Below, piece by piece: positions 1 to 64,000 of a DNA stretch of 64,000 nt. The DNA comes from Ilex aquifolium. Taxonomy: Eukaryota; Streptophyta; Magnoliopsida; Aquifoliales; Aquifoliaceae. The number at the start of each line of letters is the position of its first letter. The first letter of the stretch is position 1. The notes beneath the pieces were generated by a model that made no database searches, was not told the DNA's origin, and saw nothing but the letters and a program-made list of their open reading frames with translations. Location: positions 19,301,744 to 19,365,743 of the forward strand of contig OX637393.1 of the NCBI GenBank assembly GCA_951799425.1, read 5' to 3'. Position numbers and translations under genes: made by a program.

Positions 1-778
1 ATTTAGGAATGCCCTTATTATTTGAACTCATGTTTTACATTTTGGGTATTTATTTTGGTAGTTTAAATTAGAAATCCATGTCTTGTACTTTGAAAACATC
101 AAAATCTTAAATCATGTTGCAATTTCAGAAATGACTTTGGGCATGATCAACCAATTGTGGTTCATATGTGTGGTTCAATTTTTTCGTTGGTTAGTTGTTA
201 TAGATAGGGTGTTAAGATGTTTTGGAGTTGAGGGAAGTTGGAGTGGATGTGAATTTTTGAACAAAGGAATGGTTTTGTAGCAAAGGCAAAACCTTCCGGA
301 AGGTTTGTGTATAAACATTCCGGAAGGTTTTGTCCAGTGAGCAAAACCTTTCGAAAGGTTTTCCTTACTGACCAGAGGTGTCCCAGCAGTAAGCAAAACC
401 TTCCGGAAGGTTTTGCCTACTGGAATTTTTTGCCTCAGGTAGTAAGCAAAACCTTCTGGAAGGTTTTGATTGACCTTCCAGAAGGTTTTGCCCAGAAACC
501 TAAAAACGAGGGTTTTAAGTTCGTTTTTTATTTGAGAAACCCTTCACATTTCCCCCAAATTTCAAGCGTCCAAACTCTCTCCTCTCCCTCATAACCTCTT
601 CCAATCTTCAAAACATTTCACCAAAGCTCAAATTCCTCATTCCTTTGCTTGATTCAAGTTGATTTTGGAGTGTTTTAGCCAAAAATTGTAAGAGTTCTCT
701 ACAAAACCCTAGGTTTCCATTTCCCCCCAAATCATTCACCCTCTTTGATCTTTCCTAAACCTACTTGACTCCATTACA
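1..778 (+). promoter_or_regulatory. Non-coding region upstream of the env-like ORF of element X
   Basis: Bases 1-290 are AT-rich and hold nothing I recognise. Bases 292-484 carry a palindrome cluster (separate entry). Bases 485-778 are pyrimidine-rich and read like a 5' leader before the ATG at 779. In Athila-like elements the env-like ORF lies downstream of pol and may use a subgenomic transcript; this stretch sits where such an internal promoter would be. No clear TATA box seen. Confidence 0.45.
292..484. repeat. CCTTCCGGAAGG palindrome cluster upstream of X env-like ORF
   Basis: Six dyads: 292-303 (CCTTCCGGAAGG), about 317-326 (ATTCCGGAAG), 347-358 (CCTTTCGAAAGG, altered but still a perfect palindrome), 399-410 (CCTTCCGGAAGG), 452-463 (CCTTCTGGAAGG) and 473-484 (CCTTCCAGAAGG). 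The last two are single CpG-transition variants. They are embedded in AAAACC...GGTTTTG flanks. The spacer CTACTGGAAT lies at 417-426. The same palindrome type recurs in the X LTR. Confidence 0.9.
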
Positions 779-2074
779 ATGGCGAGGATGAATGGGATGT
801 CCATGGTTATGTTTGAGCCTGTGGAGAGTCTAAGGTGGATTATTTTGACACTTCTAGGTCTTGGGGCACTGTTATCCCTCATGGCCCGGACGAAGAGGAT
901 GGGCCCGGACTCTCCTGCACCTACGGGCTGTAGCTCCCGGAAGAGGAGTGGAGAGGGCCCTAGTGGCCAAGAGGAGAGGAGGACCAAGGGAAAACATGAC
1001 GCAAAGAGACAAAGGATTAAGGAAAAAGGCGTCACGTGCGAGGAATACGTGGATAGAGTTTCTCTTGGGCCAAACAATGAAGTTGTGAGAATTATTGAGG
1101 CGCGTGGGTTGCATGTGTGGTTTCAGGAGGTTAAGGGATATAATTTGGGGATGTGTCGTGAATTTTACCAAAAGTTGTCAGTATTTGGTGATGACGGGGG
1201 AAGGCTAAGGACCAATGTGAGGGGAAAAACATTCGAGGTGACCCTTGGCACGATCACCACTGTGATGGAGTATGAGAGGCCTCCCCCGACTACCCCAGTC
1301 AACCTACACAACGTGGACGGGGGTAGGACTCTTTTAGACTATGTGGCTCTCACTTATGAGGACCTAACCATGTTTAAGGGAACAACGTTGGCCGGGGGCC
1401 TCAAGCACTCATACGGGGTAATAAATAAAGTTCTTCATTATAATTTGATGCCCCGGGGTTCAGAAAAGAACCCGAACATTGAGAAGTTGGCCCTCCTCCA
1501 CACTTTCATGACTGGGGTGGCGATGGATGTGGCATATCTGATTTTTGAGGATATGCGGGAGTTTGAGAAGGCTGCAAAGCCGAAGGTATATCTCCCCTTT
1601 GGCAGCCTCATCACCAAACTGCGCGATCACGCCAAGGTGAAGCACTATGCTCACGATGCTATACTTCCCCCAGATACTAGAGCTATAGGAAAGTCAAGCA
1701 GCAGCAAGAGAGCTGCCAGGACTGGGGGAGAGAGGCCTAGAGCCTCGAGGCCAGAGCCGTCTGCAGCTGGTCCATCCTCATAAGCACCTCCACCACCTGC
1801 ACCTGCACCTGCTCCTGCCCGTACTATGTCCCAGTGTATGGACACACTGGGGTCCACCATGCACGGGCTGTCGATCATGGTGACACGACTTTTCCAGCAC
1901 ACATTCCCGGGTGAGCCTATCCCCGGAGGACCTCCGTCGTAGCCTGCTGGACCCTCGACCGCAGCTCCAGTGCCCTCCATGACTGTTAAGGTGGACGACG
2001 ACGACGACAAGGAGTTAGAGTCTGAGGAGTCTGAGACCGAGGAGGAGGATGCTTTCGATGAGGAGGATGATTGA
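779..2074 (+). pseudogene. Athila-type env-like ORF ('putative plant transposon protein') of element X, with two stop codons
   Basis: Starts at ATG 779 and is open to TAA at 1781-1783; the same frame continues to TAG at 1940-1942 and ends at TGA 2072-2074, about 431 codons. The part after the first stop is clearly coding in character: a Pro/Ala-rich linker, a segment with MSQCMDTLGSTMHGL, then an Asp/Glu-rich tail. The N-terminus has a hydrophobic stretch (about residues 20-36) followed by a basic region. The core (about 95-300) shares layout with the two ORFs at 26964 and 33094: a REFY block, a VRG block, and an LPFGSLIT block matching LPFATLVT. Position just before PPT and 3' LTR fits Athila env-like ORFs. 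Function is unknown in the family; I do not claim it is an envelope. Divergence from the B-family protein is strong. Confidence 0.75.
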
Positions 2075-2397
2075 GGACTTTTGTATTTTGTTTTAAATTT
2101 TGGTTGTACATAGCTAGGGTTACTTGTGTCGGCCAGTATAAACATCTTTAGGTTTTGGCCGTTTTGTTTTGGAACTAGAACCCATTGTAAAGAACTTTTG
2201 AAAAAGATCAATGAAATACCACATTTTTTTTTTGTTTAATCATTGCCCAAAGCCATTTATTTAATTGCAATATGATTTATGCATTTTAAGTGTTTGGATG
2301 TTTACTTGATTGTATGGATGGATTTTGTTTTAGTTTATAGCTTGTGATTTTTAAGTGAATGTTTTCTAGGGACTAGCAAAGCTCAAGTTGGGGGGTG
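2075..2397 (+). other. 3' non-coding region and polypurine tract of element X
   Basis: AT-rich 3' untranslated stretch between the env-like ORF and the LTR, ending in the PPT AAGTTGGGGGGTG (about 2385-2397) directly abutting the LTR. It matches, in reverse complement, 63682-64000 (shared GTGTCGGCC and GGCCGTTTT segments), showing X and A1' are relatives. Confidence 0.8.
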
Positions 2398-4031
2398 TGA
2401 TTAGCACAAAACATTGCATTTTTTGTATGTTAATATGCCCTTTTATACTTGCTTTTGTTGTGACTTTTGGGAGAAATGCGTTTTATCTTCTCTTTATCGG
2501 AGTTTTGTGTAAATGCAGGTAAAAAGATGTAAATGATTCAAGTTAAGCCCCCATTGAAGTGTTTGAAGTCAATGAAGATGAGGGGATAGCTTAAAGGAAG
2601 GCTTGGAGGTTGAAAAAACCAAGAAAAATGCAGTTTGGGTGAAAACATTCCGGAAGGTTTTGCTTACTGGTTTTCCATTTTAACTGTTCCTACACAAACC
2701 TTCCGGAAGGTTTGTGTCAACCTTTCGGAAGGTTTTGCCCAGATTGCCCAGACAGCTTACAACTCAAGCTCTACCATTTGGGGGTCCCACATACACTTCT
2801 CCCACTTGTCCCCTGACATCCCTTACACATCTACAGGCCTCCCATCACCCATGCTTGGACTTTGAAGGCTTGGGCATTTATGAGGAGGAGAGAGAAGAGG
2901 AAGAGCTAGGAGATGCAGGCTAGGCCTGTCCTACCCTGCCCAATGTATCCAATCAGCCCCCTTTTGGTGTAAGGCCTACCACACACCTATGGAGCTCTCT
3001 ATGGACAAAAATGTATTGATTCATTATGTATTTATTCAGTTTGTATTGCATTGGAGAGAGAGAAGCTCTAGGTAGAAGACACAATTAGAGAGATAAAACT
3101 TAGATTTTTACATTTCTTCCACCCTTTTCACTTGTAATCTTTCTCAAGACTCTTGTAAGCTTCATTTAATGTCTTTAATTTCATTTATTACATGTACTTT
3201 GCAAGTTTAGTTCTACATTTTGGGATTTCACCATTGTTACAAGAAGTTTTCTTCATTTCAAGTTTTAAAATGGGTATTGAATGTTTTTATTCCTAGTTTA
3301 AGTTTCCTTGCATTAAACTAAGTTCCAATCTTCATTTCTTTACAATGTCTCTTTATTACATTTATGTTCTTGCTTTAATTATGAGTAGCTAAACTTTAAG
3401 TGAGCTAATCCAAGGGAGAACTCCTCTTGGGTATGCCATTTCAACTCATTTTCATTCCTCCTCGTAGTGTACATTGATTCGGTTTGACTGGGTTGAGTGA
3501 GAACATGGTTGTGAGTCTTTGATATCCCGTAGACTTGTCACGGGGTATGCTTGGATGCTCACCTCCATCATAGTCCCTCGCTTCCCACGAATCAATCGAA
3601 CATCTAGACACCATTGGGGGAAGGTCTCGAGTTGAGTTGGCATTCCCATTGGAATGACCCATTTGGATTAGCCAACACTTATTCCCATTTCAATTTCATC
3701 AAAACACAATCACAAACCAAACTCAAGCATCAAAAGATTTTTACACTTTTCTTTTTGTTCACCAAAATCACCTTCAACACGATTCACCTCCTTCCCTAAG
3801 GAGATGACCTTGGAATACGATTTCCAAGTAAAACACGACACTCGAAAGTTTCCCTGCACTTGGGAAGCACTTTTGTTCACACACACACACACACACATAT
3901 TTCATTTCCATTATTTTGTTTACCCTATTTCTTGCATCATTCCAAGGTAGAGTGACACTCCCCTATCCGTATAAGCCATACACACATTGAGGGTGATGTG
4001 CGAAGATTAGGGTATACAACAGAAACCATCA
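2398..4031 (+). mobile_element. 3' LTR of Athila-like element X
   Basis: Begins TGATTAGCAC right after the PPT and ends AACCATCA, where Y gag resumes; 1634 bp. Related to the LTRs at 40743, 48832, 55357, 57788 and 61633 through a shared 3' half (the 'gggtcccac' segment, the 'gagtagcta...ccaagggaga' segment, 'acacattgagg'). A (CA)n run lies at 3878-3897. The body of X lies to the left, outside the window. The 5 bases after the LTR are AGCAG; the partner TSD is out of view. Confidence 0.85.
2647..2732. repeat. CCTTCCGGAAGG palindromes in X LTR
   Basis: Three copies: about 2647-2656, 2699-2710 (perfect) and 2721-2732 (CCTTTCGGAAGG, one transition). Same palindrome type as upstream of the X env-like ORF. 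Confidence 0.85.
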
Positions 4032-7000
4032 AGCAGTGTACTATAAGCAAGTCAATGCCTTTAACCAAACAAGGCAATCATTCTCCCCACACTCGAACAC
4101 TTACAATCTGGGTTGGAGTAATCACCCGAACTTTAGTTGGAGAAATGAGAATCCCACTCCTCATGGGTCTAATGCATATCCACCTCCCATGCCTCCTAAG
4201 AAAAATCAATACCAAGGTCAAGGGCAAGCGTCTAGCTCTCAATACCCCCGGTCTAATCTGCAAGGGTATTCACAAAACCCGCCTCCAAAAAAATTTTCCC
4301 AAGGTCCACCTCTACAAAGTTATGGTCAACAAGGACCATCCAACCTATCCACAAACCAACCTCCCCGTAAGAGGAATTTGGAGGAGGTGGTTTATAATTT
4401 CATCCAAAGCCAAACTGCCATCAACAATCAAAATGCCGCAGCCTTTAATGACATTCGGAATCAACTCACGAAGTTGACAAAGTCCATGGGGACATCACAA
4501 CAAGAGAAGGAGAAATTCCCCGCTCAACCCCAAGAAAACCCTAGAGGCCAACATGTCATTGAGTCGTCCGAACCCCCTAATGAGAGTTGTGAGCAACTCA
4601 AGGCAGTCACCACCCTTCGAAGTGGCAAACAAATTGATAAGACAATTGTGCAAAAAGTCTCACCCAATGCCACATTTCCATTAGAGAAAGAGACTAACGA
4701 TGATTCCAAGGGGGGTGAGGTGAGTGAAAAAGAAAAATTTGTTGATGAAAGTGTGCATGCATCCCCCATTCCGGCCCCTTTTCCAAATCATTTGAAGCCA
4801 CCCGTCAAGGTGGCTAAATATTCGGATATAATTGAGATGTTCAAGCAGGTTAAGATCAACATCCCACTCCTCGATGCCATAAAGCAAATCCTTTCATGTG
4901 CCAAGATTTTGAAGGATTTATGTACTGTGAAGAGGAGGCTAAATGTGCATAAGAAGACATTCCTCACCGAGAAAGTGAGCTCAATCTTGAGGACCAACAC
5001 CCCACCAAAGTTCAAGGACCCCGGATGCCCTACCATTGCCATCACAATAGGAAATTGCCGGGTGGAGCAAGCTCTTCTTGACTTGGAGGCAAGTGTCAAC
5101 CTCCTACTGTACTCGGTGTATCAACAACTCCAACTTGAAGAGTTGAAACCAACTCCAATCATTCTTCAGTTGGCGGATCATAGCTTCAGAACACCTAGGG
5201 GAGTAGTTGAGGATGTTTTAGTCCAAGTTGATAAATTTTACTTCCCTGTTGATTTTATTGTGCTTGACACTCACCCGGTTGCAAATCTTAGCCCCCAAAT
5301 TCCTGTTATACTTGGTAGACCTTTTCTTGTTACTTTTAATGCTGTGATTAATTGCAGGAATGGTCTTATGAAGCTTGCATTTGGAAACATGACTATGGAC
5401 ATCAATATTTTCAACTTGTCTAAACAATCGGGAGATGATGAAGAGGCACATGAGATCAACTAGATCGACACATTGGTGGAGGATCACTTGGAACTAATGA
5501 GCACCTTAAAGTTGGGGGAGGAAGAGAATGTTGATATAGAGGAGGTTGATGAGCAAGAGGAGTTGGAGTGTTTGAAAGGGGTAGAAAAATGGACCCCTAT
5601 ATTTGAGAAGCTTCCACATCATGACAAGAAAATCCTTCCATTGAATGAGCAAAAACCCATCTTGGAGTTGAAGCCACTACCATCTAATCTCAAGTATGCA
5701 TACCTTGGGGATGACAAGACCTTTCCGGTGGTGATTAGCTCAACTTTGGAGGCGAAGCAAGAAGAGAATCTTTTGAAAGTGTTGAGGAGGCATAAGGGAG
5801 CAATTGGGTGGACAATTGCCAACATCAAGGGGATAAGCCCCTATATTTGTACACACCGTATCTACCTTGAAGAAGACTCCAAGCCATCTCGAAAACCACA
5901 AAGAAGGTTGAATCCAATCATGAAGGATGTGGTGAGAGATGAGGTACTAAAGCTACTTGATGTGGGCATCATTTTTCTGCTTGCTGAGAGTAAGTGGGTT
6001 AGCCCCACGCAAGTAGTACCCAAGAAGTTGGGAGTCACAGTTCTTGCAAATGAGGAGAATGAGCTTATCCCAACAAGGGTGATCACCGGATGGAGAGTGC
6101 GCATTGATTACCGAAAGCTCAACTTATGCATAAGAAAAGACCACTTCCCATTGCCATTCCTCGACCAAGTGTTGGAAAGGGTAGCTAGGCATCTATTTTA
6201 CTACTTCTTGGATGGCTACTCTGAGTACAACCAGATTGAGATGGTATTGGAGGATCAAGAAAAGACCACGTTCACTTACCCCTACGGTACTTTTGCCTAC
6301 CGACGGATGCCTTTCGGGTTGTGTAATACCCAGGGACTTTTCAACGTTGCATGATGGGGATTTTCAGTGATATTGTGGAGAAGATTGTGGAAGTGTTTAT
6401 GGATGGCTTTTCAATGTTTGGGGATTCATTCGATGTATGTTTGGAGAATTTAGAGAGAGTTCTTGAAAGATGTGAGGAGAAAAACTTGGTGCTCAACTGG
6501 GAGAAGTGCCACTTCATGGTGACACAAGGAATTGTGCTCGGGCACATTGTCTCGGCAAAGGGGATTGAAGTGGAAAAATCAAAGGTGGATGCAATTTCCA
6601 ACCTCCCCACGCCAAAGGTTATCAAAGATATCAGGTCGTTTCTTGGCCATGCCGGCTTTTATCGTCGTTTTATTAAAGACTTTAGTGCATCGCCCGACCT
6701 TTGGCCAACTTGCTTTCAAAAGGTGTCCCATTTGTTTGGTCGGATGATTGTGAGACATCCTTTAAAAAATTAAAGAACATGCTCATTTCACCTCCGATCA
6801 TGCGACCACCTAAGTGGAACTCACCATTTGAGCTTATGTGCGACGCGAGTGATTACGTGGTCGGCGCAGTGCTCCGTCAAAGGGAGGACAAGAGACCTTA
6901 TGTAATATACTAAGCTAGCAAAACACTGAATGAAGCTCAAATGTACTATACCACCACAGAAAAAGAGTTGCTAGCTGTAGTATTTGCATTGGATAAATTT

Positions 7001-7711
7001 CGGTCCTACATCATTGGTTCACCGATAGTAGTCTATACCGATCACTCTGCTTTGAAGTATCTGTTGTCTAAGAAGGATGCCAAACCGAGACTCATTAGGT
7101 GGATCCTCCTACTCCAAGAGTTCAACTTGACAATCAAAGACAAGAAGGGAGTGGAGAACGTGGTGGCAGATCATTTGTCCCGACTTGTGGTGCAAGATGC
7201 CGATGAGCATTTTCTTATCCCTGATTCTTTTTCTGATGAGTATTTACTTTCGATTCATTCTGTTTGTCTCTGGTATGCTGACATATGTAATTATCTTGCT
7301 ACAGGACAAATACCACTGCATTGGAGCTCGGAAGATAGAAGGAGGTTCATGGCGGATGTGAAGTATTTTTACTTCGACAACTCGTACCTGTTCAAGTACT
7401 GCCTTGACCAAGTCATGCGAAGATGCGTACCAGAAAATGAACAACGGGCAGTCCTTGCATTTTTCCATTCGGAGGCCTGCGGTGGCCATTTCTCTTCAAA
7501 GAAGACTTCGACAAAGATTCTACAGTCAGGTTTTTATAGGCCCTCTTTGATAAAAAATTGTATCTCTTTATGTAAAGAATGTGATAGGTGTCAACGTTTG
7601 GGTAGTGTGACCCAAAGGAACATGATGCCCCTCTCCCTTGTACTTGTTATCGAGATATTTGATTGTTGGGGCATCGACTTCATGGGTCCCTTTCCCGTGT
7701 CATTTGGCTAC
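4032..7711 (+). pseudogene. gag-pol: Athila-like element Y: gag (C-terminal part), protease, RT, RNase H, partial integrase; decayed
   Basis: Entered mid-gag because X is inserted upstream. The first frame (4036-5463) covers the gag tail (NHPNFSWRNENP, LRSGKQIDK) and the protease, whose active-site motif at 5080-5094 reads DLEAS instead of DLGAS. TAG at 5461-5463 is an in-frame nonsense codon. The frame continues to about 6340 with RT motifs (DYRKLN, MPFGLCN), then a frameshift; RT resumes at about 6351 with FMDG at about 6402 instead of the catalytic FMDD. A second frameshift lies near 6700 and a stop at 6911-6913. RNase H ([17 protein letters not shown]) and integrase N-terminus (HSEACGGHF...[16 protein letters not shown]) follow. 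Integrase is cut at 7711 by the B3 LTR. Non-functional; the gag resembles A1 gag most closely. Confidence 0.92.
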
Positions 7712-7895
7712 TGATTAGTAGTTAAAAGTAGCATATTACTATGCCATTTTAAAACTAATTATACTTTGATGGAGTTTAAATGATGACATTTCAGGACATA
7801 AACTGTACAAGGGCCCAAAGGCAATGAATATCAAACTTTCATGCAACACCAACATGTTTTGGAAGAAAATTGGAGAAGCTTGAAACAAGGCATGA

Positions 7896-8228
7896 ACGTT
7901 CGAACACCAATCCACGTTCGAACGTTCTCTTGAATTATTGAAGACCAGACTGCTGAAGTGCTGATGCATGGCGTGTTGCAGCTAGGAAGGAAAAAACAGA
8001 GGCACTTGAGTGCCATGTTCGAACGCCAATCCACGTTCGAACGTTGTCCTGAATTATTGAGGACCAGGCTACTGAGTGCGAAGGGCAATGGTGCATGGCG
8101 TGTGGAAGTTGCTCTCACAGAAGAACACAAGCCACTTGAGTAGGAGGTGCAAACTCCATATGGCGTTCGAACGCCCATCAAGCAAAGACAGAAGACAACG
8201 TTCGAACGCCAGACAACATTTGAACGTT
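7896..8228. repeat. TTCGAA-type palindromes in B3 LTR
   Basis: Copies of AACGTTCGAAC / ACGTTCGAACGT at about 7896, 7915, 8009, 8033, 8164, 8200 and a decayed TTTGAACG at about 8218. They lie in U3, roughly 115-450 bp upstream of the TATA box at 8343. Confidence 0.88.
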
Positions 8229-8342
8229 GTCCCCAGACAAGCTGCAGAGTGGTTGATTTCCTATCCGGACCTTGGGGCATTCACTTGGATTTTGAAGACC
8301 TTGCACTATTCCTTCACACTCCCTTGTCCCCTCCTCCTTGCC

Positions 8343-8350
8343 TATAAATA
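8343..8350 (+). promoter_or_regulatory. TATA box of B3 LTR
   Basis: TATAAATA in the context CCTATAAATACTCCC, conserved in all B-family LTRs (reverse complement at 24469-24476, 30632-30639, 44875-44882, 53637-53644). Marks the end of U3. Confidence 0.75.
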
Positions 8351-8756
8351 CTCCCATTGTAGGAGCTTCAAGGGATTTAGAGTAGAGACTTACATTTACT
8401 TAGAAAGCTAGAACTAGTTGTAGAGTTAGACTTAGATTTACATTTACTTGCATAAAGGAAAATAGATCATCTTTTGGTTAAGGTGGAAACCCTCCAAAAG
8501 TGACTAGCTTTCTTCTACTTTCTTATTAGTTTCATTTGCTTCCATTGTTTGAGATTCCTTCTTCCCTTAGAGGACTGAAACTCTTCCACTTTTCTAGAGC
8601 TTTACCAAAGCCATGAAGGGTGGAACGTGATTCACTCATTCTTCTTCGAAGATCGGCTCCTTGTGTAATGTGTTTTACCTTGTAACTCCTCTACTTGGAG
8701 GGATGATCATCACTCACTTTTCTAGTTTTACAAAAGCTATGAATAGTGAGTAGTTT

Positions 8757-11366
8757 TGTGACACCCCAAATTTCCGGGGGTCCTTTATTAACCGTTGACC
8801 ATCCGTCAACCCGCGGAAATACTCGTGATAGTCGTATAACCCGACACCACGTCACTCACATGCTTTTAATCAGATTTACCATCCACAAGGTCAATTATAC
8901 CTCCATTTATGTCATAGAAGTCAAAGAAAACAAAGCCCAAAAGCATGGCTAAGCATTTTGAAAATTTCAAGTTTTTGGAAAAACCTTCCGGAAGGTCGAC
9001 ATACACCTACCGGAAGGTCACTGAAGGAACTGTTACATGAAAAAGATCAACTTCAAGAACTTCCGGAAGGTCGACATCAGTAGCAAAAACCTTCCGGAAG
9101 GTCCATTCCAGTAGCCAAAACCTTCCGGAAGGTTCATTCCAGAAAACAAAACCTTCCGGAAGAACTCGGCAGTCAAAAAGAAACCCAAGGCAAAACCTTC
9201 CGGAAGGTCCACTCCAGTAGACAAGTCCTTCCGGTAGGTTTTACTCCAGTAGCTAAAATCTTCCGGAAGGTTCATTCCAGTGGGCAAAACCTTCCGGAAG
9301 GCATTAGCTGTGAGCAAGGCAAGCTGGGGTTTTTAGCAAAACCTTCCGGAAGGCCGACACACACCTTCCGGTAGGTTTTCAGACTGTGAGCATAAAAATG
9401 GATTTCTTCCCCCTCCAAACCATCCTTAAAGCTACCCCATACACTCCAAACTCATTCAATACATGTTTAATGAGATTTTCCATATAATACCCAACTCATA
9501 CAATCTCTATTACAATTCATTCCATAATATATATATACATCAAAATGGAATTTTGTTAAAGGTTTTACAAAACTTAAACTAAGGCCACAAGCCGGCCCCC
9601 TTCATGCTTGATGCTCTCCAAATGAGCCATCCGCCGGAGCAAAACCCACACCTGAAATGTTTTTCCCATAAAGGGTGAGCCACGCTCAATAGGGTATCTC
9701 CTAGAGAGGCTACTCCCCAACCTAAATGCATATGAAATGTCACATGCTATCAATCAACAATCCACAACAAGAATATATTCCATGTTGAAACATGTAATGT
9801 CATGCTATGAAATGAGGTGAGACTCACTCATGCACATCAACCGAGCCCTTCCCGGCTCCTCTACACATGCAAGTGCCAATGTGTACCAATCCGTCATTTA
9901 TGTTCCACATCAAATGACATTTCATTCTAGGGTCTTTGTAAGGGGTGGATGTTCATGGACTCACACCAAAGGTCACCCAACCTACACGGAATTCATGGAC
10001 TTCCACCAACGGTTCCGCGTACACCGACACACTTTATGGGCTCTTATACCAACGGAGTGCGTATCCAATCACCGGGTCTCTCACCCGAGGGATTTTCTAG
10101 CCCTTCTTGCTACCCCAACCCTATCAACATATAAACCATTCAACTCGTCTAGGTCATCGACCCATATTACCCGAGCTCACTCGTCATCCACCATGTGTGG
10201 TGAAGACAAATAACCATGCACACACACCTCCTAAAATGCGATGTTCCCGTGCATATGAAATGTGGTGCTCCATTGCAACACCAATACAATGTTCGATATG
10301 ATATGAGTGACATATGAACATTCTCAACACATTTCTCATATTCCATGGCAAAATCATATCAAAAGCATATAATTCCCATAATACAAATTCCAAGCATGTT
10401 ATCAACATACTAAAATTTCATGGCATATATATAAACACATAACACGCCCACAATTTCATATAACACATGAATTTACATTGGGTTCATTTCACATATCCAA
10501 TTCATAGAAATCACAATTAGTAACTTCTAAATATTCATCCAAGTTAGGATTTCCTTTACCCATTTCAATACCCAATTCACCCAATTTCACAACAATAGGC
10601 AAGAGACACATAGGCTATCATCCTACCCATTCCATAAAAACATTATAGGCTTGGAATAAACCTTAGTAGGAAGAAACCCTACCTCTTGAAGCGTGAGGAA
10701 CGACCAAGGGAAGTTCCAAGACCCGATTCAAGCCAAAAACCCTCACTTCTCGAAAATCCCGTACCTTAATCTTCGGTAAAACTTGCGCTTTTTGGTATAG
10801 CTGCGTAGCCCTCGATGAGTAGAGCGACTTTAATTCTTGGCTTGCGTGGATTCGAGGTCCGTAGCGCCGTAGATCGTAGAGAGAAGGTGAGTTTTTCTCT
10901 CTTTTCTCCCTCTTTCTCTCTATCGGCTGAAACCGGCTGAACAATGGGGAAAAATCTAATTTTTCCCCCTATTTATATTTTAGAATACTTGGCCCACAAT
11001 TCGCCACACGTCCTATTTAATTCCGGGTCCGTTTTAATCCCGAAACGATTAAATTTCGCTCCGGTTCAAGTTCAAATTATTTTTGTTTTAACTTGTGTTT
11101 AATATTTCCCCAAACCTGGAAACTTTATAAAAATTTCGTGTACAGGGTCACCCGGGGCCCGTTCGTCTCGTAAAACGCGAAAAATCCGACTATCTCGGAA
11201 TTCCACGAAATTTGACGTGGTAACTAGATTTCGCGAGACGAATCCAACGGTGAGGTCCGTTTCGTTATCCGAGTTCTAGAAAAATTCAGGTTTACAACCT
11301 GTACTGTAGTGGCAATTTACCGTTTTTCCCTTTTTCACAAAGGTTGAAATTTTCTCGGGTTTTACA
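8757..11366 (-). mobile_element. T1 3' LTR
   Basis: In plus orientation it begins TGTGACACCCC and ends GGGTTTTACA; read on the element strand it starts TGTAAAACCC and ends GGTGTCACA. 2610 bp, equal in length to its partner. A TATA box (TATAAATA, minus strand) lies at 10970-10977 about 390 bp inside the element-sense start, so most of the LTR, including the palindrome array 8984-9375, is downstream of the presumed start site. Confidence 0.95.
8984..9375. repeat. TTCCGGAA palindrome cassette in T1 3' LTR
   Basis: About a dozen CTTCCGGAAG dyads (including variants TACCGGAAGG and CTTCCGGTAGG) with spacers such as ATTCCAGTAG (9105-9114) and ACTCCAGTAG. Several are 31 bp apart. Repeated in the other LTR at 16632-17023. 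A closely similar cassette lies in A1' at 62981-63433. Confidence 0.93.
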
Positions 11367-11383
11367 TTCTCCCCCCCTTAAAA
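11367..11383 (-). other. T1 polypurine tract
   Basis: On the element strand TTTTAAGGGGGGGAGAA directly precedes the 3' LTR; this primes plus-strand DNA synthesis in LTR elements. Confidence 0.9.
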
Positions 11384-11460
11384 GAATTTCGTCCCCGAAA
11401 TTCACACACTCATGCACACACAATTACACGCATATGCAACAGTCATATAATACTAAATGA

Positions 11461-14400
11461 CTATAAGAATGTACCTCCATCCTCAAATAAGAAAGGATAG
11501 TTGGCACGTATGGTGTCCTCACGCTCCCATGTTGCCTCCTCCACTCCTCGGTGCTGCCACAACACCTTCACTAGCCTCACGGTCTTGCCTCGCAAAACCT
11601 GCTCTCGGCTATCCATGACACGCACTGGTCCCTCCTCGAAGGTCCCATCCGCATCAACTATGAGCTCGCCCCAATCCACAACATGCGTCGGATCTGGAGT
11701 ATACTTCCGGAGCATGGAGACATGGAATACGGCGTGAACACCCGATAAAGTTGGCGGTAACGCCAATCTGTAAGCCACAGTGCCAACTCTCTCAAGCACC
11801 TCAAAGGGCCCAATATACCTCGGCGACAGTTTTCCCCGCTTGCCGAATCTGATCACCCCTCTCTTAGGCATCACCTTTAAGAAGACGTGGTCTCCCACCT
11901 CAAATTCCAGGGGCCGCCGCCGCCTATCGGCGTAACTCTTCTGCCGGCTCTGAGCCGTGAGAAGACGCTTCCTTATCAGGTTCACCTTCTCCGAGGTGTC
12001 TCTAATCAAGTCTGGACCCGTAGAGGGTCTTTCCCCAACTTCAGCCCAACAAACCGGAGAACGACAAGGCCTCCCATAAAGCGCCTCATAGGGTGCCATC
12101 CGTATGCTCGCCTGATAACTGTTATTGTAGGCGAATTCCACTAAGGGCAAATGCTCTTCCCAGTTACCCTTGAGATCTAGGACGCATGCCCGTAGCATGT
12201 CCTCTAATGTCTGGATGGTCCTCTCCGACTGACCGTCCGTTTGGGGATGGTAGGCTGTGCTCATCCTCAACTGAGTCCCCATGGCTCGCTGGAAACTCTC
12301 CCAAAAGTGAGCCGTAAACCTGGGATCCCGATCCGATACTATAGACACGGGTACCCCATGCAACCGGACTATCTCCCTTATGTACAACCTGCAGAATTCC
12401 TCCAGAGTGAAGGTCATCCGCACCGCCAAAAAGTGTGCCGACTTCGTAAGCCGGTCCACTATCACCCACACCGCATCATGTCCCCGTGATGTCCGTGGCA
12501 AGTGGGTCACAAAGTCCATTGTGATGTGCTCCCACTTCCACTCAGCCACTTCCAAGGGCTGGAGCAACCCTGCTGGCCTCTGGTGCTCGGCTTTAATCTG
12601 CTGACATGTGAGGCATCTACTGACAAAGTCGCCAATTTGCCTCTTCATTCCGCTCCAGTAATACTGGCGACGAAGATCATGATACATCTTCGTGCCGCCT
12701 GGGTGCACCGCAAAACGAGAGCAATGGAACTCCCTGAGGATCTCCTCTCTCAGCTCCGCCGACTGGGGAACCACTACCCTTCCCCTAAACCGAAGACTGT
12801 CATCCGAGTGAATGGCCCAGCCCTCGTCACCAGTACCCGCCTGCACTCGGTCCCTGATGGATGATAACTCTGAGTCCTGTCTCTGTGACTCGATCACTCT
12901 GCTCAGTAGGGAAGGCGTAGCCACCAAACTCCCTAAAACACCCTGAGTCCGACCCCGATAATGCAGCCCAAATTGGCCCACGGCCTCAAGCATCCGCCAC
13001 TCCCGGGAAGCCACACTAGCTAAGACACCCCGTGACTTCCGACTAAGTGCGTCAGCCACCACATTTGCCTTACCGGGGTGGTAATGCAAAGTGAAGTCAT
13101 AGTCTTCTAGGTACTCCATCCACCTACGCTGCCTCATGTTGAGGTCCCGTTGAGTGAAGATGTATTTCAGACTTTTGTGGTCCGAAAACACTTCAAATCG
13201 TTCACCATACAAATAGTGGCGCCAAGCCTTTAAGGCAAAGACAACGGCCGCCAACTCCATGTCATGCGTGGGGTAATTCTGCTCGTGATTCTTCAACTGT
13301 CGAGAACCATAAGCCACCACTCTCCCGGACTGCATCAAGACACAACCCAGTCCGTCTTTAGAGGCATCGCAATATATCGTGTAGTTTTGTCCCCTTTCTG
13401 GAACAATCAAGATAGGAGCTGAAGTGAGTCTCCTCTTTAGTTCTTGGAATGCCTTCTCACACGAATCATTCCACTCGAACTTGACCTCCTTCCGGGTCAA
13501 TCTAGTCATAGGTGCGGCTAGTCGGGAGAAGTCCTCGATGAACCTCCGGTAATACCCTGCCAATCCCAAGAAACTACGTATCTCGAAGACTGACCTTGGC
13601 CTCTCCCAGCTCATAACTGCCTCGACTTTCTCCGGATCAACTGATACCCCCGAAGCCGACACCACGTGTCCCAAAAATTTCACCTCCGTAAGCCAAAATT
13701 CACACTTGCTGAACTTGGCGTACAACTGGTGGTCCCTCAAGGTCTGGAGAACAATCCTTAAGTGACCCTCATGCTCCTCCTCTGTCTTGGAGTAGATCAG
13801 GATGTCATCAACAAACACTACGACAAACTGATCTAAATAGGGCTGGAACACCCTATGCATGAGATCCATAAATGCCGCCGGGGCATTCGTCAACCCAAAT
13901 GGCATCACCGTGAACTCGAAATGCCCGTACCGCGTTCTGAACGCCGTCTTAGGGATATCTGACTCCCTAATCCTCAACTGATGGTAGCCCGTGCGGAGAT
14001 CTATTTTTGAATAGACCCGCGCTCCCCTCAGCTGATCAAACAGATCATCGATCCTCGGCAAAGGGTACCTATTCTTGATGGTGACCCGGTTCAACTGCCG
14101 ATAGTCTATACACAATCGAAGGGTCTTATCCTTCTTCTTGGCAAACAGCACCGGAGCGCCCCAAGGTGAGGTACTCGGTCTAATAAAGCCCTTGTCCAAT
14201 AATTCTTGTAATTGAACCTTGAGTTCTTGCAACTCAGCTGGCGCCATCCTATGTGGAGTCATAGAAATGGGTGAAGTACCCGGATGCAACTCAACGCTAA
14301 AGTCCACATCCCTATGGGGAGGTAATCCCGGTAACTCGTCCGAAAAAACGTCCTCATATTCACACACCACCCGAGGTAGACCCAATTCTTGTCTCGCCTC

Positions 14401-16047
14401 GTCCTCCAGGGTAAGGCTCGCAAGCCAACCCATCAATTGCCCATGCCATCGTGAATCATACACGACTTGAGGTAGAGCATCATGCTTTTCCCCCTGAAAC
14501 TTGAAACAAACACCGTCCGGTGTATAGGCGGTGACCCTCTTCTTGTCACAATCAATAACGACCCGATACGCCGCCAACCAGTCCATCCCAAGGATGACAT
14601 CGAATTCCGACATGTCCATAACCCTAAGGTCCACGGTGAGTAGAATCCCCGAGATCTCTAGCTCACAACCCCGACATATCTGATTCACACACACCCTAGC
14701 TCCTAGGGGTGAATTCACATATAACGGCTCCTCCAAGGTATCAACCTCTAAGCCCAAATCCCTCACACATGATGCAGAAATGAATGAATGTGATGCACCA
14801 GAGTCAAATAACACTTTAGTCCATAGGCGAGAAAGTAGAAATGTACCCTGAATGACTGACTGGTCCACTGGCTCAGCCTGAGGTGTAATGGCGTAGACAC
14901 GCCCCTGGGTCCCCGAAGTCCCGGCTTGCATGCCCTGTCCTCGGCCTCGACCCATGCCTTGGCCCATCTGGCCCGACTGCGGAGTCCCCGCTCGAAAGGT
15001 GGTAGGGGCCTGAGTAGCGCCCTGGAACTGATACTGGTTTCCCTGGCCCGTGGTGGGGTAGGGAGGAATAAGGCGTGTCTGCGACTGTCCCACTGATGAC
15101 TGGGACTGAGGTGTCCCATAGCTCTGGGATCCTTGCCTCTGCGGACAATCCCGCTTCATATGCCCCGGTTGGTGGCAATGGAAACATGTCTTCTGGCCCG
15201 CGTGGTAGGTAGTCCTGAAGTTTCTCCCGCCTTGGGAAAGCTGACCTTGGCCTTGGCCTTGATAGCCGCGGCCCTGTCCTTGAGGAGCAGAGGTCCTCTG
15301 TTTCTTCCCCGAACTAGAAGAAGAGGATTGACCCTCCTTCTTCTTATCCTTAGCACCCGCCTCACGGATGCTTCGAGCATCGTCCACCTCCCTCTCAATG
15401 GCCATAGCTGTCTCGACCATAGAGTCCAAGTCTTGCAGGCGGAGGCCCACAATCTTTCCCCGGATGGATAGCTTCAACCCATCCTCAAACCTTCTTACCT
15501 TGGCCATATCCGTGGCCACGTAATCATCAGCAAATCGGGCTAATTCAGTGAACTTAGCCACATACTCCATCACTGTCATTGACCCTTGCTTCAAATCTAG
15601 AAACTCGCGGGCCTTTGCATGTCGAACGGCCGTTGGGAAATATTTACCCATGAAGAGCTCCTTGAACTCTCCCCATGTCATGGCCTCTAAGTTCTTCGAG
15701 GCCGTCACCCAATCCCACCACAATTGGGCTTCTCCTTCTAGCTGGAATGCAGCTAGCCTTATCTTAGTAGCGTCTGAGGTGACCTCCATCGCCCCTAAGA
15801 TCTTGTTGACTTGCCGGAACCAATGGTCGGCCACCATCGGGTCCGCCCCTCCCATGAAGACTGGAGGTTTGTGTGCTTTAAACTGTTGGAGGTTACTCGC
15901 GCCTCCATGTCCGGCATTTGCACTAGCTTGTGCAACAGTAGCCGCCATTAGGCCCATGGTTTCCGTAAACGCTCGTTGATCGAAGACCGGTGGTGGTTGG
16001 TTATTGTTCCGCCCACCGCCTCGACGTCCTCTTCTTCCACTTGCCAT
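11461..16047 (-). CDS. gag-pol: T1 gag-pol polyprotein, intact chromovirus type
   Basis: 1528 residues, uninterrupted. Gag about 50-235 (QLWWDW and FPTAVR motifs); CCHC zinc knuckle C288-x2-C291-x4-H296-x4-C301; aspartic protease D415 in FDSGAS; RT with D683 and the catalytic FVDD pair D747/D748; RNase H D894, E931, D956, D999; integrase zinc domain H1108/H1115/C1145/C1148; catalytic D1178-x60-D1239-x35-E1275; GPF module near 1413; chromodomain about 1475-1521 (VLWQHRG, EATWE). Chromodomains of this class are thought to target integration to heterochromatin. Length, domain order and all catalytic residues are as expected for an autonomous Tekay/Del element. The start is the first ATG, with a basic RGRRGGGR N-terminus, 341 bp from the PBS. 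This is the only full-length open gag-pol in the window. Confidence 0.97.
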
Positions 16048-16388
16048 CTACACACAAGTCAAATGGCAATGGCACAACAACTTAGTATCCCTAGATAGGG
16101 ATCAAAGTTAAAACGCTCAAATCTTTCTCATTGTCTCACTAGTAGAGCGTATGCCTCCAATAGTGGACCCTTTCGCTTTGAACCTTCCCGTTCATTTGCT
16201 TTCCCACTCCCAAGGTTAAGTTCTCTAACCCTAGTGTGTCCATTTCCATACACATTTTACCATGCATATAATACACATACCACATATCACATAACATGTA
16301 GCAATTTAAGCACATAACATGTAATGTACAATGAATGCAATGGTCTAAACCCATGCCCCATCAAGCCCTAGGTAAATCGCATACCTAT
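16048..16388 (-). other. T1 untranslated leader
   Basis: Sequence between PBS and gag-pol ATG. No ORF of note; presumably holds packaging signals, none of which I can identify. Confidence 0.7.
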
Positions 16389-16400
16389 GCTCTGATACCA
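16389..16400 (-). other. T1 primer-binding site, initiator Met-tRNA
   Basis: Element strand TGGTATCAGAGC, the standard complement of the plant initiator methionine tRNA 3' end, 4 bases from the 5' LTR. Confidence 0.93.
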
Positions 16401-16404
16401 AAGC

Positions 16405-19014
16405 TGTGACACCCCAAATTTCCGGGGGTCCTTTATTAACCGTTGACCATCCGTCAACCCGCGGAAATACTCGTGATAGTTGTATAACCCGACACCACGT
16501 CACTCACATGCTTTTAATCAGATTTACCATCCACAAGGTCAATTATACCTCCATTTATGTCATAGAAGTCAAAGAAAACAAAGCCCAAAAGCATGGCTAA
16601 GCATTTTGAAAATTTCAAGTTTTTGGAAAAACCTTCCGGAAGGTCGACATACACCTACCGGAAGGTCACTGAAGGAACTGTTACATGAAAAAGATCAACT
16701 TCAAGAACTTCCGGAAGGTCGACATCAGTAGCAAAAACCTTCCGGAAGGTCCATTCCAGTAGCCAAAACCTTCCGGAAGGTTCATTCCAGAAAACAAAAC
16801 CTTCCGGAAGAACTCGGCAGTCAAAAAGAAACCCAAGGCAAAACCTTCCGGAAGGTCCACTCCAGTAGACAAGTCCTTCCGGTAGGTTTTACTCCAGTAG
16901 CTAAAATCTTCCGGAAGGTTCATTCCAGTGGGCAAAACCTTCCGGAAGGCATTAGCTGTGAGCAAGGCAAGCTGGGGTTTTTAGCAAAACCTTCCGGAAG
17001 GCCGACACACACCTTCCGGTAGGTTTTCAGACTGTGAGCATAAAAATGGATTTCTTCCCCCTCCAAACCATCCTTAAAGCTACCCCATACACTCCAAACT
17101 CATTCAATACATGTTTAATGAGATTTTCCATATAATACCCAACTCATACAATCTCTATTACAATTCATTCCATAATATATATATACATCAAAATGGAATT
17201 TTGTTAAAGGTTTTACAAAACTTAAACTAAGGCCACAAGCCGGCCCCCTTCATGCTTGATGCTCTCCAAATGAGTCATCCGCCGGAGCAAAACCCACACC
17301 TGAAATATTTTTCCCATAAAGGGTGAGCCACGCTCAATAGGGTATCTCCTAGAGAGGCTACTCCCCAACCTAAATGCATATGAAATGTCACATGCTATCA
17401 ATCAACAATCCACAACAAGAATATATTCCATGTTGAAACATGTAATGTCATGCTATGAAATGAGGTGAGACTCACTCATGCACATCAACCGAGCCCTTCC
17501 CGGCTCCTCTACACATGCAAGTGCCAATGTGTACCAATCCGTCATTTATGTTCCACATCAAATGACATTTCATTCTAGGGTCTTTGTAAGGGGTGGATGT
17601 TCATGGACTCACACCAAAGGTCACCCAACCTACACGGAATTCATGGACTTCCACCAACGGTTCCGCGTACACCGACACACTTTATGGACTCTTATACCAA
17701 CGGAGTGCGTATCCAATCACCGGGTCTCTCACCCGAGGGATTTTCTAGCCCTTCTTGCTACCCCAACCCTATCAACATATAAACCATTCAACTCGTCTAG
17801 GTCATCGACCCATATTACCCGAGCTCACTCGTCATCCACCATGTGTGGTGAAGACAAATAACCATGCACACACACCTCCTAAAATGCGATGTTCCCGTGC
17901 ATATGAAATGTGGTGCTCCATTGCAACACCAATACAATGTTCGATATGATATGAGTGACATATGAACATTCTCAACACATTTCTCATATTCCATGGCAAA
18001 ATCATATCAAAAGCATATAATTCCCATAATACAAATTCCAAGAATGTTATCAACATACTAAAATTTCATGGCATATATATAAACACATAACACGCCCACA
18101 ATTTCATATAACACATGAATTTACATTGGGTTCATTTCACATATCCAATTCATAGAAATCACAATTAGTAACTTCTAAATATTCATCCAAGTTAGGATTT
18201 CCTTTACCCATTTCAATACCCAATTCACCCAATTTCACAACAATAGGCAAGAGACACATAGGCTATCATCCTACCCATTCCATAAAAACATTATAGGCTT
18301 GGAATAAACCTTAGTAGGAAGAAACCCTACCTCTTGAAGCGTGAGGAACGACCAAGGGAAGTTCCAAGACCCGATTCAAGCCAAAAACCCTCACTTCTCG
18401 AAAATCCCGTACCTTAATCTTCGGTAAAACTTGCGCTTTTTGGTATAGCTGCGTAGCCCTCGATGAGTAGAGCGACTTTAATTCTTGGCTTGCGTGGATT
18501 CGAGGTCCGTAGCGCCGTAGATCGTAGAGAGAAGGTGAGTTTTTCTCTCTTTTCTCCCTCTTTCTCTCTATCGGCTGAAACCGGCTGAACAATGGGGAAA
18601 AATCTAATTTTTCCCCCTATTTATATTTTAGAATACTTGGCCCACAATTCGCCACACGTCCTATTTAATTCCGGGTCCGTTTTAATCCCGAAACGATTAA
18701 ATTTCGCTCCGGTTCAAGTTCAAATTATTTTTGTTTTAACTTGTGTTTAATATTTCCCCAAACCTGGAAACTTTATAAAAATTTCGTGTACAGGGTCACC
18801 CGGGGCCCGTTCGTCTCGTAAAACGCGAAAAATCCGACTATCTCGGAATTCCACGAAATTTGACGTGGTAACTAGATTTCGCGAGACGAATCCAACGGTG
18901 AGGTCCGTTTCGTCATCCGAGTTCTAGAAAAATTCAGGTTTACAACCTGTACTGTAGTGGCAATTTACCGTTTTCCCCTTTTTCACAAAGGTTGAAATTT
19001 TCTCGGGTTTTACA
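16405..19014 (-). mobile_element. T1 5' LTR
   Basis: 2610 bp, near identical to 8757-11366. TATA box TATAAATA (minus strand) at 18618-18625, followed on the element strand by a purine-rich GAGAGAAAGAGGGAG leader. Palindrome cassette at 16632-17023. Confidence 0.95.
16632..17023. repeat. TTCCGGAA palindrome cassette in T1 5' LTR
   Basis: Copy of the cassette at 8984-9375; by eye the two show no differences, including the imperfect repeat units. Confidence 0.93.
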
Positions 19015-19019
19015 AGTTT

Positions 19020-19788
19020 CTCATTCACTCTTTATTGAGAGGTGATGGCCATGTATAAATCATCCAGAAGTTATATTTGTGCATTTCGTTTATGCTTAAT
19101 GCTTTATATTTCACTTGTTTATTGAATGATTGAATGCATCTAGCAAAGCTAAGGTACTTTGTATAACCGTGAGTACTTTCTATGACACAGATGACTCTTG
19201 ACATATAAAGACTCATTAGTTCAAGGCAAGTACCTCGGCTAGATGTTCATGACTACATTTCAATCTTCACCATTATTGTGCTTCATTTAAAGAATGGAAT
19301 ACTAATGCCATGGTTGGATGCCTTGTAGAAACACTTGCTTGTTTGTTGACGGGTTGAGTCTCGGCACAGACAATTCTTGTAAACTTCTACAAAGACATTG
19401 AAACTATGCTATTAATTCTCACAATCCATCTTTATCTTCCGATTAACTTCATGTTGACACGGTGGTTAATTAAGTTCCCAAGCACAAGTATAATAAACCG
19501 GATGGTTAACTACATGTCCAGATCCTCGAACTAAATGGTGACTGTTACATTTAAGAACTTATTATATTTTGTCTAGAAAATCCCCTTGGAAAGAATCTTA
19601 TATTTTGTCCAGAAAAATCCCTAAACATCATAACTTTAAATCTCAAGGGTTCCAGTCACGACGGTCTCTATCACTGCATACTTTGAAACGCCAACATTAG
19701 TTCCCCGTGGATTCGACTCCGGACTTAACCGGATTATTACTACAACTTGACCGCCTGCACTTGGGTGTACACATTTCGGATCAAGTCA
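19020..19788 (+). mobile_element. Element B3 5' LTR, second part
   Basis: Resumes with CTCATTCACTC after T1 and the second AGTTT. Ends GGATCAAGTCA. Similar, in reverse complement, to 23302-24080 and to the U5 ends of the other B-family LTRs. Confidence 0.9.
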
Positions 19789-19865
19789 AGTTTTTGGCGC
19801 CGTTGCCGGGGAACCAAAAAGGTGTTTTAAAGTAAAAGGTAAAAAGACCTTCATTTGTATATATA
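19789..19865 (+). other. B3 PBS and leader (first part)
   Basis: PBS TGGCGCCGTTGCCGGGGA at 19795-19812, complementary to plant Asp-tRNA, as is usual for Athila-like elements. The leader that follows (AGTAAAAGGTAAAAAGACCTTC) matches the B1 leader near 43495-43525 in reverse complement, until the Helitron interrupts it at 19866. Confidence 0.9.
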
Positions 19866-19876
19866 CTAGAAATAAC

Positions 19877-19894
19877 CCGTGCCTGAAGGCACGG
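19877..19894 (-). terminator. Helitron 3' terminal hairpin
   Basis: Perfect 8-bp stem CCGTGCCT/AGGCACGG, 7 bases before the CTAG end; the hallmark 3' structure of Helitrons. Confidence 0.85.
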
Positions 19895-20227
19895 TATAAT
19901 TCAGAAAATATCAAGCACCAAATTTGGGCACGAAATAATCAAGCACTGAATTCGAACATTCATTAAACTGAAAGCCTAAACTGTCCCCATAATTTGTGCC
20001 TGAAATTGTGCAATTCAAAAAAAAAAAAAATTTCAAGTATTAATTGTGAACACTTAACATAGAAAACCACTTTAACATAGACATGCTAAAACTTACTTTG
20101 GAGTAGGACCTAGAGAACAAACCAAAACAAATATGAAAATTTTGGATTACACAAACACGTAGTGTCCCAGAAGTTCAAGACTAAAAACAGAAAATAGATT
20201 GGATATATAAAAAATGAAATTAAAAAA

Positions 20228-20330
20228 TATGGACAGAAAAATAAAAATTAGAGTTGAGCAACTAGTAAAAAATTAAACAAAGACAAATCCACTTCATTGA
20301 AACAATACTACAAACACCTGCAGTTCGAAT
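20228..20330. repeat. Helitron internal direct repeat, copy 1
   Basis: About 100 bp (from 'ggacagaaaaataaaaatta' through 'cacttcattgaaacaat') recurs at about 22190-22290 in the same orientation with a few changes, suggesting a duplication or composite structure within the Helitron. Confidence 0.7.
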
Positions 20331-22189
20331 CAACTCAAATTCGCAACTAATTGTGTCTCAAATTCGCAACTAATACTACAAAATTCGCAACTAATACTAC
20401 AAAATGTACATTTGCAATTGTTAGTTGAAGTCTGGAACACTGATGACATTTGACATGTACATATCCCTCCCAAGTTTTCTACTTAGTTGAAGGCGCCGTT
20501 TCCTGCTTCCTTGAGGCTGGTTTAAGAAATCGTTCTTACATATACCACATATATGCAAATGAAATATTAGATTCAGGGTCGTGCCCCCAAAACAACTCTA
20601 ATAATAAAAACCCAATTCTATGGATATATAAAAGAGTTAAAGAAAACCCAATTCTATTGACTCTGGAAGTAAGCAGAACTTCCAAAAATCTTACGACCTT
20701 TTTAAACTAACTTAGTTTAGCACAGTAGAACACTTAGGCAAAGCTCAATTTTAAACTTAGTTTAGGCAAAGCTCAAACCGAACAAAATAACAACATAATA
20801 AGAGTGAGATGCTAAATCAAACCGAAAACGTCAGCACAGCTGACCGATGATGTGATCGGTCAAATAGAATTGTCGAATGATTGGCCAATCTCCTTCCGAA
20901 TAGCAACTGAAAAATATGTATAAGAAGCATTGAACAAATATGTACCAAAGCACTGAATAACAAAAAAAATTAAGTTTGAAATGAAAAAGACATACAGAGA
21001 AGCACAACTCAGTTTGATAAACATACAAATGCAAAATTCGTCATGGAAAAAAAAACCCAAAAACTACAAACCAAGAATGTAAATTTCCTCCAAAAAATAA
21101 GAAAAATCAAATAAAAAATTGTTATGTTGGACTTGGAGGGGGATCAGTAAGTATTTGTAGATTCACCTGTAACTTTCTATCAAAAAAAAGGTGGACTTGT
21201 TACCAAAAAAATTTTCAAAACGGCTTCCCACTACAAAAAACAAACAAAATAAAATGGATATCAAACAACCATACATTAAAATTTGGAGGTGGTGGCGAAT
21301 ATGTACCCCAGGTAAGAAGGATTGCACTACGTTTCTAACATTTGGCAGTTGGTATTCATGAATAGACTAAACAAACTTGCTGTAAACAAATTTGTTTTTC
21401 GGTATCATGCAATGCAGACGGGGTTCGTGTGGTCGAATGGAGTAAAAGGAAAATGCAAGAAAGCTAGCAAAAGGGAAGCCCATCTACTTTTACATACTTC
21501 AGCCATGGATCTATAAGAAAACATAGAAATTTGAGGAATAGGGGAGCTTTTACTTAACTTCCTCAGAAAAAATGGAGGAACTTCGTCAAAACATACTGAT
21601 TTATTGATAATTTTTTTATCTTTAACAACTGAAAAATCAGCTCTACCAACGGAGAGTATATGGAATAACGCTTAGCAACCATAACAGAGAGTATATGAAA
21701 AATCAGCTCTAAGCTTTCAAGTTCCATAATGTTTTCTCTCATCCTTTTCTTACAACCAGTAGAAACCCATAGAAAGAAATCAAAGAAAAACCCATCAAAA
21801 TCAAAGCTCACTTCGCAACAGATGGATAAAAAATTAGAAAATTAACAAAAGGCATCAAACCCACATACTATCAAATAAAAGTACCAAAAATGGTGAAGCC
21901 ACAAAGCTATCGAAGAAGAAATACCTTGCGCTGAGCAACTCTGCTATTTGTTTGTACTTCATGGGACGTAAAGTTCCAAAATCAAAACCGAACTTTTCAT
22001 GTTCAGTACCTATTCTGCAAAACCACCATCATTAAGCCAAAGATGAGTTAAAAAGAAAAAGGAAAAGGTAACTCCATACCAAACCGGCAAACCCACAACC
22101 ACCGCCAACTCCATTCTCTTCTTCTACCACAGCACCGCCAACCAGAGAACCACCACAACATCTCCAGCGCCATAACCACCACCACAGTA

Positions 22190-22290
22190 TGGACAAAAAA
22201 ATAAAAATTAAAGAGTTGAGCAATTAGTAAAAAATCAAACAAATAGACAAATCCACTTCATTGAAACAATACTACAAACATCTGGAGTTC
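22190..22290. repeat. Helitron internal direct repeat, copy 2
   Basis: Second copy of the repeat at 20228-20330. It leads into the open stretch 22261-22605. Confidence 0.7.
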
Positions 22291-23111
22291 GAATCACCAA
22301 TACCCAGACCAAATTTCGCTTTCTTCTCTCCAAATTTCGAGTCAAACAACGATGTCAGAGACGAAAATGGTGAGATGGGACTTGTAATTGAGGCCGTTTT
22401 GGAGGTGGATCATGGTGGGGTCGATGAACTGGGCAAAGAGGGAGAGGAAGTGTTCGAAATGAGCAAAGGCCAAGCATTACCCATATTGCTATGTAGGTTT
22501 GTGAAGGGTTCAGTGGCGATGGAGATCGAGGAAAGGCCAAGCATTACCCATAGCAATATGGTTCAGTGGCGTTGGAGATCGAGATTGAGGGTTCTTTTGA
22601 GCTAGGGTTTTAGCTAGGGTCTTGGATACCCATATTACCCATATTGGTTTAGGTTCAGTGGCGAGGGTTCAGTGGCGATGGAGATCGAGGGTTCAGTGGC
22701 GATTACATCTTCCTGTTTTGCTCATCTACATTCTTTGGCTAGTGCTTCAGTGGCGATGGACCTCGAATTCTGTGCTGTGGTAGGCTGGAATTAAGAGGAA
22801 TTTGATACATGATGCGATTAGGAAGAACCAGAGGAGCTCTGTGAAGGGTTTGTGATCTGGGTTTGGTTGTTCTTTGGGTCTTTCACTGTTTTGAGGCGTC
22901 ATGAATGTGGCTGGGTGCAGGTGAGGGTAGAGGAAAAGAAGGGAGGTGATGGGTGTAGGTGAGGGGCAGTGATGGGTGCGTGTGTCAGGCGGCTGTGTAC
23001 AGGTGAGATAGTGTAACGTTAAGACGGAGGTGATGGGTGAGAAGTGATGATTTTGGGGGGGAAAATATATGGAGTATAAGATTCAAATGCCCTTCTGTTT
23101 TATTATATAGA

Positions 23112-23301
23112 TTTTTGATTTACTATTTATAATTTTGCTTTTATGTCTGAGGATAATCCTCACTTTCAAAATTTGCCGACTGAATCTGTTGGGTCTGTGA
23201 ATTAGTCTGAACCATCTTCACCTAGATCAGTAGCAGACTCTTTTGACAATAGTATGACAAATAATGAGAGACAAGGAGAAGTTCATGTAAGAGAGGGGGA
23301 A
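23112..23301 (+). pseudogene. gag: B3 leader end and gag N-terminal fragment
   Basis: After the Helitron, ATG at 23143 opens a reading matching the start of B1 gag (PHFQNLP, SPRSVADS, MTNNERQGEV against MANNERNGEV). An in-frame TAG after SVN (B1 has CAG for Gln) makes it defective. It is cut at 23301 after REGE by the B2 LTR. The rest of B3 is not in the window. Confidence 0.85.
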
Positions 23302-25094
23302 TGTCTTGATCCGAAATGTGTACACCCAATTGTAGGCAGTCAAGCTGTAGTAATAATCCGGTTTGAGTCCGGAGTCTAATCCACAGGGAACTATTGTTGG
23401 TGTTTCAAAGTAAGCAGTGGTGGAGACCAAATGATTGTAAAGTTTGAGATTTGAAGTTGTGTGGTGTATGAGATTTTCCTGGGCAGAATATAGGATTCCT
23501 TCCAAGACGATTTTCTAGACAAAATATAAGCCGAAATGTAAAAAGGTCACTTTTTAGTTCGAGGATCTGGACATGGAGTTAAGCATCAGGTTTATTATAC
23601 TTGTACTTGATAACTCAATTAACCCCTATGTCAACAACAAGTTAATCGGAAGATAAATATGGATTGTGAGAATTAAGAGCATGATTCCGATGTCTTTCTA
23701 GAAGTTTACAAGAATTTTCTGTGCTGAGACTTAACCCGTCTACAAACAAGCAAGTGTTTCTACAAGGCATCCAACCATGACATTAATATTCCATTTCCAT
23801 TCTTTAATTGAAGCACAATAATAGTGAAGATTGAAGGGTTGTCATGAAGATCTAGCCGGGGTACTTGCCTTGAACTGATGAGTCTTTCTATGCAAGAATT
23901 ATCTATGTTATAGAAATTACTCATGGTTATACAAAGTACCTTAGCTTTGCTAGATGCAATCAATCATTCAATAAGAAAGGGGAATATAAAGCATTAAGCA
24001 TAATCGAAAATGCACAAATATAACTTCCGAATAATTTATACATGTCCATCACCTCTTACTAAATAGTGAATGAGAAACTACTCACTCTTCGTGACTTTGG
24101 TAAAGCTAGAAAAGTGAGTGATGCTCATTCCTCCAAGTAGAGGAGTTACAAGGTAAGGCACAATAAACAAGGAGCCGATCTTCGACAAAGAATGAGTGAA
24201 TCACTTTCCACCCTTCACGGCTTTGGCGAAGCTCTAGAAAAGTGGAAGAGTTTCACTCATCTCAGAGAAGAAGCTCAAGCAATGGAAGTGAATGAAACAA
24301 GTATTGAAAGTAGAAGAAAGCTAGTCACTTTTGGAGGGTTTCCTCCTCAACCAAAATTAATCTATCTCCCTCTATGCATGCAATTGAAAACATAAGTCTA
24401 AGACTAACAAAGTAAGAAAATTTTGGTCTAGTGCCAACCCAACTCTCTTGAAGCTCCCACAATGGGAGTATTTATAGGCAAAGAGGAGGGGGGGTAATGT
24501 GGAGGAATAGTACAAGGCCTTGAAAGTCCAAGTAAAAGTCCCAATGTCCGGAGAGAAGATCAGCCACTCTGCAGCCTGTCTGGAGACAACGTTCGAATGT
24601 TGTCTGACATTCGAACGTTGTTTCTATCTTTGCTTGATGGGTGTTCGAACGCCATGTGGGGTCTGATCTTCCCACTCAAGTGGTCTGTGGTCTTCTGGAG
24701 ATCTAATTCCATACGCTTTGAACCACTGCCTTTGCACTCATTAGCCTGGTCCTTAATAGTGGAGGAGAACGTTCGAACGTGAGTGGGCGTTCGAACGAGG
24801 TACTTAAGTACTTCAGTGCTTTTCTTCTCATCTGCAACACGCCATGTCTCAGTAGTATGGTCTTCAAATAATTCAAGGGAACGTTCGAACGTGAGTTAGC
24901 GTTCGAACGTTCTTGCTTTGTTCCAAGCTTTTCCAATTTTGTCCCCCAATATGCTGGTGTTACATTCAAGTTTGATATTTGTTGCCCTTGTGCCCTTGTT
25001 CACTTTAGGACCTGAAATGTCATCATTTAAACTCCATCAAAGTATAATTAGTCTTAAAAAGGCTTAGTGATATGCTAATTTTAACTACTAATCA
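23302..25094 (-). mobile_element. Element B2 3' LTR
   Basis: Element strand begins TGATTAGTAGTTAAAA (at 25094) and ends GGATCAAGACA (at 23302); 1793 bp. Preceding 5 bases in B3 gag are GGGAA; the partner TSD is out of view. TATA (minus) 24469-24476. PPT GGTTGGGGGTG abuts at 25095-25105. Confidence 0.92.
24588..24911. repeat. TTCGAA-type palindromes in B2 LTR
   Basis: About eight ACGTTCGAACGT-type dyads, including adjacent pairs near 24771/24789 and 24882/24900, 18 bp apart. Some CpG-transition variants (CGTTCGAATG). Confidence 0.88.
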
Positions 25095-26963
25095 CACCCC
25101 CAACCTAAATATTGCTAGTCTCTAGTAATACAACTACAATTGAATAAAAATCTATTTATAATGCCTTTTTCGAAGGTCATCCGGTTGTATTTAGCATATG
25201 CAACAAATCGTTACACCACTAGGTTTACCCTAGCGGACGAGTGTTGTCTCGTGAGGGTTTTCAGTGAAGCTACCCACAAACTTCGGTCGAACAGATGTGT
25301 ATGTGGGATTGCTGGTTAAAGTAAGTTAGCATCATGGTCGTTGGGACACCCAACCCTCAATTTCGACTTATATCCAACACATTTCTTTTCTATTTGTATT
25401 TATTCTATGCAAAAATTAGCATATGTCACATTGGTATTTGAAATTCCCTGTGTAGCAGGAATGATCATTCTAGCAACAAGAATTGTTATATAACAAACAT
25501 TCCACGTTACCACCTTTCATGGATAGCTTTGATTTCACAAACCTCTCTTAGAATGCTCTTAGCAAAAATTCACTCCGATTATAGTGACTTGTCTCTCAAG
25601 GGACATGTGATCAGAAGATGGCCAATCGAAAAATCACATGCACAATTAGTAAGGGAGTGAAGTTTAAGGAAACAAACTAATCATGTTTTGGCATAATCTC
25701 ATGGAGGAATATTGATGCAAATAAAGAAATACTATTTAACATGCCCAAACTTTTGGTTAACGACACATACATGCATCAGACTTGAGATCAATTAGGGCTT
25801 TTTATAGGTTGTAATGTGGCCATAGGTCAGTGGCTAACGAAATGACCTCAATGGTATTCAAAAGCTATCCTTTCATTTTGTAATGTAGCACACCTCTTTC
25901 TAGCTTTTCAACATTTTGCCCAGAAATGGTATTTATTTCTTTCATTTTTCTCATTTTTCACTTTCTTGGCAATTTCTTGCCTTTCGGTTTATTTTCTTTT
26001 TCAATTGTTTCCACCAAATTCTCTTGTCATTGAAAGCAACCAACATAGTCTTTTTCCTTTCTCTTGCATTTCTGTATCATATTGATTTATAAGAGGGTGT
26101 AAGAAAATTAGATAGCAAAGGTATGTCAAGTATATTTTCTTGTGGCTTGGTTATCATACGGGCTATTTGGAAACAGATCGTATATTGAAGGCTCAATCAC
26201 GGTTAACTAGGGATATAATTTTGTAAAAGAAATAGCTTAAGACTCAAAATTAAGTCAAAGATGACCTAAGATCCTTTTTCAAGTATGTGCACATGTATGT
26301 GCCGTATAAACAGATTCCTTGTGGGATATGTCAACAGATTGCCTTAGTTGCGTCAATCAAAGCAAATTTAATGAGATTATTCAAAAATTGAGAGTGAAAG
26401 ACCTTACTTGAGTAAATGTTGATTACCTCTCAGAAGTATCGCAAGGCTCGAAACTTACCATGGTAATTTTCGTCATCTCCACTGGTTATGTCAGGTTTCT
26501 CAAGGGATATCGGTTATATATCAATTCCTTTTCCAAGTTTGGTCATCTTGTACCTTAAGAATAACAAATACCAATGTACATTTGATATTTTAAGCATAGA
26601 GAAAATACCATTTTTCAAGGATCTGTGGTTTTAAGTCTAGATTGCTAAGTTATGTGTTAAATCGATCATGTGATTAGTCATTTTAACAAACAGTCTCAAA
26701 ATCCACATTTGCTCCATCATTTATTAACAAATAACAATATCATGCTAATTCTACACATGCATTTACAAAGATAAAAGTGATAAACTGAACCATTCATTTC
26801 ACAAAATATGATCGTTTAACACAAACACCAAGGATTCAATTCATCCAACCAAAGAAGTAACAAAAAACACAAAAACCTTAAACATCCACAACAAACCACA
26901 AAAGAAGAAGCTCATCCATAAAAGAAGAAACAAACACTCAACTCAAGAATAGAAATCTCTCTC
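25095..26963 (-). other. B2 PPT and long 3' non-coding region
   Basis: About 1.87 kb between the env-like stop and the 3' LTR without a credible ORF. It aligns throughout with 31266-33093 of B1. Best-conserved part: two adjacent hairpins at 25216-25252 (separate entry). Confidence 0.8.
25216..25252 (-). other. Twin hairpin in B-family 3' region (B2 copy)
   Basis: On the element strand: stem ACGAG/CTCGT with loop ACAACA, directly followed by stem CCGCTAGG/CCTAGTGG (one G-U pair) with loop GTAAA. Identical in B1 at 31381-31417 while flanks differ by roughly 10%. Confidence 0.55.
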
Positions 26964-27936
26964 TCATTCTCCTCCAGCTCCACCCCTAAGAAAGCGGAGA
27001 ATCTCATCCTGCTTAGCTTCTATGCTAAGCATGATCTCTCGAAGTGAGCGTCGGGTGCTGGTGCTGGTACTGGGCCCTGCCTCCTCCTGAGCCTGCATGT
27101 GCTCTCTCTCTAACTCTCTCTCCTCCTTCTCCTCATCGAGCTCATCCTGCACCTCGTCAACTCCTCGGGTAGGGGGCATCTCCTGTCTAGTTGCTGGGCC
27201 GCCATTATGACATTGGCTCCTCCTAAAGGAATCCTTGTTTAGTGGTCCCATTGGATTTTGGATAATCATCTCTGGCCTCACCCTAATCCCATGGTCCTTG
27301 CATATCTCTGTGACTAAGGTGCTGAAGGGTAGCGAATTCCTCTTCACATCGCATCCCTTCTTCATCTCTGTCAAAATCAACGATGGAAGGTCTATGCTAT
27401 GGCCTTTCCCAAGTGCGTATAGTAGACGGGCCATCTCGGGGAGGATCTCGTTCTTTCTTTCGATTGGGGCAAAGTTCAAAACCGCAATCAAATTTAACAT
27501 TTTGTACTTATCGGTTAGCTCCCCCTGTCGAAGAAATCTCCACCCCGTCCAAGAAAAACCAACCATCCCCGTTAGTTCCGCCCCCACAATGTTCATTGCC
27601 ACGTTCTTCCTTGGGGGGTAGGTAGGCCTTGGTATCCTTGGTACCTCTTGTCTTATCTCTCGAATATAGTCTTCATCCACGTTGATGTGAGTCCCCCTCA
27701 CATAGCTTTTTAGCGCCCCATTGACTATTTCGGCGTTGTAGTAAAACTCCCGCACCAAGTCAACCACGGCCTCTCCACCATTTCGCAAGTACCACATCCA
27801 ACCTCTCCTCTCCATATCCGCAAAGATTCCCAACTCCATAAAATCACTCAAAATCACATCCCGCTCACATACCACAGCATGGTTTTGGTAAAATTTTTTG
27901 TACCTGTCTACTTTGAGCGCGGTGGGGAAGTGGGTT
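26964..27936 (-). pseudogene. B2 env-like ORF, N-terminus cut off by element C
   Basis: About 323 codons of the same protein as 33094-34203, starting at THFPTALKVDRYKKFY and ending LRFLRGGAGGE. The first ten codons of the open frame (27937-27965) are C LTR sequence and do not belong. Conserved blocks with B1: AVVCERDVI, GWMWYLRNGGEAVV, VRGTHINVDEDYI, GELTDKYKMLNLIAV, GKGHSIDLPSLILTEMKKGCDVKRN, SIEAKQDEILR. No internal stop, so it was intact before C inserted. Tail is Glu-rich then Ser/Thr-rich with a short amphipathic end. Function unknown in the family. Confidence 0.88.
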
Positions 27937-29315
27937 TGTAACACCCTGCATTTTCTTTTATACATGTATATAGATATATAGTAAATAAAGGTTGAAATTT
28001 GGTTTTTTTTTTTAATAAAAATATGAAATTTTAGGTCCTAGAACTTGCATTAAATAGGTTTGGTGTAGAAATATGTGGTGGAGAGGTTTGGGATGGATTT
28101 TGTTGGTTTAGGATTGGATTGGACGGCACTGGAAGTCGGAGCAAAAATCTGTCAGTCAAACCGTACCGGTACGATACCGTACCGGTACCGCGTACCGGTA
28201 CGATTCCATACCGGTACCGTGTACCGGTACGACTTACTCCAGTAGCTTAACCGTACCGGTACCGCGTACCGGTACGATTTATCTGACACTCGCCGAACAG
28301 TTAAAAAGTCGGGATTTTTGGGTTTAAAACACCACCTCAAGCCCTCATTTGCCCCATTCTTCATTCCACTCTCACCCTAAACACTTTAGAACCCTAGGAG
28401 AGAAAGAAAGGAAGAGAGAAACTCAAGATCAAAGGGGAAAAACACAAGATTTAAGGGTGATTCAAGATCCAAGCCCTAAATTTCAAGAACACCAAGGTAG
28501 GGGTTTTCTTCCATTCTTGTTCATTGATGTTAGGGTTATTATACATATATGTTTTGACTCCTAATCATATGTATTTGCTATGAGTTCATTGTTTCTTGGT
28601 TCTCTTGCAATTGTTAACATGTTTTACACAAAGTTAGGGTTGTATACCCATGAAATCCCTATTTTGTTTGAAAAACCCTAGTTTTCAAGAGTGATGGGTT
28701 TTCCTCTTGAACTCTTCCTTTATTCTTGATTTCAAAATCATAGTGTTTTGTGTTGAGTAATAAAATGATATTGTTGTGATCTCTTGTATTTTTCTTGGTT
28801 GGTTATTGAAAATGTCACATGCTTAATTTGGGGATTTTGAGATATGCTTGTAAAATGAGAAATTGTGGATTTTGTAGTTATTTGGAATTGTTGGTGAATT
28901 GAGAATATTTTGGTTTCCTCATTGGTATGGTTGTTGTGATGGACTTGGATTTCCTTCGAGAGATGCCGTAGAGTGTTAGATGTTAGTCTATCACAGTGGG
29001 GGTGAGATGGTTTCCTAACACTTGTGGTGGGTTGTCATTTGGTAATGCGACCACTATCGTTCACTGGAGTTCGAACAAGGGAGGGTATACTTTTCCTAGG
29101 AAGGGACTCATCACTGCCATTGGGATGGTAGACACCCTTTCCTAAAGTGTTTGTGATTGTGATTGTGATTGGTGGACTAGGTATAATTGTTGGGTAGATT
29201 CATGAGAAGCAATCAACATATATAGTACGGGGATGAAGCAATATTAATGGGATGAGGGGTTGGACCGCCTTGGCCGGTGCATTGGTATGGAACAATGCAT
29301 CGGAAGGCGCCCTTC
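27937..29315 (+). mobile_element. C 5' LTR, first part
   Basis: Runs from TGTAACACCC to the TSD CCTTC (29311-29315) of B1. The 3' LTR copy shows the uninterrupted reading at about 57637. Relative to this copy the 3' LTR lacks about 40 bp near 28394-28440 and about 57 bp near 29009-29065. Confidence 0.92.
28161..28276. repeat. GTACCGGTAC palindrome cluster in C 5' LTR
   Basis: Seven ACCGGT-centred dyads (CGTACCGGTACG / GGTACCGGTACC); centre spacings 16, 13, 16, 13, 32 and 13 bp. The long gap holds ACTCCAGTAG (28236-28245), a spacer also found in TTCCGGAA cassettes. Located in U3. Confidence 0.92.
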
Positions 29316-31265
29316 TGACAGCTATCTATCCGATGTACACCCAAGTGCAGGTGGTCAAGCTGTAGTAATAATCCGGTTTGAGTCCGAAGTCGAATCCACA
29401 GGGAACTTTTGTTGATATTTCTAAGGTAAGCAGTGGTAGAGACCTTTTGGTGGTAACATTTTTTGATTTGGATTTGCTGTGAGATGTGGGTTTTGCTGGA
29501 CAGAATATAAGATTCTTTCCAGGAGATTTTCTTAACAAATTAGGAAATGAATGTTAATAAAAAAAAGAGTCACTCTTTAGTGCAAGGATCTGGACATGTA
29601 GTTAGTTATCCGGTTTGTCATAATTGTGCTTGATAACTCAATTAACTCCCGTATCAACAGTAAGTTAATCGGAAGATAAAGATGGATTGTGAGAATTAAG
29701 AACATGATTCCGATCTCTTTCTAGAAGTTTACAAGCATTGCCTGTGCCGAGACTTAACTCGTCTACAAACAATCAAGTGTTTCTACAAGACATCCAATCA
29801 TGATATTAATAGTCCATTCTTTTTAGTGAAGTACAATAAGGGGGGAGATTGAAGGGTAGTCATGAGGATCTAGCCGGGGTACTTGCCTTGAACTGATGAG
29901 TGTTTCTATGCAGGAGTCATCCATGTCATAGAAAGGGCTCACAATTATACAAAGTACCTTAGCTTTGCTAGATGCAATCAATCATCCGATAATAGGGGAA
30001 AATAAACGTTAAGCATAAAAGAACATTGCACAAATATAATTCCCGGATAACTTATACATGCCCTTCTCCTCTCACTAAAGAGTGAATGAGAAACTACTCA
30101 CTCTTCATGGCTTGGGTAAAGCTAGAAAAGTGAGTGATGCTCATCCCTCCAAGTGGAGAACTTTAAAAGATAGAGTAACACAAATACGGAGCAAATCTTC
30201 CCCAAAGAATGGGTGAATCACGTTCCACGCTTCACAGCTTTGATCAAGCTCTAGAAAAGTGGAAGAGTTTCACTCTTCTAAGAAAGAAGGAAGCTCAAGC
30301 AATGGAAGTGAAATGCATGAACAATTAAAGTAGAAGAAAGCTAGTCACATTTGGAGGGTGGCTTCCTCAACCAAAGATTGGAGGGTTGCTTCCTCAACCA
30401 AGATGGGAGCTATCTCTCTTCTATGCATGAGAATTGAAAGCATAGACATAAACATAAACATAAAACTACTGCTATAACAAGCAAGAGATGTTGGACTAAA
30501 GCCAAACTAATCTCTAAAATAAATACTTCATAAGGAAAATGAACTAACTACAATGAAAGTGGGAGTCTAAGCCTCCATCACTATGCTACTTCCTACAATG
30601 CTTGGCTCCTCAAGCTCTCCAACAAGGGGAGTATTTATAGGCAAGAGGAGGAGGTAGGGGGGGGTGAAAGAATAGTGTTTGCCGCCCAAGTCCAAGTGAA
30701 TAGTCAATAACTCTGCAGCCAGTCTGTGGATGACGTTCGAACTTAAGTTGGCGTTCGAACGTTCTTTCTGTTTTTGCACTGAGGTCGTTCGAACGTTGCT
30801 TCTGTTTTGGCACTGAGGGCGTTCAAACGCCAGATCTGCTCTGACCCCTTTCACTCGAGTGATCTATAGGTCCCCTGTGAAGTGCAGTACCAACTCTCTG
30901 CAGTGGTCTGGTCTTCAATCCACTCAAGTGCACGTTCGAACGTGAGTTGGCGTTCGAACGTGACACTCAAGTACTTTAGAGTTCCAGTCTTCTTTCCTAA
31001 CTGCCACACGCCATCTCTTCAGCATCTGAGTCTGCTACAGTGTCTTGTTTGACGTTCGAACGTGAGTTGCCATTCGAACGTGGTGACAGTGTTCCAAGCT
31101 TCTCCAATTTTGGGTTATAATGTACTGGCACTGCATCCAAGTGTGGTACTTGTTGTTTTTGGGTCCTTGTTCAGTTTAGGGCCTGAAATGACATCACTTA
31201 AACTCCATTAAAGTAAAATTAGTCTTAAAATGTCATAATAATATGTCAAGTTTAAGTACTAATCA
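29316..31265 (-). mobile_element. B1 3' LTR
   Basis: 1950 bp. Element strand starts TGATTAGTAC (31265) and ends GGATAGATAGCTGTCA (29316). TATA (minus) 30632-30639. Confidence 0.94.
30733..31081. repeat. TTCGAA-type palindromes in B1 3' LTR
   Basis: Pairs of CGTTCGAACG dyads, typically 18 bp centre to centre (for example those beginning about 30933 and 31053), plus single copies. Several carry transitions relative to the 5' LTR copy (CGTTCAAACG, CATTCGAACG). Confidence 0.9.
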
Positions 31266-33093
31266 CACTCCCCAACCTAAATATTGCTAGTCTCTAGTAA
31301 TACGAAAAAGAAAATTCTACTCCTAATGCCATTTTCGTAGGTCATCCGGTTGCATTTAGCTTATGCAACAAGCCGTTGAACCACTAGGTTTACCCTAGCG
31401 GACGAGTGTTGTCTCGTGAGGGTTTCCAGAGAAGCTACCCACAAACTTCAGTCGAACAGATGTGTATAGTAGAATGCTGTCTAAAGTAAATTAGCATCAT
31501 GGTCGTTGAGACACCAGATTTTCAACTTTTGGTTTATGTCTCACACATCCTTATTTCACAGGTATTCAATCTATGCAAAAATTATCATTTGATACATTGG
31601 TATTTGAAATTCTCAATGCAATAGGAATGATCATTCAAGCAATAAAAATTGTTATGTAACAAATACTCCCTTTTATTCACCTTCCATGGATAGTTTCGAT
31701 TTCACAAACCTCACGTAGTAAACTCTCAACAAAGGTTCACTCTGATTATAGTGACTTGTTTCTCACAGATCATGTGATCAGAAGATGGCCAGTCGAAAAA
31801 TCACATGCACTATTTAAGAAAGGAGTGAAATTTTAAATAAGCAACTATTTATGTTTGGCATAATCTCATGAAAGAATATCAACGCAATTAAAAGGAATGC
31901 TATTTACCATATCCCCATTGTGATTAACAACACATGCATGCAACATACTTGAGATCAATTAGGGCTTTGCATGGGTTGTAGCGTGGCCAGAGGTCAGTGG
32001 CTAACGAAACGACATCAGGGATTTTCAAAAGCTATCTGTTATTTGCGTATCATAGCACACCTTTTTCTAGCTTCTTGATATTTTGCCGAAAGATGACATT
32101 TCTTTCTTTCATTTTTCTCATTTTTTTCACTTTCTTGGCAAGTTCTTGCCTTTTCGCTTCTGTTTTGTTTCAATTGTTCCAATCAACTCTTCTTGGATGA
32201 TAATCTCGAATGCTCCTTTTTCTGTATCATCTTACAAAGAGGATGTAAGAAAATTAGATAACCAAGGTATGTCAAGGATGTTTTCCTGTGGTTTGGTAAT
32301 CATGTAGGTTTATCAAAGAAAACTTTAAACATTGATAGCTCAAACGTGGCTAACGAGGGAAATTTTTTTTTTCAAAGAAAGGTCTAAGGCTCAATATTAT
32401 ATCAAAGATGGCCTAAGATCATTTCTCAAGCATGTGCACATGTATGTGTCGTATGTGATGGTTCCATGTGGGATATGTCAATAGATCACTTTTAAGTGCG
32501 TTAATCAAAGCAAGGTTAATGAGATCATTCAAAAATTGAGATTTGAAAAGAATTTGCTTGAGTAAACATTGATTGTCTCTCGAAAGCATCGTTAGGTTCG
32601 AAACTCACCCTGGTGTTCTTTGTTATCTCCACTGTGTATGTCAGGCTTTCCAGGGAGTATCGGTTATATACCAATTCCATTTGCGAGTCAGATCCTCCTG
32701 TACTTTTAAAATAACAAATATCGATGTACAAATGACAATTTAAGTATAGAGAGAACATCCATGTTTTTCAAGAAATGTGGTTTGAAGTCTTAGTTAATAA
32801 ATTGAGGTGTCAAACCGATCATGTGTATATTTACTCTAGCAAGCATTCTTATATCCACATTTGTTACTTCTCCTTTTAATTTCTATGCTAAATCTACAAA
32901 TGTATAAAACCAAATAAAAGTGATAAATGGAACCATTCATTTCAAAATATCATCCTTTAACATCAACGGTTCATTCATTCATAACCACACAAAAACTTAC
33001 AACTATAAAAGAAGAAATTCATACAAAGAAGTACTTTAAACAAACATAAAACAAAAACATAGGAACAAGAACAGAAATAGAAGTTCCTCTCTC
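31266..33093 (-). other. B1 PPT and long 3' non-coding region
   Basis: PPT GGTTGGGGAGTG abuts the LTR. About 1.83 kb without a credible ORF, aligning with 25095-26963. Twin hairpin at 31381-31417. Confidence 0.8.
31381..31417 (-). other. Twin hairpin in B-family 3' region (B1 copy)
   Basis: Same two hairpins as 25216-25252, base for base in both stems and loops. Candidate structured RNA or replication/packaging element; role unknown. Confidence 0.55.
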
Positions 33094-34203
33094 TCACTCT
33101 CCTCCTTGGCCACTAGCACCACCCTGTCCACCCCTCAAATACCGAAGGATCTCGTCCTGCTTAGCTTCGATGCTAAGCAGGACGTCCATAAAAGAGCGTC
33201 GGGTGCTGGTGCTGGTGCTAGGTCCTGCCTCCGCTGGCTGATCTCCTTCCCCTCCTACCTCTCTCTCTATCTCTCTCTCCATCTCATCCAACTCTTCCTC
33301 CACTTCATCCACTCCTTGGGCCGGGGGCTCTTCTTGCCTTGCCGCTGGGCCGCCACTATGACTTTGGCTCCTTCGGAAGGAAGCCTTGTTCAGTGGCCCC
33401 ATTGGCTTCTGGATCTCCATCCCAGTCTTTATCCTTACCCCATGCTCCGTGCACATCTGAGTCACTAAAGTCGCAAAAGGGAGTGCATTCCTCTTTACAT
33501 CACATCCCTTCTTCATTTCACTCAGGATGAGAGATGGGAGGTCAATGCTGTGTCCTTTGCCAATGGCATATAGGAGTTGGGCCATATCAGGTAGAATCTC
33601 ATTCTTTCTTCCCAAGGGGGCAAAGTTCGACACCGCAATTAAATTCAACATCTTATACTTGTCGGTGAGCTCCCCTTGCTTAAAAAATTTCTTCCCCACC
33701 CAAGAAAAGTCAGCTATACCAGTCAACTCCTTTCCTACCACAGTCATTGCCACATTCTTCTTTGGTGGGTAGGTAGGGTTTTGTACTCGGGGTATCTCGT
33801 CCCTTATCTCCACAATGTACGCCTCGTCCACGTCAATGTGGGTACCCCTAACATATGTGCGTATTGCGCCGTTGATGATCTCGGCGTTGGAGTAAAACTC
33901 CCGCACCAATTCAACAACGGCGTCTCCACCATTTCTCAAATACCAAACCCATTCCCTTCTCTCCATTTCTTGTTTTATCCCAATCTCAGCAAAATCATCA
34001 ATCACCACATCCCTCTCACAAACAATAGCATGTTTATGGTAGAAATTCTCATACCTTTCAGCCTTTAAGCCATTAGGAAATCTGGTTCTGTCGAATTTCT
34101 TGGTCCTTTGCCTTCCTCCTCTTTCTTCTATCACTTCTTCCACCATGTTTGGGTCTTGATTTACTGATGGAGCACGCCTGGCAGGAAGCTTCATCCTTGG
34201 CAT
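33094..34203 (-). CDS. B1 env-like ORF ('putative plant transposon protein')
   Basis: 369 residues, intact. Basic N-terminus (MPRMKLPARR), conserved core about 45-265 (AIVCERDVV, VWYLRNGGDAVVELVREFY, YVRGTHIDVDEAYI, GELTDKYKMLNLIAV, GKGHSIDLPSLIL, LPFATLVTQM), Glu-rich segment about 295-320, Ser/Thr run, then SIEAKQDEILRYLRG and a Gly tail. No signal peptide and no convincing membrane segment, so 'envelope' is only a positional label. Start chosen at the first ATG; a palindrome lies at 34205-34216, directly before it. Paralogue of 26964-27936 and a distant homologue of 779-2074. It is the only uninterrupted env-like ORF here, which may reflect separate constraint. Possible DNA-binding or regulatory role is my inference. 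Confidence 0.85.
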   Translation of the reverse strand: MPRMKLPARRAPSVNQDPNMVEEVIEERGGRQRTKKFDRTRFPNGLKAERYENFYHKHAIVCERDVVIDDFAEIGIKQEMERREWVWYLRNGGDAVVELVREFYSNAEIINGAIRTYVRGTHIDVDEAYIVEIRDEIPRVQNPTYPPKKNVAMTVVGKELTGIADFSWVGKKFFKQGELTDKYKMLNLIAVSNFAPLGRKNEILPDMAQLLYAIGKGHSIDLPSLILSEMKKGCDVKRNALPFATLVTQMCTEHGVRIKTGMEIQKPMGPLNKASFRRSQSHSGGPAARQEEPPAQGVDEVEEELDEMEREIEREVGGEGDQPAEAGPSTSTSTRRSFMDVLLSIEAKQDEILRYLRGGQGGASGQGGE

Positions 34204-34204
34204 G

Positions 34205-34706
34205 GCGTTCGAACGTTCTTTTGATATGGGAGGGTCCTGAAAAGTTCTGGCACTTAGTGTTCTAGGTCTGGGATTGATGATGTTTGATGTGGGGAGGGGT
34301 TAGGGAAGGTCGAATTTGGATGTTTTTGGGGAATGAAGGTAAGTTGAGGTCTGTGGAGGGGCAGGGAATTCTAGGGTTTTGAAAAAATTGGGGATTTTGG
34401 CTGAAAAACGACGAACCAGGCTTTTATAGCCTGAGTTGTGACGTTCGAACGTTGGTGACGTTCGAACGTGGGTAGAAGAAATTTAAAAAGATCGTTCGAA
34501 CGTGGTATGGCGTTCGAACGTGATGAGCTCCCAGTACTTTTGTGTTTCTGCAGAGGCCAAAGTACTGTAAGCACTCTTCGTTCGAACGGTCTATTGGCGT
34601 TCGAACGGACTGAGCTCCCAGTACTTCCAAGTTTCTGCAGAAGCTCATCAGAGGCTGAGTACTGTAGGCAGTCAACGTTCGAACGTTACCTGGCGTTCGA
34701 ACGTTG
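34205..34706. repeat. TTCGAA palindromes upstream of B1 env-like ORF
   Basis: Nine dyads: a single one at 34205-34216 and four pairs at about 34441/34458, 34494/34511, 34580/34599 and 34675/34693. The two members of each pair are 17-19 bp apart, the same geometry as in the B-family LTRs. CpG transitions are rare here. Confidence 0.9.
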
Positions 34707-34985
34707 ATCCAAAAATAAAATTTTTCCTATTGCACTATATACAATCAAAAAAGACAAAACACACAAATTTAATTCAAAAACTAAGGCGTGTCAGGATGAA
34801 CCCCTACCCACGCTCCAGGTTGGTATTTTGGGGCATTCCTTACTCGGCCCATATTTTCATTTCAATCAAAAAGAAATTTATACAAAAAGGTTTTTACAAT
34901 TTTTTTTTTTTTTTTTTTAAACATCAAATTCGGACCTTTGGCATTCACTCCCCCACAAAAGTTCATATTTCCTATAAAAAATTAT

Positions 34986-35396
34986 CTAATATGAGTCTCC
35001 CTCTGTGTCTGTGTAAAAGGGACAACCAGTAACTCTCCCAACTTCTTCTCTCACAAATCGGTTAAGCACAGTACCGGAATAGAATGGCGTATCAGGGTAA
35101 TCCTTACTCAGCCCATTCACTATCCAATCTAATCGATCAAGTGCGCGACCGGAAATTGGTTCAGAACACTGGTTGTACCTTCTTTCGTGAAAGTATCTGC
35201 CACACTGTTTACAGGTACCAAGCCTTTTTGCACGACGGCATTTGACAAAACTACTTCTGCCACAGAGGGGTTTCACTTGTTTCTCTTTGATTTCAGTCTT
35301 CCTTACTAACCTTGTTTTTTTCATGATCATGGTATGTACATCAGATGGAAAAGTACGTAGGACTCCTAGGCTAAACCAAAACAGATTTACATCCAT
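34986..35396 (-). CDS. Cys-rich basic protein resembling Betaflexiviridae nucleic-acid-binding proteins
   Basis: 136 residues in element sense, between pol and the env-like ORF. Seen: a basic stretch (KCRRAKR, 52-58), then a zinc-finger-like C62-x2-C65-x4-H70-x6-C77, then the block ISGRALDRLD (81-90) and a C-terminal part ending about 10 residues after a further Cys (C125). Additional Cys at 45 and 53. Known: vitiviruses and carlaviruses encode a small basic protein with an Arg-rich run followed by a Cys/His finger (viral NABP families), several acting as RNA-silencing suppressors. The order and local spacing here look like that family. The first 40 residues may be an unrelated extension (internal ATGs at 23 and 25). 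Inference: a captured viral-type gene inside the retrotransposon. Could be coincidental; no search done. Confidence 0.5.
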   Translation of the reverse strand: MDVNLFWFSLGVLRTFPSDVHTMIMKKTRLVRKTEIKEKQVKPLCGRSSFVKCRRAKRLGTCKQCGRYFHERRYNQCSEPISGRALDRLDWIVNGLSKDYPDTPFYSGTVLNRFVREEVGRVTGCPFYTDTEGDSY

Positions 35397-35989
35397 GATT
35401 GCTAAATTTTAAGACTCACTATCTGGTTCTTTTACGTCTGCCAGTCACAAAGACGATTGACGCTGATTCATAAGCATAATCAATTTATACAATCAATGTT
35501 CAAACATGATCAACAACGACAATAAAATTTTAAAAAAAAATTTGCAAAAATTATGAACGAAACTGAACTATAAACGAAAATGAACTGATGAACTGATCAT
35601 ACCCCCCAACCTAAACTGAACATTGTCCCCAATGTTTCTAATTTACCGGTTCATTGAGTGTGGAGACGCGGTTGAATGGTAAAGATCTGTTCACCGCTGA
35701 GACCTACAAATAAAAACACCAAAAATTACTCATCTGTGCGCAGATCCGGATTTCGGGTAGGCTGAAAATCCTTATGTGTGAGTGCGAACAAGAGAAGAAC
35801 ACCCGTTAGCAAATATAAGATTAAAATGCTAAACAGGAAGCAAAATATCGTGTTTGTGGAGTGTGTGGTCATGGGTGTTTTCTCGGGGACTCGACGACTA
35901 ACAGAAGACAGAAAAAGGAAGAAGAAGAAGAAGAAGAAAAATGGGGGGGGGGGGGGCCAACTGCGGCGGCTGGGGAACACGTGGGCGCC
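35397..35989 (-). other. B1 inter-ORF region with internal PPT-like site and microsatellite
   Basis: Between the pol stop and the Cys-rich ORF. Holds, on the element strand, GGGGACAATGTTCAGTTTAGG followed closely by TTGGGGGGTAT (about 35600-35631), which copies the PPT context. Plus-strand (GAA)n at 35917-35940 followed by a run of 14 G at 35943-35956. No further coding signal. Confidence 0.6.
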
Positions 35990-38503
35990 TTATAAAGGCG
36001 CCCCAGTGGGTCGGGTTGGAGTTGATATTTCCTGACCCGATCCACAGGAGTGTCGGCAGGCGCGAATTTCGGAGGAGTACTCTGGTTCCATTAAAAGAAT
36101 GGTTTCCACATTTCTAACAAAATCCTCCAAAAATGGTTTTAACCTCTGACCATTAACAGTAAAATTATTACCGTTTGCTGGGTTTTCCACTTCAACTGCT
36201 CCGTGATCAAACACCTTTTTCACAATATAAGGCCCAGCCCATCTTGATTTCAACTTACCAGGAAAGAGGCGGAGTCTTGAATTGAATAGCAAGACTTTTT
36301 GAGATGGCTCAAAAGACTTCCGCACAATGTGTTTGTCATGAAAAATTTTCATCCTGGTTTTAGCAATCTTAGCATTTTCATATGCTTCATTTCTCAATTC
36401 CTCCAATTCATTCATCTGAAGTTTCCTTTTTAGCCCAGCCTTGTCTAAGTCAAAATTCATTGCTTTAATGGCCCAGTATGCCCTATGTTCCAATTCCACA
36501 GGAAAGTGACATGGCTTTCCATAGACTAATCGATAAGGAGACATGCCCAAAATTGTTTTAAAAGAAGTTCGGTATGCCCAGAGCGCATTAGTTAGTCTTA
36601 ATGACCAATCTTTGCGATCTGGGTTCACCGTTTTTTCCAAAATTAATTTGATCTCCCGATTAGCTAACTCAGCTTGTCCACTAGTCTGTGGGTGATAAGG
36701 GGTTGCAATTTTGTGAAAAATCAAGTATTTTTTCATTAAATTCCAGAAAGGACGATTGCAAAAATGAGCACCCCCATCACTTATGATTGATTTCAGAATT
36801 CCAAACCGAGACAAAATATTTTCTTTTAAAAATTTGATCACTGTTTTGTGATCATTGTTTCGGCATGGAATTGCTTCAACCCATTTAGATACATAGTCTA
36901 CAGCCACTAAAATGTATAGATAGCCAAAGGAAGGGGGAAATGGTCCCATAAAATCGATGCCCCAACAGTAAAAAATTTCAATTACCAAAATGGGGTTTAA
37001 GGGCATCATATTTCTTTTAGAAATGTTTCCCAACCTTTGACACCTATCACAAGTTAAACAAAAGGCATGGACATCTTGAAAAAGTGTGGGCCAGTAAAAT
37101 CCACACTGCAATATTTTTGCAGCGGTTTTTCTTGATGAAAAGTGGCCACCACATGCTTCAGAATGACAAAAAGTTATTACCTGGCTACTTTCATGAGCAG
37201 GGATGCAACGTCTTATGATTTGATCTTTACAGTACTTGAATACGTAAGGATCCTCCCAAAAGAAGTTACGTACCTCCCTCAGAAATTTCTTTTGGTCCAA
37301 CATGGTAAAAGATGGAGGGAGTGTACCAGTAGCAAGAAAGTTAGCAATGTCTGCATACCAAGGTGTATTATCAATCATGAACAGTTGTTCATCGGGGAAT
37401 TTCTCATTGATTGGCAGTCCATCCTCATGAAATTCATAGGTTAGTCTGGATAGATGATCTGCCACCACATTCTCGACGCCTTTCTTGTCTTTAATGACAA
37501 GATCAAACTCTTGGAGCAAAAGTATCCATCTCAAGAGTCTCGGTTTGGCGTCCTTCTTTGTGAGCAAAAATTTCAGAGCTGCATGGTCAGTGAATACAGT
37601 AACAGAAGAACCAACAAGATAAGAACGGAATTTTTCCAGTGCAAAAACTACAGCAAGCAATTCTTTCTCAGTTGTTGAATAATTCATTTGGGCATCATTC
37701 AAAGTTTTGCTTGCATAGTAAATCACATGGGGTTTCTTATCTTTTCTTTGTCCCAATACAGCACCTACAGCAAAATCACTTGCATCACACATTAGTTCAA
37801 AAGGAAGATTCCAGTCAGGAGATTGCATTATAGGTGCGGAAATTAACATGTCTTTTAGTTTGTCAAAGGCTTTTTGGCATGCTTCATTCCAATCAAATAT
37901 TACATCCTGACTTAGGAGGTGACACATTGGTTTTGCTATGGTACTGAAATCTTTGATGAATCTCCTGTAGAATCCTGCATGTCCTAGGAATGATCTAACA
38001 TCTTTTACAGTCTTAGGAGCAGGCAAATTTCCAATCAAATTAATTTTTGCCTTGTCAACTTTCATGCCTTCAGACGACATGATGTGACCAAGAACAATGC
38101 CCTGTGTTACCATGAAATGACATTTTTCCCAATTGAGCACTAGGTTGGCTTCCTTACATCTGATCAGTACTTTCTCCAGATTGGTTAGACACAAATCGAA
38201 AGAATCACCATAGACAGAGAAATCATCCATAAACACTTCCAAAAATTTTTCAACCATATCACTGAACAAGCTTAGCATACATCTTTGGAATGTTGCAGGA
38301 GCGTTACAAAGTCCAAATGGCATTCTTTTAAAAGCAAAGGTGCCAAAGGGGCATGTGAAGGTTGTTTTCTCCTGATCATCTAAGGCTATCTCAATTTGGT
38401 TATACCCTGAATATCCATCCAAGAAACAATAAAATGCATGGCCTGCAATTCTCTCCAGGACTTGGTCAAGAAATGGAAGAGGAAAATGATCTTTTCTAGT
38501 GAC
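35990..38503 (-). CDS. pol: B1 pol, second part: RT core, RNase H, integrase
   Basis: Open from just after TAG 38504-38506 to the natural end at 35990. [36 protein letters not shown], catalytic FMDD at about 38222-38233. RNase [41 protein letters not shown]. Integrase: HSEACGGHF and CLTCDRC zinc domain; catalytic Asp in GIDFMGPF, Asp in ISDGGAHF, Glu in [11 protein letters not shown]-terminal extension with KSRWAGPY (GPY/F-like module) and no chromodomain, as in Athila. All catalytic residues are kept. In frame with the upstream part, so the only obstacle is the nonsense codon. Confidence 0.93.
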
Positions 38504-40742
38504 CTAATTGAGTTTTCGATAATCAATGCACATTCGCCATCCTGTGACGACTCGAGTTGGCACTAGTTCATTTGCATCATTTTTGACCACTGTGACCCCG
38601 GATTTTTTTGGCACAACTTGGGTTGGACTGACCCATTTACTATCTGAGATAGGGAAGATTATTCCTGCATCTAAGAGTTTGAGTACCTCAATTCTCATAA
38701 CTTCCATCATGTGAGGGTTCAGTCGTCGCTGCATTTGACGAGAGGGTTTTGAGTCCTCTTCAAGGTATATGGCATGATTGCAGATTAACGGGCTTATACC
38801 TTTCAAATCAGCGATGGTCCATCCAATGGCACTTGTATGACTCCGAAGAACTTCAAGCAATTTAGACTCTTGCAAGTCTGTGAGCTTAGATGAGATTACC
38901 ACTGGGTATGACTCATTCTCTCCTAAAAATGCATATTTGAGGTCAGATGGGAGAGGTTTCAATTCAGGCTTTGGTGGGCTAACACTTGATGAGACTGGCT
39001 TTGTGCCACTTGGTGAAATTTCTTCAAATTTGAGTGCCCAGGTCTCAACAGTATGATTAGGGTCAACTGGTAGATTTGGGTCATCATCTGTTATTTCTGA
39101 TGAGATGATTTCTAACAGAGATGATTCAGCAGGATCCTCACAGAATGTATCATCCAGATGCTCTTGTATCAAAGATTCTATGGAGTTTACTTCCCTTTCT
39201 TCCTTTTCTTCTTCTAGGTGTTTAGCAATATTGAAAATGTTCATTTCGAGAGTCATATTCCCAAAAGTTAATTTCATGACTCCATTCCTGCAATTGATTA
39301 AAGCATTGGAAGTTGCTAGGAATGGTCGACCAAGAATGACGGGAATTTGGTTCTCTGAATTTATTGCTGGTTCAGTATCCAGAACAATGAAGTCAACAGG
39401 GAAGACAAAACTATCTACTTGGACAAGCACATCTTCAACAATCCCTCTGGGGGTTTTGACAGATCTGTCAGCCAATTGGAGTGTGACACAAGTTGGTTTA
39501 AGTTCACCCAAACCCAACTGCTGATAGACAGAGTAGGGTAGCAGATTAACACTGGCCCCAAGGTCTAACAAGGCTTGTTCAATTCTGAAGTTTCCAATGA
39601 TACATGAGACAGTCGGACATCCTGGGTCTTTGTATTTTGGAAGGGTTTTCTGTTGGAGGAGAGCACTAGCTTGTTCCGTTAGGAAAGCTCTTTTTTGGAT
39701 TTTCTGGCTTCTCTTGACTGTGCACAAGTCTTTTAGAAACTTGGCATAAGGCGGGACTTGTTTGATTGCATCCAGAAGTGGGATGTTGAGATTTACTTGC
39801 TTAAAAAGCTCGTAAATTTCAGGCTGATTTTTCACTTTTTGTTTGGCTCTGAGTCGATGAGGAAATGGGGCCGGAACAAAATATGAAGGTTCCTTTTTCT
39901 CAGAAGGCTCTGAATTTTGTTCAATCACAGGCTCAGGGTCTTTCTCAATTGGTTCAGGTTCAGATGATGGATTGGCTGGGCTTGACTCAGGTCTTGGCTT
40001 GGGAATGAGTATGTCCCTGATTGTTTTGTCAATCACTTTGCCACTTCTTAGTGTCGTGACAGCTTGGGCTTGGTCTTGGGTGTTTCCTGTTGTTGAAGGG
40101 TTCCCTACATGGAATTGGCCTTGTGGTTGCTTTGGTTGTGCAGGAAACTTTCCTTTTTCGTGTGTGACCATGGATTGAGTCAACTTTTGGATGTGGCTTT
40201 TAAGATCCTCAAAAGATTGAGTGGTCTGGGTTTTGAAATCAGTGAAAGCCTGTGCAGAATTATTGTTATAATTCATTTGGCTTTGCATGAACTAATTTAA
40301 TGTGTCCTCAAGGTTCCTCTTTTGTGGTGGTTGGTATGGCTGATATGCAGGAGGTCCTTGAGGTGGTGGGTATGGCCCTTGTTGTTGGTTCATGGGTATT
40401 GGTTGTGTGTTCTTCCAACTGAAGTTAGGGTGATTTCGCCACCCTGGATTGTATGTTTCAGAATATGGGTTGGAGTAGGGCTTGTTGAAGTTGGAAACTG
40501 CGTGTGTTTGTTCTAACAAGACTTCTTTGAATGCTGGGATGGTGGGACACTCCCCAGTAGGGTGTCCTGTTAGCGCACAGATTCCACACACTTGCTCAGT
40601 GGAAGGGCTAACATCAACTTGATGGACTTTCTTCATCTCTAAAGCTTCGAGCTTTCGAGACAATGTGGACATTTTTGCTCTCAAGTCATCATCCTCTCTC
40701 AAGACATATTTTCCTCCTTGGGAATTAGATGGTCTGGCTTCT
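38504..40742 (-). pseudogene. gag-pol: B1 gag C-terminus, protease, RT N-terminus
   Basis: Continues gag after the solo LTR. Zinc knuckle CGICALTGHPTGEC (C-x2-C-x4-H-x4-C), Pro/Gln-rich linker, in-frame TAG at 40292-40294 (reads EDTLN-stop-FMQSQ), then LRSGKVIDK, protease with DLGAS near 39565, GRPFLATSNALINCRNG, and RT start (GWRMCIDYRKLN) ending at TAG 38504-38506. Both stops sit inside otherwise conserved sequence of a single gag-pol frame, so they are recent nonsense mutations. Confidence 0.92.
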
Positions 40743-42634
40743 TGATGAGAGAAAAATATTGCATATTTGATGGCCTCATTATATGCATTTTAACTCAACT
40801 TTTGCATTTAAGTACTTAGTGTTAGCCAAAGTTGTGAATAATGTTGATATTTTGATGTTGCATGTTTTGATAGCTTAAATGATGGATTTTAGGACTTTGC
40901 AACTATGTTGGATGTGAGGTGAAGTGGTGGACTCATGAAATGAGGATTGAGAGGCTTGGAAGGTAAAGAAATCAAGAAAAATGCATTTTGGATGAAGACC
41001 TTCCGGAAGGTTTATGAATACCTTCCGGAAGGTTTAGCCCACTGGAATTTCGTAATTTTGACACTGCACCACTGTTTTTCTAAATTTTGACCATGATCTA
41101 CTTCGAATTTGAAAAAGTGAAAAACATGAAATTTGTAGATATGGATGTCTTTTTTATTGTGTCAAAATTTCAGCTCAATCCAACGGTTGGATCAAAATTT
41201 ATTATTTTTCTACCAAAACTGGTCCAGAGCTGTCACCAGATTCCAGTAGGTTAAACCTTCCGGAAGATTGTCATCATTCTTCCGGAAGGTCTTGCCCAGA
41301 ATGCGAAAAACAGCCTGCAACTCAACTTTGCGGCTTGGGGGTCCCACCTAATCTTCTCCCACTTGCTCCCCAACATTATCTTACACAAGCACATGCTTCC
41401 CTTACACATTTGGAGGACTTTGGAGGCTTTGCATTTAAGAAGGCATGGGAGGGAAGTGGGCTACCATGGGGGTGTTGTCCTAGCTTGTCCAAGGCAATCA
41501 ACTCAGCCCCTCTTTGGTGTAAGACCTGCACACACCTAGGGGGACCCTCCATGGACGAAATTCAAGGCTCTCACTCTCCATTATACATTCAACATTCAAC
41601 ACACAAGAAAATGGGTTGGCTACCTAAGCTTAGGAGTAGATGTAGAAAGCTCCAAGGTTGAAGATGATGAATAGTAATTTCGTTTTTGCATTTTCTTCAT
41701 CCATGTCATTGCTGTAAGCTACATTCCTCTTGTAATCTTCATTTCTTACATTGTAATCTCCTTTATTTCAAGTATATTTCAAGTTAGTTACATGTTCTTC
41801 ATTTCACCATTTATGCTTTCAAGTTCTTCATTTTCATGTTTTAAATTGGGTATTGTATTTCTTTCTTCTTAGTTTAAGATTTCTTGCATTTAGTTAAGTT
41901 CCATGCTTCATTTCTTCTACATGTCTTCCATTTACATTAATGTCTTTCCTTTCAAGCATGAGTAGCTAGATTTAAGTTGGTTAATCCAAGGGAAAATTCC
42001 TCTTGGGAATACCATGTTCAAATCTTCTTCATTCCTCCCTTTAGAGTCAAATGGTTCGGTTTGACGGGGTTGAGAGTGGATGAGTTGGTGAGCCTTTGAT
42101 ATTCCGTAGGCCTAGTCACGGTTTATGCTTAGATACTCACCAATCTCGTCCCTAGCTTCCCCCGAATCAATCGTTCATTCATGCTCAATCGGAGGAAGGC
42201 TTTGAGTTGATTTGGTATTCCCATTGGAATGAACCCTTTGGATTAGCCAACACTTGCTTTCTTGCATTTTCATTTTGAACAAAACTCACCAAAACACAAA
42301 TACAAGATTTTACACTTTCTTTTCACTTTTGCAAAATCACTTTTACAAAACTCCCTTTCCTTCCCTGAGGAGACGACCTTGGAATATTTTCCAAGTAAAA
42401 CACACGACCACAAGAGACTCCTTTCGATTGGGGAGCATTTTTGTGCACACCGCATCTCATTCCATCTATTTTGTTCATCACATTTCCATTCACATCCATT
42501 TTGTTGTTGTTTCCTATCTTCTTGCATCATCCGGAGGGAGAGTGACACTCCCCCATCACTATAAGCCACATACACACATTGAGGGTGAGGGTGATGTTTA
42601 GAGGTTAGGAACGACGTAAATACTCATTCAATCA
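40743..42634 (+). mobile_element. Solo LTR, A2 family (in B1 gag)
   Basis: Starts TGATGAGAG, ends CATTCAATCA, 1892 bp. TSD CTTCT at 40738-40742 and 42635-42639. Removing it with one TSD joins B1 gag in frame (...SPTTVE then ARPSN...). No internal region, so a solo LTR from recombination. Homologous to 48832-50683 and 55357-57167. Confidence 0.95.
40999..41289. repeat. CCTTCCGGAAGG palindromes in A2 solo LTR
   Basis: Four copies in two pairs: 40999-41010, 41021-41032 and 41256-41266, 41279-41289. The second pair occupies the position held by GTACCGGTAC palindromes in the homologous LTR at 49293-49348. Confidence 0.92.
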
Positions 42635-42639
42635 CTTCT

Positions 42640-43439
42640 ACAGTGGTAGGGGAGGCTGAGTCCCACATCTGAGAACTGTCAGATATGGTGTCAAAGAAAT
42701 TGAATGCCTCCTCCGGACTTTTTCCCATGAATTCTCCTTGGGCCATCATTTCGACAAACTGACGTAGTCTAGAGGGTAAGGAGTCATAGAAAAATCCTAC
42801 CAATGTCCAATTTTCAAAAGCATGATGTGGGCAAGATTGGAGTAGATCTTTGAATCTCTCCCAACTTTGATAAAAAGTTTCTCCTTCTTTGACTTCAAAA
42901 TTCATGATTTGCCTTTTCAATGCATTTGTGCGGTGCAAAGGAAAAAACTTTCTAAAAAATTCATTTTGCAATGCTTGCCAATTGGGTACTGAAAGAGCCT
43001 TTAAAGAATTTAGCCATTGTTTGGCTCTATCCCTCAAGGAAAACGAAAACAGTCTCATTTTGGTCAATTCAGAATTGTCTTGAAATGTTCCACACACTTC
43101 TTCGAAATCTTTTATATGCAGATATGGATTTTCTGCATCCAATCCATGAAACACGGGCAATAACTGCACTGTCCCCGACTTTACAGTAAAGAGGGGAGCG
43201 TTTTCAGGAAAAATAAAACAAGAGGGGACACTATTTCTTGTGGGATTCAAGTAATCCCGCAAAGTTCGAATGTTAGGGACTTCCTCCTCTCTCATAGGGA
43301 CTTCTCCATTTCTTTCATTATTTGCCATACTACCCTCACAAGAGTCTGCTACTGATCTAGGTGAATTAGGTTCAGGCTGATTCACGGACTCACACGATTC
43401 TGCTGGCAAATTTTGGAAGTGAGGAGTGCCCTCAGTCAT
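42640..43439 (-). CDS. gag: B1 gag, N-terminal part
   Basis: Starts at ATG 43439, about 95 bp after the PBS. Acidic N-terminus, then the Athila-type capsid region: YLHIKDFEEVCGTF, RDRAKQWLNSL, FFRKFFPLHRTNALK, ETFYQSWERFKDLLQSCPHH, GFFYDSLPSRLRQFVEMMAQGEFM. Similar to A1 gag 60251-60859. Interrupted at 42639 by the solo LTR. Confidence 0.92.
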
Positions 43440-43534
43440 AAAGAAAATAAAACAAAGTTATGTACAGTAAGACAAAATATTCACAATGTTGAAGGTCTTT
43501 TTACCTTTTACCTTAAAGCACCTTTCAAAAAAAA

Positions 43535-43552
43535 TCCCCGGCAACGGCGCCA
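43535..43552 (-). other. B1 primer-binding site, Asp-tRNA
   Basis: Element strand TGGCGCCGTTGCCGGGGA, 6 bases from the 5' LTR; complement of the 3' end of plant Asp-tRNA. Confidence 0.92.
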
Positions 43553-43558
43553 AAAACT

Positions 43559-45507
43559 TGACAACTATCTATCCGATGTACACCCAAGTGCAGGTGGTCA
43601 AGCTGTAGTAATAATCCGGTTTGAGTCCGGAGTCGAATCCAGAGGGAACTTTTGTTGATATTTCTAAGGTAAGTAGTGGTAGAGACCTTTTGGTGGTAAC
43701 ATTTTTTGATTTGGATTTGCTGTGAGATGTGGGTTTTGCTGGACAGAATATAAGATTCTTTCCAGGAGATTTTCTTAACAAATTAGGAAATGAATGTTAA
43801 TAAAAAAAAGAGTCACTCTTTAGTGCAAGGATCTGGACATGTAGTTAGTTATCCGGTTTGTCATAATTGTGCTTGATAACTCAATTAACTCCCGTGTCAA
43901 CAGTAAGTTAATCGGAAGATAAAGATGGATTGCGAGAATTAAGAACATGATTCCGATGTCTTTCTAGAAGTTTACAAGCATTGCCTGTGCCGAGACTTAA
44001 CCCGTCTACAAACAATCAAGTGTGTCTACAAGACATCCAATCATGATATTAATAGTTCATTCTTTTTAGTGAAGTACAATAAGGGGGGAGATTGAAGGGT
44101 AGTCATGAGGATCTAGCCGGGGTACTTGCCTTGAACTGATAAGTCTTTCTATGCAGGAGTCATCCATGTCATAAAAAGGGCTCACAATTATACAAAGTAC
44201 CTTAGCTTTGCTAGATGCAATCAATCATCCGATAATAGGGGAAAATAAACGTTAAGCATAAAAGAACATTGCACAAATATAATTCCCGGATAACTTATAC
44301 ATGCCCTTCTCCTCTCACTAAAGAGTGAATGAGAAACTACTCACTCTTCATGGCTTGGGTAAAGCTGGAAAAGTGAGTGATGCTCATCCCTCCAAGTGGA
44401 GAACTTTAAAAGATAGAGTAACACAAATACGGAGCAAATCTTCCCCAAAGAATGGGTGAATCACGTTCCACCCTTCACGGCTTTGATCAAGCTCTAGAAA
44501 AGTGGAAGAGTTTCACTCTTCTAAGAAAGAAGGAAGCTCAAGCAATGGAAGTGAAATGCATGAACAATTAAAGTAGAAGAAAGCTAGTCACATTTGGAGG
44601 GTGGCTTCCTCAACCAAAGATTGGAGGGTTGCTTCCTCAACCAAGATGGGAGCTATCTCTCTTCTATGCATGAGAATTGAAAGCATAGACATAAACATAA
44701 ACATAAAACTACTGCTATAACAAGCAAGAGATGTTGGACTAAAGCCAAACTAATCTCTAAAATAAATACTTCATAAGGAAAATGAACTAACTACAATGAA
44801 AGTGGGAGTCTAAGCCTCCATCACTATGCTACTTCCTACAATGTTTGGCTCCTCAAGCTCTCCAACAAGGGGAGTATTTATAGGCAAGAGGAGGAGGTAG
44901 GGGGGGTGAAAGAATAGTGTTTGCCGCCCAAGTCCAAGTGAACAGTCAATAACTCTGCAACCAGTCTGTGGATGACGTTCGAACGTGAGTTGGCGTTCGA
45001 ACGTTCTTTCTGTTTTTGCACTGAGGTCGTTTGAACGTTGCTTCTGTTTTGGCACTGAGGTCGTTCGAACGCGAGATCTGCTCTGACCCCTTTCACTCGA
45101 GTGATCTGTAGGTCCCCTGTGAAGTGCAGTACCAACTCTCTGCAGTGGTCTGGTCTTCAATCCACTCAAGTGCACGTTCGAACGTGAGTTGGCGTTCGAA
45201 CGTGACACTCAAGTACTTCAGAGTTCCAGTCTTCTTTCCTAACTGCCACACGCCATCTCTTCAGCATCTGAGTCTGCTACAGTGTCTTGTTTGACGTTCG
45301 AACGTGAGTTGCCGTTCGAACGTGGTGACAGTGTTCCAAGCTTCTCCAATTTTGGGCTATAATGTACTGGCACTGCATCCAAGTGTGGTACTTGTTGTTT
45401 TTGGGTCCTTGTTCAGTTTAGGGCCTGAAATGACATCACTTAAACTCCATTAAAGTACAATTAGTCTTAAAATGTCATAATAATATGTCAAGTTTAAGTA
45501 CTAATCA
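43559..45507 (-). mobile_element. B1 5' LTR
   Basis: 1949 bp; element strand TGATTAGTAC to GATAGTTGTCA. TATA (minus) at 44875-44882. TSD CCTTC at 45508-45512. Confidence 0.94.
44974..45323. repeat. TTCGAA-type palindromes in B1 5' LTR
   Basis: Three clear pairs (about 44975/44993, 45174/45192, 45294/45312), each 18 bp apart, plus single dyads near 45030 and 45062. Located in U3, roughly 100-450 bp upstream of the TATA box. Confidence 0.9.
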
Positions 45508-45512
45508 CCTTC

Positions 45513-46119
45513 CTAAATGGCTAAAAGTTGGAAATGGTATAGTGTTATGAAATTTACCATAACTTTTCACTTGATTGTTGTTACGACTTAAACTTGAGAT
45601 CTATTTAAAAATGTCCCATTTTTCCTTCAAAAATTGATATATGCTATTTACGAAATGATACCGACCGATTTTTATCTGTTTTCTAAACCTTGTTCGGGTT
45701 TGAAAGAATTTTTCTACAGAGCTTCGCGCTCACCCCCTATAGTTGAAGATTTTTCAGATTTTGTGCCAGAGGAGGAGCTCGGTGCGAACGAGCTGGGCCA
45801 TGGAGAGGCTTCACTTGAGGGATACTTGGATCCCGAGTGGGACATCTAGAGATATCGTTTACTTTTGTTCTAGACTAGAATATTCTTTTGAAACACGGTG
45901 TAGTCTAGATTTCTTTTGTAATTTCCGTTGTGCTATAATAGTAAATGTTTTCTTTGGGAAATGTAAATGCCATTGTTCGGCTTATTCTTTTGGGATGATA
46001 TTGTAAATTCTATGGATGATGAATGAAATTTTTTTCTTATTGATGGATTATCTTCGTGCTCTCATTATGTAAATGGTTTAGAATGTAATGCCGTCCAGGG
46101 TGGTTTTTGGGGCATTACA
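45513..46119 (+). mobile_element. C 5' LTR, second part
   Basis: Resumes CTAAATGGC after B1 and ends GGGGCATTACA. Contains a short acidic open stretch (about 45721-45849, EDFSDFVPEEELG) of unknown meaning. Confidence 0.9.
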
Positions 46120-46320
46120 AAGTTGGTATCAGAGCCTAGGCTTTAGGTCTTACATGGGAGCTGTAGGTTATGGATTACCACTAGAGATGTAGGTTTAGGG
46201 TGAAGGAAATTGTTAAGTTAAATTTTGTATATGCCTTGTGCTTAAATCAAGACATCCTACATATCACTTTAGTTTATATCTTGCACATCAAGGAAACTAA
46301 ATTGTGGATTGATATGCAGG
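46120..46320 (+). other. C primer-binding site and leader
   Basis: TGGTATCAGAGCCTAGG at 46124-46140 is the initiator Met-tRNA PBS; leader follows to the gag ATG at 46321. Confidence 0.9.
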
Positions 46321-47328
46321 ATGGACGGTGCACGGGGACGAGGACGTGGTTGTGGTCGTGGAGGACAAGCAAACCCACCACCACCGCCACCTCCCGATGC
46401 AATGAATGGCATATACCAATGTCTAAGGGAGCTCACCACTCTGGTACAACACCAGAATGGGAACAACAACAACCATAATGGTGGAGCTCATCCATTAGCC
46501 CAAGTACCGGGCAACGGAGAGGAGAATAGGAGAATGGTAGTTCTCTGAGAGTTTCTGAGACAACGCCCACCTACTTTCCAAGGGAGCTCTAACCCTTTGG
46601 ATGCGAATAGATGGATCCGCCGAGTGAAGAAGATTTGTGACGGCATGAGAGTTACCGAGGACTTGCGGGTGGGCTTAGCTATCTACCTGTTAGAGGGGGA
46701 GACCGACCATTGGTGGGACTCAGTGAAACGAAGGAGGAACACCGATGCACTTACTTGGGAGGAGTTCGACCAAATCTTCCAAGACAAGTACTTTCTGGAA
46801 TCAGTCAGAGATCGGATGAAGGTAGATTTTCTTGCTCTACGACAGGGCAGCATGTCTGTGGCCGAGTATGAGAGGAGGTTTGATGAGCTATCCCGTTACG
46901 CTACGAAGTTTATAGCTACTGAGGCCGACAGGGCCAAGCGCTTTGAGCAGGGTTTGAGGCCGACTATCAGGGAGAAGCTGGTGGCTCTCAAGATCCGAGA
47001 GTATGGGGATATTGTTGATAGAGCTGCACTGGTGGAGAGAGATATAGAGGACAACCAGCGACGACAGAGCTTCGTGAGAGGAGGTCCGATCAGGACGGGC
47101 ACTAGCATCAGTGGAGTGCAGCGAGCGGCACCTTACCGGCACCCAGATCAGGCAGGGGGACAGATGTACCGGGGAGGACAGCCACAGACCCTCGTCAGTG
47201 TTTCGCATGTAGAGGAGTGGGGTACTTCAGACACAATTGCCCATCGCTTCCACCGAGGGACAACCAAGCGACAAGACAAGTGGCTGCAAACAAGTCACTA
47301 CAGCAGTAGAGGTCGTTGGGAGCTCTAG
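46321..47328 (+). pseudogene. gag: C gag, with nonsense codon and frameshift
   Basis: ATG 46321 with an RGRGRGCGRGG N-terminus; TGA at 46546-46548 inside the conserved EFL..PPTFQG motif (probably from CGA). The frame continues with DHWWDSV, FLALRQGSMSVAEYERRFDEL, RFEQGLRPTIREKL. The zinc knuckle is in another frame near 47200-47245 and reads C-x2-C-x4-Y-x4-C, with His replaced by Tyr. Confidence 0.9.
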
Positions 47329-47880
47329 CCCCAGGCGGCGCCACTCAGGGGAGAGTATTTGCTTTGACCTAACCGGAGGAAGATGTCTGCAATGCCGTTG
47401 TGGAAGGTATTGCTCTCCTCTACAATTTTTGGGCCCGAATTATATTGGATTCCTATACGACTTATTCTTTTCTACGTATTGTGTACGCTGTGGAATTGGG
47501 ATTGGGTTTCGAGGAAATAGAACTTACTGTATATGTTAACTTACCTACGAGAAAACAAGGGGATACCAGTAGGGTTTATTTATATGTAATCTTTGACTCT
47601 AATTTATATCTAATTGCTAGGGAATCATCATGTCTTGCCATTCTGGATAATACTACCTTGTTCCAAAATATATTATGTTTGGGTAAACCCTAAATCTTTT
47701 CTTATGCCTTCAAACCCTAGTTTACAAAGGAGATGTGTTTTTCTCTTGATTTCTCCTTTGCTCTTGATTCCCGAACTTAAATATTATTTGTTCTAAGCTA
47801 TGTTATGGGTGGGAGACCACCAAATCCTTTTGGAATGCCCTTGAAATCCTAGTTTTCAAGGGAGATTGAGTTCAAGATTG
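47329..47880 (+). pseudogene. C protease region, badly degraded or replaced
   Basis: Traces of protease remain to about 47600 (LDSYTTYSFLRIV in place of [10 protein letters not shown]), so the active site is lost. From about 47640 to 47870 the sequence looks non-coding and resembles the C LTR leader ('aaccctagttt..caa', 'ctcttgatt'), suggesting foreign filler. Confidence 0.55.
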
Positions 47881-48831
47881 ATCTCTATCCAGTAACCGAA
47901 CCCATATCCATTGCTCCCTATCGAATGACACCTTTGGAGTTGAAGGAGCTAAGGAAGCAAGTGGATCATCTGTTGGCCATTGGGTTTATACGTTTGAGCA
48001 CCTCACCTTGGGGAGCCCGATCCTCTTTGTGAAGAAGACAGATGAGACATTACGGTTGTGCACAGATTACCGAAGGTTGAATCGGGTTACCGTGAAGAAT
48101 AAATACCCTTTACCCCGAATTGACGATTTATTTGATCAGTTGAGGGGTTCGAGGTACTACTCCAAGATTGATCTTCACACAGGGTACCATCAACTGCGGA
48201 TTAAGGAGGAGGATATTCCTAAGACTGCTTTCTGTACCCGGTATGGTAATTTCGAGTATACGGTGATGCCGTTCGGATTGACTAATGCCCCTGCAGACTT
48301 CATGGATTTGATGCACAGAGTCTTCCGGCCTTACCTCGATCAATTTGTCATTGTGTTTATTGATGACATATTGATTTACTCACAGACTCAGGAGGAACAT
48401 GCTCGTCATCTCACTATTGTGCTACAAACATTGAGGGAACATAAGTTATATGCGAAGATGAGCAAGTGTGAGTTTTGGATGAAGGAAGTGAAGTTCCTTG
48501 GCCATGTTGTGTCCGAGCAAGGAGTAGCTGTTGATCCCGCAAAGATTGAGGCCGTGATGAAATGGGAACCACTGAAGAATGTGACCGAGATACGTAGCTT
48601 CTTGGGTTTAGCAGGTTACTATCGGAGGTTCGTAGAAGGGTTCTCAAAGCTTGCGATGTCGATGACTCGCCTTACAAAGAAGGGAGAAAAATTCGTGTGG
48701 ACTCGAGCGTGTGAGCTAGCCTTTCGCACCTTGAATGAGAAGTTGACGATGGCTCCTGTCCTCATTATTCCGAGCAGTGGGGAAGGATATGATGTGTACA
48801 TAGATGCTTCGATACGAGGCTTGGGATGTGT
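47881..48831 (+). pseudogene. pol: C reverse transcriptase
   Basis: A frameshift near 48010 (SPWG motif) is followed by an open frame to 48831: [35 protein letters not shown], catalytic [38 protein letters not shown], then RNase H start [12 protein letters not shown]. Cut by the solo LTR at 48832. Confidence 0.92.
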
Positions 48832-50683
48832 TGATGAGTGCGTAATTTTGCATATTTCATGGCCTCATTGCAAACATTTCAACTCAACTTTTGCATATAA
48901 GTGCTTAGAAGTTAGCCGTTTTGAACTATAATGTTGATATTTTGATGTTGCAACCTTTTATAGCTTAAATGATTGATTTTAGGACATTGCAACCTTGATG
49001 GATGTGTGGTGAAGGCATGTACACAATACATGAAGAATTGGAGGCTTAAAAGTGAAGAAATCAAGAAGGCATTGGTACTTGGGAACAAGGGCATCAGCAG
49101 CCACATCGTTTGGAAGTACTGCCTCGGAGTTCCTCCATTTTGACCATGATTTACTCCAAATTTGAACAAGTTCAAAACATGAAAGTTGTAGATCTGGGTG
49201 TCTTCTATTTTGTGTCAAAATTTCAGCCCAATCCAACGGTTGGATCAAAAGTTATACCGATTCTACCAAAAGTGGTCCAGAGCAGAAAAGAGGGTACCGG
49301 TACGCCAAAGTTTCTGGTGTTCGGGGTACCGGTACGCGTACCGGTACGCTCCCCTGAAGCAGCCCCGATGCTCCTGCAACACAGCCCCACTTGCTTGGGG
49401 GTCCCACCATCGATTCTCCCACGTTTCCCCCAACATTTCCTTACACAACCATGTCTCTCTTACACCTTGGGGAAGACTTTTGAGGCTTGAACATTGAAGG
49501 AAGGGGGAGGGAAGTGGGCTGCCAGGCTATGCTCTCCCTAGCCTGTCAAAGCCATCCATTCAGCCCTCTCTTGATGGGAGCTCGTTCACACAGCTAGGGG
49601 GGACCACCATGCACGAAAATGAGAGACATACACTCCATATATTCAACATTACAAGCTTGTATTGAGGGGGCTACCTAAGCTTAGTTTAGTTCCAATGAAG
49701 AAGACAATGAATAGTGCCGAAAGTTTACATTTTTGCATTCTCTTCATTCCATTTTCATGTAATCTCTTGTAAGGATCTTCTAAGTTTAATCTATTGTCTT
49801 TAATGTCATTCCTTTCAAGTTTATTGCAAGTTTACTTTCATGTCTTTCATTTCACCATTGTTATTTAAGTTTTCTTCATTTCAAGCTTTTATATTGGGTA
49901 TTGCATATTTTTCCTTCATAGCTTTAGATTTCTTGTTGTAAGTTAAGTTCCATGCTCCATTTCCCTTCCATGTCCATTTCCTTTATGCTTGTCTTGCATT
50001 GTTAATATGAGTAGCTAGGATTTAAGTTGGTTAATCCAAGGGAAAATTCCTCTTGGGGATTCCATTTCAACTCTTCTTCTTTCCTCCCTTTTGAGTCAAA
50101 TGGTTCGGTTTGACGGGGTTGAGAGTGGATGAGTTGGTGAGCCTTTGATATTCTGTAGGCCTAGTCACGGTTTATGCTTAGATTACTCACCAATCTCGTC
50201 CCTAGCTTCCCCCGAATCAATCGTTCATTCATGCTCAATCGGAGGAAGGCTTTGAGTTGGCTTGACATTCCCATTGGAATGAACCCTTTGGATTAGCCAA
50301 CACTTGCTTTATTTGCATTTTCATTTACAAACCAAACACAAAACTCAAACAAAAGATTTTACATTTTCTTTTCACTTTTGCAAAATCACTTTCACAAAAC
50401 TCCCTTTCCTTCCCTGAGGAGACGACCTTGGAATACTCTTCCAAGTAAAACACCGACAACGAAAGACTCCTTGCGATTGGGGAGCGCTTTTGTTCACACC
50501 CGCATTTCATTCCACATATTTTGTTCATTCCACATTTCCATTCACATTTTTTGTTGCTCCTATATCTCTTGCATTATCCGGAGGGAGAGTGACACTCCCC
50601 CATCACTATAAGCCACATACACACATTGAGGGTGAGGGTGATGTTAAGCGGTTAGGAAACAACACCGCATTTCCAACCAATCA
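48832..50683 (+). mobile_element. Solo LTR, A2 family (in C pol)
   Basis: Starts TGATGAGTGCG, ends CCAACCAATCA, 1852 bp; TSD TGTGT at 48827-48831 and 50684-50688. Removal joins C RNase H in frame (GLGCV then [12 protein letters not shown]). Confidence 0.95.
49293..49348. repeat. GTACCGGTAC palindromes in A2 solo LTR
   Basis: Three dyads (GGTACCGGTACG; then two fused in 49324-49348). They sit between 'tggtccagagc' and 'cttgggggtcccacc', exactly where the LTR at 40743 has CTTCCGGAAG. Confidence 0.92.
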
Positions 50684-50688
50684 TGTGT

Positions 50689-52338
50689 TCTAATGCAAGG
50701 AGGGAAGGTAGTTGCTTATGGCTCGAGGCAACTCAAAACTCACGAGCAGAACTATCCCACTCACGACTTGGAGTTAGCCGCTGTAGTTTTTGCTCTTAAG
50801 TTGTGGAGATGTTATTTATACGGGGAAAAATTTCAAGTGTTCTCAGACCATAAAAGCCTCAAATATATCTTCACGTAGAAGGATTTGAATCTCCGCCAAA
50901 GAAGGTGGATTGAGTATTTAGAAGACTACGATTTCACGCTCAACTACCATCCGGGGAAAGCCAATGTAGTCGCCGATGCACTTAGCCGAAAGTCTTGGGG
51001 TGAACTCAATGTTCTTGCAAGTAAATGTAAGTTGAAGGATGCCCTTGGAGATTTTGATCTATGGGTTGGAGAAGATGGATCCCGACCATGTTTTTTCAAC
51101 CTTGTGGCTCAACCTACTCTCCCACGTAGGGTTGCGGAATGGCAATGCTTGGATCCTGAATTAGTGTCGATTCGAGCTAAGTTGGAAAATTGGGAAACTA
51201 TGGAGGGTTGGTCTTTGAGAAACGGAGAATTGAGACATGGGGAGAGGCTATGCGTTCCCGATGATTCGTACCTAAAGAAGGAGATACTTGGTGAATGTCA
51301 TCGCTCTAAGTTTGCTATCCACCCCGGTAGCACAAAAATGTATAGGGACATGAAGCGCCAATATTGGTGGAAGGGAATGAAGAAGGATGTGGCAAGGTTC
51401 ATAGCACGATGTGCGGTGTGCCAGCAGGTGAAGATCGAACATCAAAAGCCAGGAGGATTACTACAGTCTTTGCCTATCCCAGAGTGGAAGTGGGATCACA
51501 TCACCATGGACTTCGTATCTGGCTTTCCACGGAATTCACGAGGGCATAATGCCGTATGGGTCATTGTTGATAGAGTCACCAAGTCCGCTCACTTCTTGAG
51601 TATGAAGACCACCGACACGTTAGAGATCCTGAGCAAGCAATATATTCGCGAGATAGTGAGGTTGCATGGAGTTCCGCTATCCATTGTGTCGGATAGTGAT
51701 TCTCGTTTCGTAGTGCAATTTTGGCAAAGTCTTCAAAGAGCTATGGGGACAGAGTTGCACTTCAGCACCGCCTTTTATCCCCAAACGGATGGTCAATCCG
51801 AGAGGATGATCCAGATTCTAGAAGACATGTTACGTGCTTGTGTCTTGGACTTCAAGGGAGGTTGGAGCGACCATTTGCCGTTGGTGGAATTTGCATACAA
51901 CAACAGCTATCAGGCAAGTATTGGGATGACACCCTATGAGGCCTTGTATGGAAGGCCTTGTAGGTCACCGACTTGTTGGCTAGAAGCTGGAGAGAATAGC
52001 TTATTTGGGTCGGAGATCGTGCTTGAGACTACGGAGAAGATTCAACTTATTCGGGAAAGGTTACGCACGACACAAAGTAGACAGAAAAGCTATGCGGATC
52101 GAAGACGGAGACCATTGGAATTCCAAGAGGGGGACTATGTGTTCCTCAAAGTGTTGCCCAAGAAAGGAGTATTTAGATTCGGCAAGAAGGGAAAGTTAGC
52201 GCCAAGATTTACCGGGCCATTTGAAATGATCAAAGTTGTAGGCAAAGCGGCGTATCAGTTGCGATTACCAGCTCAGTTGTCTGGGGTACATGACGTGTTC
52301 CACGTGTCGATGTTGAGAAAGTGTCAATCGGATGCAAC
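50689..52338 (+). pseudogene. pol: C RNase H and integrase
   Basis: RNase H continues ([36 protein letters not shown]), TAG at 50876-50878 (Gln in T1), then [10 protein letters not shown] and integrase: HPGSTKMY and CAVCQQ zinc domain, TMDFVSGFP, SIVSDSDSRF (T1 has SDRDPRF), DGQSERMIQ. GPF module (FTGPFEMIKVVG). Closely parallel to T1. Interrupted at 52338 by a B-family solo LTR. Confidence 0.93.
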
Positions 52339-54267
52339 TGTTCTTGATCCGAAATGTGTACACCCAAGTGCAAACGGTCAAGCTGTAGTAATAATCCGGT
52401 TTGAGTCCGGAGTGGAATCCACATGGAACTTTTGTTGATATTTCTAAGGCAAGCAGTGGTAGAGACCTATTGATTGTAACCCTTGAGATTTGCTGTGAGA
52501 TATGAGTTTTCCTGGCCAGAATATAAGATTCTTTCCAAGAGGATTTTCTTAACAAAATAGGAGATAAGTGCTAATTAAAAAGAGTCACTCTTTAGTGCAA
52601 GGATCTGGACATGTAGTTAGTTATCCGGTTTGTCATAATTGTGCTTGATAACTCAATTAACTCCCATGTCAACAACAAGTTAATCGGAAGATAAAGATGG
52701 ATTGTGAGAATTAAGAACATGATTCCGATGTCTTTCTAGAAGTTTACAAGAATTGCCTGTGCCGAGACTTAACCGGTCTACAAACAAGCAAGTGTTTCTA
52801 CAAGACATCCAATCATGATATTAATATTCCATTCTTTAAATGAAGTACAATAAGGGGGAGGATTGAAGGGTAGTCATGAGGATCTAGCCGGGGTACTTGC
52901 CTTGAACTGATGAGTCTTTCTATGTAAGAGTCATCCGTGTCATAGAAAGAGCTCACAGTTATACAAAGTACCTTAGTTTTGCTAGATGCAATCAATCATC
53001 CAATAACAAGAAAAAATAAATGTTAAGCATAAAAACAATGCACAAATATGATTCCCGGATAACTTATACATGCCTTTCTCCTCTTACTAAAGAGTGAATG
53101 AGAAACTACTCACTCTTCATGGCTTGGGTAAAGCTAGAAAAGTGAGTGATGCTCATCCCTCCAAGTAGAGAACTTAAAAGATAAAATAACAACAAACACG
53201 GAGCCAATCTTTAACAAAGAATGGGTGAATCACGTTCCACTCTTCACGGCTTTGGTAAAGCTCTAGAAAAGTGGAAGAGTTTCACTCTTCTAAGAAAGAA
53301 AGAAGCTCAAACAATGGAAGTGAAATGCATGAACAATAAAAGTAGAAGAAAGCTAGTCACATTTGGAGGGTGGCTTCCTCAACCAAGAATTGGAGGGTTG
53401 CTTCCTCAACCAAAAGATGAACTATCTCTCTTCTATGCATATAAAATGAAAGCATAAGCATAAGCATAAGCATAAAACTACTTTTATAACAAGCAAGAGA
53501 TGTTGGACTAAAGCCAAACTAATCTCTAAGATAAAAACTTCATACAAGGAAAATAAGCTAAATCTACAATGAGAGTGGGAGTCTAAGCCTCCATCAATTA
53601 TTTTTCCTCTCTCCCTTAGCTCTCCAACAAGGGGAGTATTTATAGGCAAGAGGAGGAGACAAGAGGAGGTGAAGGAATAGTGTTTGTCGCCCAAGTCCAA
53701 GTGAAAAGCCAACAACTCTGCTGCCAGTCTGTGGAGAACGTTCGAACGTGAGTTGGTGTTCGAACGTTGTTTCTGTTTTTGCACTAAGGGCGATCGAACG
53801 TTGACTGCCGTTCGAACGTTTCTTCTGTTTTTGCACTCAGGGCGTTCGAACACCAGATGTGTTCTGACCCTTTCACTCGAGTGGTCTGTTGGTCTTCTGT
53901 GAAGTTCAGTTCCAACTCTATGCAGTAGTCTGGTCTTCAATCAACTCAAGTGCACGTTCGAACGTGACACTCAAGTGCTTCAGAGCTTCAGTCTTCTTTC
54001 CTAACTGCAACACGCCTTCTCTTAGCAGTTGAGTCTGCTACAGTGTAATGTGGACGTTTGAACGTGAGTTGGCGTTCGAACGTTTTGGCTGTGCTCCAAG
54101 CTTTTCCAATTTTGGGCTCTAATATGTTGGTGTTGCATCCAAGTGTGATACTTGTTGTTCTTGGGTCCTTGTTCAGTTTAGGGCCTGAAATGACATCACT
54201 TAAACTCCATCAAAGTACAATTAGTCTTAAAATGGCATAGTAATATGCTAATTTTAAGTGCTAATCA
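52339..54267 (-). mobile_element. Solo LTR, B family (in C pol)
   Basis: Plus orientation starts TGTTCTTGATCC and ends GTGCTAATCA; 1929 bp; TSD GCAAC at 52334-52338 and 54268-54272. Removal joins C pol in frame (QSDAT then PVVDLED). TATA (minus) 53637-53644. Confidence 0.95.
53737..54084. repeat. TTCGAA-type palindromes in B solo LTR
   Basis: About eight CGTTCGAACG-type dyads, several paired at 18 bp, with variants CGATCGAACG and GTTTGAACG. Confidence 0.88.
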
Positions 54268-54272
54268 GCAAC

Positions 54273-54483
54273 GCCAGTCGTAGACTTGGAAGATATTGAA
54301 ATTCAAGATGGAGCAACCTATGAAGAACGACCGTTGAAGATTCTTGATGCCAAAGAGAAGGTGCTCCGTAACAAAGTCATCCGACTAGTGAAGGTTTTGT
54401 GGCAACACCATGGAGTGGAAGATGCTACTTGGGAACCGGAGCTAGAAATGCGAGAGAAGTACCCGCACATATTCGCTACTTGA
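54273..54483 (+). pseudogene. pol: C chromodomain end of pol
   Basis: About 70 codons severed from integrase by the solo LTR: PVVDLEDIE, then chromodomain [34 protein letters not shown], ending PHIFAT-stop. Matches T1 residues about 1454-1521. Confidence 0.92.
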
Positions 54484-54509
54484 GGTAAGTTTCGAGGACG
54501 AAACTTTCT

Positions 54510-54524
54510 TTAAGGGGGGTGGAT
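54510..54524 (+). other. C polypurine tract
   Basis: TTTAAGGGGGGTGGAT immediately before the 3' LTR TGTAACACCC. Confidence 0.88.
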
Positions 54525-55356
54525 TGTAACACCCTGCATTTTCTTTTATACATGTATATAGATATATAGTAAATAAGGGTTGAAATTTGGTTTTTTTTTT
54601 TATAAAAATATGAAATTTTAGGTCCTAGAACTTGCATTAAATAGGTTTGGTGTAGAAATATGTGTTGGAGAGGTTTGTGATGGATTTGGTTGGTTTAGGA
54701 TTGGATTGGACGGCACTGGAAGTCGGAGCAAAAATCTGTCAGTCAAACCGTACCGGTACGATACCGTACTGGTATCGCGTACCGGTATGATTCTGTACCG
54801 GTACTGTGTACCGGTACGACTTACTCCAGTAGCTTAACCGTACCGGTACCGCGTACCGGTACGATTTATCTGACACTCGCCGAACAGTTAAAAAGTCAGG
54901 ATTTTTGGGTTTAAAACACCACCTCAAGCCCTCATTTGCCCCATTCTTAATTCCACTCTCACCCTACACACTTTAGAACCCTAGGAGAGAAAGAAAGGAT
55001 TTAAGGGTGATTCAAGATCCAAGCCCTAGATTTCAAGAACACCAAGGTAGGGGTTTTCTTCCATTCTTGTTCATTGATGTTAGGGTTATTATATATATAT
55101 TTTTTGACTCCTAATCATATGCATTTGCTATGGGTTCATTGTTTCTTGGTTCTCTTGCAATTGTTAACATGTTTTACACAAAGTTAGGGTTGTATACCCA
55201 TGAAATTCCTCTTTTGTTTGAAAAACCCTAGTTTTCAAGAATGATGGGTTTTCCTCTTGAACTCTTCCTTTATTCTTGATTTCAAAATCATAGTGTTTTG
55301 TGTTGAGTAATAAAATGATATTGTTGTGATCTCTTGCATTTTTCTTGGTTGGTTAT
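54525..55356 (+). mobile_element. C 3' LTR, first part
   Basis: Homologous to 27937-28808. Palindrome cluster 54748-54863. Ends at the TSD GTTAT of the next solo LTR. Confidence 0.92.
54748..54863. repeat. GTACCGGTAC palindrome cluster in C 3' LTR
   Basis: Same layout as 28161-28276 but with more transitions (GTACTGGTAT, CCGGTATG, GGTACTG), nearly all at or beside CpG. Confidence 0.9.
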
Positions 55357-57167
55357 TGATTGATTGAAAACGTTGTATTCCCTAACCTTTTAACATCATC
55401 CCTCAATGTGTGTATGACTTATAGGACTAAGGGAGTGTCACTCTCCCTCGGAATGATGCAAGAGATAGGGCAACAGAATGGAGGATGGAATGAATGAAAA
55501 TGTAAATGAAATGTGGGTGTGTGAACAAAAGTGCTCCCCAATCGCAAAGAGTCTTTTGTGTGTCGGTGTTTTACTTGGAATAAGTATTCCAAGGTCCTCT
55601 CCTCAGGGAAGGAAATGTCAACTTGTGTGAAAGTGATTTTTGTGAACAAAAAGGAAAAGTGTAAAATCTTTTATTTGAGTTTTGGTGTTTGAAGTTTGTA
55701 AATGAAAATACAATAAAAACAAGTGTTGGCTAATCCAAAAGGTTCCTTTCAATGGGAATGCCCAATCAACTCGAAACCTTCCTCCGAGGGTTTATAGATG
55801 AACGATTGATTCGTGGGAAGCTAGGGATAAGATGGGTCACTATCTAAGAATAAACTGTGACTAGGCCTACGAAATATCAAAGACTCACCAACTTATCCAC
55901 CTTCAACCCAGTCAAACCGAACCATCGTACACCGAGAGAGGAAATAAAATGAGTTGAATTGGAAAACCCAAGAGGAGGTCTCCCTTGAGTTAGCCAACTA
56001 AAAATCTAGCTACTCATGCATAAAAGAAAGACAAGTATAATGTAAATGAAAGACATTGTAGAGAAATGAAGATTTAAAGCATGAAACTTAACTTGAAGCA
56101 AGAAATCTAAAGCTATGAAGGAAAATATACAATACCCATTTTAAAGCAAGAAATGAAGAAAACTTGAAGCAACAATGGTGAAATGAAGAACATGCAAGTA
56201 AACTTGGAATAAACTTGAAACAACTAAGATTTAAGTGCAAGGAATGAAGATTATAAGAAGTTTAAAGCTTACAACAATTGAAATGGAAAGGAAAATGCAA
56301 AAACATAAATTTACATTACACTATTTATCATCTTCTACATGGAACTAAAACTAAGCTTAGGTAGCCACCCTTGAATGCTTGTTGAATGCTGAATATATGG
56401 AGTGTGTCTTGCATTTTCGTGCATGGAGGGTCCCCTAGCATGAGTGTGCAGGTCTCCCATCAATGGGAGGTTGAATGATGGCTTGCACAGGCTAGGACAA
56501 GCCTAGCCTGCAACTCCCCAGGCAACCCACTCCTCTCCCATCCTCCTTGAATGCCAAGTCTCAAAAGTCTTCCAATTGTTTCGGGGAAGCATGGAAATGT
56601 GTAAGGAAATGTTGGGGGGCAAGTGGGAGAAGCATTGGTGGGACCCCCAAGCAAGTGGGAAGTGATTTGGAGGCATTTCGGGCTGTTCAGGCACGGCGTA
56701 CCGGTACGGTTTTTCTGCTCCGGACCAGTCTTCGTAGAATTGGCATAACTTTTGATCTAACCGTCCGATTGACCTGAAATTTTGACACAATACAGAAGCA
56801 ATCCAGATATACAACTTTCATGTTTTGAACTTTTTCATATTGGAAGTGAATCATGGTCAAAATGGAGGAAAACCGAGGCTCTTCAACCCAGTGGTGTGGC
56901 TGCTGGCACTTTTGTTCCCAAACACCAATACCTCCTTGATTGCTTCACTTTTAAGCCTCCAAATTTTCATGTAATGTGTACATGCCCTCAACACACATCC
57001 ATCATAGTGGCAAGGTCCTAAAATACATGATTTAAGCTATAAAAACATGCAACATCGAGAATTCAACATTATTCATAAAATCGGCTAACTCTAAGTACTT
57101 AGATGCAAAAGTTGAGTTAAAATGCATGTAATGAGGCCTTGAAATATACAATATTTTGTGCTCATCA
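55357..57167 (-). mobile_element. Solo LTR, A2 family (in C 3' LTR)
   Basis: 1811 bp; plus orientation TGATTGATTG to TGCTCATCA; TSD GTTAT at 55352-55356 and 57168-57172. The C 5' LTR shows the uninterrupted reading (ggttggttattgaaaatg). Confidence 0.94.
56697..56708. repeat. Single CGTACCGGTACG palindrome in A2 solo LTR
   Basis: One perfect 12-bp dyad at the position equivalent to 49293; the only palindrome seen in this copy. Confidence 0.88.
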
Positions 57168-57172
57168 GTTAT

Positions 57173-57787
57173 TGAAAATGTCACATGCTTAATTTGGGGA
57201 TTTTGAGATATGCTTGTAAAATGAGAAATTGTGAATTTTGTAGTTATTTGGAATTGTTGGTGAATTAAGAATATTTTGGTTTCCTCATTGGTATGGTTGT
57301 TGTGATGGACTTGGATTGCCTTCGAGCGATGCCGTAGAGTGTTAGAGGTTAGTCTATCCTAGTGGGGGTGAGATCGTTCACTGGAGTTCGAACAAGGGAG
57401 GGTATACTTTTCCTAGGAAGGGACTGGTCACTGCCATTGGGATGGTAGATGCCCTTTCCTAAAGTGTTTGTGATTGTGATTGTGATTGTGATTGGTGGAC
57501 TAGGTATAATCTTTGGGTAGATTCATGAGAAGCAATCAACATACATAGTACGAGGATGAACCAATATTAATGGGATGAGGGGTTGGACCGCCTTGGTCGG
57601 TGCATTGGTATGGGACAATGCATCGGAAGGCGCCCTTCCTAAATGGCTAAAAGTTGGAAATTGTGTAGTGTTATGAAATTTACCTTAACCTTTCACTTGA
57701 TTGTTGTTACGGCTTAAACTTGAGATCTATTTAAAAATGTCCCGTTTTTCCTTCAAAAATTGATATATGCTATTTACGAAATGATAT
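57173..57787 (+). mobile_element. C 3' LTR, second part
   Basis: Homologous to about 28809-29315 plus 45513-45654, lacking about 57 bp. It shows the empty B1 target site (gcgcccttcctaaatgg near 57630-57646). Cut at 57787 by A1. Confidence 0.9.
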
Positions 57788-59642
57788 TGATTAGCACACA
57801 ACTTTGCATATCTTTAAGATGCTAATCAACTCATTTCACTTACTTTAGAGCTTTAAATTATGTACGTTATGCCACTTGAAGTCTTAACATCAAGTTGTTG
57901 TTCTTGTAGTTGAATGAAGCTAAATATGGCCTTTAAAGACCCTCCCATACCACTTGGGATGAAAGGAGTGGGAATGATAGTTCGAGGATAGATCGGGAGC
58001 AAGAAATCAAGAAATTCAGAAAAGGATGCAGAACAGTACCGGTACTCGGTACCGGTACCAAATGGTACCGGTACCCAGTACCGGTACCCAAAACCTACTG
58101 GAATCGCAGTACCGGTACTCGGTACCGGTACCAAATGGTACCGGTACCCAGTACCGGTACTGATTCCCTGAAGTGCCCAAACTCTGCAGATATGCTCAGC
58201 TGTCTTGTGGACCCCTCCATGCTTCTCTCTGATACGCCCACCTTTCTATTCATCAGGACTCACACTCCCTTCTAGACTTGTGGATTTAAAGCATTGAATG
58301 AAGAGAGAGAGGATGGGATGAGCTGGGTAGGCAGACATGCTCTGCCACTTCCTGTCTGTCCCTGGCTGCTGCACTCCTCTGAGACAAAAACAGATGGGAG
58401 ACTCCCTCTTCTCCAGAATGGGGAGTGAAGGGAAAAAGGGGCTTTTCTCCATAGCAAAGGAAATTACACGAAGAAGGCAAGTTGGGGTGCAGGGAATTGC
58501 TGCATCTTCCTGGTCCAAGCCTGCAGACTAGGCTCTGCTGCTGAAGCTTCAAGGGATGCCCAGGCACGTTTTGGAGAAAGAAATGTTCTCCAAGGATGGG
58601 GATGACCAGGAAGCCAGGGAGATGATTAGAGAGGATATTTTTTGTAATAGGTTTTTAGAGAGAGAAAGTCTGGGCGGAGAAGGAGATGAACAGTAGTTTC
58701 TAGAGAGAGAAAGTTGTGATTTTTGCATATTCTTCTACTGCATTGTCTTGTAATCTTGAGTAAGACTCTTAGTAGTTCATTGAATGCCATGAATGTTGTT
58801 TTTCCTTCATGTTTTGTTAGTTCAATGTTCATTTAATGCTTCACCATTAATGCTCCAAGTATTTCATCTTTCATAACTAAGCAATGGGTTTAAATACATG
58901 TTCTTTTAGCTCATAAATTCTGATATTTAGCCACCTTAGAAGTTCATAGATTTGAATGCCCTTCCATTACATAGTTATTTCCATTCCAAGTATGAGTAGC
59001 TAAATCCTCTAGTTGGCAAGACCAAGAGGGATCTCCCTTGGGGATACCATTTCAACTATTTCTCCTCTTTCCCTTTAGAGTCAAATGGTTCGTTTTGACC
59101 GGATAGAAGATGGATGTGTCGATGAGTCTTTGATAAACCGTAGGCTTAGTCACGATTCATGCTTAGATACTCATCGATGCCATCCTCGGCTTTCCGTGAT
59201 TCAAGCGTTCATTCATGCTCAATAGGAGGAGTGATTTGAGTTGAGGTGGTATACCCATTGGAGTGATCTTTTGGAATTGCCAACATTTATATTATCATTA
59301 CATTTTCATTAGCATAAAATTCACCAATCAACTTTCAAGACTAAAGATTTTACATTTTCGTGTTTTACCAAATCATTTCAACCTTGATTCACTACCTTCC
59401 CTGTAGATACGACCTTGGAATACTCTTCCAAGTAACTCACGACACACGAAAGTCTCCTTGCGATTGGGGAGCATTTTTGTGCACACATATCCTATACTTA
59501 CATCTTCCCATTTCCCTTTCCTCATTGCCCTTCCTTTTGACACTATCCCTAGGGGAAGAAATTCTTCTCCCCCGTCCATACATTGCATACATTGAGGGAT
59601 AGTAATTAGGGGTTAGGAAAGATATCGTTTTTGTGACAATCA
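57788..59642 (+). mobile_element. A1 5' LTR (Athila-like element A1)
   Basis: Starts TGATTAGCAC, ends GTGACAATCA, 1855 bp; followed by the Asp-tRNA PBS (59646-59663). Preceding 5 bases GATAT; partner TSD out of view. From about 58557 onward it is near identical to the reverse complement of A1' (61633 to about 62720), whereas the first 770 bp are unrelated to it. Confidence 0.93.
58035..58161. repeat. GTACCGGTAC palindrome cluster in A1 LTR
   Basis: Eight ACCGGT-centred dyads (GGTACCGGTACC and AGTACCGGTACT forms) arranged as two near-identical blocks, about 58035-58086 and 58109-58161, separated by a gap with spacer CTACTGGAAT at 58095-58104. Confidence 0.92.
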
Positions 59643-59800
59643 TTTTGGCGCCGTTGCCGGGGAAGGCAAGTTTCAAATCAAGGAAGTGATTTCCGAACAA
59701 CGAAGGTAAGTCCCGTGATCTTCATCACGGGCTGAGGTACGTTGTTTCGTGTACATATTCTTGTTTGTGGATAATTTCATTTGTATAGATATTTTGTTGC
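59643..59800 (+). other. A1 PBS and leader
   Basis: TGGCGCCGTTGCCGGGGA at 59646-59663 (Asp-tRNA). Leader to the gag ATG at 59801 has no other recognisable signal. Confidence 0.9.
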
Positions 59801-61632
59801 ATGTGGGGAAGGGACGACTATCATCGATTAGTTAGACAACCCTTAGGCCCCAACATGAATATCGACCAAGACCCACCAAAGAATGTGGGTGACAATGTTG
59901 AAAATATAGCTGTCAACCAAAACATGCAAGGGGGTGGGAATTTTGACAATGTAGGTGCAAACCTAAATGACCAAAGGGGTGGGGGAATGCCCGAACATAG
60001 GGAGCATGACCCAAGATTACACTATCCCCCTCCCGATCAATTTGACAATGTGGGTGTCAACCCAAATATGCGAGGTGGTGGGAGAGTGCAACCACCTAGA
60101 ATGCCCAATCAACAAGCGCATTTTCCCCCACCAAGGAATGAAGGGAACATCCCACTTGATTTTGAGGCAAGAACTATGCAAGAGTACCTTTAACCTACCC
60201 GCAGCACCACACCATCATGCATCCGTCTCCCTGTCCAACATCACCTTTTTGTGTTGAAACCGTGGATGTTGCAACTAATCCCCAAATTCAGGGGGGTTGA
60301 AAATGAAAACCCGTATAACCACATAAGGTCTTACGAGGAAATGGTTGCAACGTTTCTCCCAAATCACAATTTGGAAGAGATAGCTAGGATGAAATTGTTC
60401 CCTTTCTCTATGGATGGGAAGGCAAGAGTGTGGCTTGATTCCATGGGACCCCGGACTATGCTATCTTGGGATAACATTTTTTCCTTTTTCCTTAAAAAAA
60501 TTTTCCCTGTTCATCGAACCACCTTTTTGAAAAAGGAAATCCAAAACTTTTCTGAAAAACCCAATGAGCAGTTTTATCAATGTTGGGACCGTTATAAGGA
60601 TCTACTTCACTCCATACCACATCATGGTTTTAACTCATGGCAATTGGTGACTTTCTTCTACGAAGGAATCACCCCAGACCATAGACAATTCATAGATATG
60701 ATGTGCAATGGTGAATTCTTGAACAAAGATCCCGATGAGGCCCTAGACTATTTTGGTACCCTCGCTGAAAAGGCACAAACTTGGGGTGTTCAGGATCCGG
60801 ATGACATACCTAGGACAATGCCGGGTAGTAGCCAACCACCACGGGGGGGGGGTGTATGACTTAAAAGACCGTGAGGATCTACTTTCCCAAATTTCCAAAT
60901 TGTCTAGGAAAGTGGATAGCCTTGAGGTGGAGAGGAGACGAAATGTCTCTCATGTGTCAAGAGCCGAGGAGGTTTGTTCTGTTTGTGGTGGTGTCGAGCA
61001 TTCCACATCGGAGTGTCCGAGCATCCCGGCACTTAAGGAGGCATACCATGACCAAGTTAATGCCTTCAACCAACCAAGGCAATCATTTCCTCCAAATTCC
61101 AACACTTACAATTCGGGGTATCGTGATCACCCTAATTTCAGTTGGAGGAATGAGAACCCCATTCCTTATGTCTCAAACACATATACACCTCCTGCACCTC
61201 CCAAGCAAGGTCCGTACCAATCCCAACATCAAGGTCAGGGGCAAACTTCAAGCTCCCAATACCCACGGTCCAATCCACAAGGATACCAATCCAACCCTCC
61301 CCCACAGAATTTTTCCGGACAAGGCCCATCTAGTTTTTCCAGCTACCAACCACCTCATAAACGGAGTCTAGAAGATGTGGTTCATGCCTTCATCCAAAGC
61401 CAAACCACTTTCAATAAGGATATTTCGGCCCAACTCACCAAGATCACCAATGCCATTGGGTTGTCTCAACAAGAGAAGGGAAAATTTCCCTCTCAACCCC
61501 AACAAAATCCCAAAGGTCAAAATGTGGTTGAGTTGGCCGAGACTTCCCAGGAGGGTTTTGAGCAACTCAAAGCTGTCACCACACTTAGGAGTGGTAAACA
61601 ATTTGAAAAGATGGTGGTGCCAAAGTTGACAC
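59801..61632 (+). pseudogene. gag: A1 gag, with nonsense codon and frameshift, truncated
   Basis: Starts MWGRDDYHRLVRQP; TAA at 60191-60193 is in frame (reads MQEYL-stop-PTRST). Capsid region: ENPYNHIRSYEEMVATF, GKARVWLDSM, FLKKIFPVHRTTFLKKEI, QFYQCWDRYKDLLHSIPHHGF. A run of 10 G at 60843-60852 carries a frameshift. It resumes with LSRKVDSLE, zinc knuckle CSVCGGVEHSTSEC, NHPNFSW-like DHPNFSWRNENP and LRSGKQFEK. Cut at 61632 by A1'. Closest relative in the window is Y gag. Confidence 0.92.
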
Positions 61633-63681
61633 TGATTGTCACAAAAACGATATCTTTCCTAACCCCTAATTACTATCCCTCAATGTATGCAATGTATGGA
61701 CGGGGGAGAAGGATTTCTTCCCCTAGGGATAGTGTCAAAAGGAAGGGCAATGAGGAAAGGGAAATGGGAAGATGTAAGTATAGGATATGTGTGCACAAAA
61801 ATGCTCCCCAATCGCAAGGAGACTTTCGTGTGTCGTGAGTTACTTGGAAGAGTATTCCAAGGTCGTATCCACAGGGAAGGTAGTGAATCAAGGTTGAAAT
61901 GATTTGGTAAAACACGAAAATGTAAAATCTTTAGTCTTGAAAGTTGATTGGTGAATTTTATGCTAATGAAAATGTAATGATAATATAAATGTTGGCAATT
62001 CCAAAAGATCACTCCAATGGGTATACCACCTCAACTCAAATCACTCCTCCTATTGAGCATGAATGAACGCTTGAATCACGGAAAGCCGAGGATGGCATCG
62101 ATGAGTATCTAAGCATGAATCGTGACTAAGCCTACGGTTTATCAAAGACTCATCGACACATCCATCTTCTATCCGGTCAAAACGAACCATTTGACTCTAA
62201 AGGGAAAGAGGAGAAATAGTTGAAATGGTATCCCCAAGGGAGATCCCTCTTGGTCTTGCCAACTAGAGGATTTAGCTACTCATACTTGGAATGGAAATAA
62301 CTATGTAATGGAAAAGCATTCAAATCTATGAACTTCTAAGGTGGCTAAATATCAGGATTTATGAGCTAAAAGAACATGTATTTAAACCCATTGCATAGCT
62401 ATGAAAGATGAAATACTTGAAGCATTAATGGTGAAGCATTAAATGAACATTGAACTAACAAAACATGAAGGAAAAAACAACATTCATGGCATTCAATGAA
62501 CTACTAAGAGTCTTACTCAAGATTACAAGGCAATGCAGTAGAAGAAAATGCAAAAATCACAACTTTCTCTCTCTAGAAACTACTGTTCATCTTCTTCTCC
62601 GCCCAAAGTTTCTCTCTCTAAAAAAAACTCTTACCCAATGCTAAGTGAATAATAATTTCTCTACCCTGGTCCTGACCATCCTTGGAGAAAACTTCTTTTT
62701 CCCAAAACGTGCCTGGGTCAATCCCTGTAGTTCCCTGGTGTCACTCCTTGCAGTAGAGCTGAGTCTGGAATATGGAAATGCAGAATGTGTTCTGCAACCC
62801 CCAGCAGGTCCCCTTTTTTCTCCCTTTAATTAAAGCCATCTTGTAATCCATATCAATGCAGGGGTGAAGGAAGCTTCAGGGTGTGTAAGAGATGTCAGGT
62901 AGCATGTAGAAGGAATGCATGTGGGACCCTCCAAGTTGCAAAGTTGAGTCGCAGGCTGTCTGGAGAAAAGTTGCAAAAAACCTTCCGGAAGGTAGACATG
63001 AACCTACCGGAAGGTCGCTGAAAGAACAATTAAATGAAAAGAATCAAATGCAAGAACTTCCGGAAGGTCGACATCAGAAACAAAAATCTTCCGGAAGGTT
63101 TACTCCAGTAGCCAAAACCTTCCGGAAGGTTCATTCCAGTAGACAAAACCTTCCGGAAGGTTTACTCCAGTAGCTAACATCTTCCGGAAGGTTCATTCCA
63201 GTAGACAAAACCTTCCGGAAGATTTTGGCAGTCAAAAAGAAACCCAAGGCAAAACCTTCCGGAAGGTTCATTCCAGTAGACAAAACCTTCCGGAAGGTTT
63301 ACTCCAGTAGCTAACATCTTCCGGAAGGTTCATTCCAGTGGATAAAACCTTCCGGAAGGTATTTGCTGTGAGAGAGTCATCCAGGGCTTTTTAACAACAC
63401 CTTCCGGAAGGCCGACATAAACCTTCCGGAAGGTTTTCTGACTGTGAGCAAAAATTGGATTTCTTTCTCCTCCAAACCTTCCTTAAAGCTTCCCCATATA
63501 CTCCATTAGCCTCATACAATACCATGGGGGTTTAAGTTATGTCATTTACATCATTTTACATGCATTCACCCAAAATTCCATCAACCCATATTCAAAACTA
63601 AAACACTCCCATTTATTGACAAAAAGAAGTGAAACGAAAGCACGTTAGCACACAATACATGTCATTGTTATGTGCTAATCA
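61633..63681 (-). mobile_element. A1' 3' LTR (Athila-like, minus strand)
   Basis: Plus orientation starts TGATTGTCAC and ends GTGCTAATCA; 2049 bp. PPT abuts on the right, so this is the 3' LTR of an element extending beyond the window. R-U5 part near identical to A1; U3 different and holding the TTCCGGAA cassette. Confidence 0.93.
62981..63433. repeat. TTCCGGAA palindrome cassette in A1' LTR
   Basis: About 15 CTTCCGGAAG dyads. Central part is a 31-bp tandem array alternating two spacers (with ATTCCAGTAG and ACTCCAGTAG). Matches T1 8984-9375 unit by unit apart from extra repeat units, and similarity continues outside the palindromes to about 63505. Confidence 0.94.
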
Positions 63682-64000
63682 CACCCCCCAACTTGCGATT
63701 TGCTAGTCCCTAGCAAATATAATTTCCAGTCCCAAACCAATATGCACACACACTTTCATAAAAAATAAAGAAACACAAAAAGGAACTCAGCGAAGTAAAA
63801 TCAACTAAATCATATTGCAAATATGGTTTTAACTTTGTTCAACTACAATCAACCCATTGTGGTATTTCATAGAAAAGTTCATTACAATGTGAGCATAATC
63901 ACAACAAAAACGGCCAGAACCCTAAGACACTTCTACAGGCCGACACCAAAAAAAAGTAACCCTAATTCTCTGCTCCACCCTCAACAGACACAACAAACAA
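63682..64000 (-). other. A1' PPT and 3' non-coding region
   Basis: Element strand GCAAGTTGGGGGGTG directly before the LTR. The rest aligns with 2075-2397 of X. No ORF; the env-like gene would lie beyond the window edge. Confidence 0.8.

Follow-up and report, generated by a model that had tools for sequence, protein, structure and literature searches.

Palindromic repeated motifs have been described in the Sireviruses (Ty1/copia), where they occupy the upper half of the LTR, 200-400 bp past its junction with the PPT, and recur upstream of the gene in the ENV position, the linker copies being absent where that gene is lacking (PMC2829016). The motif is given as specific to Sireviruses and absent from classic retrotransposons, and the sections of that paper drawn on here report neither inter-lineage transfer nor block exchange (PMC2829016). 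A further precedent is offered by the VANC anti-silencing proteins of VANDAL DNA transposons, for which both binding and demethylation have been shown; according to the parts of that account used here, short element-specific motifs are clustered in non-coding regions and are thought to change together with the element-encoded protein, so protein-motif pairs of this kind exist in plant transposons (PMC5735166). Segment exchange among Athila families (PMC2410132) and among centromeric chromoviruses (PMC4079200) has been described as making new lineages. Extra ORFs, sometimes with a promoter of their own, are found after pol (PMC7264820, PMC11963269, PMC11728184), and one Transposase_32 (PF20167) ORF, from a sunflower Athila, has been predicted to be nuclear (PMC11728184); in the portions of these three papers drawn on here, no cognate DNA motif is given for the accessory ORFs. 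The literature searched, as represented by the excerpts consulted, held no report of palindrome arrays like those described below in Athila elements or chromoviruses, and what it returned for the literal CCTTCCGGAAGG and for LBD with TCCGGA was unrelated, as judged by title. To our knowledge, no function has been established for the accessory ORFs that plant retrotransposons carry between pol and the 3' LTR.

The locus described here, a stretch of 64,000 nucleotides of Ilex aquifolium (contig OX637393.1; 'the window'), resembles the Sireviruses in that palindromic, repeated, element-specific motifs lie in U3, starting at a similar LTR position in 8 of 11 LTRs, and in that further copies are found upstream of a gene between pol and the 3' LTR in eight elements, though not at all loci of this gene. 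The hosts differ: they are Ty3/gypsy Athila-like elements carrying the PF20167 ORF, for which 'Tp32' is used below as a short name, and chromoviruses. With the same two-place layout, the Sirevirus motifs are the closest known system. Like VANDAL elements, the elements studied here have short motifs of their own clustered in non-coding regions which may change together with an encoded protein; the VANDAL motif YAGTATTAY, however, has one orientation, is non-palindromic and belongs to DNA transposons for which binding was demonstrated (PMC5735166); binding by Tp32 is putative. The exchanges described previously, as far as the cited excerpts go, took place within one lineage (PMC2410132, PMC4079200), whilst the U3 cassette considered here passed between lineages whose RTs are 37% identical. 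Matching dyads at two places, together with block exchange involving Tp32, suggest a concrete function for such an accessory ORF. In addition, one retrotransposon may be exploiting the control system of another; capture by chromoviruses, if true, would be a clear case of one lineage exploiting another's regulatory system.

The elements discussed are of Ty3/gypsy type, with RT-RH-IN order in one ORF and Ty3/gypsy-type Pfam matches. Three palindromic 8-mers, TTCCGGAA, TACCGGTA and GTTCGAAC, occur 40, 25 and 41 times in the window, against maxima of 5, 2 and 2 in 30 dinucleotide shuffles. Most of these dyads fall into clusters, which occupy the U3 of LTRs or precede a Tp32 ORF, and arrays of the three types are present in many window elements besides the two carrying the cassette (Table 1). 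The first array site lies at LTR position 185-259 in 8 of the 11 LTRs tabulated, the exceptions being A3 (464), A4 (462) and T1 (2016). Around the X1 arrays, TATAAAAG is found about 12 bp beyond the internal array, on the Tp32 side, and TATAAATA about 93 bp past the last dyad of the U3 array. A TATAAT lies 84 bp past the T1 cassette, with weaker matches for T2, A1 and A2, and none was found after the A1 internal, A1' or A5 arrays. When the composite motif was looked for in public collections, one viral and 12 prokaryote contigs gave one match each, which was judged to be chance. T2 (27938-57786) is a nest of insertions: its 5' LTR holds X1 (itself with the A2 solo LTR), its RT is interrupted by the A3 solo LTR, its internal part contains an X-type LTR, and A4 and the A5 element sit in its 3' LTR. 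The LTRs A2, A3 and A4 (55357-57167) are related, being 74-77% alike, and at one aligned place the dyad type is TTCCGGAA in A2 and TACCGGTA in A3 and A4.

Table 1. Elements, ORFs and palindrome arrays of the window (positions from its first letter).
Feature	Position	Strand	Details
A1 array upstream of A1 Tp32	292..485	+	CCTTCCGGAAGG-type dyads
A1 Tp32 ORF	779..1783	+	PF20167, 334 aa, E = 2.1e-19
A1 LTR, following PPT	2396..4020	+	TTCCGGAA-type sites at 2646-2732
X3 LTR array	7897..8207	+	6 GTTCGAAC; X3 LTR interrupted by T1
T1 LTR retrotransposon, chromovirus-type	8757..19014	-	LTRs 8757-11366 and 16405-19014; TSD AGTTT
T1 3' LTR cassette, read as captured	8976..9455	-	12 CCTTCCGGAAGG-type dyads and ~80 bp of apparent Athila U3
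T1 5' LTR cassette	16624..17103	-	letters identical to 3' LTR cassette
X2 LTR array	24642..24908	-	5 GTTCGAAC
T2 5' LTR array	28163..28274	+	7 TACCGGTA, first at LTR position 227; one CCAGTAG module
X1 Athila-like element	29316..45507	-	TSD CCTTC; PBS TGGCGCCGTTGCC; gag, PR, RT-RH-IN, Tp32
X1 3' LTR U3 array	30734..31061	-	6 GTTCGAAC
X1 Tp32 ORF	33094..34203	-	PF20167, 369 aa, E = 6.2e-25
X1 internal array	34440..34705	-	8 GTTCGAAC, mostly close pairs
A2 solo LTR, nested in X1	40743..42634	+	TSD CTTCT; 4 TTCCGGAA-type sites, in pairs at 40999-41032 and 41256-41289
X1 5' LTR U3 array	44976..45321	-	7 GTTCGAAC, first at LTR position 187
A3 solo LTR, inside T2 RT	48832..50683	+	3 TACCGGTA where aligned A2 has TTCCGGAA
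Xs, X-type LTR within T2	53739..54081	-	6 GTTCGAAC
T2 3' LTR array	54750..54861	+	6 TACCGGTA
A5 5' LTR, Athila-like	57787..59642	+	PBS at 59646; 8 TACCGGTA at 58036-58159
A1' 3' LTR	61633..63683	-	remainder of A1' outside the window, in L044 and L045
A1' U3 cassette, homologous to that of T1	62975..63513	-	14 dyads

An earlier note on this DNA had placed one and the same palindrome cassette in both LTRs of T1 and in A1', and the dyads are indeed located there: allowing at most one mismatch to CCTTCCGGAAGG, 12 are found in each T1 LTR (8984-9375; 16632-17023) and 14 in A1' (62981-63433). The T1 and A1' cassettes align as one contiguous homologous segment whose gaps are a 62-bp indel, corresponding to two 31-bp units, and a few small ones. 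The match that the note had described as running unit by unit thus holds as contiguous homology but not strictly by unit, since A1' has two extra 31-bp units, and the common tail after the last dyad, put at 50 bp, measures about 80 bp. Masking the dyads in both elements leaves a local score of 321, where 500 shuffles reached 34 at most. The resemblance thus extends into the spacers, which rules out chance as well as a likeness confined to the dyads, the latter being an outcome that the note had named as refuting its view. Outside the segment the flanks are at noise, with scores of 20 and 15 that were reached by 108 of 300 and 272 of 300 shuffles. Within it, 141 of 144 dyad columns are identical between T1 and A1', compared with 277 of 332 other columns (Fisher p = 1.1e-6). 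The T1 LTRs are 99.73% identical, all 7 differences in 2610 positions lying outside the cassette. A1' continues beyond the window with Tp32 (64030-65427 in window numbering), then pol, gag, the PBS and a 5' LTR identical to the 3' LTR across 2049 bp. Half-switched dyads (TACC/GGAA or TTCC/GGTA), resembling intermediates between two types, are seen in TTCCGGAA arrays at 9006, 9227, 9364 and 63003. It could be argued that the arrays are functionless by-products of tandem-repeat growth and LTR recombination, T1 having captured its copy by accident and been amplified for other reasons; the 31-bp units do grow and shrink, as the 62-bp indel illustrates, and recombination among Athila elements is well known (PMC2410132, in the excerpt used). 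We consider this very improbable, for dyads are kept where spacers change, and the same two places are occupied time and again by five dyad sequences unrelated to one another.

T1 and A1' belong to different lineages. Their RTs are 36.6% identical, well below the 82.5% between T1 and the other chromovirus T2 and the 83.5% (115 aa) between A1' and the Athila-like X1; on these pairwise comparisons of window elements, by which the lineage relation was judged, a close relationship of T1 and A1' is excluded. The PBS is TGGTATCAGAGC in T1 and TGGCGCCGTTGCC in A1', and the latter we take to be of the tRNA-Asp type that is linked to Athila. A1', A5 and X1 are Athila-like in having the TGGCGCCGTTGCC PBS and a PF20167 ORF between pol and the 3' LTR, and the RT of A1' stands apart from the chromoviruses (37% to T1). 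T1 has a single gag-pol ORF of 1528 aa, in which the SH3_Tf2-1 match is strong (E = 3.7e-29) and the Chromo match weak (E = 0.0035, below the curated cut-off); the Pfam domain search gave no Chromo match in T2, and no Tp32 ORF was found in T1 by tblastn. Lineage names are to be read as based on the domains, PBS and RT identities measured here. The earlier note's view that the hosts differ in lineage and in tRNA primer is borne out, and so is its preference for transfer: with contiguous homology, flanks at noise and distant RTs, transfer between LTRs would explain the cassette far better than vertical descent.

The homology of A1' to the LTR of A1 starts before the common segment, covers the tail past the last dyad and runs about 118 bp past the other end of the segment, where A2 also matches A1'. 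None of this A1/A2-type LTR homology is present in the T1 flanks, which indicates transfer from Athila to T1, and the cassette is on these alignments a piece of Athila LTR placed within the LTR of T1. In a search of this single genome (800 Mb, 103 contigs), all 40 of the cassette copies scored, out of 1566 first-look candidates, were at least 99% identical. Thirty loci were cut out, including the window's own two, and in every one a T1-type LTR lies on both sides of the cassette; 28 of 29 comparable copies retain all 12 dyads, and the differences summed across the 29 copies number 2 in the 96 dyad columns and 45 in the 380 other columns. At five of the 30 loci (L024, L025, L041, L042 and L043) identity to T1 is 98-99% over the cassette and the LTR end, whereas in the LTR directly upstream, in the sense of transcription, it drops to 69-76% over the next 345 bp and to 42-69% further upstream, which argues that the block moved again among T1-type families. 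The cassette may thus be present in at least two further T1-type LTR backgrounds, the break falling at the edge of the cassette or close to it, although the pattern may have other causes. Among these five copies, two of them are in pairs about 7.84 kb apart. At G000:C18:8311441-8350150 (L014-L016, L019-L021), six T1 cassette copies are about 7.65 kb apart, which is the spacing of T1's own two LTRs, apparently in a tandem T1 array sharing LTRs.

The second chromovirus of the window, T2, carries arrays of TACCGGTA at the usual U3 position, with a dyad spacing like that of A5 (13, 16, 13, then 32 or 31, 13). A short motif, CCAGTAG, lies about midway between dyads in TTCCGGAA and TACCGGTA arrays alike: in T2 the distances are 9 bp from the preceding dyad and 8 bp to the following one, and in A1', T1 and A5 they are 8 or 9 bp and 8 bp. 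The 4461 bases of array contain 17 copies of it, which in part are repeats of each other, and the remaining 59539 bases contain 4. When the spacers alone were compared with T2, A1' scored above 200 of 200 shuffles and A5 above 193 of 200. T2 is a likely second chromovirus capture of an Athila-type array, less well supported than T1.

In the Athila-like elements, family-specific palindrome arrays are found both in the LTR U3 and upstream of Tp32. The dyad type agrees between the two places in all eight elements that have exact arrays at both, five types being represented: GTTCGAAC in X1, TTCCGGAA in A1 and A1', TACCGGTA in A5 and in two A5 relatives (Tp32 93% and 71% identical), GTCCGGAC in L077 (7 and 4 copies) and GCCTAGGC in L086 (merely 2 and 2 copies). 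The two A5 relatives had been chosen for their Tp32 identity with their flanks still unread; an LTR start was found in X1, A1, A1', A5 and L077, and not in L086 or the A5 relatives. Were the elements independent, which they are in part only, a complete match would be expected by chance about 3 times in 10,000. Tp32 identity is 65% (A1-A1'), 69% (X1-X2) and 71% and 93% (A5 relatives) within a type, compared with 48-49% between TTCCGGAA and TACCGGTA elements and 24-29% to X. X2 provides no test of the type match because the beginning of its Tp32 ORF carries the T2 insertion. Among ten further Tp32 loci, chosen by ORF-length group, exact palindromes of a single type flank Tp32 in L077 and L086 only: in L083 the array is confined to one side, in L078 and L081 the signal is weak, L085 has a shared but non-palindromic CAGCGCCC motif, and no palindromic array was found in L079, L080, L082 and L084. 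As an LTR start was recognised in 3 of the ten (L077, L079 and L084), U3 may lie outside some of these loci. Among the 30 best PF20167 loci of 6661 first-look candidates in the genome, on the upstream side, 18 have GCCTAGGC or CAGCGCTG at least twice and 12 show no repeat of either. A further Tp32 subfamily (L049, L076, L051 and L064) has GCGCCTAGGCGC upstream at intervals of about 62 bp, or CAGCGCTG-type repeats. The sole match to Tp32 in a protein-database search was P0001 (69% identity over 42% of the query), which has PF12455 as well and stems from an ENA contig of 1231 bases.

A comparison of siblings shows that dyad type and Tp32 can change together. A1' is inserted into A5, to which it is 93-96% identical in nucleotides from the PBS through pol (IN 97% in amino acids) and 96-100% over the last 950 bp of the LTR. 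The match extends about 1.8 kb past the pol stop and breaks off short of the internal arrays, by about 150 bp in A1' and 285 bp in A5; past this break the internal array is of the switched type, Tp32 is 48% identical, and U3 is different and of the switched type as well. Because internal array, Tp32 and U3 array are contiguous in the genomic RNA, a pair of template switches could replace the regulator and both arrays together.

On the whole we think it probable that the cassette is a set of promoter-proximal sites for a dimeric DNA-binding protein, for which Tp32 is the likeliest candidate, and that these sites were captured by T1. Tp32 suggests itself because it and the dyad type move together, and the same family-specific dyad in U3 and upstream of Tp32 makes it the likeliest binder. 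Tp32 would then be the element's own activator or anti-silencer and also an autoregulator, putatively binding the dyads, such that a dimeric, family-specific protein would control both promoters of the element. In this view an A1'-like Athila element donated a U3 array, some 480 bp long, to an ancestor of T1 through template switching or other recombination; the block would then have passed between T1-type families, while the T1 family multiplied and carried it along. T1 would presumably respond in trans to Athila Tp32 without encoding Tp32 itself; we infer this response, the binding and the sign of the regulation. Counted against the proposed reading are the Tp32 loci described above that lack matching arrays, the start of the T1 array outside position 185-260, the lack of any match of Tp32 to a DNA-binding family in Pfam, an AlphaFold model that is unusable at pLDDT 35, and the phasing of the dyads at about 10.5 bp, where R is about 0.9 for T1 and A1' and 0.24-0.53 for the other types. 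A general argument from helical phasing was dropped, as it holds for the TTCCGGAA arrays of T1 and A1' only and these are also built of repeated 31-bp units. A wider reading, which we hold tentatively, is that Tp32 is a re-targeting regulator whose specificity and both arrays are exchanged as a module, and whose operators unrelated chromoviruses have repeatedly captured, thereby letting the regulator of another element switch them on; this might be a retroelement counterpart of repressor/activator specificity classes, with cheaters.

The dyads might instead be sites for host transcription factors such as heat-shock factors or LBD proteins, the host-responsive promoters being shared or borrowed. 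The motif of heat-shock factors is TTCnnGAA and that of LBD proteins TCCGGA. TTCCGGAA contains TTCnnGAA, three-unit TTCnnGAAnnTTC sites occur twice in one T1 cassette and four times in A1', and heat-responsive elements are known in COPIA LTRs (PMC5059998, in the part drawn on). TTCnnGAA is nevertheless present in the TTCCGGAA arrays and absent from the T2, A5 and both X1 arrays despite their comparable positions. Five dyad types at the same two places, and a type that switches along with Tp32 from A5 to its sibling A1', also speak against host factors, which we consider an unlikely explanation.

Constraint on the dyads was also seen in the X family. X1 has 5 of 7 dyads intact against X2 and 6 of 7 against X3, compared with 3-4% of spacer windows and 15-24% of LTR windows, and 5 of 6 against the closer Xs, compared with 29% of windows, figures that may be inflated by the dyad-anchored alignment. 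Between the two LTRs of X1, presumed identical at insertion, 3 of 64 dyad positions and 27 of the 1885 other positions differ, so the dyads do not by themselves decay more slowly. A role in small-RNA targeting has been proposed for Sirevirus LTR palindromes, and the palindromes here could likewise act as RNA hairpins that either draw in or escape small-RNA silencing, or as recombinogenic DNA structures, with no dedicated binder; the T1 cassette does fold far better as RNA than its shuffles (z = -10.95, equalled by 0 of 100). Such an explanation seems to us distinctly improbable, since structure requires pairing but not the preservation of a single exact 8-mer along an array and across families, whereas the X-family dyads retain their exact letters. 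Nor does it predict that both promoters share a dyad type or that the type switches with Tp32.
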